From an uncultured Prevotellaceae bacterium (GTDB lineage: Bacteria; Bacteroidota; Bacteroidia; Bacteroidales; Bacteroidaceae): a stretch of 64,000 nt of DNA. The position numbers were made by a program, and so were the translations under genes. Of the stretch, positions 1 to 64,000 are shown piece by piece. The notes beneath the pieces were generated by a model, which saw only the letters and a list, made by a program, of their open reading frames with translations, made no database searches and was not told the DNA's origin. How positions within the stretch are numbered: the first letter of the stretch is position 1; the number at the start of each line of letters is the position of its first letter. The stretch lies in contig OMXS01000008.1 in NCBI GenBank assembly GCA_900315095.1, positions 51,722 through 115,721 on the forward strand, given 5' to 3'.

Positions 1-158
1 TATACCGACGAGGCAACAAAGCAATAGGCGAAGAATGTGGCCACCACAGGCAGCACGGCATGGCTGTCGGTAAGTGCGCCGCCGAAGAACACGGGCAGGA
101 AAACGAACAAGTTCTTCAGCCATTGCTTTGGGCGTATAAGTCGGAATATATCCTTCAT
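1..158 (-). CDS. UbiA-family prenyltransferase (5' end only)
   Basis: Only the first 52 codons lie in the window; the rest is beyond the left edge. The N-terminus reads MKDIFRLIRPKQWLKNLFVF and continues with a hydrophobic segment (LPVFFGGALTDSHAVLP). 'RPKQWLKN' followed by a membrane segment is typical of the UbiA branch related to decaprenyl-phosphate phosphoribosyltransferase, integral membrane enzymes that join polyprenyl phosphate to a phosphosugar. The Asp-rich active-site motifs are outside the window, so substrate is unknown. The ATG at 156-158 follows a -7 promoter box at 178-185 on the same strand, which supports the start. Family assignment rests on the N-terminal signature only. 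Confidence 0.7.
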   Translation of the reverse strand, partial: MKDIFRLIRPKQWLKNLFVFLPVFFGGALTDSHAVLPVVATFFAYCFVASSV

Positions 159-177
159 AATTATCATTTTTCGTCGG

Positions 178-185
178 CAAAGATA
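178..185 (-). promoter_or_regulatory. -7 promoter box of the UbiA-family gene
   Basis: On the minus strand this reads TATCTTTG, a perfect match to the Bacteroidetes -7 consensus TAnnTTTG, about 20 bases upstream of the ATG. Confidence 0.6.
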
Positions 186-228
186 CATTATTTTATGGAA
201 AAAAGACGGAAAGGCGCATAAAAAGTTG

Positions 229-1230
229 CTATCTCGGCAAAAAACGGGTGATGAAAGCCACCAAATGGTGCAGCACAAAGGCAAGAGCGAGCGACACAAC
301 GATGGTAATTAGCGACGTCAGGACATAGCCGAGGTCGTATTTCTGAATGTTTACGAGAATGAAATGAAGGTGGATGAGATAAGCCTCAAGTGAAAGAACT
401 CCCACGAAAGCCATGCCGCGAAGCAGCCAGCGAGGTGCTTTTTCAAGACAATGGGCAAGCAGAAGAGCCAGCGAAATGGCAAGAGGGATATAAACCATGC
501 GCTCGAGAAACAACGGGAAACGACCGCGCCATGACTCCTCGAACTCAAGACACATCATGAGGCTAAGTACTAGTGTGAGCAGCAAAAGCCACAAGGAGGA
601 ACCCTCTAGGGTGCGCTTCTCTGCAACCAAAGCGCCGAAGTTGATGCCCAAAAGGAATATAGGCACGCGGCTCCAGAATATCTCCACATGACCCACAAGT
701 GAATGGACGGGAGGGTAGTACTGCACCATTACTGCCCAAACCATAGCCACTGCCGGCAGCCATCGCCATGAAGGGTTGCGGCGGATGAGGCGAAGATAGA
801 ACGGGGCAACGAGGTAGAGCGCCATTATAGCAGGTATGAACCAAAACGTGAGGTCGTCGCACCGCCAGAAACTCCAGCCGAACAGGATGTTCAGAACAAG
901 GTTTAGGATGTCGGGACTATATCCTCCGCCAGGAGTGTTGATGTGGTTCGGGATGTAGAAGAGCATCGCCATGATGAGCCATGCGGGATAAAGCCTGACG
1001 AAACGGCGCCAATAGAAGTGCTTCAGCGACGGCTTCTTCTGCCATGCAAACCAAAGACCGATGCCGCTGAGCAGCAGAAATATGTCAACGCCAACGTTGC
1101 CGATGCGGTGCAAGGCATAGAAAGTGCTGTGACGGTCCATGCCTACATGGAAGAGCATAACAAAGAGCATTGCCGCCCCCATCAGTTCGGTGCGGTAGTC
1201 ACTTAGCGATGAAAAATTTATCTTTGACAT
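229..1230 (-). CDS. Acyltransferase family 3 membrane protein
   Basis: A protein of about 333 residues with some ten hydrophobic segments, of the acyltransferase-3 (OafA/WecH-like) family. These inner-membrane enzymes transfer acetyl or other acyl groups to surface sugars or peptidoglycan. Seen in the sequence: an N-terminal FRxEL-like segment (YRTELMGAAMLFVMLFH) with the conserved His after the first helix, then RIGNVGVDIFLLLSGIGLWF, which matches the family's 'G..GVxxFFxLSGF' region, followed by FYWRRFVRLYPAW (R-R-..-R-.-P). I take the ATG at 1230 (MSKINFSSLSDYR) because a longer version would begin inside a tandem repeat. The acceptor is not predictable; neighbours give no clue. Confidence 0.8.
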   Translation of the reverse strand: MSKINFSSLSDYRTELMGAAMLFVMLFHVGMDRHSTFYALHRIGNVGVDIFLLLSGIGLWFAWQKKPSLKHFYWRRFVRLYPAWLIMAMLFYIPNHINTPGGGYSPDILNLVLNILFGWSFWRCDDLTFWFIPAIMALYLVAPFYLRLIRRNPSWRWLPAVAMVWAVMVQYYPPVHSLVGHVEIFWSRVPIFLLGINFGALVAEKRTLEGSSLWLLLLTLVLSLMMCLEFEESWRGRFPLFLERMVYIPLAISLALLLAHCLEKAPRWLLRGMAFVGVLSLEAYLIHLHFILVNIQKYDLGYVLTSLITIVVSLALAFVLHHLVAFITRFLPR

Positions 1231-1270
1231 TGAGTTATACTTCCATTCATTATCACTCGCGTCCCAATTA

Positions 1271-1408
1271 TGTATCAATGAGATTCCAGTTGTATATCAA
1301 TGAGGTACTCAAATATATACCAATGAGGTACTCAAATATATACCAATGAGGCTCCCATTAGGCATCAATGACACTCTCATTAGGCATCATTCGCATTCCC
1401 ATTAGACC
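1271..1408. repeat. Degenerate 22-23 bp tandem repeat array (locus 1)
   Basis: About six head-to-tail units of 22-23 bp fill the gap between the acyltransferase and PAP2 genes. Unit borders fall near 1283, 1305, 1328, 1351, 1373 and 1395. The two central units (1305-1327 and 1328-1350) are identical; outer ones diverge. On the minus strand the central units contain TATATTTG, a match to the -7 promoter consensus. The same unit type recurs at 49166-49299. Confidence 0.8.
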
Positions 1409-2016
1409 TAAAGTTTCACCACAAGTTCAAGTCCTGTGGGCGAGACAGATAGCGAATACTGCTCGCGGTCGGGCAAAATGAGGCCTCCGATGTAGTAACC
1501 CAGCTCTGCGGTGGCTATTCCTATAGCGGCGCCTGTTGCCACATCAATCCAGCGGTGGCGGTTGCGGCGCACACGGTCGGCGGCTGTGACAGCGGCAACA
1601 GTATATGCTCCTACGCCTATCCACGGCGAAACGTGCCAGTACTCCTTAGTCATGATTGTGGCACCAGCGAAGGCTATGGCGGTGTGTGCTGACGGGAAAG
1701 AATGGTTGTCTGTGCCGTCGGGGCGCCTAGAGTTCACCGAATGTTTCAACATATAGCTGATTATTGCGGTGTTTGCGTATGTCGCGGTGGTGTTGATGAG
1801 CAGGTTTCCCCATTCGCTCTTGCTCTCCACGCCGAACAATTTCAATGCTATGGTAGCGGCAAGAGGCGAGTATTGCAGCACGTCATCGATGCCGTCACCG
1901 TGGTAACGACTGCTGTTATTCTCGGTGCTGGCGGCGATGTCGGGCGTCGTCGCTTCTTGTGCCATGCCTGAAAAGACGGCAGTAAAGAACAGTATGGAAA
2001 GCAATAATCTTCTCAT
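1408..2016 (-). CDS. PAP2-family phosphatase
   Basis: A 202-residue protein with an N-terminal signal peptide (MRRLLLSILFFTAVFSGMAQ) and the three phosphatase motifs of the PAP2 superfamily: KHSVNSRRP (KxxxxxxRP), a PSAH core in 'SFPSAHTAIAFAG', and RVRRNRHRWIDV (the usual R-x5-H-x3-D with His and Asp present). Such enzymes remove phosphate from lipid phosphates such as undecaprenyl diphosphate or phosphatidate on the outer face of the inner membrane. The frame stays open 36 codons upstream, but the ATG at 2016 is preferred because it begins the signal peptide and lies just after a -7 box at 2025-2032, which would make the message nearly leaderless. Confidence 0.85.
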   Translation of the reverse strand: MRRLLLSILFFTAVFSGMAQEATTPDIAASTENNSSRYHGDGIDDVLQYSPLAATIALKLFGVESKSEWGNLLINTTATYANTAIISYMLKHSVNSRRPDGTDNHSFPSAHTAIAFAGATIMTKEYWHVSPWIGVGAYTVAAVTAADRVRRNRHRWIDVATGAAIGIATAELGYYIGGLILPDREQYSLSVSPTGLELVVKL

Positions 2017-2024
2017 TCGGGCTG

Positions 2025-2032
2025 CAAAGGTA
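2025..2032 (-). promoter_or_regulatory. -7 promoter box of the PAP2 gene
   Basis: Reads TACCTTTG on the minus strand, only 8 bases upstream of the chosen ATG, so the transcript would be leaderless or nearly so. Confidence 0.45.
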
Positions 2033-2165
2033 CTCAATTCCAATGAAATAACTATGTAATTTAACTGAATTAACAGAGTGATTCCAAGAGAAAGGAAATA
2101 AAAATCGGCGGAATTGCTGAACAAAACCGCCGAATTTGCTCGGTAAAAACCTTACTTGTAATTGT

Positions 2166-3503
2166 TTATTTCTTGTCTTTTATCACTCCCACACATAGCG
2201 CACCGATAATGAGAAGCACGCCAGCCACAACCATCATGTTGCTCTGCACAGAGCCGACAAGGCTGAGGATTATGCCGCCAACGAGGGCTGCCACAATCTG
2301 AGGAATGCAGATGGTGCCGTTGAAAAGGCCAAGGTAGGCGCCCATGTGACCATATCCCTCAAGGGCATTGGTTACAAAGGTGAACGGCATAGCAAGCATT
2401 GCTGCCCATGCGCAACCGATGAGGAGGAACGGGATGAACTGCATGTACTGATTTGAGAAGAAAGGAACAGAGGCGAAACCGATGCCGCCGAGCACGAGAG
2501 AGAAGGCATAGGCGAACTTGCGGTTGCCGATTTTGGGGAGTACAGTAGCCCAAATCACACTGCCGATGGCCTGGACGGCGAAGAGGATTCCCACCCAGTT
2601 GCCCGCTTTCTGATATGCCTCGCCCATGGTGGCGTTGGCGTCTGTCATGTCAACACCGAAGCATACGCTGGCGATGGAGCCGTTGGTGTATGTCCACATG
2701 TACATGAATGCTGCCCAACAGAAGAACTGCACCAATCCCACTTTCCAGAATGTAGAGGGCGCGTTCTTAAGAAGCGTAATCCAGTTGCCGCTTCCTGAGT
2801 CCCCGGAATTGCTCGACTTCGCGTTTTCTTCTGACAGCCCGTTATACTTGGCATAGTCTTCGGGGTTCCATTCCTTCACCTTAAGCGTGGTGTAGATGAC
2901 ACAAAGTATGAGGATGGCAGCGCCGATATAGAACGACCATATTACGGAGTCGGGCACTATTCCCTTAGGAGCCTCGTTGGCAATGCCTATCGCTGTGAAG
3001 AAGAAAGGGAACACAAAGCCCACCACAGAACCTGCATTGCAGAGGAAACTCTGTATTGCGTATGCCAAGCCTTTTTGCTTCTCGTTGACCATGTCGCCAA
3101 CAAGCATCTTGAAAGGCTGCATCGCCATGTTGATGCTTGTGTCGAGGAACATCAGCGAGATGAGGCCGAATATCATGGCTGTGCTTACCGCCATGCCGAA
3201 GGATCCTGCGTTCGGAAGGAGGCACATCACGGCAACGGCACAGGCAGCGCCCACAAAGAGGTACGGTATTCTGCGCCCGAAGCGCGTCCATGTCTTGTCA
3301 CTCAGCGTTCCGATGATAGGCTGCACGATGATTCCCATCAGCGGCGGCAATATCCAGAAGTATGAGAGGTTGTGCGGGTCGGCTCCTAGCGTTGAGAAAA
3401 TGCGCGAGATGTTAGCGCTCTGCAATGCGTAGGCGATTTGCACTCCGAAGAATCCGAAACTCAGATTCCATAGTTGCGAGAATTTTAAATCTGGTTTTTC
3501 CAT
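2166..3503 (-). CDS. MFS sugar transporter (GPH/SLC45-like)
   Basis: A 445-residue, twelve-helix inner-membrane transporter. The start MEKPDLKFSQLWNLSFGFFG and the segments 'QPIIGTLSDKTWTRFGRRIP' (the G-x-x-SD-x-x-..-GRRRP loop between helices 2 and 3) place it in the sugar:cation symporter group that includes sucrose and maltose carriers. In Bacteroidetes such a gene next to a LacI regulator and starch enzymes usually imports maltose or maltodextrins from the periplasm; that substrate is inferred from context. It lies 144 bp downstream of the lacI gene on the same strand and is probably cotranscribed with it. No separate promoter box was found upstream. Confidence 0.85.
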   Translation of the reverse strand: MEKPDLKFSQLWNLSFGFFGVQIAYALQSANISRIFSTLGADPHNLSYFWILPPLMGIIVQPIIGTLSDKTWTRFGRRIPYLFVGAACAVAVMCLLPNAGSFGMAVSTAMIFGLISLMFLDTSINMAMQPFKMLVGDMVNEKQKGLAYAIQSFLCNAGSVVGFVFPFFFTAIGIANEAPKGIVPDSVIWSFYIGAAILILCVIYTTLKVKEWNPEDYAKYNGLSEENAKSSNSGDSGSGNWITLLKNAPSTFWKVGLVQFFCWAAFMYMWTYTNGSIASVCFGVDMTDANATMGEAYQKAGNWVGILFAVQAIGSVIWATVLPKIGNRKFAYAFSLVLGGIGFASVPFFSNQYMQFIPFLLIGCAWAAMLAMPFTFVTNALEGYGHMGAYLGLFNGTICIPQIVAALVGGIILSLVGSVQSNMMVVAGVLLIIGALCVGVIKDKK

Positions 3504-3610
3504 TTTCTTTGTTTTATTGTTTATTGTTTAATGTTTATCGTTATGTGTTTTGGTTGCGATGGCATCGCAATATACGGGACGTGTGCCCTAATAATGATTG
3601 TGATGGAAAT

Positions 3611-3627
3611 CCCTCCCTTAGGGAGGG
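3611..3627. repeat. Short GC-rich palindrome between MFS and lacI genes
   Basis: CCCTCCC-TTA-GGGAGGG forms a 7-bp perfect stem. Similar C-run/G-run palindromes occur in the 25.2-25.8 kb region, so this looks like a member of the same interspersed repeat family. It has no T-tract and is not a convincing terminator. Confidence 0.55.
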
Positions 3628-3647
3628 ACATAGAGTGGGCGGTTTCC

Positions 3648-4673
3648 TTAACGCGTAGTTCCTCTTACAACTAATCGTGTCCTCACCACTTTCTTCTCAA
3701 TCTTACCAGAAGGAAGAAGTCCTTCGACGTGAGCCACAAGCACATCGACAGCTTCTTCTCCTACCATGTGCCCGCGCTGTTCGACGGTGGTAAGCATCGG
3801 GTCGCATGCCACGGCGCGTTCTCCGTTTGTGAATCCGCAGATGCTGACATCCTCTGGCACTTTGAACCCCATTCGCTTGGCGGTATATAGTATTCCGATG
3901 GCGGTGTCGTCGTTGATTGCAAAGAAAGCGTCGGGCCTGTCCTCGCGGCTTAACACCTCTGGTGTGAGCACTTCAGCATCGGCGCGGTTGTCGCAGATGA
4001 ACTCCAGCGACTCGTCTATTTGCAACCCGTGGCGCAGCAGAGCGTCGCGGTAACCGTTATAGCGGTTCTTTGAAATCTCGAGTTTCATCGAAGCGCCATA
4101 GAAAGCGATGCGTCTGCACCCTGTCTCTATGAGATGTGTCACAGCTGTAAATGCTCCCATGTAGTCGTCAACCACCACACGGCTGGCATTAATGCCTGTG
4201 CAAATGCGGTCGTAGAACACCAAAGGCACTCCCATGTTGGTAAGTTTCTGGAAGTGATCGTATTCCACTGTGTCCTTCGCTTGTGACACAATGACTCCGC
4301 AGACGCGGTTTTCCATGAAGTGTTCGCATATGCGTTTCTCTAAGTCATATCGCTCCTCGCTTTGTGCCACCATGATATTGTAGCCGCGAATGCGTGCCTG
4401 TTCCTCGATGCCTGAAAGTATCGTGGAGAAGTAGTAGTGTGCTATCTGCGGTATAATCACGCCGATGATGTTCGAGGGTTTCACTCGGTTGTGGCGCAGT
4501 TGCTCTGCTGTGAGGTTCGGATAAAAGTTATGTTCGCGCGCAAACTTTTTGATGCGCTCCTTCTGTTCGGTGCTGATGCGCGGGCTGTCTTTCAATGCCC
4601 TTGACACCGTAGCCACCGAAACGCCCAGTTCGCGGGCAATATCTTTCATCGTGAATGAGGTGCTATCGTTCAT
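3648..4673 (-). CDS. LacI-family transcriptional regulator of the starch locus
   Basis: A 341-residue cytoplasmic regulator. Residues 8-60 form the LacI helix-turn-helix with hinge (MKDIARELGVSVATVSRALK, then ISTEQKERIKKFAREHNFYPN); the rest is a periplasmic-binding-protein-like sugar sensor (from about IIGVIIPQIAHYYFSTILSG to PMLTTVEQ). It is divergent from susC, and the palindrome GCAAACGTTTGC, the kind of site LacI proteins bind, lies midway between the two promoters. The same palindrome precedes three more transcription units of the locus, so this protein is the likely controller of the cluster. Because every site lies well upstream of its promoter, activation is as plausible as repression. 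The effector is probably maltose or a maltodextrin (inference). Confidence 0.9.
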   Translation of the reverse strand: MNDSTSFTMKDIARELGVSVATVSRALKDSPRISTEQKERIKKFAREHNFYPNLTAEQLRHNRVKPSNIIGVIIPQIAHYYFSTILSGIEEQARIRGYNIMVAQSEERYDLEKRICEHFMENRVCGVIVSQAKDTVEYDHFQKLTNMGVPLVFYDRICTGINASRVVVDDYMGAFTAVTHLIETGCRRIAFYGASMKLEISKNRYNGYRDALLRHGLQIDESLEFICDNRADAEVLTPEVLSREDRPDAFFAINDDTAIGILYTAKRMGFKVPEDVSICGFTNGERAVACDPMLTTVEQRGHMVGEEAVDVLVAHVEGLLPSGKIEKKVVRTRLVVRGTTR

Positions 4674-4753
4674 AGGTTCCCTTTCGTTTAGAGCTTACAG
4701 TTTGTTGTTTTAGAGTTCAGGACTTATAGTTGGAGTTTAAAATGAGGTGATTT

Positions 4754-4775
4754 CGCTCAACACTCAACGCTCAAC
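4754..4775. repeat. Interspersed repeat in the lacI leader
   Basis: A short direct-repeat stretch, CGCTCAACACTCAACGCTC followed by AAC. An almost identical stretch (CGCTCAACCCTCAACGCT) is found in frame inside the PatB-type aminotransferase gene at 57474-57491. Confidence 0.5.
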
Positions 4776-4823
4776 ACCCAGCATATATTGCGTAACTGTT
4801 GCACAGTTTTTCATTCTTGGTTG

Positions 4824-4831
4824 CAAAATTA
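4824..4831 (-). promoter_or_regulatory. -7 promoter box of lacI (and MFS gene)
   Basis: Reads TAATTTTG on the minus strand (TAnnTTTG). It lies about 150 bases upstream of the lacI ATG and exactly 56 bp from the near edge of the operator at 4887-4898. Confidence 0.55.
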
Positions 4832-4886
4832 TTAAAAGTTCAACAACTCGCGCGTACATTATATTTATTTATTAGAAATAACTTGT

Positions 4887-4898
4887 GCAAACGTTTGC
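4887..4898. promoter_or_regulatory. LacI-type operator shared by divergent lacI and susC
   Basis: Perfect 12-bp palindrome GCAAACGTTTGC, embedded in TGTGCAAACGTTTGCGCG. Its edges are 56 bp from the lacI -7 box and 57 bp from the susC -7 box, so one site can serve both promoters with the same geometry. Confidence 0.8.
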
Positions 4899-4954
4899 GC
4901 GCAAAAATAATAAAAATAGTTGGCAAATTAAGTACAATGTAACACATTTAAAGT

Positions 4955-4962
4955 TAATTTTG
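4955..4962 (+). promoter_or_regulatory. -7 promoter box of the susCDEF operon
   Basis: TAATTTTG, matching TAnnTTTG, about 137 bases upstream of the susC ATG and 57 bp downstream of the operator edge. The rest of this 425-bp intergenic region is AT-rich with no further gene. Confidence 0.6.
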
Positions 4963-5098
4963 CAAAGTGAAACAACCCTTGTTGGCTTTTGACGAAAATA
5001 ACAGGTGAGACTAAATGTCTCTAGAAACTTACCGAGACGAGACAAATAAGTAGAATAATAACTAATAAATATATCACTAACTTAAAAAACAATGTATA

Positions 5099-8000
5099 AT
5101 GATGAAGCAGGTAAAAATTAGAATTCCTATGCGAGTTCTTTCCCTCTTGTTAGGGTTATTCCTATCTGTCGGGGCCTTCGCACAGTCGAACACTGTGACA
5201 GGTCAAGTCAAGGATGCTACCGGCGAACCAGTGATTGGCGCTACTGTCCGCATTGACGGTCAGAACGGCGGTGCCATCACCGACTTCGATGGTAACTTCA
5301 CTATTGAAGCTCCAGCAGGAGCCACTCTGACGATTTCGTATATCGGTTATCAGGACGCAAAGGTTACGGCGTCGCCACACATGGTGGTAACGCTGCAAGA
5401 GGATGCTGCCCAGAGCCTTAATGAAGTTGTCGTTATCGGTTATGGCGCTGTTAAGAAGAGCGACCTTACCGGTAGCGTTACGGCACTTAAGCCAGACTCT
5501 AAGAACAAGGGCCTTGTAGTTAATGCACAGGATCTTCTCCAAGGTAAGGTAGCAGGTGTGAATATCACTAGCGACGGTGGTACACCTGGTGGCGGCGCTG
5601 AAATCCGCATCCGTGGAGGTTCTTCACTTAGTGCAAGTAACAAGCCTCTTATCGTTATCGATGGTATCGCTATGGATAACGAAGGAGTTAAAGGTCTTGC
5701 CAACCCTTTGTCATTGGTTAACCCACAGGACATCGAGTCTTTCAACGTATTGAAGGACGCTTCTGCCACCGCTATCTACGGTAGCCGTGGTTCTAATGGT
5801 GTTATCATCATCACGACAAAGAAGGGTCGTCGTAGCCTTGAGGTTTCATACAATGGTAGTGTAACCATGAGTATGAAGAAGAAAACTGTAGACGTGATGG
5901 ACGGTGACCAGTATCGTGAGTTCGTAAGAAACACATTCGGTGAGGGCAGCGCAGCATGGAACGTACTTGGTACGGCTAATACTGACTGGCAGGAAGAGAT
6001 TTATCGTACTGCAATCAGCCAAGACCACAACGTCTCTTTGTCAGGAACTTTGTCGTCAGTGCTTCCTTATCGTGTAAGTGTTGGCTACACAGGACAGCAA
6101 GGTATCGTGAAAACCAGTAAGTTCGACCGTTACACGGCATCTCTGAACCTCAGTCCTTCACTCCTTCAGGACCACTTGAAGATTAACCTTAACGGTAAGG
6201 GAATGTGGGCAAAGTCTCGCTATGCTGACGGCGCAGCAATTGGTGCTGCCCTTTGGTTCGACCCGACACAGAGTCCGTATGACAACACTTCAGCAGACGC
6301 TGCCAACTTTGGCAACTTCTTCGAGTGGAAGTCTGACGGTACAGCTCTTAACGATCCGACATGGCCAAACACTTATTATTCTCTTGCAACGAAGAACCCG
6401 TTGGCAATACTTGAACTGAAAGACGATACTGCTATCAGCCGCGACTTCATTGGAAGTGCCGATGTTGACTATCAGATTCATGGTTTCGAGGATCTCCGCT
6501 TGCACATGACAGCAGGTGCTGACATATCGAGCGGTCGTCAGACAACTGATGTGCTGCCTTCTAACCCTCTGGCTATCTATTATGGTTCAACGGGCAGCGA
6601 CAGAATTACAAAGCGCAACTTGCAGTTCAGTGCTTATGCACAATACTATCATGACTTCAATGATGCTGCAAAGAACCACTTTGACATCATGGCAGGTTAC
6701 GAGTGGCAGCACTTCTGGCGCTCACAAAGCAAACGCTATTTCCAGTACTATCCTTCTACAAATCCTCTGGCAGGCCAGATATACTCTGACTCAGGCGTTG
6801 ACTACAATGGCGACGGCGTTCTCGAAGACTATCGCTTCAAGACAGAGAGTTACCTCGTTTCTTTCTTCGGTCGTGCCAACTGGAGCCTCATGGATGGTCG
6901 TTACATGTTGACAGGTACTGTTCGTCGTGATGGTTCTTCACGTTTCAAAGAGCACTGGGATACATTCCCATCGTTCGCTTTTGCATGGAAGATTAAGGAC
7001 GAGAACAAGTTCCGTGAGATCGACTGGCTGTCAGACCTTAAGTTGCGTGTTGGCTGGGGTATCACAGGTCAGCAGGACATCAACCAGGGTGACTATCCAT
7101 ATTTCGCAATATATCAGGCAAACTCTGGACAGGGTAGCCTCTATCCTTTGATTCCTGGTGTTGTGATGGTACGTCCTAACGAGTATAACCCAGACCTTAA
7201 GTGGGAGAAGACAACAACTTACAACCTTGGTCTTGACTTCGGTTTCTTCAACCAGAAACTGTCAGGAAGCATTGACTGGTATCTGCGTAAGACCACTGAC
7301 CTTATTAATAAGGCAACTGTTCCTGCAGGAACAAACTTCCGCAACCAGGTGATTTCTAACATCGGTTCGCTGCAAAACATTGGTACTGAGGTTACATTGA
7401 ACTGGCGTGCCATTGACACCAAGGACTGGCACTGGCTCCTTTCTTATAACTTCACATATAATGCCAACAAGATTACCAAGTTGACTGGTGGCGATGACGA
7501 GAACTACTACGTTCCTACAGGCGGTGTTTCAGCAGGAACAGGTAACACATGTCAGGCTCATGCTGTTGGACATCCAGCAAGTGCATTCTTTGTTTACCAG
7601 CAGGCTTACGATGAGGCCGGAAAGCCTATAGAGGGTGTTGTTGTTGACCGTAACGCTGACGGACAGATCACACCAGACGACCTTTACTTCTACAAGAGCC
7701 CGATGGCCCCTGTTACAATGGGCCTCTCTTCACGTCTTGAGTGGAGAAACTTCGACTTCGGTTTCTCTCTCCGTGCAAGCCTTGGCAACTATGTGTTCAA
7801 CGATCTTGCAGCAGGCACATCTAATGTTGGTTCAGGAGAAATCTTCGGTAACAGCATTTATATGACAAACCGTCCAATAGCAGCCATCGAAGACGGATGG
7901 TCTACATACAACCAGCATGCAATGCTTTCTGACCGTTGGGTGCAGAACGGTTCGTTCCTAAAGTGTGACAATATCACTCTGGGTTATAGCTTTGCTGACC

Positions 8001-8173
8001 TCTTCCGCGCTGGCAACTGGCAAGGCGTGAGTGGACGTGTCTATGCAACTGCCTCTAACGTGTTCACTATTACAAAGTATGACGGTATTGACCCAGAGGT
8101 GTTCGGTGGAATTGACAACAACATCTATCCACGTCCAATCTCTTTCATTCTTGGTCTTAACCTCAACTTCTAA
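5099..8173 (+). CDS. susC: SusC-type TonB-dependent starch oligosaccharide transporter
   Basis: A 1024-residue outer-membrane protein that imports glycans bound by its SusD partner, energised by TonB. Order: signal peptide (ends near VGAFAQ), CarboxypepD-regulatory-like domain (about residues 30-110, VTGQVKDATGEPVIGATV), the family signature VVVIGYGAVKK, plug domain (about 115-235, with 'VIDGIAMDNEGV' and 'ATAIYGSRGSNGVIIITTKK'), then a long beta-barrel ending in the aromatic LGLNLNF. Length is normal for SusC. It opens an operon with susD (47-bp gap), susE and a susF-like gene, preceded by a LacI-type operator. Starch specificity comes from the GH13, GH77 and GH97 neighbours. Confidence 0.95.
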   Translation: MMKQVKIRIPMRVLSLLLGLFLSVGAFAQSNTVTGQVKDATGEPVIGATVRIDGQNGGAITDFDGNFTIEAPAGATLTISYIGYQDAKVTASPHMVVTLQEDAAQSLNEVVVIGYGAVKKSDLTGSVTALKPDSKNKGLVVNAQDLLQGKVAGVNITSDGGTPGGGAEIRIRGGSSLSASNKPLIVIDGIAMDNEGVKGLANPLSLVNPQDIESFNVLKDASATAIYGSRGSNGVIIITTKKGRRSLEVSYNGSVTMSMKKKTVDVMDGDQYREFVRNTFGEGSAAWNVLGTANTDWQEEIYRTAISQDHNVSLSGTLSSVLPYRVSVGYTGQQGIVKTSKFDRYTASLNLSPSLLQDHLKINLNGKGMWAKSRYADGAAIGAALWFDPTQSPYDNTSADAANFGNFFEWKSDGTALNDPTWPNTYYSLATKNPLAILELKDDTAISRDFIGSADVDYQIHGFEDLRLHMTAGADISSGRQTTDVLPSNPLAIYYGSTGSDRITKRNLQFSAYAQYYHDFNDAAKNHFDIMAGYEWQHFWRSQSKRYFQYYPSTNPLAGQIYSDSGVDYNGDGVLEDYRFKTESYLVSFFGRANWSLMDGRYMLTGTVRRDGSSRFKEHWDTFPSFAFAWKIKDENKFREIDWLSDLKLRVGWGITGQQDINQGDYPYFAIYQANSGQGSLYPLIPGVVMVRPNEYNPDLKWEKTTTYNLGLDFGFFNQKLSGSIDWYLRKTTDLINKATVPAGTNFRNQVISNIGSLQNIGTEVTLNWRAIDTKDWHWLLSYNFTYNANKITKLTGGDDENYYVPTGGVSAGTGNTCQAHAVGHPASAFFVYQQAYDEAGKPIEGVVVDRNADGQITPDDLYFYKSPMAPVTMGLSSRLEWRNFDFGFSLRASLGNYVFNDLAAGTSNVGSGEIFGNSIYMTNRPIAAIEDGWSTYNQHAMLSDRWVQNGSFLKCDNITLGYSFADLFRAGNWQGVSGRVYATASNVFTITKYDGIDPEVFGGIDNNIYPRPISFILGLNLNF

Positions 8174-8220
8174 ATAAAATTAGAAACTTAGGAACTAAAA
8201 ACTTAAGAACTTTGAAACTT

Positions 8221-9855
8221 ATGAAAAAGTCTATTAAATATATATTCTCGGCAGCAGCATTGGCACTTGCTTTGGGTACCACGTCGTGTACAGGAGACTT
8301 GGACGTAACCCCAATCGACCCGAACCTTCAGACTGGAGATAAAATCAGTCCTGACGCGCTGCTGAACAAATGTTATGGCGTAATGGCACTTGCAGGACAG
8401 ACAGGTCCCGATGGTGACAGCGACGTTGACGGTATTGACGGCGGTACCTCGGGTTACTACCGCCAGTTGTGGAACTCTAACGAACTCACCACTGACGAGG
8501 CAATCTGCGGTTGGGGTGACACAGGTATCTATCCTTTCTGTATCAATGCAATAGACAAGAGCCACCCTATGCTCCGTGGTTTCTATTACAGACTCTATGT
8601 TGCAATTGCTTTCTGTAACCAGTATCTTGAGGAATTCAGCGATTATGACGCAACAAAGACTGCAGAGGTTCGTTTCCTCCGTGCTCTTGACTATTACTTC
8701 CTCTTGGATGGTTATGGCAATGTTCCTTTCACTCTTCATGTAACATCGGCAAAACCAACGCAGATTCAGCGTGCTGACCTCTATGAATGGCTGGAGCAGG
8801 AGTTGCTTGAGATTGAGCCTCTTCTTAGCGATGCAAAGGCAAAGACCTCAAGTGATGCCAACTATGGTCGTGTTGATAAAGCAGCTGCATGGTTCCTTCT
8901 CATGCGTCTCTATCTGAACGCAGAGGTTTACACTGGCACCCCACAGTGGAGTAAGGCAGCAGAGTATGCTCAGAAGGTTATGAATTCTGACTATAAACTC
9001 TATACCAACGATAAGGGAAACTATAGTGCATATGCACAGCTATTCATGGGTGACAATGGCGAGAACGGTGCTTCTGTAGAGGCTGTGTTCCCAATCCTTC
9101 AGGATGGTCTTACAACTCAGTCTTATGGTACTTCAACATTCCTTATGGCTGGTTCTATCGACGCTAATGTTCATATCTTCAGTTCCGATGTAAAGGGTGG
9201 CAACTCTTCAGAGGGTTGGGGCGGTAACCGCATGCGTCCAGACCTTGTTGCTAAGTTCTTCCCAAACAACGACGCTCCTAATGTGGCAGCATACGCTATG
9301 CCAGAGGCAGCAGGTGACGACCGTGCGATGTTCGACGGTGAGGGACGCGAGGTTGATGGAACCGAGACACTTGCTGATATCAACTCTGAAGGACACTTTG
9401 TTCGTGGTTTTGCTGTTTGCAAGTTCAATAACTTCAATACAGCAGGTGCCGCTGGTCATGGTTCTAAGTATAGCGATGCAGATGTGTTCCTCTTCCGTGT
9501 TGCTGAGGCTTACCTCACTTATGCTGAGGCTACAGCACGTCAGAATGGCGGAACTGTTACTTCTGATGGCTTGAATGCAATCAACGCACTGCGCAGCCGC
9601 GCTCATGCAGAGACAAAGGCAAACTTCACTCTGAACGAGATATGCGACGAATGGAGCCGCGAACTCTATTATGAGGCAGTCCGTCGTCCTACTCTTATCC
9701 GTTTCGGTCGTTACGCAGGCAATGTGAACTACAACTGGTCATGGAAAGGTGGCGTGAAGAGTGGTCGCAACATATCTGCTCACCTCTCTCTCTTCCCAAT
9801 CCCGGAGACCGACCTCATTGCTAATGGTAATCTCGTGCAGAATCCTGGATATTAA
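8221..9855 (+). CDS. susD: SusD-type surface starch-binding lipoprotein
   Basis: A 544-residue lipoprotein of the RagB/SusD family that forms the lid on the SusC pore. The start at 8221 (MKKSIKYIFSAAALALALGT) gives a clean type II signal peptide with the lipobox LGTTSC; an in-frame ATG 9 bases upstream adds nothing. The protein then shows the family's helical TPR-like core (for example RFLRALDYYFLLDGYGNVP and 'AEAYLTYAEATAR') and the C-terminal 'FPIPETDLIANGNLVQNPGY', the usual SusD ending. Second gene of the susCDEF operon. Confidence 0.95.
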   Translation: MKKSIKYIFSAAALALALGTTSCTGDLDVTPIDPNLQTGDKISPDALLNKCYGVMALAGQTGPDGDSDVDGIDGGTSGYYRQLWNSNELTTDEAICGWGDTGIYPFCINAIDKSHPMLRGFYYRLYVAIAFCNQYLEEFSDYDATKTAEVRFLRALDYYFLLDGYGNVPFTLHVTSAKPTQIQRADLYEWLEQELLEIEPLLSDAKAKTSSDANYGRVDKAAAWFLLMRLYLNAEVYTGTPQWSKAAEYAQKVMNSDYKLYTNDKGNYSAYAQLFMGDNGENGASVEAVFPILQDGLTTQSYGTSTFLMAGSIDANVHIFSSDVKGGNSSEGWGGNRMRPDLVAKFFPNNDAPNVAAYAMPEAAGDDRAMFDGEGREVDGTETLADINSEGHFVRGFAVCKFNNFNTAGAAGHGSKYSDADVFLFRVAEAYLTYAEATARQNGGTVTSDGLNAINALRSRAHAETKANFTLNEICDEWSRELYYEAVRRPTLIRFGRYAGNVNYNWSWKGGVKSGRNISAHLSLFPIPETDLIANGNLVQNPGY

Positions 9856-9882
9856 AACAATAACAAATAAAGCATATTCATT

Positions 9883-11088
9883 ATGAAAAATATAATCAAG
9901 TCAACATTGCTGCTGCTTTGCAGTGTGTGCATGTTCACTGCATGTAACGACGACCTTGACCACAACCCTGTGCTTCAGTCGCCTACTACATTCAAACTGA
10001 ACAATCCTGCTTACGCAGCCATTGTAACCGATTTGGCATCTTCGACCTCCCTTCCTTTCACATGGTCACAGCCAGATTATGGTTTCCCTGTTGCTGCAGA
10101 GTATGAACTTCAGGTGTCAACAAAAAACGACTGGAGCATTTCTGACGCTCAAGCTGCTGCTGATGAGTCGGGTGAGACCATCCCTACCTATGTCAGCGTT
10201 GGTACTCCTACTGGAGAATGTGCTACATCTATTGATGCTGCTGACGTGGCTAAGGCTATGCAGCAGATGGAACAGTGGCCTGAAGGTCAGGTTCCGTCAA
10301 CACAGGTGCTCTATGTGCGTGCAACTTCTACGCTTGCCGGAAATACCATCTACTCTAACGTAGTAGAGATAAACACCGTTCCTTATTATGTAGAGCTTAA
10401 GGATGCCGCACCTCTGTTGTGGTATGCTGTTGGTAGCTTTATCGGCGGTGGTTGGGGTAATGGCGCCGACCAGATTGGTAATGGTCTGATGCCTATGTTC
10501 CCGGCTAAGGACGCAGAGTTCGACAAGAAGACAGGTCTTGGCATTATCGACCTCACATTCTACATTCCTGAGGGCGGTCAGTTCAAGTTCGTTCAGATAC
10601 CAGGTAACTGGGATATCCAGAAGAATTATGCAGATTTCTTCGGTGATGGAACCAACGAATATTTCGAGTCCAACAGCGACGGAAACCTCTGCCTTAAGGA
10701 AGGCAAGGCAGGTTACTATGTAGCAACCTTCAACACTGCTAACGATGAGATTTCTATCGAACCTGCTACAGGTATCAAGGGCACTGTTTACAACTCTATT
10801 GCAATGCCTGGTTCACACAACGAATGGAATGCGGCATCCACTACCGATGCGCTTACACTCTGCGGTATGAAAGACGGCGGTGAAAGCCACATCTGGATGG
10901 GCAACTTCAAGCTCAGTGCTTGCGAACTTAAGTTTGCTGCTAACGGCAACTGGGATGTTAACTGGGGTGCTGCAGGATTCCCATACGGCGTTGGCGTACA
11001 GAATGGAAGCAATATTCCTGTATCAGAAGGTGATTACACCGTATTCTTGAACGACCTCACAGGTCAGTATATGTTTATCAGTAAATAA
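9883..11088 (+). CDS. susE: SusE-type starch-binding outer-membrane lipoprotein
   Basis: A 401-residue lipoprotein (lipobox CMFTAC). Residues about 28-170 match the SusE N-terminal domain (SPTTFKLNNPAYAA; ADEYELQVS-like 'AAEYELQVST'), and the remainder contains two beta-sandwich starch-binding modules: one from about 180 (WYAVGSFIGGGWGNG) and one from about 305 (AMPGSHNEWNAAS). SusE proteins hold starch chains at the cell surface and hand them to SusC/SusD. Third gene of the operon, 27 bp after susD; a hairpin separates it from the next gene. Confidence 0.88.
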   Translation: MKNIIKSTLLLLCSVCMFTACNDDLDHNPVLQSPTTFKLNNPAYAAIVTDLASSTSLPFTWSQPDYGFPVAAEYELQVSTKNDWSISDAQAAADESGETIPTYVSVGTPTGECATSIDAADVAKAMQQMEQWPEGQVPSTQVLYVRATSTLAGNTIYSNVVEINTVPYYVELKDAAPLLWYAVGSFIGGGWGNGADQIGNGLMPMFPAKDAEFDKKTGLGIIDLTFYIPEGGQFKFVQIPGNWDIQKNYADFFGDGTNEYFESNSDGNLCLKEGKAGYYVATFNTANDEISIEPATGIKGTVYNSIAMPGSHNEWNAASTTDALTLCGMKDGGESHIWMGNFKLSACELKFAANGNWDVNWGAAGFPYGVGVQNGSNIPVSEGDYTVFLNDLTGQYMFISK

Positions 11089-11103
11089 AAAACAGATTGC
11101 CTT

Positions 11104-11125
11104 GCCGCCTACTTGTTTAGGCGGC
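11104..11125 (+). other. Hairpin between susE and the susF-like gene
   Basis: GCCGCCTA and TAGGCGGC form a perfect 8-bp GC-rich stem with a 6-base loop. No U-run follows, so it is more likely an mRNA stability or processing element, or a partial attenuator, than a full terminator. Confidence 0.6.
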
Positions 11126-11152
11126 GGGCATACTAAAAACAATATCTGAAAT

Positions 11153-12523
11153 ATGAAGAAATTTATGACAATGCTCAGCGCAGTCCTGCTTCTCGTAGGA
11201 TGTTCTGGCAATGAATATGAAGACTGGCAGTCACCACAGAGCCACGAAGCAGAGGATGCTATCGTAATACCAGGCTTATCGGCTTCTGCAGTTGATGTAA
11301 TCAACTTCAACGATGTCACACTCTCTGACGATTTTGACCTTATCGCTTATACCCTTTCTGGCAATCTGCCCGATGGCTTCTCTGTCATGAAGGCTATAAT
11401 GGAATTTGATGGTGCCACAATAGATGCCAATGCGGAAGGCAAGGTGTCGAGCAAAGCCCTCTGCGATTATTTCGGTTCTGTATATGGCGTTCGTCCTGTG
11501 GAGCGTGAGGCAAATGCAAAGGTAATCCTCAATGTGATGGTTAACGGTGTGGCAACAAATGTTGATGCTGGCACAATCACTGTGAAGGCCATCCCGCAGG
11601 CACCAGAGATTGAGAGCAATTACTACATCACTGGTACAATAAATGGCTGGAAAAACTCTGACAATACCTACGTTGTTACCAACGACGGCAGCGATCCTTA
11701 TGAGAACCCGACATTCGGTATCACCATCAGTGTTGATAAACTTCAGGGCAATGCGCTCGAGTTCAAACTCACACCAGAATCAAAGATAGGTACAGAAGAC
11801 TGGAACAGTTGTCTTGCTGCAGCCAATGAGGAAGGCAAGTTCAACTACAACAACGTTGGCGGCAACTTCTGGGTTCCCGCAGCACCGGCAGAGGCTAAGT
11901 ATCTGCGCCTTACCTTCAACATGCTCGACCAGACTTGGTCTTACGAATATATAGCATTTGCACCATTTATCTATGAGATAGGCAATGAAGGTGGTTGGTC
12001 GGAGAATCATCCGCTGGCAAGCAATGGTGACGGCACATATACCGGTTTTGTTTATCTCAACGGCGAGTTCAAGTTCAAGCCTAATGCTGACAACTGGACT
12101 GACGACTGGGAGTGGGACGGCGATGGCAAGATTAGCGTCAACGGTCAGGGCAACGTGCCTGCTGCAACAGGTCTCCACCGTATTGATGTTGACATTGTCA
12201 ACCTCACTTACACCCTCTCTAAGATTGACTTCGTCGATATGATTGGCGATGCCACAGCAGGAGGATGGAATAACGGTACAGTGCTCACTTGGGATGATGC
12301 AGAGGGTTGCTTCAGCGTTATAACATCTATAGCAGCGCAGGGCACCGTGAAGTTCCGTGGCAACGGCACATGGGATAACTTCGACGGCAACTGGGGCGGC
12401 ACGCTCGCTGACCTTATCAACGGTAGCAATGACAACTGTGAACCTACAGTGCGTGGCGAAAACGTTAAGGTACGCTTCTATGCTAAGGGTAACTGCTACG
12501 CTACAATGGAAGAGGTGCATTAA
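11153..12523 (+). CDS. SusF/SusE-like surface starch-binding lipoprotein
   Basis: A 456-residue lipoprotein (lipobox LLLVGC) and last gene of the susCDEF operon. After a short linker and an Ig-like N-terminal region (about 30-155) come repeated starch-binding modules: 'YYITGTINGWKNSDNTY' (from about 160), 'IYEIGNEGGWSENHPLAS' (from about 268) and 'DMIGDATAGGWNNGTVL' (from about 360). The aromatic W-rich starts of each module are the parts that stack on glucose rings in SusE and SusF. It lacks a recognisable SusE-type N-terminal domain, so SusF-like is the better label. A strong terminator follows. Confidence 0.8.
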   Translation: MKKFMTMLSAVLLLVGCSGNEYEDWQSPQSHEAEDAIVIPGLSASAVDVINFNDVTLSDDFDLIAYTLSGNLPDGFSVMKAIMEFDGATIDANAEGKVSSKALCDYFGSVYGVRPVEREANAKVILNVMVNGVATNVDAGTITVKAIPQAPEIESNYYITGTINGWKNSDNTYVVTNDGSDPYENPTFGITISVDKLQGNALEFKLTPESKIGTEDWNSCLAAANEEGKFNYNNVGGNFWVPAAPAEAKYLRLTFNMLDQTWSYEYIAFAPFIYEIGNEGGWSENHPLASNGDGTYTGFVYLNGEFKFKPNADNWTDDWEWDGDGKISVNGQGNVPAATGLHRIDVDIVNLTYTLSKIDFVDMIGDATAGGWNNGTVLTWDDAEGCFSVITSIAAQGTVKFRGNGTWDNFDGNWGGTLADLINGSNDNCEPTVRGENVKVRFYAKGNCYATMEEVH

Positions 12524-12548
12524 TTGTTCTCTTTATAACTGATAAGCT

Positions 12549-12585
12549 AGAGGGCGCTCCGTTTTCGGGGTGCCCTCTTTTTGCT
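12549..12585 (+). terminator. Rho-independent terminator of the susCDEF operon
   Basis: AGAGGGCGCTCCG and CGGGGTGCCCTCT pair around a TTTT loop and are followed by a T-run. Confidence 0.9.
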
Positions 12586-12616
12586 TTTATATTCCTCTTG
12601 AGACCAATTGAAATGT

Positions 12617-12628
12617 GCAAACGTTTGC
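12617..12628. promoter_or_regulatory. LacI-type operator of the amylase gene
   Basis: GCAAACGTTTGC, extended to the 16-bp palindrome GTGCAAACGTTTGCAC (12615-12630). Its edge lies 56 bp upstream of the -7 box at 12684. Confidence 0.8.
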
Positions 12629-12683
12629 ACTTTATAAATGAGTGAAAAGCAACATTTTATGAACATTGTGATTGTTTTTATGC

Positions 12684-12691
12684 TATCTTTG
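12684..12691 (+). promoter_or_regulatory. -7 promoter box of the amylase gene
   Basis: TATCTTTG, perfect TAnnTTTG match, 35 bases upstream of the ATG. Confidence 0.75.
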
Positions 12692-12725
12692 CATTCAGAA
12701 ACGTAAACAATAAAACTGCTACATT

Positions 12726-14801
12726 ATGAAATACCTTCTGAAATCAGTAATTGCGACGGCTATGCTGGTGCTTTGCTCTCAGACAGCAAGTGCTCAAGGA
12801 TGGCCTGAAAACTATGGTGGCGTCATGCTGCAGGGATTCTATTGGGACTCTTTTGCACAGTCGAAATGGACAAAGCTGGAGAGTCAGGCAGAGGATTTTG
12901 CCTCTACGTTCGATCTTATCTGGGTGCCACAAAGTGGCAACTGCGGAGGTACTTCTATGGGCTATGACGACTTGTACTGGTTCCCAGGAGGCAACCATTA
13001 TTCCAGTTCTTTTGGCACTGAGGTGGAACTGCGAAACATGATTTCAACCTTCAAGAGCAAAGGTATTGGTGTCATTGCAGACGTGGTTGTTAACCATCGT
13101 AAGAACGTCAGCAACTGGGTTGACTTCCCTATCGAGACTTATAATGGTGTTACCTACCAGATGAAGTCCACCGATATTTGCAAAGACGATGACGGCGGTG
13201 CTACATTGGAATGGGCCAACAGCAACGGCTACTCGCTCAGTTCTAACAATGACTCTGGCGAAGGTTGGGGTGGCATGCGTGACCTTGACCACCACAGCAC
13301 AAACGTGCAGAACATCTGTAAGGCCTATACAAAGATGCTCATCGATGACCTCGGCTATACAGGCTTTCGCTACGACATGGTGAAAGGTTTCTCGGGTTCC
13401 TATGTTAGAGACTATAACAACTACGCAAAGCCGCAGTTCTCTGTAGGTGAATGTTGGGATGGTTCAAACACTATCAAGAACTGGATAGATGCCACAGAAA
13501 AAACTAGTGCTGCCTTTGATTTCCAATTCCGCTACACGGTACGCAATGCCATCAACAGCGCAGACTGGAGCCAATTAGGAAAGCAGAATGAAGGCAACTG
13601 GCCTTTAGTTAGCAGCAGTTTCAACAGCGGCAATTATCGTCAGTATGCTGTGACATTCGTGGAAAACCATGATACGGAAAGGCGCGCAAATGCTGAGCAG
13701 GACCCGATAAAGAAGGACACTTTGGCGGCAAATGCATACCTGCTCGCTATGCCAGGCACCCCGTGTGTGTTCTATACACACTGGCTCGCCTATAAGGATG
13801 AGATAAAGGCGATGGTTGCAGCGCGTAAACTGGCAGGTATAAACAACCAGAGCACATATTCCAACATGCGCAGCACAGCAACTTACTATGCCAACGCTGT
13901 GAAGACTGATGGCGAAAACCGTTTGATGGTTGTTGTCGGAAGCAATCCCGATGGCTATGTTCCGTCAAGTGGCTCGTACACCCTTATCCTCTCGGGTTAT
14001 CATTACCGCTACTACCTTGCCAACTCGCTTGAAACAGCATGGGCAGATAAGGCTTCAGGCGTTTATACCGATGCATTCAAAGTGAAACTGACTGCTGTAA
14101 GTGCTACCAGTGGTGCGCAACTCGTTTACACCACCGATGGTACCACACCTACTGCAAGCAGCAAGAAGGCATCAAGCGGTGCTGAGATTGACATCACAGA
14201 GAGTTGCACTTTGAAGGTGGGACTGCTTGTTGCAGGTGCCGTGAAGGGTATCATCGAGCGCAACTACACCATCGAAGAGAACACCTTCGACCCGAAGACA
14301 ATTACCGTTTATTGCCGTGTGGGCGCTGGAGTCAGCGGCTGGACAACAATGAACTACTGGACTTGGAGTGACTTCGGTCATGAACCGACCAACAGAAGTT
14401 GGCCAGGTGACCGTATCACAGCAACAAAGCAGGTTGACGGATATACATGGTATTATAAGGAGTACACGCTTACAAGCGAGGACGACTATGTTAACTTCGT
14501 GTTCAGCAACGGCAGCGGTTCTCCACAGTCGGTTGATATCAATAACGTTAAGGACACCAAGTTCTTCGTAATACGCAATGAGAAGGACGGCGCAGGTCAC
14601 TATTATGTTGACGATGTGACACCAACATCGGGCATCGACTACCTACGCTCAACATTCAACCCTCAGCGTGCTGCGCTCAACGTTTACAGTATCGACGGCC
14701 GTCTCGTGCGCACTATGCCTGCTGGAGCATCGGCAAGCGACGCGCTCAACTCGCTGCCACACGGAATATACATCGTGAACGGCAAGAAGGTCGTGAAGTG
14801 A
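12726..14801 (+). CDS. Secreted GH13 alpha-amylase with starch-binding module and sorting tail
   Basis: A 691-residue enzyme that cleaves internal alpha-1,4 bonds of starch. Signal peptide ends at TASAQ with no lipobox Cys, unlike the lipoprotein SusG. The GH13 catalytic domain (about 24-430) has DVVVNH, FRYDMVKG (nucleophile Asp near 215), GECWDG (acid/base Glu near 241) and ENHDTE (third Asp near 315). Then a chitobiase-C-like segment (about 448-510, VYTTDGTTPTAS), a probable CBM26-type starch-binding module (about 520-630), and a C-terminal tail (about 645-691, LNVYSIDGRLVRTMPAG to NGKKVVK) of the kind recognised by type IX secretion. Monocistronic, with its own LacI-type operator, promoter and terminator. 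It probably replaces SusG in this locus. Confidence 0.92.
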   Translation: MKYLLKSVIATAMLVLCSQTASAQGWPENYGGVMLQGFYWDSFAQSKWTKLESQAEDFASTFDLIWVPQSGNCGGTSMGYDDLYWFPGGNHYSSSFGTEVELRNMISTFKSKGIGVIADVVVNHRKNVSNWVDFPIETYNGVTYQMKSTDICKDDDGGATLEWANSNGYSLSSNNDSGEGWGGMRDLDHHSTNVQNICKAYTKMLIDDLGYTGFRYDMVKGFSGSYVRDYNNYAKPQFSVGECWDGSNTIKNWIDATEKTSAAFDFQFRYTVRNAINSADWSQLGKQNEGNWPLVSSSFNSGNYRQYAVTFVENHDTERRANAEQDPIKKDTLAANAYLLAMPGTPCVFYTHWLAYKDEIKAMVAARKLAGINNQSTYSNMRSTATYYANAVKTDGENRLMVVVGSNPDGYVPSSGSYTLILSGYHYRYYLANSLETAWADKASGVYTDAFKVKLTAVSATSGAQLVYTTDGTTPTASSKKASSGAEIDITESCTLKVGLLVAGAVKGIIERNYTIEENTFDPKTITVYCRVGAGVSGWTTMNYWTWSDFGHEPTNRSWPGDRITATKQVDGYTWYYKEYTLTSEDDYVNFVFSNGSGSPQSVDINNVKDTKFFVIRNEKDGAGHYYVDDVTPTSGIDYLRSTFNPQRAALNVYSIDGRLVRTMPAGASASDALNSLPHGIYIVNGKKVVK

Positions 14802-14888
14802 CCCGCCTGACTCTATAGAAGAAACACTGTACAACATAAAAAAGGATTCATGCTTGAATAAACATTAGGTTAAGTAAGATTGTAGTTC

Positions 14889-14930
14889 GAAACGCCTGCG
14901 ACGTGAGTCACGGGCGTTTCTTTTATTTGT
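14889..14930 (+). terminator. Terminator after the amylase gene
   Basis: GAAACGCC pairs with GGGCGTTTC around a loop of about 15 bases, followed by TTTTATTT. Confidence 0.75.
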
Positions 14931-14945
14931 TTGCATTACAATAAT

Positions 14946-14957
14946 GCAAACGTTTGC
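14946..14957. promoter_or_regulatory. LacI-type operator of malQ
   Basis: GCAAACGTTTGC, edge 57 bp upstream of the presumed -7 box at 15014. Confidence 0.8.
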
Positions 14958-15013
14958 GCAACTTATTTGTGCTTAAATGCCCTTTTTTAATATAAACAAC
15001 GCTTCTTTTTTCG

Positions 15014-15021
15014 TAATTTTA
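15014..15021 (+). promoter_or_regulatory. Presumed -7 promoter box of malQ
   Basis: TAATTTTA, one mismatch to TAnnTTTG. Chosen partly because its distance to the operator equals that in the other units. Confidence 0.45.
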
Positions 15022-15046
15022 CACCAAAATACTAACCATTGCTATT

Positions 15047-17773
15047 ATGAATCTACAATTTAATATCAATTATCAGACGAGTTTTGGAGAAGACCTAATA
15101 CTCAACCTCATTGACAAAAATGCCAAAGACGGAATAACAAAGTATAGAATGAACACTCTCGACGGAATGCGATGGACATGTGATTTGCGTCGAGAGGAGA
15201 AACTGGGCAGTGCCTTGACTTATTACTACAGCGTGGAGCGCAATGGTTCGGAGACACAGCACGAATGGCTGGTAGAACCGCACAAGCTGGAGATATCAAG
15301 TCATAAAGGCGAGCGCTACATCACATACGACCACTGGATTCAGATACCAGAAGACAGTTATCTCTATAGTTCGGCATTTACAGAGTGTGTTGCACGTCGT
15401 CGCCGTCGCGATGTGGTGCAGAACAAGAACAATGTAACGGTTCGTTTGAAGGTGCGTGCGCCACAGTTGCGCAGCAATCATCGTCTTGCAGTTGTCGGAG
15501 CACAGGAATTCCTTGGTGCCTGGCAGTTGCATGATGCAAAACCTATGGTTGAGCATCAGTGCAACGAGTGGATTATCGACTTCGAGGCATCTAACATGTC
15601 GGGCGTTACACTTGAGTTCAAGTTTGTTGCTCTCGACGAGAATCACGACATCATGCCGTTATGGGAGACTCAGGGCAACCGCATTGTCACGCTGCCGCCG
15701 ATGGGAGCAGGCGACGTGGTGGTCTATGAACTCGACCAGGCGTTCTTCCCCATTTATAACGTGAAGTGTGCTGGCACTCTAGTGCCTATATTCTCACTCC
15801 GTTCTAAGGACAGTTTCGGCGTTGGCGACTTCGGCGACCTTCGCAAGATGGTTGACTGGGTTTCAAAGACGGGACAACGCGTGCTACAGGTGCTGCCTAT
15901 CAACGACACCACAACCACCAAAACATGGACCGACTCTTATCCATATTCTTGCATCAGTATCTTTGCCCTTCATCCGCAGTATGTTGACTTCAAGCAACTT
16001 CCAGCACTAAAGGACGAGAAAGAGCGCAAGCGTATGGAAGCACTTCGCAAGGAACTCAACGCTCTGCCTCAGATAGACTACGAGCGTGTGAATGCTGCCA
16101 AGCAAGAGTATCTGCGCCTCCTTTTTGAGCAGGAGGGAAAAGAAGTGCTGGCGTCAGCGGCGTTCAAGACATTCTTCAAGGAAGAAGAGCTGTGGCTGGT
16201 TCCATACGCACAGTACAGTATGCTGCGCGACAAGAACGGCACAGCAGACTTCACAACATGGAAAGGCAACACCTCCTGGAACGAGGAAGACCGCAAGGCA
16301 CTCAGCAATCCCCGCAACAAGGCATTCAAGGACGTGTCATATTTCTATTACGTTCAGTTTGTGCTCAACCAGCAGATGAGCAGCGCCCACGAGTATGCAC
16401 GCTCCAAGGGAGTGGTGCTGAAGGGCGACATCCCTATCGGAGTGAACCGCACCGGATGTGATGTGTGGCAGGAGCCGCGCTACTTCAACCTTAACGGTCA
16501 GGCAGGAGCGCCGCCAGATGACTTCTCGGTGAACGGTCAGAACTGGGGATTCCCCACATACAACTGGGATGAGATGCTCGCTGATGGATGTCAGTGGTGG
16601 GTGCGCCGTTTCCAGAACATGTCGAAATATTTCGATGCATACCGCATAGACCACGTCCTCGGTTTCTTCCGTATATGGGAGATTCCTGTAGAGTCGGTTC
16701 ACGGTCTGCTCGGTCATTTCTCACCCGCACTCGGAATGACGCGCGAGGAGATAGAGGCATACGGGCTGAAGTGGCAGGAGAAACTGTTCACCGAACCGTT
16801 CATTACCGACTGGGTGCTCGACCGTGTGTTCCACGAGGATGCTGAGCGTATACGCAACAAGTTCCTGGAGTCTATCGGCGACGACCGCTACCGCATGAAG
16901 GAGCAGTACAACACTCAGCGCAAGATAGAGAAATGGTACGAGGATGTGACCGCCACCCAACAACAATCATCCATCACGCCTGAGTACCAAATGCCTTTGG
17001 CCTCGGTGCGCGACGGACTCTATGCTCTCATCAGCGATGTGCTCTTCGTGCGCGACCATAAGGATGAGAACCGCTTCCACCCGCGTATCTCTGTACAGTT
17101 CGATTTCATCTATGAGTCGCTTTTCGACAGTGACAAGTTCCTGTTCAACAAACTGTACAACGACTATTACTACCGTCGCAACAACCAGTTCTGGTATCGT
17201 GAGGCAATGAAGAAACTGCCGCTTCTGGTGCAGGCGACACGAATGCTGGTGTGTGCTGAGGATCTTGGAATGGTGCCCGACTGTGTTCCTTGGGTGATGA
17301 ACGAACTGCGCATATTGTCGCTCGAACTGCAGTCGATGCCTAAAGACCCGAATGTGCGTTTCGGTCATCTGTCACAGAACCCCTATCGCTCGGTGTGCAC
17401 TATATCAAGTCACGACATGCCTACGCTGCGCCAATGGTGGGATGAGGACGAGGCACGTACGCAGGAATATTTCAGCACGATGCTTCATCGCGAGAGTTAC
17501 GCACCGCATCCGCTGCCGGGATGGCTGGCAGGCGACATCATCTCGCGCCACCTCACATCGCCCTCGATGCTCTGCATCCTTTCTATTCAAGACTGGCTTG
17601 CTATCGACGAGAAACTGCGTCTTGCTGACGCAAATGCCGAGCGTATTAATATCCCAGCAAATCCCAAGCATTATTGGCGCTACCGCATGCACCTCAACAT
17701 TGAGGACTTGATGGCAAGCAAGGATTTTAATGAGGAGATACTGGATTTGATTCAGAGTAGTGGTAGGAAATAA
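15047..17773 (+). CDS. malQ: 4-alpha-glucanotransferase (GH77) with N-terminal CBM20 modules
   Basis: A 908-residue cytoplasmic amylomaltase of the long DPE2-like type. It moves maltooligosaccharide units between chains and frees glucose from maltose. Two CBM20-like starch-binding modules precede the catalytic domain (about 1-115 and 130-240, the second with 'VVGAQEFLGAWQLHDA'). GH77 begins near 255 (FSLRSKDSFGVGDFGDL). Catalytic residues are visible: nucleophile Asp in FDAYRIDH (near 532), acid/base Glu in CAEDLG (near 740) and the third Asp in SSHDMP (near 788). No signal peptide. Monocistronic with its own operator and terminator. Confidence 0.95.
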   Translation: MNLQFNINYQTSFGEDLILNLIDKNAKDGITKYRMNTLDGMRWTCDLRREEKLGSALTYYYSVERNGSETQHEWLVEPHKLEISSHKGERYITYDHWIQIPEDSYLYSSAFTECVARRRRRDVVQNKNNVTVRLKVRAPQLRSNHRLAVVGAQEFLGAWQLHDAKPMVEHQCNEWIIDFEASNMSGVTLEFKFVALDENHDIMPLWETQGNRIVTLPPMGAGDVVVYELDQAFFPIYNVKCAGTLVPIFSLRSKDSFGVGDFGDLRKMVDWVSKTGQRVLQVLPINDTTTTKTWTDSYPYSCISIFALHPQYVDFKQLPALKDEKERKRMEALRKELNALPQIDYERVNAAKQEYLRLLFEQEGKEVLASAAFKTFFKEEELWLVPYAQYSMLRDKNGTADFTTWKGNTSWNEEDRKALSNPRNKAFKDVSYFYYVQFVLNQQMSSAHEYARSKGVVLKGDIPIGVNRTGCDVWQEPRYFNLNGQAGAPPDDFSVNGQNWGFPTYNWDEMLADGCQWWVRRFQNMSKYFDAYRIDHVLGFFRIWEIPVESVHGLLGHFSPALGMTREEIEAYGLKWQEKLFTEPFITDWVLDRVFHEDAERIRNKFLESIGDDRYRMKEQYNTQRKIEKWYEDVTATQQQSSITPEYQMPLASVRDGLYALISDVLFVRDHKDENRFHPRISVQFDFIYESLFDSDKFLFNKLYNDYYYRRNNQFWYREAMKKLPLLVQATRMLVCAEDLGMVPDCVPWVMNELRILSLELQSMPKDPNVRFGHLSQNPYRSVCTISSHDMPTLRQWWDEDEARTQEYFSTMLHRESYAPHPLPGWLAGDIISRHLTSPSMLCILSIQDWLAIDEKLRLADANAERINIPANPKHYWRYRMHLNIEDLMASKDFNEEILDLIQSSGRK

Positions 17774-17786
17774 GACGATAGATAAG

Positions 17787-17818
17787 TGCCGTTGTTCATC
17801 AGGACAACGGCATTTTTA
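17787..17818 (+). terminator. Terminator after malQ
   Basis: TGCCGTTGT and ACAACGGCA form a perfect 9-bp stem followed by TTTTTAT. Confidence 0.9.
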
Positions 17819-17871
17819 TAGAGTTTGACAAAAGGACTACTGCTTGCTTTTTCCCTTCTGCACCGTCATTT

Positions 17872-17883
17872 GCAATCGATTGC
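17872..17883. promoter_or_regulatory. Variant LacI-type operator of susB
   Basis: GCAATCGATTGC, a 12-bp palindrome with the same outer bases as the other operators but ATCGAT at the centre. Its edge lies 56 bp upstream of the -7 box at 17939, the same distance as in the other units. Confidence 0.65.
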
Positions 17884-17938
17884 TCAGCCGTTTAAAAAAT
17901 AATGTGCTGTCGTTGAATAAGTTTTAAAAATAAATTAC

Positions 17939-17946
17939 TATCTTTG
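17939..17946 (+). promoter_or_regulatory. -7 promoter box of the susB operon
   Basis: TATCTTTG, perfect consensus, 26 bases upstream of the ATG. Confidence 0.75.
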
Positions 17947-17959
17947 CGCTATCATTTAA

Positions 17960-20248
<2,289 letters not shown>

Positions 20249-20282
20249 ACTATAACCAATAAACTATCGCTCGGCTTTGCCG

Positions 20283-20365
20283 CTTTTACAAAGGCTTTAG
20301 CCGACTAAAAGAACCTATAACCAATAACCTTTCGCTCCGGGAGCGACTAAAAGAACCCATAACCT
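20283..20365. repeat. Interspersed repeat upstream of the small regulator gene
   Basis: Contains two near-copies of GCGACTAAAAGAACCYATAACC-like sequence (around 20305-20330 and 20341-20365) and AACCAATAACC runs. A related AACCTATAACC-rich stretch stands just before the PatB-type gene at 56940-57015. Confidence 0.5.
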
Positions 20366-20367
20366 CT

Positions 20368-20925
20368 ATGTCAGAAGAACTTAAACAACTAAAAGCAGAA
20401 AATGAGCAACTGAAGAAAGACGTGGAACGTCTGAGAGACGAGCTCATCCGACTTGTAAGCCGCAATCTTGACCTTTCAGAAAGGCTCGAATATGATGTGG
20501 AACTGCGCCGCCGCACCGAAGTGGCGCGCGAACTGCTCGAAGGCAACATACAGCGACAACTGAATGCCGACCTTAAGGACGATGCTCAGTTGATGGCTCT
20601 CATCGAACTTCGTGTGGAAAGCGACCGCCCGCATCTCAAGCCCGACTTCAACTCTACCGACCTTGCTCGTCTGCTCGACGTGAGTCACGAGAGGCTGGTG
20701 CAGTTGTTCCGTCATCAGACGATACACCGCACCCCCGACGCTTATATCGATAATCTCCGCGTGCTGGCGGCACTCCGTTTGCTGCGTGAGAAGCCACAGT
20801 ACAACATCGCGGTGGTGGCAGAGGAGGCAGGCTTCAGCAACGTGCGCACCCTTCAGCGCCGCGTTCAGGATGCCATAGGAATGACTCCTGTGGACTATCG
20901 CAACATGCTCAACCGCGACAAGTAA
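20368..20925 (+). CDS. Small AraC-type DNA-binding protein with coiled coil
   Basis: A 185-residue soluble protein. Residues 1-50 are heptad-rich (EELKQLKAENEQLKKDVERL), a probable dimerising coiled coil; residues about 90-182 form an AraC/XylS-type double helix-turn-helix (STDLARLLDVSHERLVQLF, then VVAEEAGFSNVRTLQRRV). No sensor, receiver or transmembrane part is present. The HTH resembles that of the large Bacteroidetes membrane regulators, so it may be a stand-alone output domain. It lies in the middle of the starch operon, 119 bp after susB and 30 bp before the pullulanase gene. Role in starch gene control is inferred from position. Confidence 0.8.
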   Translation: MSEELKQLKAENEQLKKDVERLRDELIRLVSRNLDLSERLEYDVELRRRTEVARELLEGNIQRQLNADLKDDAQLMALIELRVESDRPHLKPDFNSTDLARLLDVSHERLVQLFRHQTIHRTPDAYIDNLRVLAALRLLREKPQYNIAVVAEEAGFSNVRTLQRRVQDAIGMTPVDYRNMLNRDK

Positions 20926-20955
20926 CATGTCATCACCCACATTGTCATCACGATT

Positions 20956-22875
20956 ATGAAAAAGCATTTAATCATATCATTATTGGCTTTGGCAACACTT
21001 AACACTCAGGCTCAAGACTTCCGCTTCGACGAGGTGACATACACTCCGAAGGCAACGACGTTCAAACTCTTTGCTCCCCGTGATGCCAAGAGTGTGAATG
21101 TGGAGTACGACGTCAATCCCGACACCGCCGCCACCCTTGGAAAGCAAAAGGTCGTGAAGATGAAGTGCGGCAAGGATGGCATCTGGCGTGCTGTTGTGAA
21201 GCGCGATCTCAATCATCACGAATACCGCTTTTGTGTTGACGGCCAGTATACCGTAGGCGTCTTCGCTAAGGCAGTCGGTGCAAACGGCTCGCTTGCCTTA
21301 GTGCTCGACTTGTCGGAAACGAATCCCCCGGGATGGGAGAACGACCGTCGGCCTGTAGTGATGTCGCCTGCCGACCTTGTTATCTATGAGATGCACCACC
21401 GCGACTTCTCCATCGACGCTTCGTCGGGACTTGAGCATAAAGGCAAGTTCCTGGCGCTGACAGAGCCGCGAGCCATCAGCCACTTGAAGTCTTTAGGCGT
21501 TAATGCCATACATATCCTGCCTTCATACGACTTCGGCTCTATCGATGAGACGCGCCTCGACATCAACAAATACAACTGGGGCTACGACCCCGTGAACTAC
21601 AACGTTCCCGACGGCTCCTACTCCACAGATCCTTATAATGCTGTTTGCCGCATACGCGAGTTCAAGCAGATGGTGCAAGCGCTGCACAAGGCGGGTATCC
21701 GTGTCATCCTTGATGTCGTTTACAACCACACTTACGACATTGAGAACTCGAACTTCCAGAAGACCTATCCCGACTACTATTACCGCAAGACTTCCGACGG
21801 CAAGTACAGCAACGGCTCAGGCTGCGGCAACGAGACAGCCTCCGACCGGCCTATGATGCGCCGCTTCATGATAGAGTCGGTGAAATACTGGATTAACGAA
21901 TACCATATCGACGGCTTCCGCTTCGACCTCATGGGCGTTCACGACATCGAGACGATGAACATCATCCGCGACGAGGTGAACAAGATAGACCCCACTATCT
22001 TCATCTATGGCGAGGGGTGGAGTGCGGGCGAGTGCGCCTATCCTGCCGAGAAACTGGCAACGAAGGCCAACACCAAGCGTCTCAACGGCATTGCCGCCTT
22101 CTCCGATGACATGCGCGACGCTCTGCGCGGTCCTTTCTCCGACGACACCAAGGGAGCGTTCCTTGCAGGCATCGCTGGCGAGGAGGAGAGCCTGAAGTTC
22201 GGCATCGCAGGCGCTATCGCTCATCCTCAGGTGGATATGAGCAAGGTGAACTACTCCAAGGAGGCGTGGGCAAACGAGCCGACGCAGCAGATTTCATACG
22301 TCTCGTGTCACGATGACATGTGCCTCGTAGACCGTTTGAAGACAGAACTGCCAGGCATCGCGATGAACGAACTCATACGTCTCGACCTCCTCGCACAGAC
22401 AGCCGTCTTCACGTCACAGGGCGTGCCGTTCATCCTCAGCGGTGAGGAGATGCTGCGCGACAAGAAGGGCGTCCACAACTCTTTTGAGTCGCCCGACAGC
22501 GTGAACCGTCTCGACTGGAACAACCTGCAGCGCTATCCCGAGGTGTTCACATACTACAAGAACCTCATACAGTTGCGCAAGAACCATCCCGCGTTCCGTC
22601 TCGCTAAGGCAGACCTCGTGCGCAAGCATCTGCACTTCCTGCCCACGCAGCCCTGTCTTGTGGCCTATCGCCTCGCAGGCAATGCTGGCGGCGATGCGTG
22701 GAAAGACATCTATGTGGTGCTCAACGGCAATACCGAACCGCGTGAGATAGAGGTGCCCGAAGGCACATACACCGTAGTTTGCCGTGAAGGAACAATCAAC
22801 GAGCAGGGTCTCGGCGCCCTTCAGGGCGGCAAAGTAACCGTTGCTCCGCAGTCAGCACTAATCTTTCATAATTAA
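20956..22875 (+). CDS. pulA: GH13 type I pullulanase-like debranching enzyme
   Basis: A 639-residue enzyme expected to cut alpha-1,6 branches of pullulan or branched maltodextrins. Signal peptide MKKHLIISLLALATLNTQAQ, then a CBM48-like domain (about 22-115) and a GH13 barrel. The type I pullulanase signature YNWGYDP is present (KYNWGYDPVNYNVPDGSYST), with DVVYNH, FRFDLMG (nucleophile near 326), YGEGWS (acid/base near 353) and SCHDDMC (near 452). No lipobox, so probably periplasmic. It is 30 bp after the small regulator gene and 11 bp before the SusA-type gene. Confidence 0.92.
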   Translation: MKKHLIISLLALATLNTQAQDFRFDEVTYTPKATTFKLFAPRDAKSVNVEYDVNPDTAATLGKQKVVKMKCGKDGIWRAVVKRDLNHHEYRFCVDGQYTVGVFAKAVGANGSLALVLDLSETNPPGWENDRRPVVMSPADLVIYEMHHRDFSIDASSGLEHKGKFLALTEPRAISHLKSLGVNAIHILPSYDFGSIDETRLDINKYNWGYDPVNYNVPDGSYSTDPYNAVCRIREFKQMVQALHKAGIRVILDVVYNHTYDIENSNFQKTYPDYYYRKTSDGKYSNGSGCGNETASDRPMMRRFMIESVKYWINEYHIDGFRFDLMGVHDIETMNIIRDEVNKIDPTIFIYGEGWSAGECAYPAEKLATKANTKRLNGIAAFSDDMRDALRGPFSDDTKGAFLAGIAGEEESLKFGIAGAIAHPQVDMSKVNYSKEAWANEPTQQISYVSCHDDMCLVDRLKTELPGIAMNELIRLDLLAQTAVFTSQGVPFILSGEEMLRDKKGVHNSFESPDSVNRLDWNNLQRYPEVFTYYKNLIQLRKNHPAFRLAKADLVRKHLHFLPTQPCLVAYRLAGNAGGDAWKDIYVVLNGNTEPREIEVPEGTYTVVCREGTINEQGLGALQGGKVTVAPQSALIFHN

Positions 22876-22886
22876 CTCCTAATGCA

Positions 22887-25109
22887 ATGAGACACATTTT
22901 ATTATTCCTGTTATCCCTGTCTTTCTCAATCACGGCGAACGCCAATCCCGTGAAGGTGAAGAGAATAGAGCCGTCAAACTGGTATGTGGGCATGAAAGAC
23001 CCCACGCTGCAGTTGATGGTTTATGGCGAGAATATCCGTGAGACCGACGTCACCACCGATTATCCTGGTGTGCGCATCGACAGCGTGGCACGTCTCGACA
23101 GTCCTAACTACCTCCTCGTTTACCTTAACATCGAGGGAGCCGCCCCAGGCACCATGAAACTGAAGTTCACCGCAAGGGAAGGGCAGGAAGTTTCAGACAA
23201 AAGTCTCATGTCGTATGACTATTTCTCACGCGGCGCCACAGAGGAGGTGAAAGGCTCGCAGACGGTGTCGTTCGTGCTTAAGGAGCGCGAGATGAGCGGC
23301 GACAAGCGCGTGGGATTCTCCAATGCCGACGTGCTGTATATGCTCATGCCCGACCGCTTTGCAGAGGGAAGACCCCTCAACGCAAAGAAGGGAAAGAAAG
23401 CCTCGCTCGACCTGAAGGGACTCAACCATTATGTTGTGGACAGGAGTCAGCCCTCCTTGCGTCACGGAGGTAACCTCGAGGGCATACGCCAGCATCTCGA
23501 CTACTTCAACGAACTGGGTGTTACCGCCCTCTGGCTCACTCCCGTGCTTGAGAACAACGCGCCCGACAACGCCGCAGGCTACAGCACATATCACGGCTAC
23601 GCCACCACCGACTACTACCGCGTTGACCCGCGCTTCGGCTCCAACGACGACTATCGCCAACTCATCGACGAGGCCCACCAGAAGGGGCTGAAAGTGGTGA
23701 TGGACATGATTTTCAACCACTGCGGCTTCAACCATCCGTGGGTGCAGGACGTTCCCGCAAAAGACTGGTTCAACAGCATCGACGCAATAGCAGAGGCCGA
23801 TATGAGCGAGCGCATAGAGCACTCCAGTCAGACAGGCAAGGCAGAGGACAGCCGCATGGGAACAGGCGACTTCGACGATGCTTATGTGGGCAAGGCCAAG
23901 ACCTTCTTGCAGACAAGTTATAAACTCACCCCCGCACGCGACCCCTACGCCTCCGAGGTTGACAAGCAAGAGACTGTGGAGGGATGGTTCGTGCCCACAA
24001 TGCCCGACCTCAACCACCATAACCCGCATGTGATAAAATACCTCATACAGAACAGCATATGGTGGATAGAGACAGTAGGCATCGACGGCATACGCATGGA
24101 CACCTATCCTTACGCCTTCGGCGACGCTATGGCCCAGTGGATGAAAACCCTCAACACCGAGTATCCGCACTTCAATGTGGTGGGCGAGACGTGGGTGACA
24201 GAGCCGGCATACACCGCATCGTGGCAGAAAGACTTCAAGAGCCAGCAGCCGATGCCCAACACCTACCTGCCTTGTGTTATGGACTTCTCCTTCTTCGAGA
24301 AACTTTCACAGGCAAAGAACGAGGAGACCGACCCCTGGTGGAACGGACTGAACCGCATCTACAACTCCTTCGTTTACGACTACCTCTACGAGAATCCCGA
24401 CAACGTGATGGCGTTCATTGACAACCACGACACCGACCGCTTCCTCGGCAACGGCTGCGACACGCTGATGCTCAAGCAGGCACTCGCAATGCTGCTCACC
24501 GTGAAGCGCACGCCGCAGATATACTACGGCACCGAGATACTGATGAATGGCACCAAAGAGGTCACCGACGGCAACGTGCGCAAGGACTTCCCCGGAGGAT
24601 TCCCGGGCGACACCCGCAACGCCTTCACCGCAGAAGGACGCACACAGGCAGAGAACTCGATGTTCAACTGGCTCTCACGACTCCTCCATTGGCGCAAGGG
24701 CAACGACATTATCACACAAGGAACGATGAAGCAGTTCATACCTTACAAGGGAGTGTATGTCATCGCGCGACAACTGGGCGAACACGGTGTGATAGTGCTT
24801 CTCAACGGAACCTCAGAGGGACAGGCCGTCAACACTCTCCGCTACAGCGAACTCTATAAGCGCAAGGACAAGAAGTCCGACTACGAGAACATGCGTTTGG
24901 AGCCCATCGAAGACAAGCGCAGGGAGTTTGCACGCGAGATGACACAATACAAGGTCGATAAAGACGGCAGAAGACAAGAAATACTCTTCTCCTATGGTGT
25001 TTACCACCCGAGAATCCTCGAAACCACCGACGTAATAACAGGAGAAAAGGTGAAGTTCGGCGGCACCATGTATCTCAAGCCGCGCCAGACACTCATCCTG
25101 GAATACTGA
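22887..25109 (+). CDS. susA: GH13 neopullulanase/cyclomaltodextrinase, SusA type
   Basis: A 740-residue periplasmic enzyme that breaks imported maltodextrins into smaller sugars. Signal peptide ends near ITANA; an N-terminal beta domain (about 22-125, RIEPSNWYVGMKDPTLQLMV) is the cyclomaltodextrinase-N fold of SusA. GH13 motifs: MDMIFNHCG, IRMDTYPY (near 401), VGETWV (near 433) and DNHDTDRF (near 513). It is longer than the usual SusA, which I recall as about 620 residues: extra residues lie at about 290-350, between NSIDAIAEAD and DPYASEVDKQ, and near the C-terminus (about 650-700, charged). Last gene of the susB operon. Confidence 0.92.
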   Translation: MRHILLFLLSLSFSITANANPVKVKRIEPSNWYVGMKDPTLQLMVYGENIRETDVTTDYPGVRIDSVARLDSPNYLLVYLNIEGAAPGTMKLKFTAREGQEVSDKSLMSYDYFSRGATEEVKGSQTVSFVLKEREMSGDKRVGFSNADVLYMLMPDRFAEGRPLNAKKGKKASLDLKGLNHYVVDRSQPSLRHGGNLEGIRQHLDYFNELGVTALWLTPVLENNAPDNAAGYSTYHGYATTDYYRVDPRFGSNDDYRQLIDEAHQKGLKVVMDMIFNHCGFNHPWVQDVPAKDWFNSIDAIAEADMSERIEHSSQTGKAEDSRMGTGDFDDAYVGKAKTFLQTSYKLTPARDPYASEVDKQETVEGWFVPTMPDLNHHNPHVIKYLIQNSIWWIETVGIDGIRMDTYPYAFGDAMAQWMKTLNTEYPHFNVVGETWVTEPAYTASWQKDFKSQQPMPNTYLPCVMDFSFFEKLSQAKNEETDPWWNGLNRIYNSFVYDYLYENPDNVMAFIDNHDTDRFLGNGCDTLMLKQALAMLLTVKRTPQIYYGTEILMNGTKEVTDGNVRKDFPGGFPGDTRNAFTAEGRTQAENSMFNWLSRLLHWRKGNDIITQGTMKQFIPYKGVYVIARQLGEHGVIVLLNGTSEGQAVNTLRYSELYKRKDKKSDYENMRLEPIEDKRREFAREMTQYKVDKDGRRQEILFSYGVYHPRILETTDVITGEKVKFGGTMYLKPRQTLILEY

Positions 25110-25346
25110 TAATTCCCCGACAAAACACTTCCAGCGGGTGGGGGAGCGGCGATGGGAAGAGCCCTTACAGTCACTATGGATGATGCCCTTTCATCCCCTG
25201 TTTGATATACCTTTTGGCTCCGGAAAGTATATGTTTCGCGCCCTCAAAGGCCCCTAATGGCCTCTCCCCCCCCAGCCCCTAACGGCCTCTCCCCCAGCCC
25301 CTCCCCCGCAGGGAGGGGAGTAGAAATCACATACCATTATTTAGCG

Positions 25347-25427
25347 GTAGGGGCGCTCCCCCGTGTGCGCCCGCGATGTCGGCCTCACGTTGTTTTTTTA
25401 CGGGTGCACGCAGAGGTACGCCCCTAC
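25347..25427. repeat. REP-like inverted repeat
   Basis: Arms of 27 bp (25347-25373 and 25401-25427) pair with about six mismatches; both ends are GTAGGGGCG/CGCCCCTAC. A partial third copy of the left flank, CGGTAGGGGC, is at about 25484. Confidence 0.7.
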
Positions 25428-25574
25428 AGAATAATCGTGCAGATTGTGTTTTGTTTTTCCTCCTTCTCGTTCCATCATTTAACGGTAGGGGCTTGTTAGG
25501 TGTCTTCCTCCTCCTAGCAGGGGGAGGTCAGGAGGGGATTGTCTGTACATAGAGTTGTGGTTTGGGGTTTGAGG

Positions 25575-25735
25575 AGTTTTAAGGTTACTGTGCTTTTCAG
25601 GTGTTTTTTCTCCCTCCCTACGGGGGAGGGTCGGGGAGAGGCTGTGAGGTGCGGTAGGGGCTTTGGGAAGGTTGAATTTTGATGTTTGAATTTTGAGGGC
25701 TGAGTTTTAAGGTTACTGTGCTTTTCAGGTGTTTT
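25575..25735 (+). repeat. 33-bp direct repeat pair
   Basis: Two identical 33-bp copies at 25575-25607 and 25703-25735 (core AAGGTTACTGTGCTTTTCAG), each followed by a C-run/G-run palindrome (CCCTCCCTACGGGGGAGGG; CCCTCCCCCTCGGGGGAG). Confidence 0.75.
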
Positions 25736-26029
25736 ACCCTCCCCCTCGGGGGAGATGGTGGGGGAGCCCTCCTCCCTTAGGGATGGGATGGGGATGGGTT
25801 TGGACTGTGAGGCTTTTGGGCTTTGTTTTTCTTTGCACAAAGTTACAAAATAAATCAACGCGCTCCAAATAATAGGGCAAAAAAACAGAAAAAAGTGATG
25901 AAAGCGGTTTTCGATGCGGGTGCAACGCGCTAACAATCAAGTAGATACAAGCATTTGTTAAGGGGTAAAACTAGTGCAAAAAATACGCGCAAAAAGTGTT
26001 GTACTTTTTTACTCGCAACAGGGTGATGT

Positions 26030-26169
26030 GTGACAGTTGACAGTTGACAGTTTTGTTTTAAGTACCCCACCTCTGTCGAAAAAATTTATTATATATATAT
26101 ATATATTCATTTTTTCTTGTCCGTCACCACTATTGGCTTTCTTTAAAACTGTCAACTGTCAACTGTCAC
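26030..26169. repeat. 140-bp MITE-like element with perfect 25-bp terminal inverted repeats
   Basis: Arms 26030-26054 and 26145-26169 are perfect inverted repeats built from a TGACAGT/ACTGTCA motif repeated three times (GTGACAGTTGACAG...). The 90-bp core is AT-rich with an (AT)n run and has no coding capacity. Confidence 0.8.
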
Positions 26170-26550
26170 CAAAACAGTACAAACCGAAGCAAGTCATAAC
26201 CCTTCTCAAACCCTGTAAACACCGTGGTTTTTATTAAGACTTTCGGAGTGATGGCCGATATTGCGGTCTGGTAGAAACTCCGCCACCTGATGAGGCCAAT
26301 ATACTAAATTTCACTCCTCTACAGGGGTGGAAAATCGTGGCAATGGGGTGTAATTTTCATAAAATTGGTGCAGATAACGACTGAAATTTACCGATTTTGA
26401 TGTTTAAGTAATAGAAAAGACATAGCAAAAATGTATTTTTATCGATTTCTATAGAGCCAGAACTATATATAATTTTATATAGAAATGGCATAAAGTTATA
26501 TAATTCTCTATATTTTTATATAACTATTTTTGTATTTCGCGTTTTTTTAT

Positions 26551-26558
26551 TATCTTTG
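26551..26558 (+). promoter_or_regulatory. -7 promoter box of the transmembrane regulator gene
   Basis: TATCTTTG, perfect consensus, 60 bases upstream of the chosen ATG. Confidence 0.75.
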
Positions 26559-26618
26559 CAATAACAAAATGCGATTTTGCACTACTTGAAAACTACAAAT
26601 ATTAACCAAAGGTCTTTT

Positions 26619-29600
26619 ATGAGGACACTACTAACGGCTTTATTGCTAATCGTCGTTACTTGGACAGATGCTGCAGACAACTTACTGGACAAGTATATCC
26701 TGAACCGGATGGACATGCGCTCGGGCATGCCCAGCAATAACGTGTCGGATATCTTCGCCGACAGCAACGGCTTCGTATGGGTGTCCACAATCGGCGGCGG
26801 CATAGCGCGTTATGACGGTTACACGTTTTTTTCTCCGATGACTTATAACATGGGGTTCTCGCCTATGAGCAACTCGTGCCTCAATATGACCGAAGACAAG
26901 TTCAAGCGGCTCTGGATAAGTTACGAGGAGGGTACCGACGTGGTGGCGCTGAACACGATGCAGAAGGTTACTCCGCGAGGCGACGAACGTCTTGACAGCG
27001 TGCTGCGAATGCCTTCGGTGCGTGTACTCTCGGACAGCAAGGGCGCGATGTGGCTTGTCGCGCGTGCATATATATATTATATAGAGTTTGACAGCGGGGG
27101 CAACATAGCGAGGATGCTGGACATGCCGTACCGCAGCAACACGCCGAGCGTCAGGCTGCGCGATGTGGACGGGAACGGCAAGGTGTGGGCTGCTATCGAC
27201 GGCGGATTGTATGAACTGTGGGCAGAGAACGGTCGGCTGGTGAAGCGCGAGGTGGACAAGATGCTGCAGCCGCTGTATGGGTATTACATCACGGACTTCA
27301 TGCGGCGCGGCAACAGCACATGGGTGGCCACCGACCACGGACTGTTCCGCCTGAACAACCAGACGCGCGAGATGACGCACTACACCCACTCGGCCGACGT
27401 CACATCGCTGAGTCATGACTTCGTGTCGTGCCTGGCGCTGAGCGACGAGGGGACGCTGATGGCGGGAACTCTGGGCGGTGTGAACTTCTTCTGCGAGCGC
27501 GACGGCTCCTTCGAGCATTGGGACACAGGAACGCCGGGACTGCCGCTGAGCAGCGACTTCGTGAGCAATATAATGGTGGCAAACGGACAGATATGGGTGG
27601 GCACCGAGACCGACGGAATATCGAAACTGATGCCGCGCGAACTGCTGACGCACAGTTACAGCAACAGCGGGGCTGAGGGCAGCCTGTCGCCGAACGCGGT
27701 GAACGCTATCTACGCCGAGAGCAACGGCACGCTGTGGGTGGGAACGGTGGAAGGCGGGCTGAACCGCCGCGCTGCCGGAGAACAGCAGTTCCGTCATTTC
27801 ACCACCTCGAACTCTGCGCTGACGCACAACAGCGTGAGCATGCTGGAGGGCGACAAGTACGGCCGTCTGTGGATAGGCACGTGGGGCGGGGGAGTGTGCA
27901 GCATCAGCACGGACAACCCGCAGAGCGTCACTCCGCTGCAACTGGACTCAACCTACGAGCGACTGACGCAGCATGTGGGCGCGCTGAAGTATGACGCCAT
28001 TAACGACGCGCTATGGATAGGCTCTAACGACGGAGTGTTCCTCTACAATCTGAAGACGCAGAAGATGGAGGAGCCCTTCGAGGGCAACCGCAACACCCGA
28101 GGGTGCATAGGTGCCGCGATAGACCGTGAGGGATATCTGTGGATGGGCTGCATCAGCGGCGCGCGCAAGATATTCCTGAAGAAGAGAGACGCGAAAACAG
28201 GGAAATTCAACTGTGAGTACTACTTCAACCGTCTCGACGACCCCTCGTCGCAAATGCTGGAGAAGATATCGTCGTTCTGCGAGACGAAAAGCGGCGACCT
28301 CTGGATAGGCAGCAGCGAGTACGGCCTGTATAAGAGGGAGCGCGACAACGAAGGCAAGGACGTGTTCCGACGGTTCACCGTGCAGCAGGGACTGGCGAAC
28401 AACTCGGTGAAGGGAATAGCCGAGGACAAGGACGGCATGCTGTGGGTCACCACCAACAACGGACTCTCGAAACTGAACCCTCAGACGGGTGTGATAACGA
28501 GTTACGGCGAGAGCGACGGCCTGCTGTGCCAGCAGTTCTACTGGAACTCGGCGGTATGCTCTGCCGACGGCGCGGTGATATATCTCGGCAGCACGCGCGG
28601 CCTGATAGAACTTCTGGGCATGAACGTCAACCAAGTGAAGCGAAACAACCTGAGTTTCACCCGCGTGACGATAGACAACCAGGAGGTGATTGCCGACGGC
28701 AGAAACCTCGACGAGGACATCACGGTGGCGAGGCGACTGCGGCTGCGTGCCGGCGACAAGACGCTCAACGTGGAGTTCTCTGCCCTGAACTACGGCAACG
28801 AGCGCACAGGCACATATAAATGCCGTCTTACAGGCTTTGAGAACGAGTGGACGCAACTGCAGCGCGGAGAGCATTCGGTGAGATACACCAACCTTCCGTC
28901 GGGCGACTATAAACTGGAGGTGGCTTACATTGCTGACAACGGCAGCCCTGAGGATGCTATGATAAGTCTTGACATCAGCGTGAGCACCTTTTTCTGGCGC
29001 ACCCCGTGGTTCTGGTCGGCAATGATATTGCTGCTCGCTGTGGCTGGAGCGTACCTCTATAAACGCCGCATTGCCCTGCTGAAGAAACGCGAGGAGCGGC
29101 GACTGATGGAGCCCATAGAGAAGGTGTTCCGCGAGTCGGAGAACCCCGAGGAACTGCAGACGCGAATCCAGGACATCCTGCACATTCAGCGCAGACTGAA
29201 GGAGAGTTCCACAAAGACCGCTGACGTAGACGAGCAGCGCACTATTGCCAACACGCGCCCCTTCATGGAACAGGTGATGGAGGCGCTGGAGGCGAACTAT
29301 AACAATTCGGAGTTCGGCGTTACTGAACTGTGCGGTGCCCTCGGCATGAGCCGCACGCTGCTGTCCAGAAAACTGAATGCGGAGGTCGGAGTGCCTGCAA
29401 GCCAGTTCATCCGCGACTACCGTCTCGACATCGCCAAGCGTCTGCTGCAGAGCAAGGGGTCGCAGCGCAACATCGCGGAGATTGCATTCAGCGTGGGATT
29501 TAACGACCCGAAGTATTTCACCCGATGCTTCACAAAGAAATTCGGTGTCAGCCCCAGCGGTGTGGCCAGCGAAGAAGATAACATTGACAATTCAGATAAA

Positions 29601-29684
29601 ACCCCATATAGCAGCTCTCAGGATGTAGAAAGCGACTTGGAAAGGTCTGCGGACATTTCTGACGAGCAGAATGATGATGCGTAA
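26619..29684 (+). CDS. Transmembrane beta-propeller/AraC-type regulator without kinase domains
   Basis: A protein of 1021 residues that senses a glycan in the periplasm and carries its own DNA-binding domain. Order: signal-like N-terminus (MRTLLTALLLIVVTWTDA), two blades-rich halves of a reg_prop propeller (about 20-690; repeats such as NGFVWVSTIGGGIARYDG, IWVGTETDGISKL, LWVGTVEGGLNRR, LWIGTWGGGV), a Y_Y_Y domain (about 725-805), one membrane helix (about 815-833, WFWSAMILLLAVAGAYLYKRR), a charged linker, and an AraC HTH (about 885-985, VTELCGALGMSRTLLSRKL and IAEIAFSVGFNDPKYFTRCF). The histidine kinase and receiver of hybrid two-component regulators are missing. ATG at 26619 is chosen since the frame upstream has only a TTG. 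It probably controls the adjacent SusC/SusD-GH43 locus. Confidence 0.9.
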   Translation: MRTLLTALLLIVVTWTDAADNLLDKYILNRMDMRSGMPSNNVSDIFADSNGFVWVSTIGGGIARYDGYTFFSPMTYNMGFSPMSNSCLNMTEDKFKRLWISYEEGTDVVALNTMQKVTPRGDERLDSVLRMPSVRVLSDSKGAMWLVARAYIYYIEFDSGGNIARMLDMPYRSNTPSVRLRDVDGNGKVWAAIDGGLYELWAENGRLVKREVDKMLQPLYGYYITDFMRRGNSTWVATDHGLFRLNNQTREMTHYTHSADVTSLSHDFVSCLALSDEGTLMAGTLGGVNFFCERDGSFEHWDTGTPGLPLSSDFVSNIMVANGQIWVGTETDGISKLMPRELLTHSYSNSGAEGSLSPNAVNAIYAESNGTLWVGTVEGGLNRRAAGEQQFRHFTTSNSALTHNSVSMLEGDKYGRLWIGTWGGGVCSISTDNPQSVTPLQLDSTYERLTQHVGALKYDAINDALWIGSNDGVFLYNLKTQKMEEPFEGNRNTRGCIGAAIDREGYLWMGCISGARKIFLKKRDAKTGKFNCEYYFNRLDDPSSQMLEKISSFCETKSGDLWIGSSEYGLYKRERDNEGKDVFRRFTVQQGLANNSVKGIAEDKDGMLWVTTNNGLSKLNPQTGVITSYGESDGLLCQQFYWNSAVCSADGAVIYLGSTRGLIELLGMNVNQVKRNNLSFTRVTIDNQEVIADGRNLDEDITVARRLRLRAGDKTLNVEFSALNYGNERTGTYKCRLTGFENEWTQLQRGEHSVRYTNLPSGDYKLEVAYIADNGSPEDAMISLDISVSTFFWRTPWFWSAMILLLAVAGAYLYKRRIALLKKREERRLMEPIEKVFRESENPEELQTRIQDILHIQRRLKESSTKTADVDEQRTIANTRPFMEQVMEALEANYNNSEFGVTELCGALGMSRTLLSRKLNAEVGVPASQFIRDYRLDIAKRLLQSKGSQRNIAEIAFSVGFNDPKYFTRCFTKKFGVSPSGVASEEDNIDNSDKTPYSSSQDVESDLERSADISDEQNDDA

Positions 29685-29785
29685 GATTGGCAGAGGTGTC
29701 AGGAAATAAGGTTGCGTTGATGCACAGCAAAGTCGCAAAAAGACACCAAAGATGTTAAAATAGTGGGTATTTTACACTATTAAAG

Positions 29786-29819
29786 CATTTTGTCCACCTA
29801 TTATTTCGTTTTGTCCACC
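29786..29819 (+). promoter_or_regulatory. Tandem direct repeat, likely activator site of the second SusC operon
   Basis: Two near-identical 13-mers, CATTTTGTCCACC (29786-29798) and CGTTTTGTCCACC (29807-29819), start 21 bp apart, two helical turns. They end 21 bp before the -7 box, the place where AraC-type HTH proteins of glycan loci usually bind. Confidence 0.7.
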
Positions 29820-29840
29820 CTGCATGTTAACCTTTTGTAC

Positions 29841-29848
29841 TAAATTTG
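29841..29848 (+). promoter_or_regulatory. -7 promoter box of the second SusC operon
   Basis: TAAATTTG, matching TAnnTTTG, 72 bases upstream of the susC-type ATG. Confidence 0.65.
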
Positions 29849-29920
29849 CCAGCGAAACTAGTCACTAAAATAAAAACCTAAAAACTTTAACGATAATATT
29901 AACCTAAAAACAATTAACAA

Positions 29921-32900
29921 ATGAGAAAACAATTATTATTCTCTTTGATGTTGTGCCTTGGGGCAACAGGAGGACTCTCTCTTTGTCCTACTCCAGCCTT
30001 GGCGGCGGTGACTCAGCAGACCATTAAGGTGACGGGTCAGGTTGTTGACCAAGACGGCGAGCCTCTTATCGGTGCAACAGTCAGAGTGAAGGGCTCTCAG
30101 ACGGGAAGTGTTACCGACTTTGACGGTAACTTTGCCATTGACGCTCCTGCTAATGCTACGCTCGTAGTAAGTTATGTGGGCTACAAAGACCGTGAGATTG
30201 CAGTCAACGGTCGTGCCATTATCGAGACTATTCAGTTGGAATCAGACTCTCAGATTCTTGAACAAGTGGTAGTTGTTGGTTACGGTACACAGAAGAAGGC
30301 CGACCTTACGGGTTCTGTGTCTATCGTCAACGCTGAAGAGATGAAGCGTGTTTCTAACTCCAACATCTCTACAATGCTGGAAGGTAAGGTTGCCGGCGTG
30401 CAGATTACCTCCGACGGTCAGCCGGGTGCCGACCCTGCCGTACGTATCCGCGGTATCGGCTCGTTCGGAAGCACGGCGCCTTTGTATGTTATCGACGGTG
30501 TGCCTATGGGTACCACTATTCGTGACTTCTCTCCTAACGACATTGAGACCATTCAGGTGTTGAAAGACGCTTCGGCTGGTGCCATCTACGGTTCTCGTGC
30601 TGCCAACGGTGTGGTAATTATCACAACCAAAGGCGGTAAGAAAGAACAGCCTCTAAAGGTGGATTATAAGGGCTACTTCGGTGCCGACTGGATTCCAAGC
30701 AGCACTTACGACCTGATGGACGCCAACCAGTATAGTGAATATCTGGCTACTGCATGCCTGAATTCTGGCACTCCTATTCCTGGCGGTTATGTCAAGAACC
30801 CCGAGACAGGCAAGTATCAGTTCATCGACGACACTAATACCGACTGGTTTAAAGAGGTATTCAAGACAGGTATCCGTCAGAACCACAACATCAATCTGAG
30901 TGGTGGCGGTGCACATAATACTTATAATGTAGGTCTTGACTACTTCCAGCAGAAAGGTACTCTGGAAGGTGCTGGTCCTAACTACAAGCGTTTCACAGCC
31001 CGTGTGAACAATACGATGGACACCAAGTTCATCAACTTCCGTACCAGTCTGGTGTACTCTCACTCCAGCCAGGACGGTATGGGTCTTTCTAATGCCAACG
31101 AGTATGTACAGGGCTTGTATGGTGACGTTACCAACGTGCTGCGCGGTACATTGCTGATGCAGCCGACCATCAAGGCATACGATGAGTCTACATGGTATCT
31201 GGATGATAAGGTAAGTTCTGCAAGGAATTTCTCATACGACGCATACGGATATGGTGTCTACTATGATGACCTTCATGGTGACATCTCGGCTTCTAACCCC
31301 TTGCTGGTTAACAACTTGCTGACTCGTAACACTATCGTTGACCGCGTTGTCGGCACAGGTTCTGCTGATGTTGACTTGCTGAAGATGATTGGTGTGGAAA
31401 ACAAGAGCCACAAACTGAACTACAAACTGAATCTTTCTTACAGCAAGACGGTTGCACAGGATAAGACTTGGGTTTCTGCATGGATTCAGAGCCGCCGCGT
31501 TTATCTTGACAAGAGCAACGAGCGCCTGTCAAAGGACAAGCGTACCTATTCTGACTTCCTGGTTGAGAACACTCTGACTTGGGACGGAAACTTCGGCCTG
31601 CACCATATTAATCTCCTGGGCGGTATCACCTATGAAGAGGAGAATACCGATGAACTGCACGGATGGGGCATGAATCTTCCTGAACCATATTTCCTGCAGT
31701 TGCAGAATGCTGAGACTCGCGATGCCAGCTCGTATGAGTACAAGCACGCCCTCACTTCTTTCATCGGCCGTTTGATTTATGACTACGACGCTAAGTATCT
31801 GTTCTCGTTCATCCTCCGTCGTGACGGCAGTTCTCGTCTGACCAAGAACATCCGCTGGGGTACATTCCCTTCGGTTTCTGTAGGATGGCGTTTCGATAAG
31901 GAAAGTTTCTTCCCCATCGACCGTAATATCGTAAACATGTTCAAGGTGCGTGCCAGCTACGGTGAACTCGGTAACGAGAACATCGGTGAATATGCTTATC
32001 AGGCAACGATGCGCCGCGGTTACATGACCTATAGTTTCGGCAACAATCCTGTAGTAGGTTCTTCTATCGAGGAGTTTGTGAACAGCAATATCGCGTGGGA
32101 GAAGAAGAAGACCACGAACGTAGGTATCGACCTCGCTATGTGGAACAACCGCTTGGAGTTTACTGCCGAGTGGTATATGAACAAGTCAACAGAACTGCTC
32201 TACGGCGTGCCCGTTCCCGCTAACGCAGGTGTTGCCAATACCAGCGTGACGATGAACGCCGCCTCTATGCAGAACAGCGGTTTCGAGTTCTCGGCAACTT
32301 ATCGTAACCGTGACCACGCTCTGAAATGGCAGGTATCAGCCAACCTGAGCACCCTGAAGAACAAGGTGAACTCTCTCGGTTTCGGTACAGAGTCATACAT
32401 CACGGGCGACTATGCTACATTCATAGGCCAGGAGGTGGGTCAGTTCTACGGTTGGGTTTACGAGGGTATCGCTCGTACACAGGCCGACCTTGACGACCAC
32501 GCTTCTCAGCCAGGCGCTGTTATCGGCGACTGCCTCTATAAAGATGTTAACAACGACGGCGTTGTCAATGCCGACGACCGTGTGGTGCTCGGTAGCGGTC
32601 TGCCAAAGGTGAGCTACGGTCTCAGCGCTCATTTGGAATACAAGAACTTTGACTTAAGCATCTCTACCTTCGGTGCTTTGAACTATCATGTTTCTGATGG
32701 TATCTACAACGGTCTGACCTCTTGCTACGGCTATTCTAATAAAGACGTAGGCATGCTCGAGGCAAATCGTTACTCTGCTGACGGACTGACTTACATCTCA
32801 AGCACTCCGAGAACATACATCTCTGCTAACGGTGAGGGATGGAATGACTACTTCAGCGACCGCAAGATACAGAATGCTGCTTATTGGAAGATTGCCAACA

Positions 32901-33109
32901 TCGAGTTGGGTTACAACTTCCCAGACAAGTGGTTCAAAGGCGTTGTCTCTGGTGTCCGTGCATACGTTTCTGCACAGAATCTCTATACTTTCACAAAGTA
33001 TAAGGGATATAATGTCGACTATGCTGGCGGTACGTTTACTCCTGGTTTCAACTGGTGTTCTTATCCAAGTGCACGCAGCATCATGGGTGGTATTCTTTTC
33101 TCATTCTAA
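29921..33109 (+). CDS. SusC/RagA-type TonB-dependent transporter (second locus)
   Basis: A 1062-residue outer-membrane transporter. Signal peptide to about residue 28 (LCPTPALAA), CarboxypepD-regulatory-like domain (about 35-120, VTGQVVDQDGEPLIGATV), signature QVVVVGYGTQKK, plug (about 125-245, APLYVIDGVPMGT and AGAIYGSRAANGVVIITTK), then the barrel ending MGGILFSF. It heads an operon with susD-type, repeated-domain lipoprotein and GH43 genes. The GH43 neighbours suggest arabinan or arabinose-containing oligosaccharides as cargo (inference). Confidence 0.95.
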   Translation: MRKQLLFSLMLCLGATGGLSLCPTPALAAVTQQTIKVTGQVVDQDGEPLIGATVRVKGSQTGSVTDFDGNFAIDAPANATLVVSYVGYKDREIAVNGRAIIETIQLESDSQILEQVVVVGYGTQKKADLTGSVSIVNAEEMKRVSNSNISTMLEGKVAGVQITSDGQPGADPAVRIRGIGSFGSTAPLYVIDGVPMGTTIRDFSPNDIETIQVLKDASAGAIYGSRAANGVVIITTKGGKKEQPLKVDYKGYFGADWIPSSTYDLMDANQYSEYLATACLNSGTPIPGGYVKNPETGKYQFIDDTNTDWFKEVFKTGIRQNHNINLSGGGAHNTYNVGLDYFQQKGTLEGAGPNYKRFTARVNNTMDTKFINFRTSLVYSHSSQDGMGLSNANEYVQGLYGDVTNVLRGTLLMQPTIKAYDESTWYLDDKVSSARNFSYDAYGYGVYYDDLHGDISASNPLLVNNLLTRNTIVDRVVGTGSADVDLLKMIGVENKSHKLNYKLNLSYSKTVAQDKTWVSAWIQSRRVYLDKSNERLSKDKRTYSDFLVENTLTWDGNFGLHHINLLGGITYEEENTDELHGWGMNLPEPYFLQLQNAETRDASSYEYKHALTSFIGRLIYDYDAKYLFSFILRRDGSSRLTKNIRWGTFPSVSVGWRFDKESFFPIDRNIVNMFKVRASYGELGNENIGEYAYQATMRRGYMTYSFGNNPVVGSSIEEFVNSNIAWEKKKTTNVGIDLAMWNNRLEFTAEWYMNKSTELLYGVPVPANAGVANTSVTMNAASMQNSGFEFSATYRNRDHALKWQVSANLSTLKNKVNSLGFGTESYITGDYATFIGQEVGQFYGWVYEGIARTQADLDDHASQPGAVIGDCLYKDVNNDGVVNADDRVVLGSGLPKVSYGLSAHLEYKNFDLSISTFGALNYHVSDGIYNGLTSCYGYSNKDVGMLEANRYSADGLTYISSTPRTYISANGEGWNDYFSDRKIQNAAYWKIANIELGYNFPDKWFKGVVSGVRAYVSAQNLYTFTKYKGYNVDYAGGTFTPGFNWCSYPSARSIMGGILFSF

Positions 33110-33113
33110 TAAT

Positions 33114-33121
33114 AAAGGAGG
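33114..33121 (+). promoter_or_regulatory. Unusually strong Shine-Dalgarno site
   Basis: AAAGGAGG stands 8 bases before the susD-type ATG at 33130. Most genes in this window have no such site. It also decides the start, since the frame is open upstream into the susC end. Confidence 0.7.
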
Positions 33122-33129
33122 TAATTATT

Positions 33130-34923
33130 ATGAAACTACATAAAATTTCACTTGCCCTGATGTTGGGCTTCTGCATGCTGACATCATGTAGCGATAAGTT
33201 GGAGGTGACTAACCCCAACCAGCCTACAACAGGCACTTTCGGCAATACTGTTGATGACTTAGAGGAGGCAGTGATTGCTTGCTATCACCACATCCGTATG
33301 GAGGGTACTTTTGCCCGTGTGGGATACACTCTCGACGCTGTTCGCGGTGACGAGGTTTGGAACTCTGCTCAGGGATGGGGTTATTATCTGGCTGATAAGC
33401 TGAGCCCATCAACAACTGACGAGATATATGCTCTCTGGTCTTGGCGTGACTGGTATTATGTAATTAATATCTGCAACTTCGTTATTACAAAATGTAATGA
33501 GGAGGCAAGTCTTTCAACTGCCAAGCAGCGCATCAAGGGACAGGCTCTCTTTATCCGCGGTCTTGCATACTATAATCTGGCAGGATACTATCAGAACCCG
33601 GCTTTGATTCTGGACTATAACGAGTATTCTTCACTCGACGGTCTTTATGCTTCTAATGTTACTGAGGGCGATGCATCTGCATTCGAGCAGTATGACCGCG
33701 TTATGGACCAGGTGGAGGCAGACTTCGCTGAAGCGTTGTCGTTGCTCCCTTCTAAGACTGAAGGCGGCGAATGGGCAAAGGGCCGTGCCACGAAAGGTGC
33801 TGCAGCAGGTTTCTATGCTCGTGCTTTGATGCAGCGTCATAAGTATAGCGAAGCTCTTCCGTTGCTGGAGAGAATCATCAACAAGGAGTTCGGCGAGTAT
33901 AAACTGATGAGCAATTACGGCGACAACTTCCGTGAGGGTAGTGCTTACGAGAACAACGCCGAGAGTCTTTTCGAGGTGCAGTTCCTGGATTACGGCTCAC
34001 AGGGTCCTGACGATGAGTGGACACCTGTAAACATCAGCAAGAACGCTTCTCAGGGTCATGCTGTAGAGAGTAACTTCGGTCCTGGCGATTTCGGTGGCTG
34101 GGCAGACCTTTCTGCTGCTCCTTGGCTCTATCACCTCTTCGTAGATGGCGACAAGACGAAGAACGGTCGTCTTGACCCACGTCTCTATTGGACTATCGGC
34201 ACTTATGAGGCTGACTGGGATACATATAAGAGCGAACTCGGAACATTGGGCAATGTATGCTATAATACAACAATGACTGAAGACGCTCCCGTTGTGACAA
34301 ACAACAATAATGGCGGTCTGCCTATCGCTAAGTGGACCAACATGCGTACTGGTCTTTACAGCACCGTTGTTGTAGGTCTGAAGTGCGGTATCAACCTCCG
34401 ACTGATGCGTTACTCTGATGTACTGTTGCGTGCCGCTGAGTGTGAGAATGAGATTAATGGTCCTACACAGCGCGCTATCAACTGGATTAACGAGGTGCGT
34501 CAGCGTGCTCAACTGAACGATTTGTCATTGGCCGACTTCGATACAAAGGATAAACTCTTCGAGCAGATTGCAAATGTTGAACGTCCAAAGGAGTTCGGCT
34601 GCGAGTATGGTCGTGGACTCGACCTGCAGCGCTGGGGATTCTTCTATGACAGCAAGCGTATGGACCAGATGAAGCAGCATAGCGCATACAAACTCTCTAC
34701 CGATAAGTCAACGGTGAAAAACGCTGTTAAATATGGCGACTCAGGCGTGGAGTGTTCTTTCTCTACCTATCTGAATGGTCATGAATACTATCCTATCTGG
34801 CAGACAACTCTGAACAACAATCCTAATCTTGTAGGAAACTCTGCAAATGAGACGGTAGACAACTCATTCTATTTCTCTCAGAAGGGTTGGACAATACATC
34901 CTGTTGTAGATTTGAGCAAATAA
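33130..34923 (+). CDS. SusD/RagB-type glycan-binding lipoprotein (second locus)
   Basis: A 597-residue surface lipoprotein (MKLHKISLALMLGFCMLTSC, lipobox MLTSC). It has the SusD start 'VTNPNQPTTGTFGNTVDDLEEAVIACYHHIR', the TPR-like helical core (KGQALFIRGLAYYNLAGYYQ) and the typical late motifs (LRLMRYSDVLLRAAECENE and RRPKE-like 'VERPKEFGCEYGRGLDLQRW'). Twenty bp after the susC-type gene. It pairs with it as the substrate-capturing lid; the glycan is inferred only from the GH43 neighbours. Confidence 0.95.
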   Translation: MKLHKISLALMLGFCMLTSCSDKLEVTNPNQPTTGTFGNTVDDLEEAVIACYHHIRMEGTFARVGYTLDAVRGDEVWNSAQGWGYYLADKLSPSTTDEIYALWSWRDWYYVINICNFVITKCNEEASLSTAKQRIKGQALFIRGLAYYNLAGYYQNPALILDYNEYSSLDGLYASNVTEGDASAFEQYDRVMDQVEADFAEALSLLPSKTEGGEWAKGRATKGAAAGFYARALMQRHKYSEALPLLERIINKEFGEYKLMSNYGDNFREGSAYENNAESLFEVQFLDYGSQGPDDEWTPVNISKNASQGHAVESNFGPGDFGGWADLSAAPWLYHLFVDGDKTKNGRLDPRLYWTIGTYEADWDTYKSELGTLGNVCYNTTMTEDAPVVTNNNNGGLPIAKWTNMRTGLYSTVVVGLKCGINLRLMRYSDVLLRAAECENEINGPTQRAINWINEVRQRAQLNDLSLADFDTKDKLFEQIANVERPKEFGCEYGRGLDLQRWGFFYDSKRMDQMKQHSAYKLSTDKSTVKNAVKYGDSGVECSFSTYLNGHEYYPIWQTTLNNNPNLVGNSANETVDNSFYFSQKGWTIHPVVDLSK

Positions 34924-34951
34924 GATTTAAAACGAAATAAAGATTATAATT

Positions 34952-36838
34952 ATGAAATATCTCAATAAATTAGCATCCGTCTTCTTTATAGCAATGCTTG
35001 GCATGCTGACGATGACGAGTTGTGAGGGTGGAGACCTTTATGACATAGGTTCTCCTGAATGGCTCTCAGAGATGGGTGGCGGCGAAGAGGATGATTCAAA
35101 CATTATCACTGTTGTGCCCAATCCTACAACGCTGGGAAATACAGATAACACTACACCTTGGTGGACTGTTTTCACCGATGATATCAAGGCTGAACCAGGT
35201 AAGACATATCAGGTACAGTTCCTTAACTATGGTAGCGGAACGAGCAACTGGCTCAACTACTTGCTCGTCCTTCGTAACGAGGCTAAGGACTTTGAATATG
35301 CTGTGCTTCGTGCCGATAACTGGGGATGGGGTACTGGCTACACCGGAGAAGAAAGTGATGCTCACTTCATAAAGAAAATGGAGAGTGAGAACAGAGATTG
35401 GGGTGCTTGGGCAAAGGCGATGAGTCTTGCCAAGTGTACACTTACTCTTTATAATTATGGTGACGGCACTGCCGATGTCAAGGTTATAATGCTGGGTTCT
35501 GACAACCAGACATACACCCAGGAATATAACAACATCTCGGTGGATAAGGACAATCTTTACTTCTCTTTCACTTGCGAAGGAAGTCACCTTGAGTTCGGAA
35601 ATATTGATATAGAAGATAGTGAACCGACCGCTATGACTCTGAACGGTGTGCCAAGTGAAGTGGTGCTCGGAACAGAACTTAACGAGTTCTTGGCTACTGT
35701 TACTGCTACGGTAACTTTCGCAGAAGGCGTTACAAAGGAAATCCCTGCTTCTGAACTGCAGTTCGAGATTATCCCTGATTTCACGGAACTAGGACAGAAG
35801 ACGCTTGTTGTTGTCTATAACAAGACTTACATGGGCAATAATTGCAGCAAGCCTGTTATCGCTAGTAAGACCTTTAGCCTCGTGAAGGAACTCTCTGCGT
35901 TCACTCAGACCTATGTCGTTCCTACTCCAATCCTGTTGGGTGCAGAAGACAACTCTACGCCTTTCTGGGGCGCACATACTGAGAATATCAAGATAGCTCC
36001 GAAGGAGACGAAGGTGGCAACGTTCACTAACTATAGCTCATGTGCCGATAACTGGAACAACTTCTGTATCGTTCTCTGTAAGGAAAACAATGCTGAGTAT
36101 GCTGTTGTCCGTGCTGACAACTATGGCTGGGGTGACGGATATGGTGCTTGTACACCGACGATGGAGGCAGGTAGAGACTGGGATGCTTGGCGTTCGGCTA
36201 TGGATGGCGCTAAAGTGACAACCTATGTCACCAACAACGGTGACGGAACAGCTAACGTGAAGGCTGTGATGGTCGGCAACAATGGTGCTACATACACTCA
36301 GGAGTATAAGGGAATCAACACCGTTGATCCGGATAACTTCTACTTCCGCTTCACAGTTGACGGCTGCCATCTCGTATTCGACAAGGAGGTGGGTGCTTCT
36401 GACTGCTCTACGCCTTTCTGGGGAGCACACTCTCCTAACATCCAGGTTATCGGACATCAGGTATGTACTGTCAACTTCACGAATTACTCTTCATGCGTAA
36501 GCAACTGGAACAACTTCTGTATCGTTCTCTGTAAGGCAGACAATACTGAGTATGCTGTTGTCCGTGCTGACAACTATGGCTGGGGTGACGGCTATGGTGC
36601 TTGCACAGCGACGATGGAGGAAGGTCGAAACTGGGATGCGTGGCGTCCTGCGATGAATGGTGCTAAGGTTTCTGCACAGATTGTCAATAACGGTGATGGT
36701 ACCGCTGATATCAAGGTTGTGATGCATGGAACTGATGGAAACGACTATACTCAGGATTATATCGGCATTAACACTGTTGATCCTGATAACTTCTATTTCA
36801 ATTTCACCGTTGATGGTAGTTATCTGGTATTTGAATAA
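34952..36838 (+). CDS. Surface lipoprotein with three copies of an unassigned ~150-residue domain
   Basis: A 628-residue lipoprotein (lipobox LTMTSC). Copy 1 spans about 62-215 (NTDNTTPWWTVF ... LRADNWGWGTGY ... SHLEFGNID); an Ig-like region follows (about 222-318, MTLNGVPSEVVLGTELNEFL); copies 2 and 3 span about 330-478 and 480-628, each with DxSTPFWGAH, NYSSC..NWNNFCIVLCK, YAVVRADNYGWGDGYGAC and a last strand 'C/SYHLVFD'. I do not recognise a named family. The W- and Y-rich beta-strand pattern and its place where SusE-like proteins usually sit suggest a carbohydrate-binding module. Copies 2 and 3 are nearly identical even in DNA. Confidence 0.75.
   Translation: MKYLNKLASVFFIAMLGMLTMTSCEGGDLYDIGSPEWLSEMGGGEEDDSNIITVVPNPTTLGNTDNTTPWWTVFTDDIKAEPGKTYQVQFLNYGSGTSNWLNYLLVLRNEAKDFEYAVLRADNWGWGTGYTGEESDAHFIKKMESENRDWGAWAKAMSLAKCTLTLYNYGDGTADVKVIMLGSDNQTYTQEYNNISVDKDNLYFSFTCEGSHLEFGNIDIEDSEPTAMTLNGVPSEVVLGTELNEFLATVTATVTFAEGVTKEIPASELQFEIIPDFTELGQKTLVVVYNKTYMGNNCSKPVIASKTFSLVKELSAFTQTYVVPTPILLGAEDNSTPFWGAHTENIKIAPKETKVATFTNYSSCADNWNNFCIVLCKENNAEYAVVRADNYGWGDGYGACTPTMEAGRDWDAWRSAMDGAKVTTYVTNNGDGTANVKAVMVGNNGATYTQEYKGINTVDPDNFYFRFTVDGCHLVFDKEVGASDCSTPFWGAHSPNIQVIGHQVCTVNFTNYSSCVSNWNNFCIVLCKADNTEYAVVRADNYGWGDGYGACTATMEEGRNWDAWRPAMNGAKVSAQIVNNGDGTADIKVVMHGTDGNDYTQDYIGINTVDPDNFYFNFTVDGSYLVFE
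36050..36610 (+). repeat. Nearly identical tandem duplication within the lipoprotein gene
   Basis: About 36050-36152 and 36508-36610 agree at almost every base over 100 bp, including third codon positions (for example GTATGCTGTTGTCCGTGCTG in both), whereas copy 1 of the domain is diverged. This points to recent duplication or gene conversion. Confidence 0.75.
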
Positions 36839-36858
36839 TCATATAAAAGAATCGTATT

Positions 36859-38802
36859 ATGAAATATATATCTAAACTATTAGCGCTGTTTGCCATCGGA
36901 ATGATGGCAACAGCCTGTAGCAACGACATCGAAGAGGTGAACAATCCATTGGTAATCACCAATCCTTCAGTGTCTGCCATCAATGCCACCTCTGCTGTTG
37001 TTTCTGCAACGGCAACGGGTTCGCATATCACATATCGTGGTGTGTGCTACTCCACATCACCTAGTCCTACTGTCGATGACAGTAAGGTTTATTCAACCAG
37101 CAAGGATATGGTGCTGACACTCTCTGGTCTCGCCAAGAACACTACTTACTATGTTCGTGGCTTCGCGCAGACAATGAATAGCGTGGCATATTCTCAGGAG
37201 ATTTCTTTCACTACACTGGCCAATGCTTCTGACGAGGATGACGCACAGATATACTGGCCTTCTGATTTGAAGCGTGTCAGCGTGCACGACCCAAGTGTGG
37301 TATGGGATTCTTCTACAAGTAGCTATTATGTCTTTGGTTCACATCGTGCTGCTGCTAAAGCTACAAACTTGATGTCGTGGGAAGCATTCACTGCTCCTTG
37401 GGCTACTGCTTCAAGCAACAATGCTGACAATGTGGACGCCTTCACCACACCACAGGTGACAAAGGTGACGAAGGGCGGAACAGCACATGATTTCAACTTC
37501 GACGCTTTAGCGTGGTCGGCTCGTGGCAATGCTGGCTATAATGTTGATGGTAACATGTGGGCTCCTGACGTGATATACAACAAGAAAATGAACAAGTGGT
37601 GTATGTACCTCAGTATCAACGGTGACAATTGGTATTCAAGCATCATCATGCTGACAGCCGACCATATAACAGGTCCTTATCGCTATCAGGCTCCTGTTGT
37701 CATCAGTGGCGCACGTAACAACGATGCTTTTGCAAGTACAGACATGGGTATCGTTCTGGGCGAAGAGTCGCTGCCGGCACGTTATACTCCTTCTGACAAC
37801 TACGGTAATCATTGGCCAAATGCTATTGACCCTTGTGTGTTCTATGATGAGGACGGCAAACTGTGGATGTCATATGGCTCATGGAGCGGCGGTATCTTTA
37901 TGCTTGAGCTTGATGAGGAGACAGGTCTGCGTGACTATGACGTAACCTATGCTACAAATGACACCTCCGATCCTTACTTCGGAAAGAAGATTTCTGGTGG
38001 TTATTATGCTTCGGGTGAGGCATCTTACATAGAGTACATCGGTGGTTACTACTTCCTCTTTGTTACTAATGGTGGCCTGTCGGCAGCTGAAGGTTATCAG
38101 ATGCGTGTGTTCCGCTCGCAGAATCCTGATGGTCCATACGTTGACAGCAAGGGCTCTACAGCACTTCTTGACCAGCGTTACATGAATTATGGTCCTACAG
38201 AGAATGATGGCAACCGTGGTGTTAACATCTTCGGTGCTTACAGCGACTGGGGCTATCAGACAGTAGGTGCATGGGGCGAACGTGCACAGGGCCACAACAG
38301 TATCATAGCTGCTGATGACGGACGTACTTATTTGGTTTATCACTCTCGCTTCCAAGAACAGGGTGAAGGTCATCAGGTGCGTGTTCACCAGGTATTCCAG
38401 AACGAGGAAGGCTGGCTGGTTGCTTGTCCGTTCGAATATACTGGCGAGGGTGTCAAGAGTGCTGGCGTTGGTGCTGCACAGAAGGTGCCCACAGCCAATA
38501 TCCCTGGCGATTATAAACTGTTGATTCACAACTATGGTCTCGACCATGCTGCTAAGGCTTACGCTGCTCCTGTGGACATCACACTGAATGCTGATGGCAC
38601 AATCTCGGGTGCACAGACAGGCACATGGACAATGAAGTCGGGCACTTCTTACATCACCATCAATGTGGGAGGTAAGGTTTACAAGGGCGTAATGGTTCCT
38701 CAGACATTGGAGCCATACAGCGTACAGACTCCAAGCTTCACAGCTCTCGACAGTTCTACAGGTGTCACCATCTGGGGCTACAAGAACGTGGCTGTTGAAT
38801 AA
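36859..38802 (+). CDS. GH43 endo-arabinanase-like lipoprotein
   Basis: A 647-residue lipoprotein (lipobox MMATAC). A fibronectin-III-like domain (about 30-120) precedes a five-bladed GH43 propeller (about 130-520): base Asp in VHDPSVVW (near 144), transition-state Asp in AIDPCVFYDEDG (near 323) and acid Glu in ASGEASYIEYIGGYYFL (near 386). The phrases NMWAPDVIYNKKMNKWCMYLS and SYGSWSGGIF resemble endo-1,5-alpha-arabinanases of the Abn2 type, and the C-terminal 120 residues (PGDYKLLIHNYG to KNVAVE) resemble the small domain attached to those enzymes. Exact specificity within GH43 cannot be settled here. Twenty bp after the lipoprotein gene. Confidence 0.85.
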   Translation: MKYISKLLALFAIGMMATACSNDIEEVNNPLVITNPSVSAINATSAVVSATATGSHITYRGVCYSTSPSPTVDDSKVYSTSKDMVLTLSGLAKNTTYYVRGFAQTMNSVAYSQEISFTTLANASDEDDAQIYWPSDLKRVSVHDPSVVWDSSTSSYYVFGSHRAAAKATNLMSWEAFTAPWATASSNNADNVDAFTTPQVTKVTKGGTAHDFNFDALAWSARGNAGYNVDGNMWAPDVIYNKKMNKWCMYLSINGDNWYSSIIMLTADHITGPYRYQAPVVISGARNNDAFASTDMGIVLGEESLPARYTPSDNYGNHWPNAIDPCVFYDEDGKLWMSYGSWSGGIFMLELDEETGLRDYDVTYATNDTSDPYFGKKISGGYYASGEASYIEYIGGYYFLFVTNGGLSAAEGYQMRVFRSQNPDGPYVDSKGSTALLDQRYMNYGPTENDGNRGVNIFGAYSDWGYQTVGAWGERAQGHNSIIAADDGRTYLVYHSRFQEQGEGHQVRVHQVFQNEEGWLVACPFEYTGEGVKSAGVGAAQKVPTANIPGDYKLLIHNYGLDHAAKAYAAPVDITLNADGTISGAQTGTWTMKSGTSYITINVGGKVYKGVMVPQTLEPYSVQTPSFTALDSSTGVTIWGYKNVAVE

Positions 38803-38839
38803 CAGACTATATAATAATTTTAGGTATTAAGGTTAGTAT

Positions 38840-38885
38840 GAAGTGCTTGTGGGCATGTGCACTCACAGCTCGCAGGCACTTCATT
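38840..38885 (+). terminator. Possible terminator after the GH43 gene
   Basis: GAAGTGCTTGTG...GCAGGCACTTC forms an imperfect stem followed by ATTCCTTTT. The remaining bases to 39091 hold no recognisable gene. Confidence 0.45.
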
Positions 38886-39091
38886 CCTTTTACCATACTT
38901 TAAATAAACAAACAAAACTAACGTTTCATACAACCGAGAGCATAGTCCAAACTTGTTTGACTGTGCCTACGCAAAGAACCGATGGAATAGCGAGCGCAGA
39001 ATATTGCTGCAATAGTTATGTCGAGTTACACAGAGGAAAACGTAGTTAAAATGTCGGATGAAATTCAACTTTTTATTAAACACTAACAATT

Positions 39092-40291
39092 ATGAGAAAA
39101 CTTTTACGCTATGCACTTGTGTGCGCAATGACAATGATTAGTACTGCTTCGATGGCAACAACCGTAGGTAATGAGGATAATACTACAGGATGGTGGTCCG
39201 CCTTTTCTGATTATTATACCATTGCTCCTAATCAAACACTCACTCTTGAGTTTACCAATTACTCTAATAAGGCAGCCAACTGGTTCAACTATATGACTGT
39301 CGTCACTACTGATGCAGACAGGGGAGCAACTGATTATTCCGAGTATATTGTCTATCGTGCCGACTGCTACGGATGGCAGTATGGAATGAACACCGCTGAA
39401 AACCCCGAGCTTTATAAATATAAGGTAGATAATTTTGGTGATGATTTTGCTGACTTTACGAATATCATGGACGGTGCCAAAGTGGTGCTTACCGTTAAGC
39501 GTATCAATGAGAGCGTTTCGATAATTGCCGACATCACATCTACAGGTGGTGCTAAGTATCGTTCTTTCTATGCAATGAATTGTGGTGATGGAAACCAGAC
39601 CATACGTGCGTTCCTGACTACAGAGAATGGACATCTTGTTATTGATGACAGCAAGACCACTATTGCCGATACCGATATGCCTTCAACAGAGGGAACAGTG
39701 GTGGGCGAACTGGACAATGCTACTCCTTGGTGGACTGCGTTCTCTGACTATTATACCATCCAACCTAACGAGACAAAGACAATAGAATTCGAGAACTACA
39801 GTTGTAAGGTACAGAGCTATCACAACTGGCTTCTTGGTGTTACAAGTGACGCTGACCGCGGCTCAAGCACGGAATACTTCATGCTGCGTGCAGACAACTA
39901 CGGATGGGGTTCTGCATACGATGGTGCTAACCTCTCAAGTAACTACAACTGGGATGTGTTCAAGGACGATATGGATGGCGCAACAGTGAAGATGACCATA
40001 ACTCGCGAGGGTAGCACTGTTACTGCCAATGCTGATATAACAGCAAAGAGCGGTAATACTTACTTTGAAAAATTAACGGCAGAGTGTGGCGATGGCACTC
40101 AGCCAATCCGCGCTTTCGTCTTCACAGAGGGCGGTCATCTGCTCATCAAGGATGCTGTAAACAGCATCAGTAGCGTGCAGCAATCAGCAGAGAATAATAA
40201 GTCATTACGCTATAACCTTGCTGGTCAGCGTGTGGATGAGGCATATAAGGGTATAGTTATTGAAAATGGTAAAAAGTATTTGGTAAAGTAA
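39092..40291 (+). CDS. Secreted protein with two copies of the unassigned domain and a sorting tail
   Basis: A 399-residue secreted protein without lipobox (signal peptide ends near STASMA). Two copies of the domain also found in the lipoprotein at 34952: about 24-190 (NEDNTTGWWSAFSDYYTI, YRADCYGWQYGMN) and about 203-355 (LDNATPWWTAFSDYYTIQ, LRADNYGWGSAYDGA). The end (RYNLAGQRVDEAYKGIVI ... NGKKYLVK) is the short beta tail typical of type IX secretion cargo in Prevotella. It probably binds the same glycan outside the cell. Function of the domain is unknown; binding is inferred. Its stop codon overlaps the next start by one base. Confidence 0.75.
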   Translation: MRKLLRYALVCAMTMISTASMATTVGNEDNTTGWWSAFSDYYTIAPNQTLTLEFTNYSNKAANWFNYMTVVTTDADRGATDYSEYIVYRADCYGWQYGMNTAENPELYKYKVDNFGDDFADFTNIMDGAKVVLTVKRINESVSIIADITSTGGAKYRSFYAMNCGDGNQTIRAFLTTENGHLVIDDSKTTIADTDMPSTEGTVVGELDNATPWWTAFSDYYTIQPNETKTIEFENYSCKVQSYHNWLLGVTSDADRGSSTEYFMLRADNYGWGSAYDGANLSSNYNWDVFKDDMDGATVKMTITREGSTVTANADITAKSGNTYFEKLTAECGDGTQPIRAFVFTEGGHLLIKDAVNSISSVQQSAENNKSLRYNLAGQRVDEAYKGIVIENGKKYLVK

Positions 40292-41328
40292 TGGAAGGTA
40301 ATAGGATAACAATTCTATTAATGTGTGGAATGTGTGCGTTGTCATTATGCGTTAATGCTCAACGCACACCCCATTCTGAGCCGTTCGTAGTTGACACTCT
40401 GATGGCTCATGACCCTGTTATGGCTTTTGAAGATGGTACATACTATCTTTATGCTACAGGACACGGTATAAGTATGGCGACATCTAAAGACCGTAATACA
40501 TGGACAGTATATCCCAAGGATGTGCTCGAGCGTGTTCCGCAATGGACTTTCGACAGTGTGCCTGACTTCAAAGGACATATCTGGGCGCCAGATGTAATCA
40601 GATGGCACGACAAGTGGTGGATGATGTACAGTTGTTCGTCGTTTGGAGTGAATACCTCTGCTATTGGAGTGATGAGCAACGTCACTCTCAACCCTCAGGC
40701 GGATGATTATTATTGGCAGGATCATGGTCCGGTAGTGGTTTCCCACAAGCAAGACAACTGGAACGCCATCGACCCCAACATTGTCATTGATGATAATGAT
40801 AAGCCTTGGGTGGTGTGGGGATCGTTCTGGGATGGAATACAAATGGCACCGCTCGATGATACAATGCACATACTCAGTGGTTATAAACCGCAAACCATAG
40901 CGCGTCGCTATGCTCCTGGATGTGAACCAGACGAGCCTAACCCCACTTCAAAGTTCGCAGGACCTAATGCCATAGAGGCACCGTTCATATTCAAGCACAA
41001 CGGTATGTATTATCTTTTCGTGGCGTGGGATTATTGTTGTCGTGGCTCACTCAGTAATTATCGCGTGGCGGTGGGCCGTAGCCTCTCCGTATCTGGTCCG
41101 TATCAAGACCGTAGCGGAAAGGACATGCGTCTCGGCGGCGGCGAAATCTTCATTGAAGGTGACAAGACGGAATTCGAGGCTCTTGGTCATTGCTCTGTGT
41201 ATAACTTTAATGGCGAAGACTGGTTCTTCTGTCATGGTTATAGCGTAAGCAAAAACGGTGCACCGCTTTTAGTGCAGCGCAAGGTAGCGTGGACTGCTGA
41301 CGGGTGGCCAGTAGTCGCTAATCAGTAA
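40291..41328 (+). CDS. GH43 glycosidase, arabinanase-like
   Basis: A 345-residue periplasmic enzyme with a signal peptide (ends near LCVNAQ) and a single GH43 propeller. Visible catalytic residues: AHDPVMAFEDGTYYLY (base Asp near 41), AIDPNIVIDDND (middle Asp near 160) and IEAPFIFKHNGMYYLF (acid Glu near 231). The combination of GHIWAPDVIRWHDKWWMMYS and WGSFWDGIQM resembles arabinan-active GH43 enzymes of the Arb43A type. It ends the operon. Endo- or exo-action cannot be told from the sequence by eye. Confidence 0.85.
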   Translation: MEGNRITILLMCGMCALSLCVNAQRTPHSEPFVVDTLMAHDPVMAFEDGTYYLYATGHGISMATSKDRNTWTVYPKDVLERVPQWTFDSVPDFKGHIWAPDVIRWHDKWWMMYSCSSFGVNTSAIGVMSNVTLNPQADDYYWQDHGPVVVSHKQDNWNAIDPNIVIDDNDKPWVVWGSFWDGIQMAPLDDTMHILSGYKPQTIARRYAPGCEPDEPNPTSKFAGPNAIEAPFIFKHNGMYYLFVAWDYCCRGSLSNYRVAVGRSLSVSGPYQDRSGKDMRLGGGEIFIEGDKTEFEALGHCSVYNFNGEDWFFCHGYSVSKNGAPLLVQRKVAWTADGWPVVANQ

Positions 41329-41352
41329 GATAACATCTGAATTCAAAAAGTA

Positions 41353-41928
41353 CTAATAGAGAAGCAGCAGTCCAGCAAAACCGCTGTAAAGAATCATTCT
41401 TATTGGGTTTATCTTTAAGAATTTCGTGCCTATGAAGCATGAGATAAACAGTGCTACGCTAATCCAGAAGCGCCAAGGGTCTGATGTCGGCGTACCGAAA
41501 TTCTCAGGTGTCATCAGCATAAGTGTTGCTGCGCCAAGCAACCCTACAACAGCAGGGCGTAGTCCGAGGAAAACACTCTTAACAGTGGGCGTTTCCATGA
41601 ATTTCAGAAACATCTTGCTGATGAGTATCATCAATATCAGCGACGGCAATACCAATGCGAATGTTGCTGTGGCGCTTCCCAATATCGCCATTATTCCATC
41701 GTAACCCGCGTGTTTCACGGCTGTGTAGCCGCAATATGTGGCGGAGTTGATGCCGATAGGTCCTGGTGTCATCTGGCTTATTGCCACGATATCGGTGAAC
41801 TCGCTCATCGTCATCCACCCGTGAGTGCGCACCACCTCATTCTGAATCAGCGACAGCATGCCGTATCCTCCACCGAACCCGAAGAGTCCGATCTCGAAGA
41901 ATGTGATGAACAGATAGAGATATATCAT
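41353..41928 (-). CDS. chrA: ChrA chromate transporter half (second subunit)
   Basis: A 191-residue membrane protein equal to one half of a full-length ChrA. It carries the family motifs near the start (FGFGGGYGMLSLIQNEVV, the G-G-G-Y/A-x-x-P/L region) and SQMTPGPIGINSATYCGY. Short-chain ChrA proteins occur as adjacent pairs that form one transporter, here with the gene 31 bp upstream. ChrA exports chromate in some bacteria; in gut Bacteroidales the true substrate is not established. Confidence 0.9.
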   Translation of the reverse strand: MIYLYLFITFFEIGLFGFGGGYGMLSLIQNEVVRTHGWMTMSEFTDIVAISQMTPGPIGINSATYCGYTAVKHAGYDGIMAILGSATATFALVLPSLILMILISKMFLKFMETPTVKSVFLGLRPAVVGLLGAATLMLMTPENFGTPTSDPWRFWISVALFISCFIGTKFLKINPIRMILYSGFAGLLLLY

Positions 41929-41959
41929 ATTGGGTGATGAGTGTTAGATGATGAACTGC

Positions 41960-42505
41960 TTATTCCGTGGGCTTGATATACTTGCCGTAGATGTATCCGC
42001 CCACTCCTGCAATTATTATAATAAGGATAGGCGAGACGCCAAGAGCATAGATTGCCAATGCACAGGCAATAGGGATCCAACAGTTAGAGAGCGTGATATG
42101 TGCGCTCTTTGCGAGATTGAATGTCGGCACGGCTATAAGTGCGACTACCGCGGGGCGTATCCCGTTGAATATCGAGGCAATGATCTTGTTGTCTTGGAAC
42201 TGATGGAAGAACATCGCAATGAGCAATATGATGATGAAAGAGGGCAGGGCAGAGCCCGCTGTGGCACATATTGCTCCCTTAGTGCCCCGAAGCTTATATC
42301 CTATGAATGTGCTGATGTTCACAGCAAACACTCCCGGTGTGCTTTGGGCGATGGCGATGAGGTCGAGCAATTCTTCCTTGTTCACCCACTTATGCTTCTC
42401 CACCACCTCTGTCTCGATGATGGGGATCATGGCGTAGCCGCCACCGAAGGTGACGGCGCCAATCTTAAAGAAAGTGCGGAACGAGTCCCAATAGATATTG
42501 CTCAT
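41960..42505 (-). CDS. chrA: ChrA chromate transporter half (first subunit)
   Basis: A 181-residue partner of the previous gene, with TFFKIGAVTFGGGYAMIPII and AIAQSTPGVFAVNISTFIGY as the diagnostic motifs. It starts 58 bp after the stop of purL on the same strand, so all three may share one transcript. The two halves have opposite predicted topology in studied pairs; this cannot be confirmed by eye. Confidence 0.9.
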   Translation of the reverse strand: MSNIYWDSFRTFFKIGAVTFGGGYAMIPIIETEVVEKHKWVNKEELLDLIAIAQSTPGVFAVNISTFIGYKLRGTKGAICATAGSALPSFIIILLIAMFFHQFQDNKIIASIFNGIRPAVVALIAVPTFNLAKSAHITLSNCWIPIACALAIYALGVSPILIIIIAGVGGYIYGKYIKPTE

Positions 42506-42563
42506 CTTTCTTGTTCCTGTATTATTCTGGATATTCCGTATATAACGGGCAGTCCGGAAACCA

Positions 42564-45500
42564 TTAACTCTTTGCTTCTATCCACTTGCGTGCATTGACG
42601 AAGGCCTCTATCCATGGAGTCACTTCGTCGAAGCGACGGTCACGCGGATACCATGCATTCTGCCAAGGGAAGATGGCACGCTCGAGGTGTGGCATCATTG
42701 CGAGATGACGGCCGTCTTTAGAGCAGATACCAGCCACATCGTAGTCACTGCCGTTAGGATTAGCAGGATAGCCGTGATAGTTGTATTTCGCGATGATATT
42801 ATACTCGTTTTCTGCCTTTGGCAACGAGAACTTGCCCTCTCCGTGAGCCACCCAGATGCCGAGTTTGTTCCCGCTCAGTGAGCCGAACATCACGCTGTCG
42901 TTCTGAGGAATGCTAAGTGTGAGGAATGCACTCTCGAACTTATGGCTTGTGTTGTGAAGCATTCGGATATTTGACGATTTGTCAATTTCACTATTTGACA
43001 ATTGTTGTTGTGGCAAATTGTCAGATTGTGAAATAGTAGAATAGTCCAATAACCCCAGTTCCACCATCAGCTGACAGCCGTTGCATATACCAAGCGATAG
43101 CGTGTCCTCACGAGCGTAGAACTTGTCGAGTGCCTCTTTTGCCTTAGGATTGAAGAGGAACGCACCTGCCCAACCCTTGGCACTACCAAGAACATCGGAA
43201 TTAGAGAAACCGCCGCAGAAGACAATCATGTTCACTTCTTCAAGAGTCTCGCGACCAGTGATGAGGTCAGTCATCATGACATCCTTCACGTCGAAACCGG
43301 CAAGCCACAGGGAGTAAGCCATCTCGCGCTCACCGTTAGTACCCTTTTCGCGAATTATCGCAGCCTTCGGGCGTACATCATCTTTTCCTTCCTCCTTCCA
43401 ACGGTCAGCATTTAAGCCATATTGTGCAAGGGTTCCTGTGAAGTTGTCGTTGAACTTCATTTCCAGTGGCTGGTTCTTGTAGTTCTTTGCACGCTCGTCT
43501 GCGCAGCCGTTGAAGCTTTGGCGACGGTCGAGCAGATGAGAAGTTTCATACCATGCATCGCGCATCTCGTTGATGTCGAAGCAATGACAGAAGTTATCTT
43601 TCTTCACCATGATACAGCGTGCATCGGCAGGCTTACCGATAGGCGCGTAGCTTATGCCCATCTCGTCGAGCAGATTCTCAACAGCCTCAATGTCGCTGTC
43701 GGCAATCTGAATCACCACACCAGGATTCTCTGCGAACAACATCTTCACGATGTCGTCACCGCTGAATGCACTGAGGTCGATGTCAAGACCTCCGTTCTGG
43801 TTAGCGAAGGTCATTTCGAGCAGTGTGGTAATCATACCGCCAGCGCTGATATCGTGACCAGCCATTACCAGTCCTTGCTTTATCATGTCCTGCAAAGCAT
43901 TGAAAGCATTGCGGAAATACTCTGGGTTTTTCACCATTGGAACGTCATCGCCCACCTTGCCTCTTGTCTGTGCGAAGGCGCTACCGCCAAGACGTTGCTC
44001 GTCGAACGAAAAGTCGATATGGAAGAGAGTTGTGCCATTGTCGTTCACCAAAACTGGCGAAACCACCTTCTTCACGTCTGACACCTCGCCTCCAGAACTT
44101 ACGATAACCGTTCCCGGTGCAATAATCTTGTCACCATTAGGATATTGCTGACTCATAGAGAGCGAGTCCTTACCTGTAGGCACGTTGATATGCAGTGCGC
44201 AACAGAAATCTGAGAGAGCCTTCACTGCCTTGTAAAGACGGGCATCCTCTCCTTTCTGCGAGCGACATGGCCACATCCAGTTAGCAGAGAGTGACACGCT
44301 GTCGAGTCCTTCCACTAGAGGCGCCCACACAATGTTCGTCAATGACTCGGCAACAGAGAGCACACTGCCAGCAGCAGGATTGGCAAGGCCAGCTTGTGGC
44401 GCATGTCCCAGTGCTGTTGCGATACCTTTAGTGCCACGATAGTCGAGAGCCACAACACCGCAGTCGCTCAACGGCAACTGTATCTCGCCTTGACACTGCT
44501 GGCGAGCAATCTTTCCTGTCACAGAGCGGTCAACCTTGTTGGTCAGCCAGTCCTTGCATGCCACAGCCTCAAGAGTGAGCACATCCTTCACATAACCATT
44601 AAGTGTTTCAGAGAAGTCCTTCTTGCCAGACTTATCATATTCTGCTGGTGTGTAGTGGCGTTCAACGGTCTCATCGTTCATCACCGTAACAGGCGAGTGG
44701 CCGAACATCTGTGCCACGTCGAGGTCGAATGGCTTAATGCCGTCGCCCTGACGGAAAGAGAAGTGTGCATCGCCTGTGGTTTCACCTACCACATACAGAG
44801 GAGCACGCTCGCGCTCGGCAATACGACGCACATGTTCGATATGCTTCTCGTCGATGAGAAGTCCCATGCGCTCCTGACTCTCGTTAGCTATTATCTCCTT
44901 TGCCGACAGCGTTTTGTCGCCGATAGGCAGTTTTGTCATGTCTATCTCGCCGCCGCACTCCTCAACAAGTTCTGAGAGGCAGTTCACGTGACCAGCGCTT
45001 CCGTGGTCGTGGATGCTGACAACGGGGTTCACTTCCTCCTCGCACAAAGCACGCACGAGGTTGTATGCACGTTTTTGCATTTCGGGGTTAGCACGCTGAA
45101 TGGCGTTCAGTTCGATGCCGTTGCTGTAACGTCCTGTGTCAACAGATGACACAGAACCGCCGCCGAGACCGATGCGGTAGTTGTCACCACCTACTACAAC
45201 AACCTTATTTCCTTTGGTAGGTTCTTTCTTAAGGCAGTCGCGCTTGGTGCCGTAACCTACACCTCCGGCAAGCATAATCACCTTGTCGTAAGCGTATTTC
45301 TCATCACCCTCCTGATGCTCGAAGGTAAGTACAGAGCCTGTAATCAACGGCTGACCGAACTTGTTTCCGAAGTCTGAAGCACCATTACTTGCCTTTATGA
45401 GAATCTGCTCAGGTGTCTGATACAACCACTCGCGAACAGGGAGCAACTGTTCCCATGACAAAGTCTGGGTGTCTGACTCGTTGGCTCTGTCTGAGAGTCT

Positions 45501-46394
45501 TGAGTATGCAGTCATATAAACCGCAGTACCGGCGATAGGCCATGAGCCAACGCCACCGCCCATACGGTCGCGAATCTCGCCACCTGTACCTGTTGCGGCT
45601 CCGTTGAACGGCTCCACGGTGGTAGGGAAGTTGTGAGTCTCTGCCTTCAGCGAGATGACGCTCTCTATTTCCTTTACTTGGAACCAGTCGCTTGTTGACT
45701 GGTCAGCGGGTGCGAACTGCTCAACCATCGGACCTTGTGAGAAAGCCACGTTGTCCTTATATGCCGAAAGGATTTTATGAGGATTCTCCTTTGTCGTCTT
45801 TTTAATCATGTTGAACAGGCTCGACTCCATCTCCTTGCCGTCGATGATGAACTTTCCACCGAATATCTTGTGGCGACAATGCTCAGAGTTAATCTGTGCG
45901 AAGCCGAAAATCTCGCTGTCAGTAAGCGGTCGGCCAAGTTGCTTCTCCACGTTGTGAAGGTACTCTATCTCGGCAGGAGATAGTGCCAGACCTTCCTGTT
46001 CGTTATATTCTTCAAGGTTCTCCACATGCTTTATCGGCTCTGGCTCGCGCTTCACGGTGAACACTTCTTGGTTCAGCCCCTTGTACATGCGCTGAAGCAT
46101 AGGGTCGTGATCTGCGTTCTCGTCAGCCACGGGGAAGTACTCCTCGATGCGGACAATGCCTTTGAGATTCATGTTCTGCGTAATCTCTACCGCATTGGTG
46201 CTCCATGGTGTTACCATCTCGCGACGCGGACCAACGAAGAATCCCTCTACTGTCGTTTGCGCTTCGCCCGCCGATGCCAGAAGTTCTGCACCGCCGTAAA
46301 GCCAGCATAACTCTTCGATTTCCTGTACGTTCAACTGATGGTCTGTCTCAGTTGCAATGATGCTCTTTGTTGGAGTCTTAAAGAAAAGAATCAT
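42564..46394 (-). CDS. purL: Phosphoribosylformylglycinamidine synthase (PurL, long form)
   Basis: A 1276-residue cytoplasmic enzyme of purine synthesis that converts FGAR, ATP and glutamine to FGAM. The synthetase part includes NSEHCRHKIFGG, AETHNFPTTVEPF and RDRMGGGVGSWP; the C-terminal glutaminase domain has GICNGCQLM (catalytic Cys) and MPHLERAIFPWQ. The glutaminase domain has an insert of about 22-25 residues between ELGLLDY and IRMLHNTSHKFES (residues rich in S, N, Q), encoded by an imperfect inverted repeat at 42985-43034; known PurL proteins are short at this point. Own promoter at 46430-46437. Confidence 0.97.
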   Translation of the reverse strand: MILFFKTPTKSIIATETDHQLNVQEIEELCWLYGGAELLASAGEAQTTVEGFFVGPRREMVTPWSTNAVEITQNMNLKGIVRIEEYFPVADENADHDPMLQRMYKGLNQEVFTVKREPEPIKHVENLEEYNEQEGLALSPAEIEYLHNVEKQLGRPLTDSEIFGFAQINSEHCRHKIFGGKFIIDGKEMESSLFNMIKKTTKENPHKILSAYKDNVAFSQGPMVEQFAPADQSTSDWFQVKEIESVISLKAETHNFPTTVEPFNGAATGTGGEIRDRMGGGVGSWPIAGTAVYMTAYSRLSDRANESDTQTLSWEQLLPVREWLYQTPEQILIKASNGASDFGNKFGQPLITGSVLTFEHQEGDEKYAYDKVIMLAGGVGYGTKRDCLKKEPTKGNKVVVVGGDNYRIGLGGGSVSSVDTGRYSNGIELNAIQRANPEMQKRAYNLVRALCEEEVNPVVSIHDHGSAGHVNCLSELVEECGGEIDMTKLPIGDKTLSAKEIIANESQERMGLLIDEKHIEHVRRIAERERAPLYVVGETTGDAHFSFRQGDGIKPFDLDVAQMFGHSPVTVMNDETVERHYTPAEYDKSGKKDFSETLNGYVKDVLTLEAVACKDWLTNKVDRSVTGKIARQQCQGEIQLPLSDCGVVALDYRGTKGIATALGHAPQAGLANPAAGSVLSVAESLTNIVWAPLVEGLDSVSLSANWMWPCRSQKGEDARLYKAVKALSDFCCALHINVPTGKDSLSMSQQYPNGDKIIAPGTVIVSSGGEVSDVKKVVSPVLVNDNGTTLFHIDFSFDEQRLGGSAFAQTRGKVGDDVPMVKNPEYFRNAFNALQDMIKQGLVMAGHDISAGGMITTLLEMTFANQNGGLDIDLSAFSGDDIVKMLFAENPGVVIQIADSDIEAVENLLDEMGISYAPIGKPADARCIMVKKDNFCHCFDINEMRDAWYETSHLLDRRQSFNGCADERAKNYKNQPLEMKFNDNFTGTLAQYGLNADRWKEEGKDDVRPKAAIIREKGTNGEREMAYSLWLAGFDVKDVMMTDLITGRETLEEVNMIVFCGGFSNSDVLGSAKGWAGAFLFNPKAKEALDKFYAREDTLSLGICNGCQLMVELGLLDYSTISQSDNLPQQQLSNSEIDKSSNIRMLHNTSHKFESAFLTLSIPQNDSVMFGSLSGNKLGIWVAHGEGKFSLPKAENEYNIIAKYNYHGYPANPNGSDYDVAGICSKDGRHLAMMPHLERAIFPWQNAWYPRDRRFDEVTPWIEAFVNARKWIEAKS
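42985..43034. repeat. Palindromic element inserted in frame in purL
   Basis: ATTTCACTATTTGACAATTG (42985-43004) pairs imperfectly with the reverse complement of CAAATTGTCAGATTGTGAAA (from 43014). The element keeps the frame open and adds residues not expected in PurL. Confidence 0.6.
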
Positions 46395-46429
46395 AATCGT
46401 TCTGAAATATTAGGTTGCTTTAAACGCTG

Positions 46430-46437
46430 CAAAGGTA
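46430..46437 (-). promoter_or_regulatory. -7 promoter box of purL
   Basis: TACCTTTG on the minus strand, 36 bases upstream of the ATG. Confidence 0.7.
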
Positions 46438-46496
46438 CTACTTTTTTTCTATACGAAAAAATAAATAGATGATAAAAGGAGGTAAACATACCCCCT

Positions 46497-49067
46497 TTAT
46501 TTTCTTGTAATGGAAATCTCCTTGCTTATTCCGCTCTCAAGAGATGTGGCTCTCACCTTGATATCTCCTTTGTCGCCTTCGTTGGCACGCACCACGATGA
46601 CTGCCTGACCATTGAACAACCGCATCTCAGGTTGTGTGAAAGACTGTAGCGAGGTGGCGTCGCCGTTACATGCGGCAACATACACTCCCGCTCCGCTTAC
46701 TTCAAAACGAAGGTTGTCTTGGGCAGTAGGCACGAGGCGGCCATTGTTGTCAGTCATGGTAACAGTTATGAAAATGGTTTTCTCGTTGCCAATGGTTGCG
46801 GTGCCCATATCGCTGTATCTGCCGTCTGCCGACGGGGTTGGAATGAGCGAAGTGCTCAAGACGAGACGACTTGCCTTGCCTGCCGTGCTGATGGAACGTT
46901 CCAGCGCCTTGTTGCCGTTGCTGTCATACGCCACTACACGAATCTCCCCTGGCTCGTATTTCACGTTGTTCCAGCGCAGGCGATAGCGGTCGAGCAAATT
47001 GCGTTCTGCCTTTTGTTGCTCGGGATGTTGCGGGTCACAAGAGAGTTCTTTCTGCGTCATGTCCTTGCGGATGCGCCCTTGGCTCTTGCCGTTCACAAAG
47101 AGTTCTGCTTCGGGAAGGTCTGTATATACATACACAGGAGTAATCTCGCCCTCACGTCCTGGCCATGTCCAGTGGGGCAGAAGATGCAGAGTGTGCTCCT
47201 CGGTGTTCCATTGCGAGCGGTAGAGATAATATCGGTCTTTGGGCAGTCCGGCAAGGTCGCAGATGCCGAAATAGCTCGAACGGCTGGGCCAATACTCGTC
47301 GTAAGGCGTCGGTTCGCCAAGATAGTCGAACCCCGTCCATACAAATTGCCCTATGGTATATGTGCGGTCGTCCATCATCAGAAAATCATCGTCGGGCAGA
47401 TTGCTCCACGGGCAGAATTCCGTGTCGTAACTGGAGCATTGTCCGTCAGCATGTACAAGCGCTGTAGGGTCATAGTTTGGCGAATAAGAGGCAAACTGTG
47501 AGTTGTCGGTGATGACAACGGGGAACTTATAAACGCCTCGGCTGCTTACCGTCGATGCCGTTTCAGAACCTAATAGGAATCCTACGGGAAGTTGCGTGAT
47601 ATTCTTGTCATATTTATATACGCGGTAGTTGAACCCTGGGACGTCCATAACCTGTGCGAAACCTGAGCCAAGAGCCTCTTCGGCACGGTCCATTCCCTGA
47701 GTCACGGGGCGTGTGTCGTCGAGGCGGTGAATCACGTCTTGTAGCCTCTCGGATATATTGCGGCCTTCCTCGCTCCATTGCTCGGGAATCTCGTTGCCTA
47801 TCGACCACATCACGATAGATGGGTGGTTGCGGTGGTTCAGCACAAGGTTGGTGATGTCTTTTTCTGCCCATTGCTCGAAGAATCGGGCGTAGCCGTTCTT
47901 GCACTTAGGATATATCCACATGTCGAAACTCTCTGCCATCACCATCATTCCCAGCGAGTCGCACAGTTCCATCTGCCATGTGGAGGGCATGTTGTGGGCG
48001 GTGCGGATAGCATCACACCCCATGTCTTTCAGTATTTTTATCTGTCTTGCAAGGGCATCGCGGTCAACGGCAGCACCCAGTGGGCCGAGGTCGTGATGCA
48101 GGCATACGCCTTTCATCTTTCTTGTAATGCCGTTCAACTGGAATCCATGTTCTTTGCTGACGCTGACGGTACGTATTCCGAACTTCCATTCCTTGTTGTC
48201 CAAGGGCCTAAGTCCGGGCATGCGGCCTCTGCCAGGCCCCGCTCCTGTATCGTCTTGCGTCTCCATTGCGGCAATGCTGATGCCTGCGCGATAGAGCGTT
48301 GGGCTCTCTGGCGACCACAACATCGGGTTATTCACGCGGAAGTCGGTGCTAACCTTTCCGTCGGCAGGCATGTCGATGTTCTTCCTTCCTACGAAATTGC
48401 CCTGCGGGTCTTTAAGATACACGGCTACCTTCATGCCTTTCACGACATTTTTGGCGCTGAACGAAACGTTCACCAGCGCCCCCTGACTGTCTATTGAAAC
48501 CGTCTTCACGAACACACTCCAGTCGTCTATGCGTGTCTTTTGCGTCAAGATGAGTCTCACGGGGCGGTAGATGCCTGCACCAGGATACCAACGTGAACTC
48601 TCCTCAAGGTTGTTCAGGCATACGCCAATGTCCAGTTTCCCGTTGCTTATAAATGGTTTCGCATCCACTCGGAAAGCGTTATAACCATATGCCCAGTAGC
48701 CTGCCGCCTTACCGTTGATATACACCTGCGGCTCCGACATTGCGCCGTCGAAGAGCAACTCGGCATGTTCGTAGCCGTCGGGAATCGTCACCTCGGTTCG
48801 ATACCATCCCTTCCCAATCCAAGGAAGTGCGCCTGAGCGTCCGCTCTTCTCTGTGGCCTCGGTCTCACCGTTCTGGGTTATGGCCACCTTTTGCAAGTCC
48901 CATTTCTTGTCAAAGGGTCCGCTGATGGCCCAGTCGTGCGGCACCGTAACTGTCTCCCACGACATGCTGTCGCGCGAGAACTGCCATTCGCTGATGTAAG
49001 TCTCAGTCCGTTGTGCCAAGCAATTTGCCGACACGAATAGTGATAATATAAAAAGTCTTGTCTTCAA
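46497..49067 (-). CDS. GH2 glycosidase (beta-galactosidase-like)
   Basis: An 856-residue secreted enzyme of glycoside hydrolase family 2. N-terminal sugar-binding sandwich (about 20-170, WYRTEVTIPDG, VYINGKAAGYWAYGYNAF), Ig-like domain, then the catalytic barrel (about 300-590) with GVCLHHDLGPLGAAV, IRTAHNMPS, acid/base Glu in WSIGNEIPEQW and a likely nucleophile in LLGSETAST. C-terminal DUF4982-like and Ig-like domains follow. I choose a TTG start at 49067: it gives a clean signal peptide (KTRLFILSLFVSANCLAQ), and a promoter-like TATCTTCG lies just upstream, inside the longer frame that would begin at 49175. Substrate could be a beta-galactoside or beta-glucuronide. Divergent from the OmpA-family gene. 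Confidence 0.85.
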   Translation of the reverse strand: MKTRLFILSLFVSANCLAQRTETYISEWQFSRDSMSWETVTVPHDWAISGPFDKKWDLQKVAITQNGETEATEKSGRSGALPWIGKGWYRTEVTIPDGYEHAELLFDGAMSEPQVYINGKAAGYWAYGYNAFRVDAKPFISNGKLDIGVCLNNLEESSRWYPGAGIYRPVRLILTQKTRIDDWSVFVKTVSIDSQGALVNVSFSAKNVVKGMKVAVYLKDPQGNFVGRKNIDMPADGKVSTDFRVNNPMLWSPESPTLYRAGISIAAMETQDDTGAGPGRGRMPGLRPLDNKEWKFGIRTVSVSKEHGFQLNGITRKMKGVCLHHDLGPLGAAVDRDALARQIKILKDMGCDAIRTAHNMPSTWQMELCDSLGMMVMAESFDMWIYPKCKNGYARFFEQWAEKDITNLVLNHRNHPSIVMWSIGNEIPEQWSEEGRNISERLQDVIHRLDDTRPVTQGMDRAEEALGSGFAQVMDVPGFNYRVYKYDKNITQLPVGFLLGSETASTVSSRGVYKFPVVITDNSQFASYSPNYDPTALVHADGQCSSYDTEFCPWSNLPDDDFLMMDDRTYTIGQFVWTGFDYLGEPTPYDEYWPSRSSYFGICDLAGLPKDRYYLYRSQWNTEEHTLHLLPHWTWPGREGEITPVYVYTDLPEAELFVNGKSQGRIRKDMTQKELSCDPQHPEQQKAERNLLDRYRLRWNNVKYEPGEIRVVAYDSNGNKALERSISTAGKASRLVLSTSLIPTPSADGRYSDMGTATIGNEKTIFITVTMTDNNGRLVPTAQDNLRFEVSGAGVYVAACNGDATSLQSFTQPEMRLFNGQAVIVVRANEGDKGDIKVRATSLESGISKEISITRK

Positions 49068-49165
49068 AGCAGTAAGTTTTAAAATCTTCTGCGAAGATAG
49101 CAAAACTATTTCGCTTAACCTAATCATCAACTCCCTATTTATGATTATTTTAGAATTGACTTCTT

Positions 49166-49299
49166 GCATTCCCATTGATGGCTTTTCGCACTCTCATTGA
49201 TGGCTTTTTGCAATGTCATTGGTATACAAATGAGAGACCAAAGTGTATATCTTTCGCACTCAAATCACTTATTTTACGTTGCAAAAGCGCTTATTTTAG
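49166..49299. repeat. Degenerate 22-bp tandem repeat array (locus 2)
   Basis: Six units, five of exactly 22 bp: 49166-49187, 49188-49209, 49210-49231, 49232-49255 (24 bp), 49256-49277, 49278-49299. The first two (GCATTCCCATTGATGGC..., GCACTCTCATTGATGGC...) are the clearest. Units 3 and 4 in reverse complement resemble the central units of the array at 1305-1350 (CTCATTTGTATACCAATG against CTCAAATATATACCAATG). Confidence 0.75.
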
Positions 49300-49417
49300 G
49301 GTAAATCGGTTAAAAAAACATAATGCCATGCAACAAATCTCGCTCTGAAACGTCTTTATATTGGCGAGGTGAGCTCGCGACACATTAATTATGTAAATTG
49401 TAAACTTAAAAGAGAAT

Positions 49418-50257
49418 ATGAAAAAAAGTATTTTAGCTATGACACTGTTGGCAGGCGCACTTCTCATTACAAGTTGCGCAAGCAAGAAAGACCTTCAGAA
49501 TTGCCAACTTGAGAACAAAGACCTGACAAGCAACTTGCAGAACACAAAAGAGCAGCTTGCAGCATCTAACTCACGCGTTTCGAGCCTTGAAGAGCAGGTG
49601 AAGGAACTGCGCCGTACTAACGCAAGACTGCAGCAGTCGCTTGACAAGAGCCTCACAAACGTAAGCCAGAACAACGTCAGCATAGAGAAACTGGTGGACC
49701 AAATCAACGAGTCAAACCAGTATATCCGCCACTTGGTGGAGGTGAAGTCGAAGAGCGACTCGCTGAACATGGTGCTGACAAACAACCTCACACGCTCGCT
49801 CTCGAAGGAAGAGCTTAAGGAGGTTGACGTGCAAGTGCTGAAGGGTGTGGTTTATATCTCGCTTGCCGACAACATGCTCTATAAGAGCGGTTCTTACGAA
49901 ATCAACGACCGCGCGGCTGAGACATTGTCGAAGATTGCGAAGATTATCATGGATTACAAAGACTATGACGTGCTCGTGGAGGGTAATACCGATAATGTGC
50001 CCATCTCTCGCGAGAACATCCGCAACAACTGGGACCTCTCTTGTCTGCGTGCTTCAAGCGTAGTGCAGTTCTTGCAGAACCGCTATGGCGTTGACCCGAA
50101 GCGTCTTACCGCAGGTGGCCGCGGCGAGTATAATCCGCTGGCAACCAACAGTACCGAGGTGGGTAAGCAACGCAACCGCCGCACACAGATAATTATCACT
50201 CCGAAACTCGACCAGTTCATGGACCTCATCGACAAGGCTCCAGATGCTGATGATTGA
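49418..50257 (+). CDS. OmpA-family outer-membrane lipoprotein with coiled coil
   Basis: A 279-residue lipoprotein (MKKSILAMTLLAGALLITSC, lipobox ITSC). Residues 25-135 form a long coiled coil (LENKDLTSNLQNTKEQLAAS, EEQVKELRRTNARLQQSLD). Residues about 145-265 form an OmpA/MotB peptidoglycan-binding domain with VLVEGNTDNVPIS, NWDLSCLRASSVVQFL, LTAGGRGEYNPLATN and NRRTQIIITPK, matching the motifs that bind diaminopimelate. It probably ties the outer membrane to peptidoglycan. Monocistronic with a strong terminator. Confidence 0.92.
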   Translation: MKKSILAMTLLAGALLITSCASKKDLQNCQLENKDLTSNLQNTKEQLAASNSRVSSLEEQVKELRRTNARLQQSLDKSLTNVSQNNVSIEKLVDQINESNQYIRHLVEVKSKSDSLNMVLTNNLTRSLSKEELKEVDVQVLKGVVYISLADNMLYKSGSYEINDRAAETLSKIAKIIMDYKDYDVLVEGNTDNVPISRENIRNNWDLSCLRASSVVQFLQNRYGVDPKRLTAGGRGEYNPLATNSTEVGKQRNRRTQIIITPKLDQFMDLIDKAPDADD

Positions 50258-50314
50258 TAACATAATGTAGCACCCGTCTTCATGGGCGCTATGAAAGCAA
50301 ACGATTAAGACCTT

Positions 50315-50366
50315 GAACTACGAATTTCGCGAATTGTTATTTCGTGAAATCCGTAGTTCTTTTTAT
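50315..50366 (+). terminator. Terminator after the OmpA-family gene
   Basis: GAACTACGAATTTCGCG pairs with TCGTGAAATCCGTAGTTC, followed by TTTTTATG. Confidence 0.85.
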
Positions 50367-50439
50367 GTAGTGCGCATTTATACTTACGCGTTTAATGGGT
50401 TTCTTTTTTTCTTCGAACCCTAGAAGGATTAGTCTTTCG

Positions 50440-51117
50440 TCAGTTTTTCTTTGCCCTATAAGCCGCCCCGAGCATGTTGCCGCGACAGATGACGAGGCTG
50501 TCGGCACTTTCATATACAGAGATAACGGCTGCAATAGACCTGAGACGTCCGTGAGGATAATGGCGAGTGCCGCGATCGGTCACATAATATAGTGTATAGA
50601 TGCCTCGCCCTCGTTGCTGAACGTAGCAGTTTAGCGTGGTGTCATTTGTGAAATAGAGCGGTTCTTTCAGGTTTACTTGTGCCTTACCGACGGTCATCAG
50701 TTGTTTGATAGTGAGTGAGTCGGCGGCAAGATACTCTGAGAGTATGGTGTCGGCGGCAAGTTCTTTCTCGTTGAAATTGAACGTGATGAACCCCTCAGTA
50801 TCTGCCTGACGGTATTCTATGCCGTTGCGAGGCAGTGGGTTAGTGCCTTCAGGGGCAAGAGGAAGGTTCACCTTAACGTTCTCGTCGTCAAGACTCGCGA
50901 GTTGCTCTGCAGTCATCCATTCCCCTCCGCTATGTATTGCTTGTGAGCGTTCAACGTCGAGGTCGCTCTGCAGCCAGTACTCGCCTGCTTGTTGTAAGGT
51001 CCACCCGTGCATTATGGGCTGTCTCTTGCTGCCATTGATGTCTGGTTTATGGATAATGTTGCATGATGTGAACATGGCCATCATTGCAAGAGTTGAAAGA
51101 ATATTTATTTTCGACAT
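50440..51117 (-). CDS. Hypothetical lipoprotein
   Basis: A 225-residue protein with a type II signal peptide (MSKINILSTLAMMAMFTSC, lipobox MFTSC). I do not recognise a family. The mature part is mixed: a His/Lys-rich start (NIIHKPDINGSKRQPIMHGW), an acidic middle, and a beta-rich end with 'YVQQRGRGIYTLYYVTDRGTRHYPHGR'. It is convergent with the OmpA-family gene and follows the coiled-coil lipoprotein gene on the same strand; an inverted repeat (GGCTTAACA/TGTTAAGCC, 51179-51203) lies between them. Confidence 0.7.
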   Translation of the reverse strand: MSKINILSTLAMMAMFTSCNIIHKPDINGSKRQPIMHGWTLQQAGEYWLQSDLDVERSQAIHSGGEWMTAEQLASLDDENVKVNLPLAPEGTNPLPRNGIEYRQADTEGFITFNFNEKELAADTILSEYLAADSLTIKQLMTVGKAQVNLKEPLYFTNDTTLNCYVQQRGRGIYTLYYVTDRGTRHYPHGRLRSIAAVISVYESADSLVICRGNMLGAAYRAKKN

Positions 51118-51217
51118 ATTATTTTTTATTTAGGACACTTATATTAAGTGATTATCCAGTTCCCAATATAACACAAGCGGCTTAACAAAGTTGTCAACCG
51201 TGTTAAGCCGTTTGTCA

Positions 51218-51631
51218 TTATTTGTTGTTCAACTGATACAATTGTGTACTTACATCGGAAAACCTTTCACGCGTTTGGACTATTTCTGACTTAAGTTTTT
51301 GTTCGTTAGCTTGCTCCACTTTGAGCGCTTCTCGTGCTGCGCGTTCCTTTTGTTCCACAGCGCGCATCATCTCTCTTCTCTCCTCTTCGGTCATGTTTGG
51401 ACCGCCATACATGGCCAAGTGGGTATCAGCTTGAAGTCGTGCAATCCTTTCCATTGTGTTCTCGAGTTGCCCCTCTAAATCAGCCAAGCGCCTTGTCAGT
51501 GAGTCTGCCTGTGTCGTTAGTCTTGTGCGCTCTGCCTGAAGAGCCTTGCCGCTCTTGCAAGAACCAAATCCGAACACGGCAAGAAGTCCTGCGCAGATGA
51601 GGCTTCCTATGGTATAAAATCTTTTCTTCAT
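51218..51631 (-). CDS. Small coiled-coil lipoprotein, possible radical SAM partner
   Basis: A 137-residue lipoprotein (signal MKKRFYTIGSLICAGLLAVF, lipobox GFGSC). Residues 30-65 and 85-130 are heptad-rich coiled coils, separated by HLAMYGGPNMTEEERREMM. The 'LLAVFGFGSC...MYGGP' layout recalls the putative lipoproteins paired with radical SAM/SPASM enzymes in Bacteroides and Prevotella, and a radical SAM gene lies 89 bp upstream on the same strand. That link is inference. A promoter-like TATCTTTA at about 51670 may give it separate expression. Confidence 0.65.
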   Translation of the reverse strand: MKKRFYTIGSLICAGLLAVFGFGSCKSGKALQAERTRLTTQADSLTRRLADLEGQLENTMERIARLQADTHLAMYGGPNMTEEERREMMRAVEQKERAAREALKVEQANEQKLKSEIVQTRERFSDVSTQLYQLNNK

Positions 51632-51720
51632 AAGTGTCTCGTTTTAGTGGTAGTATATAATGCGGTGTAAAGATACGAAATAAACTTCATTCCGCAATAA
51701 AAATGATGTTATTTAACATT

Positions 51721-52794
51721 TTATGGTTCCTCGAGTCGTTTCATGTGACATACCATCAGGCGACCTTCATCATCGCGCAGATGCATGCTGTTGCCGTGAC
51801 AATAGCGGAAGAAACGGCAGTCGGCACATTCTCCGGTGCGCTTCCACTCGTCGGTGCGGTGCGGATGATAACGGTTTTCCCACACATCCATGAAGTCGTC
51901 CTCGTAGATATTTCCCTGATTGTAGTCCGAACGGATGCTTGCACAGGCGGCAATGGCACCGTCGGACATCACGGAACCAATGGTGATGCCCGCCTGACAG
52001 GAAAAAGGATGGTCGCGAACCTCGCCTTCGTAGTTGCCTATAAAGCCGGAGCAACCGTATGAGGCATGTATTTTCCCGCCCTGACGTGTCTCTTTTATGA
52101 AGTCGAGCATGCCACGATATTCCTCGTTGCTGAGGCGCATCAGCGGGTCGTTTGCTGCCCTTCCGGCAGGGAAGATGCTGAAAAGCCGCCATGCCTTCAC
52201 GCCCTTTGCTATCAGGAAGTCGCGTATCTCTGCCAAGTGGGGGTAGTTGCGCTTGTTCACGCAGGTGACGACATCAAACTTCATCAGCGGGTCATTGACA
52301 AGCAAGTCGAGTGCCTGCGATGCTCGTGCGAAACCCTCGCGATGGCCGCGCATCCAGTTGTGGTCGTCTTCAAGGCCGTCGATGCTTATGGCAACGGTGT
52401 ACATAAACGCCTCGCGAAGACTGTTGTAGCGCTCTGGAGTGAGCAAGAAACCATTGGTTACGATGCCCCACGCGAAGCCTCTCTCATGTATTCCGCGACC
52501 GCACTCTTCAAGGTCGTCGCGCATCAAAGGCTCGCCGCCGGTGATGATTACAAACACCTTGCTGGCGTCTGTGCGCTGGGCGATGCCTTCAAGAACGCGG
52601 AAGAAATCTTCCTTCGGCATGTCTTTCTGCTCCATTATCTTCTTGCAGTCGCTTCCGCAATGACGACAATGCATGTTGCATCGCAAGGTGCACTCCCAGA
52701 ACAACTGTCTGAGCGGGTGATTCATGATGTTGTTGTTCCTGATCACCCGCGCCATCTCCAGGGCCATGCGCTTCTTGAAGTCTAGTTTATACAT
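51721..52794 (-). CDS. Radical SAM/SPASM protein
   Basis: A 357-residue cytoplasmic enzyme. The radical SAM motif CTLRCNMHCRHCG (three Cys of CxxxCxxC near 30-37) binds the SAM-cleaving [4Fe-4S] cluster; ITGGEPLMRDD is the GGE motif. A C-terminal SPASM-type region with auxiliary-cluster Cys residues is visible (CSGFIGNYEG, CQAGITIGSV, CASIRSDY, CADCRFFRYCHGNSMHL, CHMKRLE). Such enzymes modify peptides or small proteins. The small lipoprotein immediately downstream may be its target or partner. It follows the GH25 gene by 48 bp on the same strand. Confidence 0.88.
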   Translation of the reverse strand: MYKLDFKKRMALEMARVIRNNNIMNHPLRQLFWECTLRCNMHCRHCGSDCKKIMEQKDMPKEDFFRVLEGIAQRTDASKVFVIITGGEPLMRDDLEECGRGIHERGFAWGIVTNGFLLTPERYNSLREAFMYTVAISIDGLEDDHNWMRGHREGFARASQALDLLVNDPLMKFDVVTCVNKRNYPHLAEIRDFLIAKGVKAWRLFSIFPAGRAANDPLMRLSNEEYRGMLDFIKETRQGGKIHASYGCSGFIGNYEGEVRDHPFSCQAGITIGSVMSDGAIAACASIRSDYNQGNIYEDDFMDVWENRYHPHRTDEWKRTGECADCRFFRYCHGNSMHLRDDEGRLMVCHMKRLEEP

Positions 52795-52842
52795 GTGTTA
52801 ATTATGACTGTTGTACAACTCCCAGTTCTTTGTGTCTAACTC

Positions 52843-54537
52843 TCAAAACGCTCTGCGCTTGAGATAAGCCTGCCATTCGTCATGATAACCGTTGAAAACG
52901 TTGATGTCTACATCTCCGCGTATTCCCGACAACCTGCCATCATAACCTAGTTGCCAGAAGGAGAGGTGCATGTCGGGCTTGAACTCGTTGTAACGCGCTA
53001 TCCACACTTCATAGTCGGCCGCCACATCGGGTGCGAGCGGCATGTAACGGTTGACGAACATCTGGTTGATATATAGTATCGGGCGCACCTTGGTGGCATT
53101 TTCCACCGCCACCATCCATGTTCTTATCCATGAGAACATAACCTCTGCGCCGCCCATTGCCTCTATTTGTGCATCGCTGGGCTCCACATCGAGCACCGGA
53201 GGAATGTCGCCGCGGCTGAACTTTGTGTTTCTGAGGAAGTGGTGAGCCTGTTCCAGAGGGTCGCTCTTTGTGGAGAAGAAGTGGTAGGCACCTACACGGA
53301 TGCCGTTCTTTCTCGCCTCGGCATAGTCAGAATTGAACCATTTATTGAGCACCGTGGTGCCTTCGGTTGATTTTATGAACACGAATGACACGGGATAGCT
53401 TACCGTTCCGGTTATTGTCTTCGGTGTTTTCACACCAAGACTTGTAATGCGCAGGTTACTCCAGTTTATGGGATAAACGCCGCCGTCCACCTCATGCTGA
53501 TAGCGTGCGATGTCTATTCCATAGATGCGTTCAGGGGTATAGTTGAGGCGTTCGCCGCGGAAACGGTCTTCCTTCCATAGTCCCACACGCACGTTTCCTG
53601 CCGAGTCTACGGAACATCCGAAGCCTTCGCGCATGTTGTTTGACCAGAAACCGTCGTAGTAGTTGCCCGCCTTGTCAAAGTAGATGCCGTGACCTTCGCG
53701 TTTTCCTTCTACCTTTTCGCCGTCGTAGGTGTATGTTGGCTGTGGCTCGGGAGCGGTGTAAATGCCTGGATCGCTTGCGAATGTGGCGTATGCGTTGAGA
53801 GGTTTCAGATGGTTGCGCGTTTGTATCGTGCAGAGCAGGGCAGGACTTTCATTCTTCAGCAGACGGCAGTTGCGTCGGCGTGTCTTGCCTCTTTTGTTCT
53901 TGTATATGGCCGTATATCGCTGTACCAGTTGCATTCTCAGCGGTTTGTCGCCGATGTTTTGAAGTGCCGTTAGTGCGGCGTCTATGTGTTCCTTGTCGGC
54001 CTCCACCTCAACATAATGCGCCGCTACAACATGGTATCCATCGTCGGCAACGCCATGAACACGCATGTAATAGCGCAGTTCTGAAAGCGTTCGCTCCAGC
54101 ATCTTGCTCTTCTCGGCAAGCAGTTGCTGCTGTTGTTTTACAAGATTGGGTAGAGTGTCATTGACTATCTTAAGCACGCTGTCGGCGCGGTAGTCGGGAT
54201 TATAAGTGACGATACGCCCCAAACACGATGGCACAAGCCAGTATTTGTTGTGCCATGCGCCGCCGAAGGTTTCCCGTTTCTCAACCTTGCTCTCGTCGTT
54301 AGGCGACAGTCGGGTGCGTGTCCAGTCGTTGGTCAGCTCTCCAATATATAATAATGTATCCTTGCCAGACATAAGTGCGTAACAACTCCTGTACTCAATG
54401 GTAGTCTTGTTACGCTCTTTCTGGCTTGCGGTCATGGGCATGCAGTACCATCCTATCCATGACACCACGACAAAAACCAAAAGAACCCACAACCATCTGA
54501 GCAGACGTCGCGGGTTCTGTTTCTTACTTTTAGACAT
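52843..54537 (-). CDS. GH25 muramidase with MORN repeats, membrane-anchored
   Basis: A 564-residue protein with an N-terminal membrane anchor (about 10-33, RLLRWLWVLLVFVVVSWIGW), a long middle region with a coiled-coil stretch, two or three MORN-type repeats (about 268-325, GKREGHGIYFDKAGNYYDGF, MREGFGCSVDSAGNVRVGLW) and a C-terminal GH25 lysozyme domain (about 335-560). GH25 active-site residues are present: Asp in YGIDIARYQ, and DVEPSD with the paired Asp and Glu. It should cleave peptidoglycan in the periplasm. The MORN plus GH25 fusion is uncommon. It starts 5 bp after the stop of the inositol-phosphate synthase gene. Confidence 0.88.
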   Translation of the reverse strand: MSKSKKQNPRRLLRWLWVLLVFVVVSWIGWYCMPMTASQKERNKTTIEYRSCYALMSGKDTLLYIGELTNDWTRTRLSPNDESKVEKRETFGGAWHNKYWLVPSCLGRIVTYNPDYRADSVLKIVNDTLPNLVKQQQQLLAEKSKMLERTLSELRYYMRVHGVADDGYHVVAAHYVEVEADKEHIDAALTALQNIGDKPLRMQLVQRYTAIYKNKRGKTRRRNCRLLKNESPALLCTIQTRNHLKPLNAYATFASDPGIYTAPEPQPTYTYDGEKVEGKREGHGIYFDKAGNYYDGFWSNNMREGFGCSVDSAGNVRVGLWKEDRFRGERLNYTPERIYGIDIARYQHEVDGGVYPINWSNLRITSLGVKTPKTITGTVSYPVSFVFIKSTEGTTVLNKWFNSDYAEARKNGIRVGAYHFFSTKSDPLEQAHHFLRNTKFSRGDIPPVLDVEPSDAQIEAMGGAEVMFSWIRTWMVAVENATKVRPILYINQMFVNRYMPLAPDVAADYEVWIARYNEFKPDMHLSFWQLGYDGRLSGIRGDVDINVFNGYHDEWQAYLKRRAF

Positions 54538-54542
54538 TTCTT

Positions 54543-55850
54543 TTAGTCGATTTCCTCGTCAGCCTCATAGCCGCCCATCTCGCGGATGGCGTTCTTCAGC
54601 ATGGTGTACTGCTGGTAGAGGTTGTTTACAGCTTCCTCGCCTACGGTGTAGTCGTGCATTGGCGACTTCAGGTAGAAGCTGAGGAAACGCTGAATGCCGT
54701 AGCGTCCGGCACGAGCAGCGAGGTCGCTGAGCAGACAGAGGTCGAGCAACAGCGGTGCTGCCAGTATGGAGTCGCGGCAGAGGAAGTTAATCTTTATCTG
54801 CATCGGGTAGCCCATCCATCCGAAGATATCGATGTTGTCCCATCCTTCCTTGTTGTCATTGCGTGGAGGATAGTAGTTGATGCGCACCTTGTGATAGTAG
54901 TCGGTGTAAAGGTCGGGCTGCACGTCGGCTTTCAGTATGGTCTCAAGTGTAGAGAGTTTCGACACCTCCTTGGTGCGGAAGTTTGCCGGCTCGTCAAGCA
55001 CAAGACCGTCGCGGTTGCCCAGGATGTTTGTAGAGAACCATCCGCTAAGACCGAGGCAGCGAGTGCCGATGATAGGAGCGAAACCGCTCTTCACCAGTGT
55101 CTGGCCTGTCTTGAAGTCCTTGCCGGCGATAGGCATCTTGGTCTTCTCTGCCAGTTCCCACATTGCGGGGATGTCAACGGTGGTGTTCGGAGCACCCATG
55201 ATGAACGGAGCGCCTTCTGTAAGGGCTGCGTAGGCATAGCACATAGACGGAGCGATGTGCTCGCGGTCGTCTTCCTTCATCGCCTTCTCGAGTGCAGCGA
55301 GAGTTCCGTGAACGTTCTCGTCAACGGGAACGTAGATCTCTGTAGATGCAGCCCAGATAACAACGATACGTGCGCAGTTCTTTTCTGCCTTGAACTTGCG
55401 GATGTCCTCGCGCAGAGCCTCTACCATTTCCCAGCGTGTCTTGCAGTCTTTAACGTTGTCACCGTCAAGACGCTTGGCGTAGTTCTTGTCGAAAGCGGCC
55501 TTCATAGGCACAATCTTCTCGAGCTCGTCGCGTACGGGATTGATATCCTTTTCTTTCAATACTTCAGCATACATGGCAGCCTGGTAAGCGTTCTGTGGAT
55601 AAACGTCCCATGTGGCAAACTCAATATCTTCGAGTTTTGTCAATGGTACGATGTCACCATAACTCATGTACTTCTTGTCTGCTCCACGACCAATGCGAAT
55701 CTTGTCGTATTGTGTCATTGAACCGACAGGCTTTGCCAGACCCTTGCGAGTCATGAGTACGCCAGTAATGAATGTCGTTGACACGGCACCACATCCGACA
55801 ACCATAATACCTAATTTGCCATCTGCAGGCTTAACTTTTTGTTGTTCCAT
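54543..55850 (-). CDS. ino1: Inositol-3-phosphate synthase (MIPS)
   Basis: A 435-residue cytoplasmic enzyme that turns glucose 6-phosphate into inositol 3-phosphate with NAD. The NAD-binding start IMVVGCGAVSTTFITGV is clear, as are VIWAASTE, GAPNTTVDIP, IAGKDFKTGQT (active-site Lys region), LGLSGWFSTNILGNRDG and YYPPRND. In Bacteroides this enzyme opens the route to inositol lipids; the other genes of that route are not in the window. Promoter at 55912-55919; transcribed with the GH25 and possibly the radical SAM gene. Confidence 0.95.
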   Translation of the reverse strand: MEQQKVKPADGKLGIMVVGCGAVSTTFITGVLMTRKGLAKPVGSMTQYDKIRIGRGADKKYMSYGDIVPLTKLEDIEFATWDVYPQNAYQAAMYAEVLKEKDINPVRDELEKIVPMKAAFDKNYAKRLDGDNVKDCKTRWEMVEALREDIRKFKAEKNCARIVVIWAASTEIYVPVDENVHGTLAALEKAMKEDDREHIAPSMCYAYAALTEGAPFIMGAPNTTVDIPAMWELAEKTKMPIAGKDFKTGQTLVKSGFAPIIGTRCLGLSGWFSTNILGNRDGLVLDEPANFRTKEVSKLSTLETILKADVQPDLYTDYYHKVRINYYPPRNDNKEGWDNIDIFGWMGYPMQIKINFLCRDSILAAPLLLDLCLLSDLAARAGRYGIQRFLSFYLKSPMHDYTVGEEAVNNLYQQYTMLKNAIREMGGYEADEEID

Positions 55851-55911
55851 TTCTTTAGATTTATCTTTTGTTTTATGTTTTCCTAATAATTTGAATTTTA
55901 GATTAGTGCGG

Positions 55912-55919
55912 CAAAATTA
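55912..55919 (-). promoter_or_regulatory. -7 promoter box of the inositol-phosphate synthase operon
   Basis: TAATTTTG on the minus strand, about 62 bases upstream of the ATG. Confidence 0.55.
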
Positions 55920-56037
55920 ATAAAAACTATTTGAACAATTGCCGTTTTATACTTTTTTAGCACTTTCTTTTTGTTATTTTCGTATTAATGATAAATTTAT
56001 CCGTTAAAAAGGTATGTCATTTCTCCATTATTTGTTG

Positions 56038-56045
56038 TATCTTTG
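56038..56045 (+). promoter_or_regulatory. -7 promoter box of the DUF3737 gene
   Basis: TATCTTTG, perfect consensus, 24 bases before the chosen ATG. It lies inside the longer open frame and therefore rules out the upstream ATG at 55988. Confidence 0.7.
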
Positions 56046-56068
56046 CAAACGAAAACGATAATACTGCA

Positions 56069-56929
56069 ATGAATATAATACGCGACAAACAATTCGGAGG
56101 CGAGCGACCTCTGTTTGCAATTCATGATACCAGGCTCGAGAATGTCACCATAACTGAAGGCGAGTCGGGCATTAAATGTTGCACAAACATCGAGGCCGAC
56201 GGATGCCGTTTCATAGGGAAATATCCTTGGTGGCACGTTGACGGCTCGCTTATAACCAACTGCTACTTTGAGGTGGGCTCGCGTTCCGCCATCTGGTACA
56301 GCAACGATATGGTGATGCGGGATACAATAATAGACGCTCCGAAACTGTTCCGCGAGATGAATAACGTTACCGTTGAGAACGTCACTTTCAACGATGCCGA
56401 CGAGACATTCTGGAAGGTGAAGAATCTCAAGATAAAGAACGTCACACTTCACGAAGGCACCTATCCTTTCATGTTCTGCGAGAACGTCTTTGTTGATGGG
56501 CTCGTGAGCGACTCGAAGTATGTGTTCCAGTATTGCAAAAACGTTGAGGTGCATAATGCCAAGATAACGACGAAAGACTCTTTCTGGGAGGTTGAGAATG
56601 TTACTATATATGATAGCGAGCTCAACGGCGAGTATCTTGCGTGGCACTCAAAGAACGTGCGACTCGTGAGATGTCACATCACAGGCGAGCAGCCGCTGTG
56701 CTATGCCGAGCAACTGGTGCTTGAAGACTGCACTTTCGGTGCCGACTCAGACCGCATCTTTGAGGATTCTGATGTATGCGCTACCATCATAGGTTCTATC
56801 ACGGAAATCAAGAACCCTCGCTCAGGCAGCATCGTGGCCGACCATATCGGCCGCATCACCATCGACGAGAACATCAAGCAGCCAGCCGACTGCAAGATTA
56901 CAGAGCGGCAAAACACCTTTAACCAATAA
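56069..56929 (+). CDS. DUF3737 family protein (right-handed beta-helix)
   Basis: A 286-residue soluble protein of the DUF3737 family. Start MNIIRDKQFGGERPLFAIHD is typical. The whole chain is built of short repeated beta rungs (ENVTITEGESGIKCC, ITNCYFEVGSRSAIWY, VENVTFNDADETFWKVKNLKI) consistent with a pectate-lyase-like beta-helix, but no catalytic residues of lyases are obvious. Biochemical role unknown. It stands alone, divergent from the inositol-phosphate synthase gene and upstream of the PatB-type gene. Confidence 0.85.
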   Translation: MNIIRDKQFGGERPLFAIHDTRLENVTITEGESGIKCCTNIEADGCRFIGKYPWWHVDGSLITNCYFEVGSRSAIWYSNDMVMRDTIIDAPKLFREMNNVTVENVTFNDADETFWKVKNLKIKNVTLHEGTYPFMFCENVFVDGLVSDSKYVFQYCKNVEVHNAKITTKDSFWEVENVTIYDSELNGEYLAWHSKNVRLVRCHITGEQPLCYAEQLVLEDCTFGADSDRIFEDSDVCATIIGSITEIKNPRSGSIVADHIGRITIDENIKQPADCKITERQNTFNQ

Positions 56930-56939
56930 CCCATCGCTC

Positions 56940-57015
56940 GACCCGTAAGGGCGCTTTCATAAAGCGTAGCAATAGAAAGGACCTATAACCTATAACCTAT
57001 AACCCATAACCTTTA
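56940..57015. repeat. AACCTATAACC-type interspersed repeat before the aminotransferase gene
   Basis: Tandem CCTATAACC units (ACCTATAACCTATAACC, then ACCCATAACC) directly precede the ATG at 57021, with a GGGCGC/GCGCTT-rich segment before them. The arrangement echoes 20283-20365. Confidence 0.55.
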
Positions 57016-57020
57016 AAACT

Positions 57021-58247
57021 ATGAATTACAATTTCGACGAAATCATTACTCGACGAGGGTCCAACTGCATTAAATGGGATGAAGCAGAAGACCCCGACAT
57101 TATCCCATTATGGGTGGCCGATATGGATTTCCATGTATATCCGGGAATCGTAGAGGCACTCCGCAAACGCGTCGAACACGGCGTGTTCGGTTATTCCCTC
57201 GTGCCACAGAGTTATTACGATGCCGTGATACGCTGGTTCCGCGACCGTCACGGAGCAAAAGGATGGAAACGAGAGCATTTCATCTATACCATCGGTGTGG
57301 TGCCCGCAATCTCCGCAATAATCCATGCACTCACACTTCCTGGCGACAAGGTGCTCGTGACGACGCCGGTCTACAACTGCTTCTTCTCCAGCATCCGCAA
57401 CCAAGGGTGCATAGCAGAGGAAGTCCCCCTTCTTCTCAACGAAACCTCCCCGCTCACTCCGCTCAACCCTCATCGCTCAACCCTCAACGCTACCCCCGCC
57501 TTTACCGTCGATTGGGAAGCTTTCGAGCGAGCATGTGCCGACCCCAAGGTGCGCATCTTCCTCCTATGCAACCCTCATAACCCAGCTGGCAGGGTGTGGA
57601 CGCGCGAGGAACTCCAGCGCATGGGCGAGATATGTTTCCGCCATAATGTCTTCGTCATTTCCGATGAGATACATTGTGAGTTCGTAGCGCCTGGCTATCA
57701 ATATACTCCCTTTTCATCGCTCGGCGAGCAGTTCCTGCAGAACAGCGCCACATGTGTGGCGGCGTCGAAGGCGTTTAACATCGCAGGACTCCAAAATGCT
57801 GACATCATCGTTGCCGATCCCGATAAGCATTATCGCATTGACCGTGCAATAAACATCTTCGAGACGTGCGATGTCAACCCCTTTGGAATAGTGGCCACAG
57901 AGGCAGCATTTACCGATGGCGGGGCAGAGTGGCTCAAGCAGTTAAACGACTATGTGCTAGACAACTACAACTACCTGCGCGACCTATTCGCCGAAAAACT
58001 GCCGCAACTATGGGTCGCTCCGCACGAAGGAACATATCTTGCATGGGTAGATTGCTCTGCTGCAGGTCTCTCATCACCTGCCATTGCCGACCACCTGTAC
58101 CATAAAGACAAGGTGTGGATAGCCGATGGTGAGGCGTACGGAGAACACAAGCGCTCATTCATCCGCATCAATCTCGCATGCCCGCGAGCCACACTTGCCG
58201 AAGGACTCCGCCGCATAGTGGAGAGTGACCTGTGGCAAACGAAATAA
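57021..58247 (+). CDS. patB: PatB/MalY-type PLP-dependent cystathionine beta-lyase/aminotransferase
   Basis: A 408-residue cytoplasmic PLP enzyme of fold type I. MNYNFDEIITRRGSNCIKWD, PLWVADMDFHVYPGI and VEHGVFGYSLVP are the family's start; NPHNPAGRVW and SDEIHCEFV bind PLP; the Schiff-base Lys is in CVAASKAFNIAGLQ. MalY/PatB proteins split cystathionine or cysteine to release thiols. Residues about 142-160 (SPLTPLNPHRSTLNATPA) are an in-frame insert between LLLNE and FTVDWEAFE, encoded by repeat-like DNA at 57455-57500. A hairpin follows the gene. Confidence 0.92.
   Translation: MNYNFDEIITRRGSNCIKWDEAEDPDIIPLWVADMDFHVYPGIVEALRKRVEHGVFGYSLVPQSYYDAVIRWFRDRHGAKGWKREHFIYTIGVVPAISAIIHALTLPGDKVLVTTPVYNCFFSSIRNQGCIAEEVPLLLNETSPLTPLNPHRSTLNATPAFTVDWEAFERACADPKVRIFLLCNPHNPAGRVWTREELQRMGEICFRHNVFVISDEIHCEFVAPGYQYTPFSSLGEQFLQNSATCVAASKAFNIAGLQNADIIVADPDKHYRIDRAINIFETCDVNPFGIVATEAAFTDGGAEWLKQLNDYVLDNYNYLRDLFAEKLPQLWVAPHEGTYLAWVDCSAAGLSSPAIADHLYHKDKVWIADGEAYGEHKRSFIRINLACPRATLAEGLRRIVESDLWQTK
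57455..57500. repeat. Interspersed repeat inserted in frame in the aminotransferase gene
   Basis: The stretch contains CGCTCAACCCTCAACGCT at 57474-57491, nearly the same as 4754-4771 in the lacI leader. It encodes a Ser/Pro/Thr-rich loop not expected in MalY-type enzymes. Confidence 0.6.
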
Positions 58248-58285
58248 CATAAACATATTTCTTATCTGCTCAGGAGGCACAAGTG

Positions 58286-58329
58286 ACACCCTCACTTGTG
58301 CCTCCTTGCACTCTCACTTGTGCTTCCTG
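58286..58329. repeat. Two 22-bp repeat units, possible third member of the array family
   Basis: 58286-58307 and 58308-58329 are similar 22-bp units; the second begins GCACTCTCA, like the unit at 49188-49209. The link is weaker than between the arrays at 1.3 and 49.2 kb. Confidence 0.4.
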
Positions 58330-58486
58330 AGGTTGTCAAACATGTATCTTTGACATGTCAAATGTCGTTACTGGCGAACGGCAATCCCCTGCCTCGTGTG
58401 ACGAAGCGTGACGGAAATATAGAAAGGTGGCTTTGTCTCATTTTTAGTAGTTATTCCTTCGCTCTACCTAAGGTGTAGTCTCGCTC

Positions 58487-58519
58487 TTCTCTCCTTGTTC
58501 TCTCCTTGTTCTCTCCTTC
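58487..58519 (+). repeat. 11-bp unit repeated three times
   Basis: TTCTCTCCTTG, TTCTCTCCTTG, TTCTCTCCTTC in perfect head-to-tail order. Confidence 0.85.
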
Positions 58520-58688
58520 TAGGCATACTCAACAGCATGCTTAGAGCGAAAGAAAAGCTTACTTAGAGCTTGCTTAGGGCTAGGTAATATAGAACTAATT
58601 CACGTTGACAGTAAGGCGGTCAGAAATATAATTGTATGCAACTCCCAAACAAGTATATATAAAACTTGCACATATAAATATTAATATG

Positions 58689-58696
58689 TATTTTTG
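58689..58696 (+). promoter_or_regulatory. -7 promoter box of the DUF5053-like gene
   Basis: TATTTTTG, matching TAnnTTTG, 76 bases upstream of the ATG. Confidence 0.5.
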
Positions 58697-58772
58697 CAAT
58701 GTGAAATAATCAAAGATACAGAACTTTAAGCAAACGAAAAAGAGTAAAATCTTAATAAACACAATATTTATT

Positions 58773-59186
58773 ATGGAAGAGATAACAAAAGTATTAGAGG
58801 AATTGAAGGCGGTTACTGGATATTCCGACGTGCAGAGTGGGGCGAGGAAAGCAGAACTTATGCAATGGATAGTTGAACATAAGGAAGGACACGAGAAGGA
58901 GATAGAAGCTTTTATGGAAGAATGGCTCGCCAACATGGAAGTGGAGAACGAGGAAATAAAGAAGGCGGCTATACGAGAGCAAATAAGCGAAAAGGCATAT
59001 AAACTCATTCCTTGGTCATACATAGCAAAGAATTATTTCGGGAAAAGCGTGTCATGGCTGACACAGCGTGTTAATGGCTATCCAGTGAGGGGAAAGGTGT
59101 ATACATTGACCGAAGAACAGAAACAGATTCTAAACCGTGCTTTTTCTGAAATAGGAACATTTATAGGCTCATATCGTATTGCATAG
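58773..59186 (+). CDS. DUF5053-like small protein
   Basis: A 137-residue soluble, charged protein. The first 90 residues are mostly helical and acidic (KEGHEKEIEAFMEEWLANME); residues about 80-125 (LIPWSYIAKNYFGKSVSWLT followed by QRVNGYPVRGK) form a helix-turn-helix-like motif that closely resembles the DUF5053 family of Bacteroides and Prevotella, often found near phage or mobile genes. Function unknown; DNA binding is a guess from the motif. It has its own promoter and terminator and opens the accessory stretch. Confidence 0.7.
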   Translation: MEEITKVLEELKAVTGYSDVQSGARKAELMQWIVEHKEGHEKEIEAFMEEWLANMEVENEEIKKAAIREQISEKAYKLIPWSYIAKNYFGKSVSWLTQRVNGYPVRGKVYTLTEEQKQILNRAFSEIGTFIGSYRIA

Positions 59187-59211
59187 TTAGCATCGATATC
59201 GATTTCACACC

Positions 59212-59248
59212 GCCCCGTCGTGGAGCCAGCGATGGGGCATTTTGCTTT
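59212..59248 (+). terminator. Terminator of the DUF5053-like gene
   Basis: GCCCCGTCG and CGATGGGGC form a 9-bp stem (one G-U pair), followed by ATTTTGCTTT. Confidence 0.75.
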
Positions 59249-59282
59249 AAAATTTCGTATCTTTGCAGAGGGATAAACACCT
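59240..59282 (+). repeat. Promoter cassette copy 1
   Basis: Core TTTCGTATCTTTGCAGAG then GGATAAACACC; the -7 box TATCTTTG is at 59258-59265. The upstream TTGTGATTTGC part is only partly kept. Confidence 0.7.
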
Positions 59283-59310
59283 AAAGAGGGCGATCGATGC
59301 GGTGAATGCC

Positions 59311-59359
59311 TGTTGTGATTTGCTTAAAATTTCGTATCTTTGCAGAGTGATAAACACCT
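59311..59359 (+). repeat. Promoter cassette copy 2
   Basis: Full cassette: TTGTGATTTGCTTAAAA, TTTCGTATCTTTGCAGAG, TGATAAACACC. TTTGC and the -7 box have the spacing of a Bacteroidetes promoter. Confidence 0.8.
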
Positions 59360-59367
59360 ACAAGCAG

Positions 59368-59451
59368 ATGCTTCCGGAACTGCGCCACGGATTCACCGAC
59401 GAGGTACGATCACAAATCCGACAGCGGTTTGAAAAGGCAGTGAAAACGTAA
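59368..59451 (+). pseudogene. Short C-terminal gene remnant behind promoter cassette 2
   Basis: An open stretch of 27 codons from an ATG (MLPELRHGFTDEVRSQIRQR) ending in TAA, in a frame continuous with the cassette. It reads like the charged helical tail of a larger protein whose front part is gone. I do not recognise the parent. Confidence 0.3.
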
Positions 59452-59509
59452 TTATTACTAACATTACGAAAAAATATTTGCACTTCGCAACAATATCAGA
59501 TTAATTTTG

Positions 59510-59517
59510 TATCTTTG
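59510..59517 (+). promoter_or_regulatory. -7 promoter box of the SDH-type protease gene
   Basis: TATCTTTG, perfect consensus, 32 bases upstream of the ATG. Confidence 0.75.
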
Positions 59518-59549
59518 CAATCAAAGATAACAAGAAACGCTTTTTTATC

Positions 59550-60410
59550 ATGGCAAACTCCATCAACAAAGCAGCAACAGATTTGCTAAACAATGCTTTA
59601 CTTCAGCTTGAAGGTCAATTAGGCTGTGATGTCATTAATTACTATGGCCCCATTATGGGTGGCATTGAGAACGAGTTACTCGACATTATAGAAAAACTTG
59701 CCAGCAATCCAGACAAAAAAGACCAACTAGCTGTTATATTGACTACCAATGGAGGTAGTTCTGAGACAGTGGAGCGATATGTCAATATAATACGCAAACA
59801 TTACGAAAAGGTGATTTTCATCGTTCCTGATTATGCATTCAGCGCAGGAACCATTTTCTGCATGAGTGGTGACGAAATTTGGATGGATTATTTTTCTGCT
59901 TTAGGACCTATTGACCCACAAGTCCCCAATAAAGACGGCAAATTTGTACCTGCATTGGGCTATCTTGACAAAATTAACGAATTGCTTTTAAAAGCACAGT
60001 CAAACAACATTTCTGATGCGGAATTCCTTATACTAAAAGATTTTGATTTGGCAGAACTGCGTTTTTATGAACAGGCAAAAGAGTTAACTATCGACCTGTT
60101 GAAAAGATGGTTGGTAAAATATAAGTTCAAAAACTGGAGCACACACAAATCAACAGGGCTTCCTGTTACCGAGCAGGACAAAAAGGATAGGGCAGAAGAA
60201 ATCGCCGACAAATTGGGAGATAATAAGATTTGGAAAACACATGGACGCCCCATCAACATTGAAGAACTTGAAGAATTAAAACTGAGAATAGAAGATTACA
60301 GCAATAAACCTGAGCGTCAAATCATACGATACTATTATAATTTGATGCGTGATTTCTCTAGGCAGTACTACAATGGAGGATTATTTATTCACACAAGATA
60401 TTTCATATAG
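59550..60410 (+). CDS. ClpP-fold serine protease of the SDH/SppA-like type
   Basis: A 286-residue protein without signal peptide or clear membrane helix. Residues about 65-150 show the crotonase/ClpP-fold core: LAVILTTNGGSSETVERYV (oxyanion-forming GG-S), VIFIVPDYAFSAGTIFCMSG with the probable nucleophile Ser in AFSAGT, and DYFSALGPIDPQVP, as in the serine dehydrogenase proteinase (SDH) family. The C-terminal half is helical (LLKRWLVKYKFKNW). SDH-type proteases are poorly understood; some occur near phage-defence genes. Two bases separate it from a 69-residue gene, so they form an operon. Target unknown. Confidence 0.8.
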   Translation: MANSINKAATDLLNNALLQLEGQLGCDVINYYGPIMGGIENELLDIIEKLASNPDKKDQLAVILTTNGGSSETVERYVNIIRKHYEKVIFIVPDYAFSAGTIFCMSGDEIWMDYFSALGPIDPQVPNKDGKFVPALGYLDKINELLLKAQSNNISDAEFLILKDFDLAELRFYEQAKELTIDLLKRWLVKYKFKNWSTHKSTGLPVTEQDKKDRAEEIADKLGDNKIWKTHGRPINIEELEELKLRIEDYSNKPERQIIRYYYNLMRDFSRQYYNGGLFIHTRYFI

Positions 60411-60412
60411 TC

Positions 60413-60622
60413 ATGGAGAATACTGAGAAAGAATTGACAATGATAAGAGACACACATAAGTGTATGGACGAAAAGGCAGCAAAAAGACTGGAAGACTCTG
60501 CAAAAAGATTTGAAGGGCTTGTTAGTCGTGGCTTAGCCCACTCAAGAGGCTACAATATCATGACAGCGGACAACACCTATTTTGCAACAATACGTTTTAA
60601 TGTCCCTTCTACATCTAAATAG
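60413..60622 (+). CDS. Small partner of the SDH-type protease
   Basis: A 69-residue hydrophilic protein starting 2 bases after the protease stop. A charged N-terminal helix (MIRDTHKCMDEKAAKRLEDS) is followed by a small beta-like end (YNIMTADNTYFATIRFNVP). No family recognised. The tight coupling suggests a subunit, regulator or substrate of the protease; this is inference. Confidence 0.55.
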   Translation: MENTEKELTMIRDTHKCMDEKAAKRLEDSAKRFEGLVSRGLAHSRGYNIMTADNTYFATIRFNVPSTSK

Positions 60623-60728
60623 GCTTTAATAACCAAGTGGCAACCATCTGTGATACCCAAACAAAAAACATAGGAATCCATCCTCTCACAAATAGGGATT
60701 TCCCCCTTGATAGTTTCAAATAATTACC

Positions 60729-60736
60729 TATATTTG
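60729..60736 (+). promoter_or_regulatory. -7 promoter box of small membrane protein gene 1
   Basis: TATATTTG, followed by CACCAAGAAATAAAA, a leader shared with the next gene (61066-61089). Confidence 0.65.
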
Positions 60737-60765
60737 CACCAAGAAATAAAAGAAAGGGTCAAGAT

Positions 60766-60981
60766 ATGATTACGTTGTTTCTCATAATCGCATTCCTTAT
60801 CAGGAAAAATTTCCTGCCGAAGAATGCCACTACTTCAGACAAGGTGCTATATTACATCTTCTCCGTGACAATGACACCACTAATCGGGCCGTTCTTCGCA
60901 AAAATGCTGCTCGAGTCTGAGTTCTCTGACCATGACGATGACAGCGGCGGAGGTTGTTTCATACCTCCCGATGTCATCTGA
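60766..60981 (+). CDS. Small membrane protein 1 of a paralogous trio
   Basis: A 71-residue protein with two hydrophobic stretches: MITLFLIIAFLIRKNFLPK and, after a polar turn, DKVLYYIFSVTMTPLIGPFF. The C-terminus is acidic and Gly-rich (SDHDDDSGGGC). The layout and the motif TPLIGPFF are repeated in the next two genes. No family recognised. It could be a holin-like or toxic peptide or a membrane partner of neighbouring genes; nothing in the sequence decides this. Confidence 0.6.
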   Translation: MITLFLIIAFLIRKNFLPKNATTSDKVLYYIFSVTMTPLIGPFFAKMLLESEFSDHDDDSGGGCFIPPDVI

Positions 60982-61065
60982 CCACTATCCTTTACAGGAA
61001 CGACCTTCATGGTGTCACTATCCAAGTTATAGGGATTCATCCCTGCTCGTTTAAACTCTATTGAA

Positions 61066-61073
61066 TATATTTG
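61066..61073 (+). promoter_or_regulatory. -7 promoter box of small membrane protein gene 2
   Basis: TATATTTG with the same following leader (CACCAAGAAATAAAA) as gene 1. The duplication therefore included the promoter. AAGGAG at 61093-61098 is a possible ribosome-binding site. Confidence 0.65.
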
Positions 61074-61104
61074 CACCAAGAAATAAAAAAGGAAGGAGAT
61101 ACAA

Positions 61105-61338
61105 ATGATAACATTGTCACTCATTATCGCTTACCTGCTCCGCAACAAGTTTGTACCAAAGAATGCTGCGAGAGCCGACAAGATAATCTATTATGTTTGT
61201 TGTGTGGGACTAACACCTATATTAGGGCCGTTTTTCTTCAAAATCCTCATAGAGTCACCAATAGAAGACCGTAAGCCAGGTGAATCCAGAACAATGGCAG
61301 ACATTAATTCTATTAACAACATAGTAAATTCTTTGTAG
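61105..61338 (+). CDS. Small membrane protein 2 of a paralogous trio
   Basis: A 77-residue paralogue of the previous gene: MITLSLIIAYLLRNKFVPKN, then DKIIYYVCCVGLTPILGPFF and a polar tail ending in INSINNIVNSL. Roughly half of the first 50 positions agree with protein 1. Own promoter and a Shine-Dalgarno-like AAGGAG 6 bases before ATG. Confidence 0.6.
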   Translation: MITLSLIIAYLLRNKFVPKNAARADKIIYYVCCVGLTPILGPFFFKILIESPIEDRKPGESRTMADINSINNIVNSL

Positions 61339-61394
61339 ATGCACAAAGGATTGGGTTCCATCATTTACTATATCATAATAAAACAACCCCTTCT

Positions 61395-61628
61395 ATGTAC
61401 ACACTCACATGTCTCCTCATAGCATACATGCTCCGACACCGTTACCTTGACAAATATCCAGGCTACGGACTGTTCTACTATGCTGCATGTTTCCTCTTCA
61501 CACCGTTACTGGGAATACCGCTGTTCCTCTTCATTATGAAATTGCCGGACAATCCCAACCCCTCAGAAGAGGACAAAAAAAGACAGGAGGACTTATTTAT
61601 GTACGGGGGAATGGACCAACTAACATGA
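61395..61628 (+). CDS. Small membrane protein 3 of a paralogous trio
   Basis: A 77-residue, more distant member: MYTLTCLLIAYMLRHRYLDK, then YGLFYYAACFLFTPLLGIPL and a charged tail (NPSEEDKKRQEDLFMYGGMD). It keeps the two-helix plan and the TPLLG motif. No clear -7 box was found directly upstream. Confidence 0.55.
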   Translation: MYTLTCLLIAYMLRHRYLDKYPGYGLFYYAACFLFTPLLGIPLFLFIMKLPDNPNPSEEDKKRQEDLFMYGGMDQLT

Positions 61629-61661
61629 ATTCTCGTCCTTTTCAGTCTTGATGCCTGTTGT

Positions 61662-61669
61662 TATCTTTG
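61662..61669 (+). promoter_or_regulatory. Extra -7 promoter box upstream of promoter cassette 3
   Basis: TATCTTTG, 48 bp upstream of the -7 box in cassette 3, giving two tandem promoters before the toxin-like gene. Confidence 0.5.
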
Positions 61670-61686
61670 CCTTGTAGATAACTATA

Positions 61687-61733
61687 GGTTGTGATTTGCT
61701 TAAAAAATGTATCTTTGCAGAGTGATAAACACC
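61687..61733 (+). repeat. Promoter cassette copy 3
   Basis: TTGTGATTTGCTTAAAA, then TGTATCTTTGCAGAGTGATA and AACACC; -7 box at 61710-61717. The cassette runs directly into the toxin-like reading frame. Confidence 0.8.
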
Positions 61734-62056
61734 ATTATCGAACGGTTTATAGCCTTACTAAGAATATTATAGTGATTGCCTTGAAGAAGCAAGGGTCTCA
61801 TAACAGAATGCCCATGACCAGCCACACAGCAAATCGCGTCTATGTCACCATGAAACCTGACGGAAGTGGAGTTAGGGAAATCGCAATTTATGGAAAAGAC
61901 CACAAAGTCAAGTTGACAATCCATACCCATGCTCATAAAGGCATTACTCCCCATTGCCACAAATGGAATGGTGAAAAAATCTCGAAAGAAGGATATAATC
62001 TTACACCAAGACTAAAAGCATTGTTGAACAAAATTCATAAAATGGAAAAATCATGA
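61691..62056 (+). CDS. Orphan toxin-like C-terminal domain 1
   Basis: The frame is open from 61691, but the promoter box at 61710-61717 lies inside it, so translation must begin later; similarity to the paralogue at 62579 starts at about 61731 (HHYRTVYSLTKNIIVIALKK) and no good ATG precedes 61808. The domain ends with a His-rich segment (IHTHAHKGITPHCHKWNG) and a helical tail (LTPRLKALLNKIHKMEKS). His pairs of this sort are common in nuclease-like C-terminal toxin domains of polymorphic toxins. No delivery domain is attached. The stop overlaps the next ATG by four bases (ATGA), as usual for toxin-immunity pairs. Toxin activity is inferred. Confidence 0.5.
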   Translation: MICLKNVSLQSDKHHYRTVYSLTKNIIVIALKKQGSHNRMPMTSHTANRVYVTMKPDGSGVREIAIYGKDHKVKLTIHTHAHKGITPHCHKWNGEKISKEGYNLTPRLKALLNKIHKMEKS

Positions 62057-62397
62057 GTGATTGTATCGTACCAAATGGCAGAGGATGGTTTATGAACACA
62101 AAATATCCTCCAGATTTTGACAAGAATGGTTCCAAATGGGATGGCTACCCCAACTGGAACCGTGATGCTCTGTTTCTCATATTTGTCGTAGGTGGCTACG
62201 ACGCAGAAGTCGTATATAAAGGCAATGCCTATTATTTCGGTTCAGACGAAACAGGAATCCAGCAATATAAAACCCCATTCGACGAACCCTTTGGAACACT
62301 CTATGCCGATGGCAACGACTTCCTCGACAACTACCGCTTCCCTGACGGCAAGTCTATACCCGAAGTCATCGACGAACTCGAAGTGGAACTCTGGTAG
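62053..62397 (+). CDS. Immunity-like protein 1
   Basis: A 114-residue acidic protein (GYPNWNRDALFLIFVVGGYD, VVYKGNAYYF, DGKSIPEVIDELEVELW). The short acidic, W-containing chain, the ATGA overlap with the toxin-like gene and a paralogue in the same position of the second pair all fit an immunity protein that would bind and block the upstream toxin domain. No named family recognised. A 37-bp repeat follows 6 bases after the stop. Confidence 0.5.
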   Translation: MSDCIVPNGRGWFMNTKYPPDFDKNGSKWDGYPNWNRDALFLIFVVGGYDAEVVYKGNAYYFGSDETGIQQYKTPFDEPFGTLYADGNDFLDNYRFPDGKSIPEVIDELEVELW

Positions 62398-62403
62398 TTT
62401 AGG

Positions 62404-62440
62404 AGGCTACACACGCCACCATACATAAGAGACAGCAAAC
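62404..62440 (+). repeat. 37-bp repeat after immunity-like gene 1
   Basis: Begins AGGCTACACACGCCACC and ends GAGACAGCAAAC. The copy at 63329-63365 differs at one base. Both copies start 6-7 bases after an immunity-like stop codon. Confidence 0.9.
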
Positions 62441-62559
62441 TTTGGCGAACTGGATACGAGGAAGCCTTCAGAAGGCTCAAGCCAAGGCTGATACTCCGCT
62501 ATGGCGACATGATGCCTGGCGAGAATGAGGATATCAGCGTATATTATCCTAACGAATAA
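62428..62559 (+). pseudogene. C-terminal remnant of a DUF4417-like protein
   Basis: A 43-codon frame ending in TAA encodes RDSKLWRTGYEEAFRRLKPR, then LILRYGDMMPGENEDISVYY. This resembles the end of DUF4417 proteins, which in Bacteroidales are often found next to toxin-like genes. The N-terminal part is absent: the frame starts within the 37-bp repeat. Family call from memory of the motif, so modest. Confidence 0.45.
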
Positions 62560-62578
62560 ATTAAAAAACTCAAGCAAT

Positions 62579-62977
62579 ATGGGAGGAAACGGTAGTTTTT
62601 CAAGAGGCATGTATGACAGTGAGGATGAACGGCACTATCGCACGGTGTTCAGCATAGGCAAGAACATTAGGGTCATTGAACTGAAAAAACGAGGTAGTCA
62701 CGATAGTATGCCCCGCACAAGTCATGCCGCTAACAGGATATATGTCTCGATGAAAAAGGATGGCAGCGGCATAAAGGAAATTGCGCGTTACGACAAAAGC
62801 CATCAAAAAATATGGAGCATACATACAAATGAACATAAGGAGGGCAAAGTAAGATGGAAGGGAGGTCATGTCCATTACTGAAAGAATTGTAAACAAGCAA
62901 CTCGAGTTGACAGACTCTCCGAGCATCCATGGTTAAAGCGTCTTTTGGACAAAATATCAAAAATGGGCATAAAATGA
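62579..62977 (+). pseudogene. Orphan toxin-like domain 2, interrupted by TGA
   Basis: Starts MGGNGSFSRGMYDSEDERHY and runs parallel to toxin-like domain 1 (RTVFSIGKNIRVIELKKRGS against RTVYSLTKNIIVIALKKQGS). At 62879-62881 a TGA stands where domain 1 has the Trp of HCHKW (here HVHY-stop). Beyond it the same frame continues with WLKRLLDKISKMGIK, matching RLKALLNKIHKMEKS, and ends at 62977 with an ATGA overlap to the next gene. A TGG-to-TGA nonsense change in an orphan toxin domain is the simplest explanation. Confidence 0.6.
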
Positions 62978-63321
62978 AAAAAGGAATCAAACGAGTATTG
63001 GAGGACGGCTGGGACGACTACGTGAATGAGGAATTCCCTCCGACAGGAAAGATTAGCGGTCGCTATGGCGGTTACAAGACATGGCAGGAGGACTTGCTGT
63101 TCCACCAGTTCGCGGCAATAGGTTTGGATATCGAGTTCCATTATAAAGGAAACCTTTACCAGTTCTACCACAATGAAAATGGCGTTTATCTGATGCTCAA
63201 CGACAATGATTATAAAAGTTCAGAATGGAGTTCTGCCAACGAAATGATCAGTGATTTCAAACTCGACGGGAAACCTATTTATGAGAGATTCGACGAACTG
63301 ATTGGCTTTGATGAGTTCTGA
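62974..63321 (+). CDS. Immunity-like protein 2
   Basis: A 115-residue paralogue of immunity-like protein 1. Shared pattern: GYKTWQEDLLF against GYPNWNRDALF, then FHYKGNLYQF against VVYKGNAYYF, and LDGKPIYERFDEL against PDGKSIPEVIDEL. The ATG at 62974 is chosen because it overlaps the toxin-like stop as ATGA, exactly as in pair 1; an in-frame ATG 45 bases upstream would lie within the toxin frame. The gene is intact while its toxin is broken, the usual state of orphan immunity genes. Confidence 0.55.
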   Translation: MKKGIKRVLEDGWDDYVNEEFPPTGKISGRYGGYKTWQEDLLFHQFAAIGLDIEFHYKGNLYQFYHNENGVYLMLNDNDYKSSEWSSANEMISDFKLDGKPIYERFDELIGFDEF

Positions 63322-63328
63322 ACATTAA

Positions 63329-63365
63329 AGGCTACACACGCCACCATACATATGAGACAGCAAAC
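63329..63365 (+). repeat. 37-bp repeat after immunity-like gene 2
   Basis: Second copy of the repeat at 62404-62440 (36 of 37 bases identical). Here it is followed by a terminator instead of the DUF4417-like remnant. Confidence 0.9.
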
Positions 63366-63369
63366 GCTT

Positions 63370-63400
63370 AGCCCCGACACTTATCAGTGCCAGGGCTTTT
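63370..63400 (+). terminator. Terminator at the end of the toxin/immunity stretch
   Basis: AGCCCCGACACT and AGTGCCAGGGCT pair around TATC, followed by TTTT. Confidence 0.7.
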
Positions 63401-63420
63401 CGTGACCTGACATGCTGTCC

Positions 63421-63465
63421 TGTTGTGATTTGCTAAAAATTTCGTATCTTTGCAGAGTGATAAAC
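63421..63465 (+). repeat. Promoter cassette copy 4
   Basis: TTGTGATTTGCTAAAAA, TTTCGTATCTTTGCAGAG, TGATAAACA. No intact gene follows: the frame SDKHLSANQHYVVKKSNRQF stops after 22 codons, and the 200 bp up to the rRNA promoter hold nothing recognisable. Confidence 0.8.
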
Positions 63466-63707
63466 ATTTGTCCGCTAATCAGCACTATGTGGTAAAAAAG
63501 TCCAACCGTCAATTTGTAAAATGACGTAACACACGTCCTAAAGTCCAAGAAGTCCGTAGAGCCTATATGGATTCTCCGCCATCCGTCACATGGCACCCAC
63601 CATCCTCTGCTTTATATTATATAATAAGGTATATGGTGTTTTGCGTTCTTTTTGTTTTGTCGTTATTTAAGAAAAATCGATTATTTTTGAAAAAATATTG
63701 CGAAAAG

Positions 63708-63739
63708 TTTTGGCGGTTCGGATAAAAAGTGTACCTTTG
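63708..63739 (+). promoter_or_regulatory. rRNA operon promoter
   Basis: TTTTGG near 63708 (-33 region) and TACCTTTG at 63732-63739 (-7 box) with a 19-bp spacer, the layout of strong Bacteroidetes rRNA promoters. Confidence 0.75.
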
Positions 63740-63745
63740 CACTCG

Positions 63746-64000
63746 CTTTTCCGGAAACGGGTGATTCCGCGGTACGGTTTGGCGGATAAGGAAAGAGTTC
63801 TTTGACAGATTTCACAAGACAGAGAAGTAGTACAAGAAGCGGGGTGTCGGGCTTTTTGCCTGATGTCCCTGGTGTATAGGAAACCGTCGACCCGGCTTTG
63901 CGCCGGGATATGATTGTACAGGTGCCTTTACAGCCTGATAATGTTGATTGTACCGGATAGGCGTTCTGAGAACAGACAGATTAAAGATTGGTTTTCACAA
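63746..64000 (+). other. rRNA operon leader (16S gene lies beyond the window)
   Basis: The transcribed leader carries a boxA-like antitermination site (GTTCTTTGACA, 63797-63807), typical just upstream of 16S in Bacteroidales, and a GC hairpin (CCCGGC...GCCGGG, 63891-63907). The conserved 16S start is not reached. Confidence 0.75.

Follow-up and report, generated by a model that had tools for sequence, protein, structure and literature searches.

A LacI-family regulator that probably switches on starch genes in Prevotella-type bacteria of gut and rumen

Genes and operators of the locus

The window is the whole stretch of DNA that was analysed, 64,000 nucleotides of an uncultured Prevotellaceae bacterium (contig OMXS01000008.1 of assembly GCA_900315095.1). 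In the window, lacI is divergent from susC, and the following genes are present:

2166..3503, minus strand: MFS sugar transporter, downstream of lacI (Pfam MFS_1/MFS_2)
3648..4673, minus strand: lacI, LacI-family regulator, 341 aa (Pfam LacI and Peripla_BP_3)
5099..8173, plus strand: susC, SusC/RagA TonB-dependent transporter (TIGR04056, above cut-off)
8212..9855, plus strand: susD-like lipoprotein gene (Pfam SusD_RagB; NCBIfam SusD below cut-off)
9883..11088, plus strand: susE-like outer-membrane protein gene (PF14292)
11153..12523, plus strand: next gene of the susC cluster (no match in Pfam or NCBIfam)
12726..14801, plus strand: alpha-amylase-family protein (Pfam Alpha-amylase; NCBIfam amylase models below cut-off)
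15047..17773, plus strand: malQ, GH77 4-alpha-glucanotransferase (Pfam, NCBIfam)
17972..20248, plus strand: susB-type GH97 enzyme (Pfam)
20368..20925, plus strand: small AraC-type HTH protein, within the series of genes led by susB
20956..22875, plus strand: type I pullulanase, pulA (TIGR02104, above cut-off)
22887..25109, plus strand: SusA-type neopullulanase/cyclomaltodextrinase

The lacI product has the architecture of the LacI/GalR family, with an N-terminal LacI HTH (PF00356, residues 8-53) and a periplasmic-binding-protein-like domain (PF13377, residues 178-340), both above gathering scores. Every matching NCBIfam model is below its cut-off. The best solved-structure match, by sequence, is the "glucose-resistance amylase regulator," i.e., CcpA. 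A relative of the MFS transporter gene is found near lacI in 59/59 locus rows (with some genomes counted twice), and the gene is probably part of the lacI transcription unit. The reading frames of the susB-led series are separated by 119, 30, and 11 bases, and it is plausible that a single operon led by susB brings pulA and the SusA-type gene under the same control. An AraC-type regulator gene sits within that series.

Four operators and five -7 boxes can be read directly in the window (the operator–box distance being box start minus operator end):

4887-4898, no strand assigned: operator GCAAACGTTTGC, common to the lacI and susC promoters
12617-12628, no strand assigned: operator GCAAACGTTTGC, amylase promoter
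14946-14957, no strand assigned: operator GCAAACGTTTGC, malQ promoter
17872-17883, no strand assigned: operator GCAATCGATTGC, susB promoter
4831-4824, minus strand: presumed lacI -7 box TAATTTTG, 56 bp from operator 4887-4898
4955-4962, plus strand: susC -7 box TAATTTTG, 57 bp from its operator
12684-12691, plus strand: amylase -7 box TATCTTTG, 56 bp from its operator
15014-15021, plus strand: weak malQ -7 box TAATTTTA, 57 bp from its operator
17939-17946, plus strand: susB -7 box TATCTTTG, 56 bp from its operator

A sequence-only reading of this DNA had claimed distances of 57, 56, 57, and 56 bp for susC, amylase, malQ, and susB, and the same values are obtained here, also with the variant operator of susB (56 bp) and the weak box of malQ (57 bp). 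That reading had overlooked the minus-strand box, facing the divergent lacI, at 56 bp from the susC operator. The predicted operators are palindromes centred on CG, as expected for the LacI/GalR family. In the genome (3,243,784 bases), exact GCAAACGTTTGC occurs three times and exact GCAATCGATTGC once, always within the window. With one mismatch, GCAAACGTTTGC is found at 13 places in the genome vs. 12 for the reversed control; with two mismatches, the window contains 8 sites vs. 11 expected. Only the exact sites stand out.

Conservation of the spacing in relatives

A loss of the spacing in relatives would, by its own terms, have refuted the sequence-only reading; the spacing is kept, both within the genus and across ten further genera of the same family. 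With the operator, 40 to 70 free positions, and TANNTTTG as pattern, matches occur in 87 of the 101 genomes of the genus; the reversed pattern gives 3 matches across the same 101 genomes. Among the 150 matches listed, out of a longer total, 143 are at 55–58 bp although 41–71 bp were permitted. At 80 named loci, the distance is 55–58 bp for lacI in 76/76 sites, for susC in 74/74 (one variant box), for amylase in 26/26 (six variant boxes), for malQ in 34/45 (18 variant boxes), and for susB in 3/3. The variant boxes (TTCG, TTTA, TTAG, or TCTG) were allowed after misses were seen, so that those counts are post hoc; with the strict box only, 188 of 224 labelled sites at the 80 loci are at 55–58 bp. 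The counts per gene omit 86 site-strand records with no labelled downstream gene (five with a box at 57 bp); presumably, most of these records are palindromes read on their other strand. In malQ, a TTTA-type box stands at the proper place in 11 of the 34 box-bearing promoters of relatives. The misfit malQ sites (11/45) are located 20–43 bp before the start codon, without a -7 box at the proper place.

In the ten other genera (36 genomes, with boxes scanned at 50–62 bp), the lacI-side distance is kept in 35/36, and the other, divergent side is at 56–60 bp in 27/36; among the nine genomes missing it, six have a divergent susC. In the rest of the order, sites belonging to this sequence class are at 55–58 bp in 21 of 38 cases. 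A helical comb, with steps of one turn (suggested by a few distances near 36 and 46 outside the genus), was considered and rejected, the 35–38 class having 4/38 cases order-wide, which is not significant.

Two operators are present at the locus in four genomes, each 56–57 bp from its own promoter. At one such locus (L203, identical with L238), each operator is 100 bp from the promoter of the other. In one genome (L228), a second operator is 23 bp from a box. Spacing could in principle be inherited by descent, without any function, and close loci do share ancestry, which the p-values ignore. That explanation is hardly credible here: the doubled operators keep the spacing, the unrelated promoters of lacI, susC, amylase, malQ, and susB have the same distance, and the identity of the spacer sequence (33–42% by gene class vs. 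35% for unrelated promoters) is at or little above background.

Promoter elements

A TTG at -33 occurs in 6/111 regulon promoters vs. 32/64 controls (p=1e-11, ignoring shared ancestry). By gene, it is seen in 2/53 promoters of lacI, 2/39 of susC, 2/22 of amylase, 1/26 of malQ, and 1/4 of susB (too few to judge). An earlier and smaller control set (42 promoters of the same loci) points in the same direction, with TTTG in 9/144 vs. 14/42. In other genera, the -33 TTG is found in 1/29 regulon promoters vs. 8/16 controls; there, the longer TTTG shows no difference (1/29 vs. 2/16). Two characteristic features of upstream-contact (class I) activators are present: a site at a fixed distance upstream of the core promoter (except in 11/45 malQ sites) and a degenerate upstream element of the core promoter.

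Two other motifs recur. ACAAC, near -20 in 24/111 regulon promoters of the genus, partly replaces the -33 element and may partly compensate for it there, so that a promoter without TTG need not be weak. It also precedes a sigma-70-type gene. ACAAC was rejected as a regulon-specific element, since it occurs before other genes and in 0/29 regulon promoters of other genera. In some susC promoters, TTGA-N6-TCAA occupies a constant position at -43 relative to the box (11/75 exact, seven more with one mismatch). It was rejected as a Bacteroides Crp site because the consensus printed in an excerpt of PMC3878776 differs.

Both motifs would suit a scheme in which another factor activates and LacI modulates, as a CytR-type anti-activator or as a co-activator. 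TTGA-N6-TCAA is, however, absent from most promoters examined and ACAAC from those of other genera, whereas the distance to the LacI operator is common to them; we consider such a scheme very unlikely.

Paralogous LacI and a second lacI box

Of the 18 regions in which a paralogous LacI has an operator, 16 place it 19–20 bp ahead of the paralogue's own box. In the genome studied here, the values for the paralogue are 52/44, which is not a repressor position. The repressor-like place of the paralogue in most sampled genomes, different from that of the starch LacI, suggests that the latter activates. At the named loci, 16/76 lacI promoters carry a second TANNTTTG whose distance to the operator is exactly 20 bp, and the loci with it are all 73–82% identical in LacI. 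Since this is the spot taken by the paralogue before its own gene, a repressor-like position, lacI may be repressed there as well.

Most characterised LacI-family proteins are repressors, and those predicted from sequence alone are usually called so. Fixed upstream geometry, by itself, looks alike for activation and for contact inhibition. A GalR-type contact repressor near -73 would hold RNA polymerase or its alpha subunit inactive until released by maltose, and the second box at 20 bp would suit repression of lacI. In passages of PMC3463425, CcpA, a member of the LacI family, is generally an activator at cre sites upstream of -35, depending on the helix face, but an upstream cre can also repress, as in the lev operon through blocking of LevR. 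Contact repression is nevertheless unlikely here: the -33 TTG is mostly absent, in contrast to controls, which suits promoters needing help, and the paralogue with its repressor-like placement occupies another position.

Proposed mechanism

The activation proposed in the sequence-only reading gains support from the conserved spacing, the mostly absent -33 element, the doubled operators, and the placement of the paralogue; the sign of control is what we infer. The argument is that the site is held at a fixed upstream distance, where activators sit. We consider it highly probable that the alpha-glucan (starch/maltodextrin) regulon has a dedicated transcriptional activator in LacI, which probably also activates its own gene. 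A LacI dimer would bind the CG-centred palindrome, whose midpoint would fall near -73 relative to the start site, assuming that -7 is the centre of the TAnnTTTG box. From there, the dimer would touch RNA polymerase at promoters mostly devoid of a -33 element and so recruit the polymerase. Because the site is palindromic with a promoter 56–57 bp to each side, one operator could serve both susC and lacI-MFS. Such a geometry would give positive feedback on lacI, to which the second box at 20 bp, in one lineage, may add autorepression. The likely effector would be maltose or maltodextrin imported by the MFS carrier.

For the Bacteroidales at large we lean, with reserve, towards a wider statement: a LacI-type protein that is a genuine activator by upstream contact and requires a single operator–promoter distance, and a symmetric palindrome that activates both a transporter operon and the regulator gene (a self-amplifying starch switch). 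The operator would double when the promoters separate, and a box at 20 bp would let the same protein cap its own synthesis. We recognised no description of this operator–promoter geometry in the open-licence literature searched. With a rule based on sequence only (operator 55–58 bp before TAnnTTTG, no TTG at -33), taken from this comparative geometry, the sign of control by an uncharacterised regulator and its targets would be predictable in many Bacteroidales. The promoters are also a natural system for testing contact from upstream with the RNA polymerase and sigma factor of Bacteroidetes, which are unusual.

Comparison with known regulators

Spence, Wells and Smith are said to have described, in J Bacteriol in 2006, the activation of osuABCD of Bacteroides fragilis by OsuR. 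OsuR is reportedly an activator of a SusC/SusD/amylase starch operon and required for induction by maltose. OsuR may be a LacI-family protein and the orthologue of the present LacI, perhaps with a similar operator geometry. According to a passage of PMC11633381, B. fragilis and B. uniformis lack SusR, and their predicted sus loci contain predicted regulators of the LacI type together with MFS carriers and GH65.

The CcpA of Bacillus subtilis shares the family with the present LacI and is the structural match mentioned above. According to passages of PMC3463425, CcpA is global, mostly a repressor, and works with HPr-Ser-P, whereas this LacI is local, adjoins its regulon, and has one fixed distance; its score with the NCBIfam ccpA equivalog is 156 bits vs. 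a cut-off of 442. Cra/FruR is a dual regulator of the LacI family that activates gluconeogenic genes (PMC4052901, in excerpt) but is global, and the score with the NCBIfam Cra model (134 bits vs. 385) is far below cut-off. SusR of B. thetaiotaomicron, as depicted in excerpts of PMC3878776, is a maltose-responsive activator of the starch (sus) operons, but it is a membrane protein with a periplasmic sensor, unrelated to LacI.

Operators and promoters of the starch locus

In the own genome (3.24 Mb in 58 contigs, with Prevotella and Segatella as the named relatives), the following features occur in the window.

3648..4673, minus strand, lacI, a LacI-family regulator
2166..3503, minus strand, MFS sugar transporter gene, downstream of lacI
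plus strand, susC, susD-like, susE-like, a gene without assignment, amylase, malQ, GH97 (susB-type), small AraC-type gene, pullulanase, SusA-type enzyme
4887, 12617, 14946, and 17872, palindromic operators, 57, 56, 57, and 56 bp before the −7 boxes of susC, amylase, malQ, and susB

Read in the sequence, the four operators and their boxes stand where the sequence-only reading, which took a constant distance (operator end to start of the −7 box) as a mark of activation, had put them. The first operator also has a minus-strand box, at 56 bp, facing lacI. The perfect palindrome GCAAACGTTTGC has three copies genome-wide, all within the window, and GCAATCGATTGC has there its single genome copy. With one mismatch, GCAAACGTTTGC is found at 10 more places; as the reversed control has 12, the total of 13 is no excess, and only exact operator sites are informative.

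The small AraC-type gene (20368–20925) codes for an HTH protein of 185 aa inside the susB–pulA–SusA gene series. On contig C30 of the own genome (93329–93340; positions 1501–1512 of the fetched locus L010), GCAAACGTTTTC sits between two genes with secreted-looking products (judged by eye), has −7 boxes at 55 and 56 bp on its two sides, and is a possible further symmetric target.

Conservation of the distance

The constant distance is real, and stronger than the sequence-only reading had it, the spacing being kept in relatives within the genus, in other genera of the family, and at part of the sites found order-wide. LacI occurs at E ≤ 1e-60 in 54/61 genomes of the genus (paralogues counted). 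Thirty genus loci were fetched, and 28, the window's own among them, have an operator at the inspected place, with 55–58 bp on the lacI side in 28/28 and 56–57 bp on the susC side in 27/28. The remaining two are incomplete contigs (L025 with 57 and 57 bp; L036 ends before the operator). With a pattern allowing 41–71 bp in 101 genus genomes, 143 of the 150 matches listed are at 55–58 bp (one site may appear twice and the statistics ignore relatedness). Spacer identity averages 33–42% by gene class vs. 35% between unrelated promoters.

The lacI or susC operator is visible in 77 of 80 named loci. There, the lacI sites are at 55–58 bp in 76/76 and the susC sites at 56–57 bp in 74/74 (73 with strict, TAnnTTTG-type boxes); amylase sites keep the distance in 26/26 (20 strict boxes, six TANNTTCG), susB sites in 3/3, and malQ sites in 34/45 (16 strict boxes and 18 variants); variant boxes in all classes were admitted post hoc. 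The weak malQ box noted from the window is found again in relatives, with its distance. With the strict box only, 188/224 labelled sites are at 55–58 bp, and for 18/224 the box is at another distance, up to 110 bp. At the 11 misfit malQ sites, which lie 20–43 bp before the start codon and in most cases read GCAATCGGTTGC or nearly so, a −7 box is absent from the usual position (L092, L096, L102, L114, L117, L119, which is N-masked there, L121, L123, L130, L132, and L134).

In the family, LacI is found at E ≤ 1e-95 in 55/301 genomes and 11/30 genera; 36 of those 55 genomes lie outside the own genus, with LacI 50–74% identical. Among these 36, the lacI-side distance is 55–58 bp in 35 and the divergent-side box (across the operator from lacI) is at 56–60 bp in 27; the divergent gene is a susC relative in 31, 25 of them with a box at 56–60 bp. 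Several divergent sides have 71–90 bp or no box, which, like the misfit malQ sites, counts against the activator reading. Two intergenic operators, each 56–57 bp from its own promoter, occur in L203 (= L238), L197, L208, and L221, and in L203, 100 bp separate each operator from the promoter of the other; in L228, the fifth two-operator genome, we did not observe the 56–57 bp arrangement.

Order-wide, the pattern search of 324 genomes gave 38 sites in 28 genomes (two already known genomes set aside), with 21 at 55–58 bp, where a uniform spread would give 4.9; one genus contributes 10 of these 21, and the reversed-pattern control gave two matches. Eighteen of the 28 genomes were searched for a LacI and all have one (best match 40–55% identical). 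In three genomes of one genus (G919, G1092, and G1015), an operator-type site lies directly upstream of this best match. Among 395 genomes sampled from the phylum, only three have LacI at E ≤ 1e-90.

Promoter make-up and sign of control

The promoter consensus is described with TTTG near −33 (PMC7366714) and, as it predicts, 32/64 control promoters (ordinary ones, in 20 stretches fetched across four genomes) have TTG at −26 to −21 from the box, vs. 6/111 regulon promoters (p = 1e-11). By class, with variant boxes included, TTG occurs in lacI 2/53, susC 2/39, amylase 2/22, malQ 1/26, and susB 1/4. In other genera, TTG is present in 1/29 regulon promoters vs. 8/16 controls; TTTG alone is no different there (1/29 vs. 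2/16). At the TTG position, ACAAC is found in 24/111 regulon promoters of the genus vs. 0/64 controls, and in 0/29 of other genera; it stands before other genes as well, a sigma-70-type gene among them. Activator-dependent promoters are typically without an upstream element. Geometry and promoter make-up together suggest that LacI is quite likely an activator of these promoters.

OsuR of B. fragilis is reportedly an activator for maltose induction; if OsuR corresponds to this LacI, activation is already known and the geometry is the new part. Our literature search found no experiment on this LacI. Predicted LacI-type regulators are described in the sus loci of B. fragilis and B. uniformis, both given as without SusR (PMC11633381). 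For B. thetaiotaomicron, the membrane regulator SusR is described as in use, and LacI-family regulators are reconstructed for uronates (PMC3878776). The sus system of Segatella copri DSM 18205 is reported as incomplete (PMC11784079).

A TTGA-N6-TCAA motif is fixed at −43 from the −7 box in 11/75 susC promoters (L066–L069, L074, L078–L081, L083, and L122), with seven more at one mismatch, and is possibly the site of a second regulator. In three genomes, L166, L167, and L172 have alike promoters, with ACAACGTAT and then TTACCTTTGCA; they possibly belong to an RNA gene, since in two of them the 350 bases downstream contain no start of an ATG reading frame of 60 aa.

A LacI paralogue and a second lacI box

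The second LacI of the genus, 37–41% identical, offers a contrast to the starch regulator. It has an operator, mostly GTAAACGTTTGC, in 18 of 20 upstream regions (L239–L258). In 16/18 it is 19–20 bp before the −7 box of its own gene, over the −33 region, a position as repressors take, and on the divergent side a box is at 45–46 bp in 13/18; the own genome's copy (L256) and one near relative have 52/44 instead. From these positions, the paralogue is probably an autorepressor and may activate the divergent gene.

Next to the TANNTTTG at 57 bp, 16/76 lacI promoters have a second one, at a distance of exactly 20 bp from the operator (L066, L068–L074, L076–L078, L080, L081, L083, L085, and L127). 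The paralogue has its autorepression-like box at this distance; in that lineage, LacI may hence both activate and repress lacI, the second TANNTTTG being a possible extra lacI promoter under LacI repression. Like the second lacI box, it counts against the activator reading that an upstream LacI-family site able to repress is described for lev of B. subtilis (PMC3463425). In the own genome, nagB (glucosamine-6-phosphate deaminase) has an upstream −7 box with a copy of GTAAACGTTTGC 55 bp before it (L005; contig C22, 128946).
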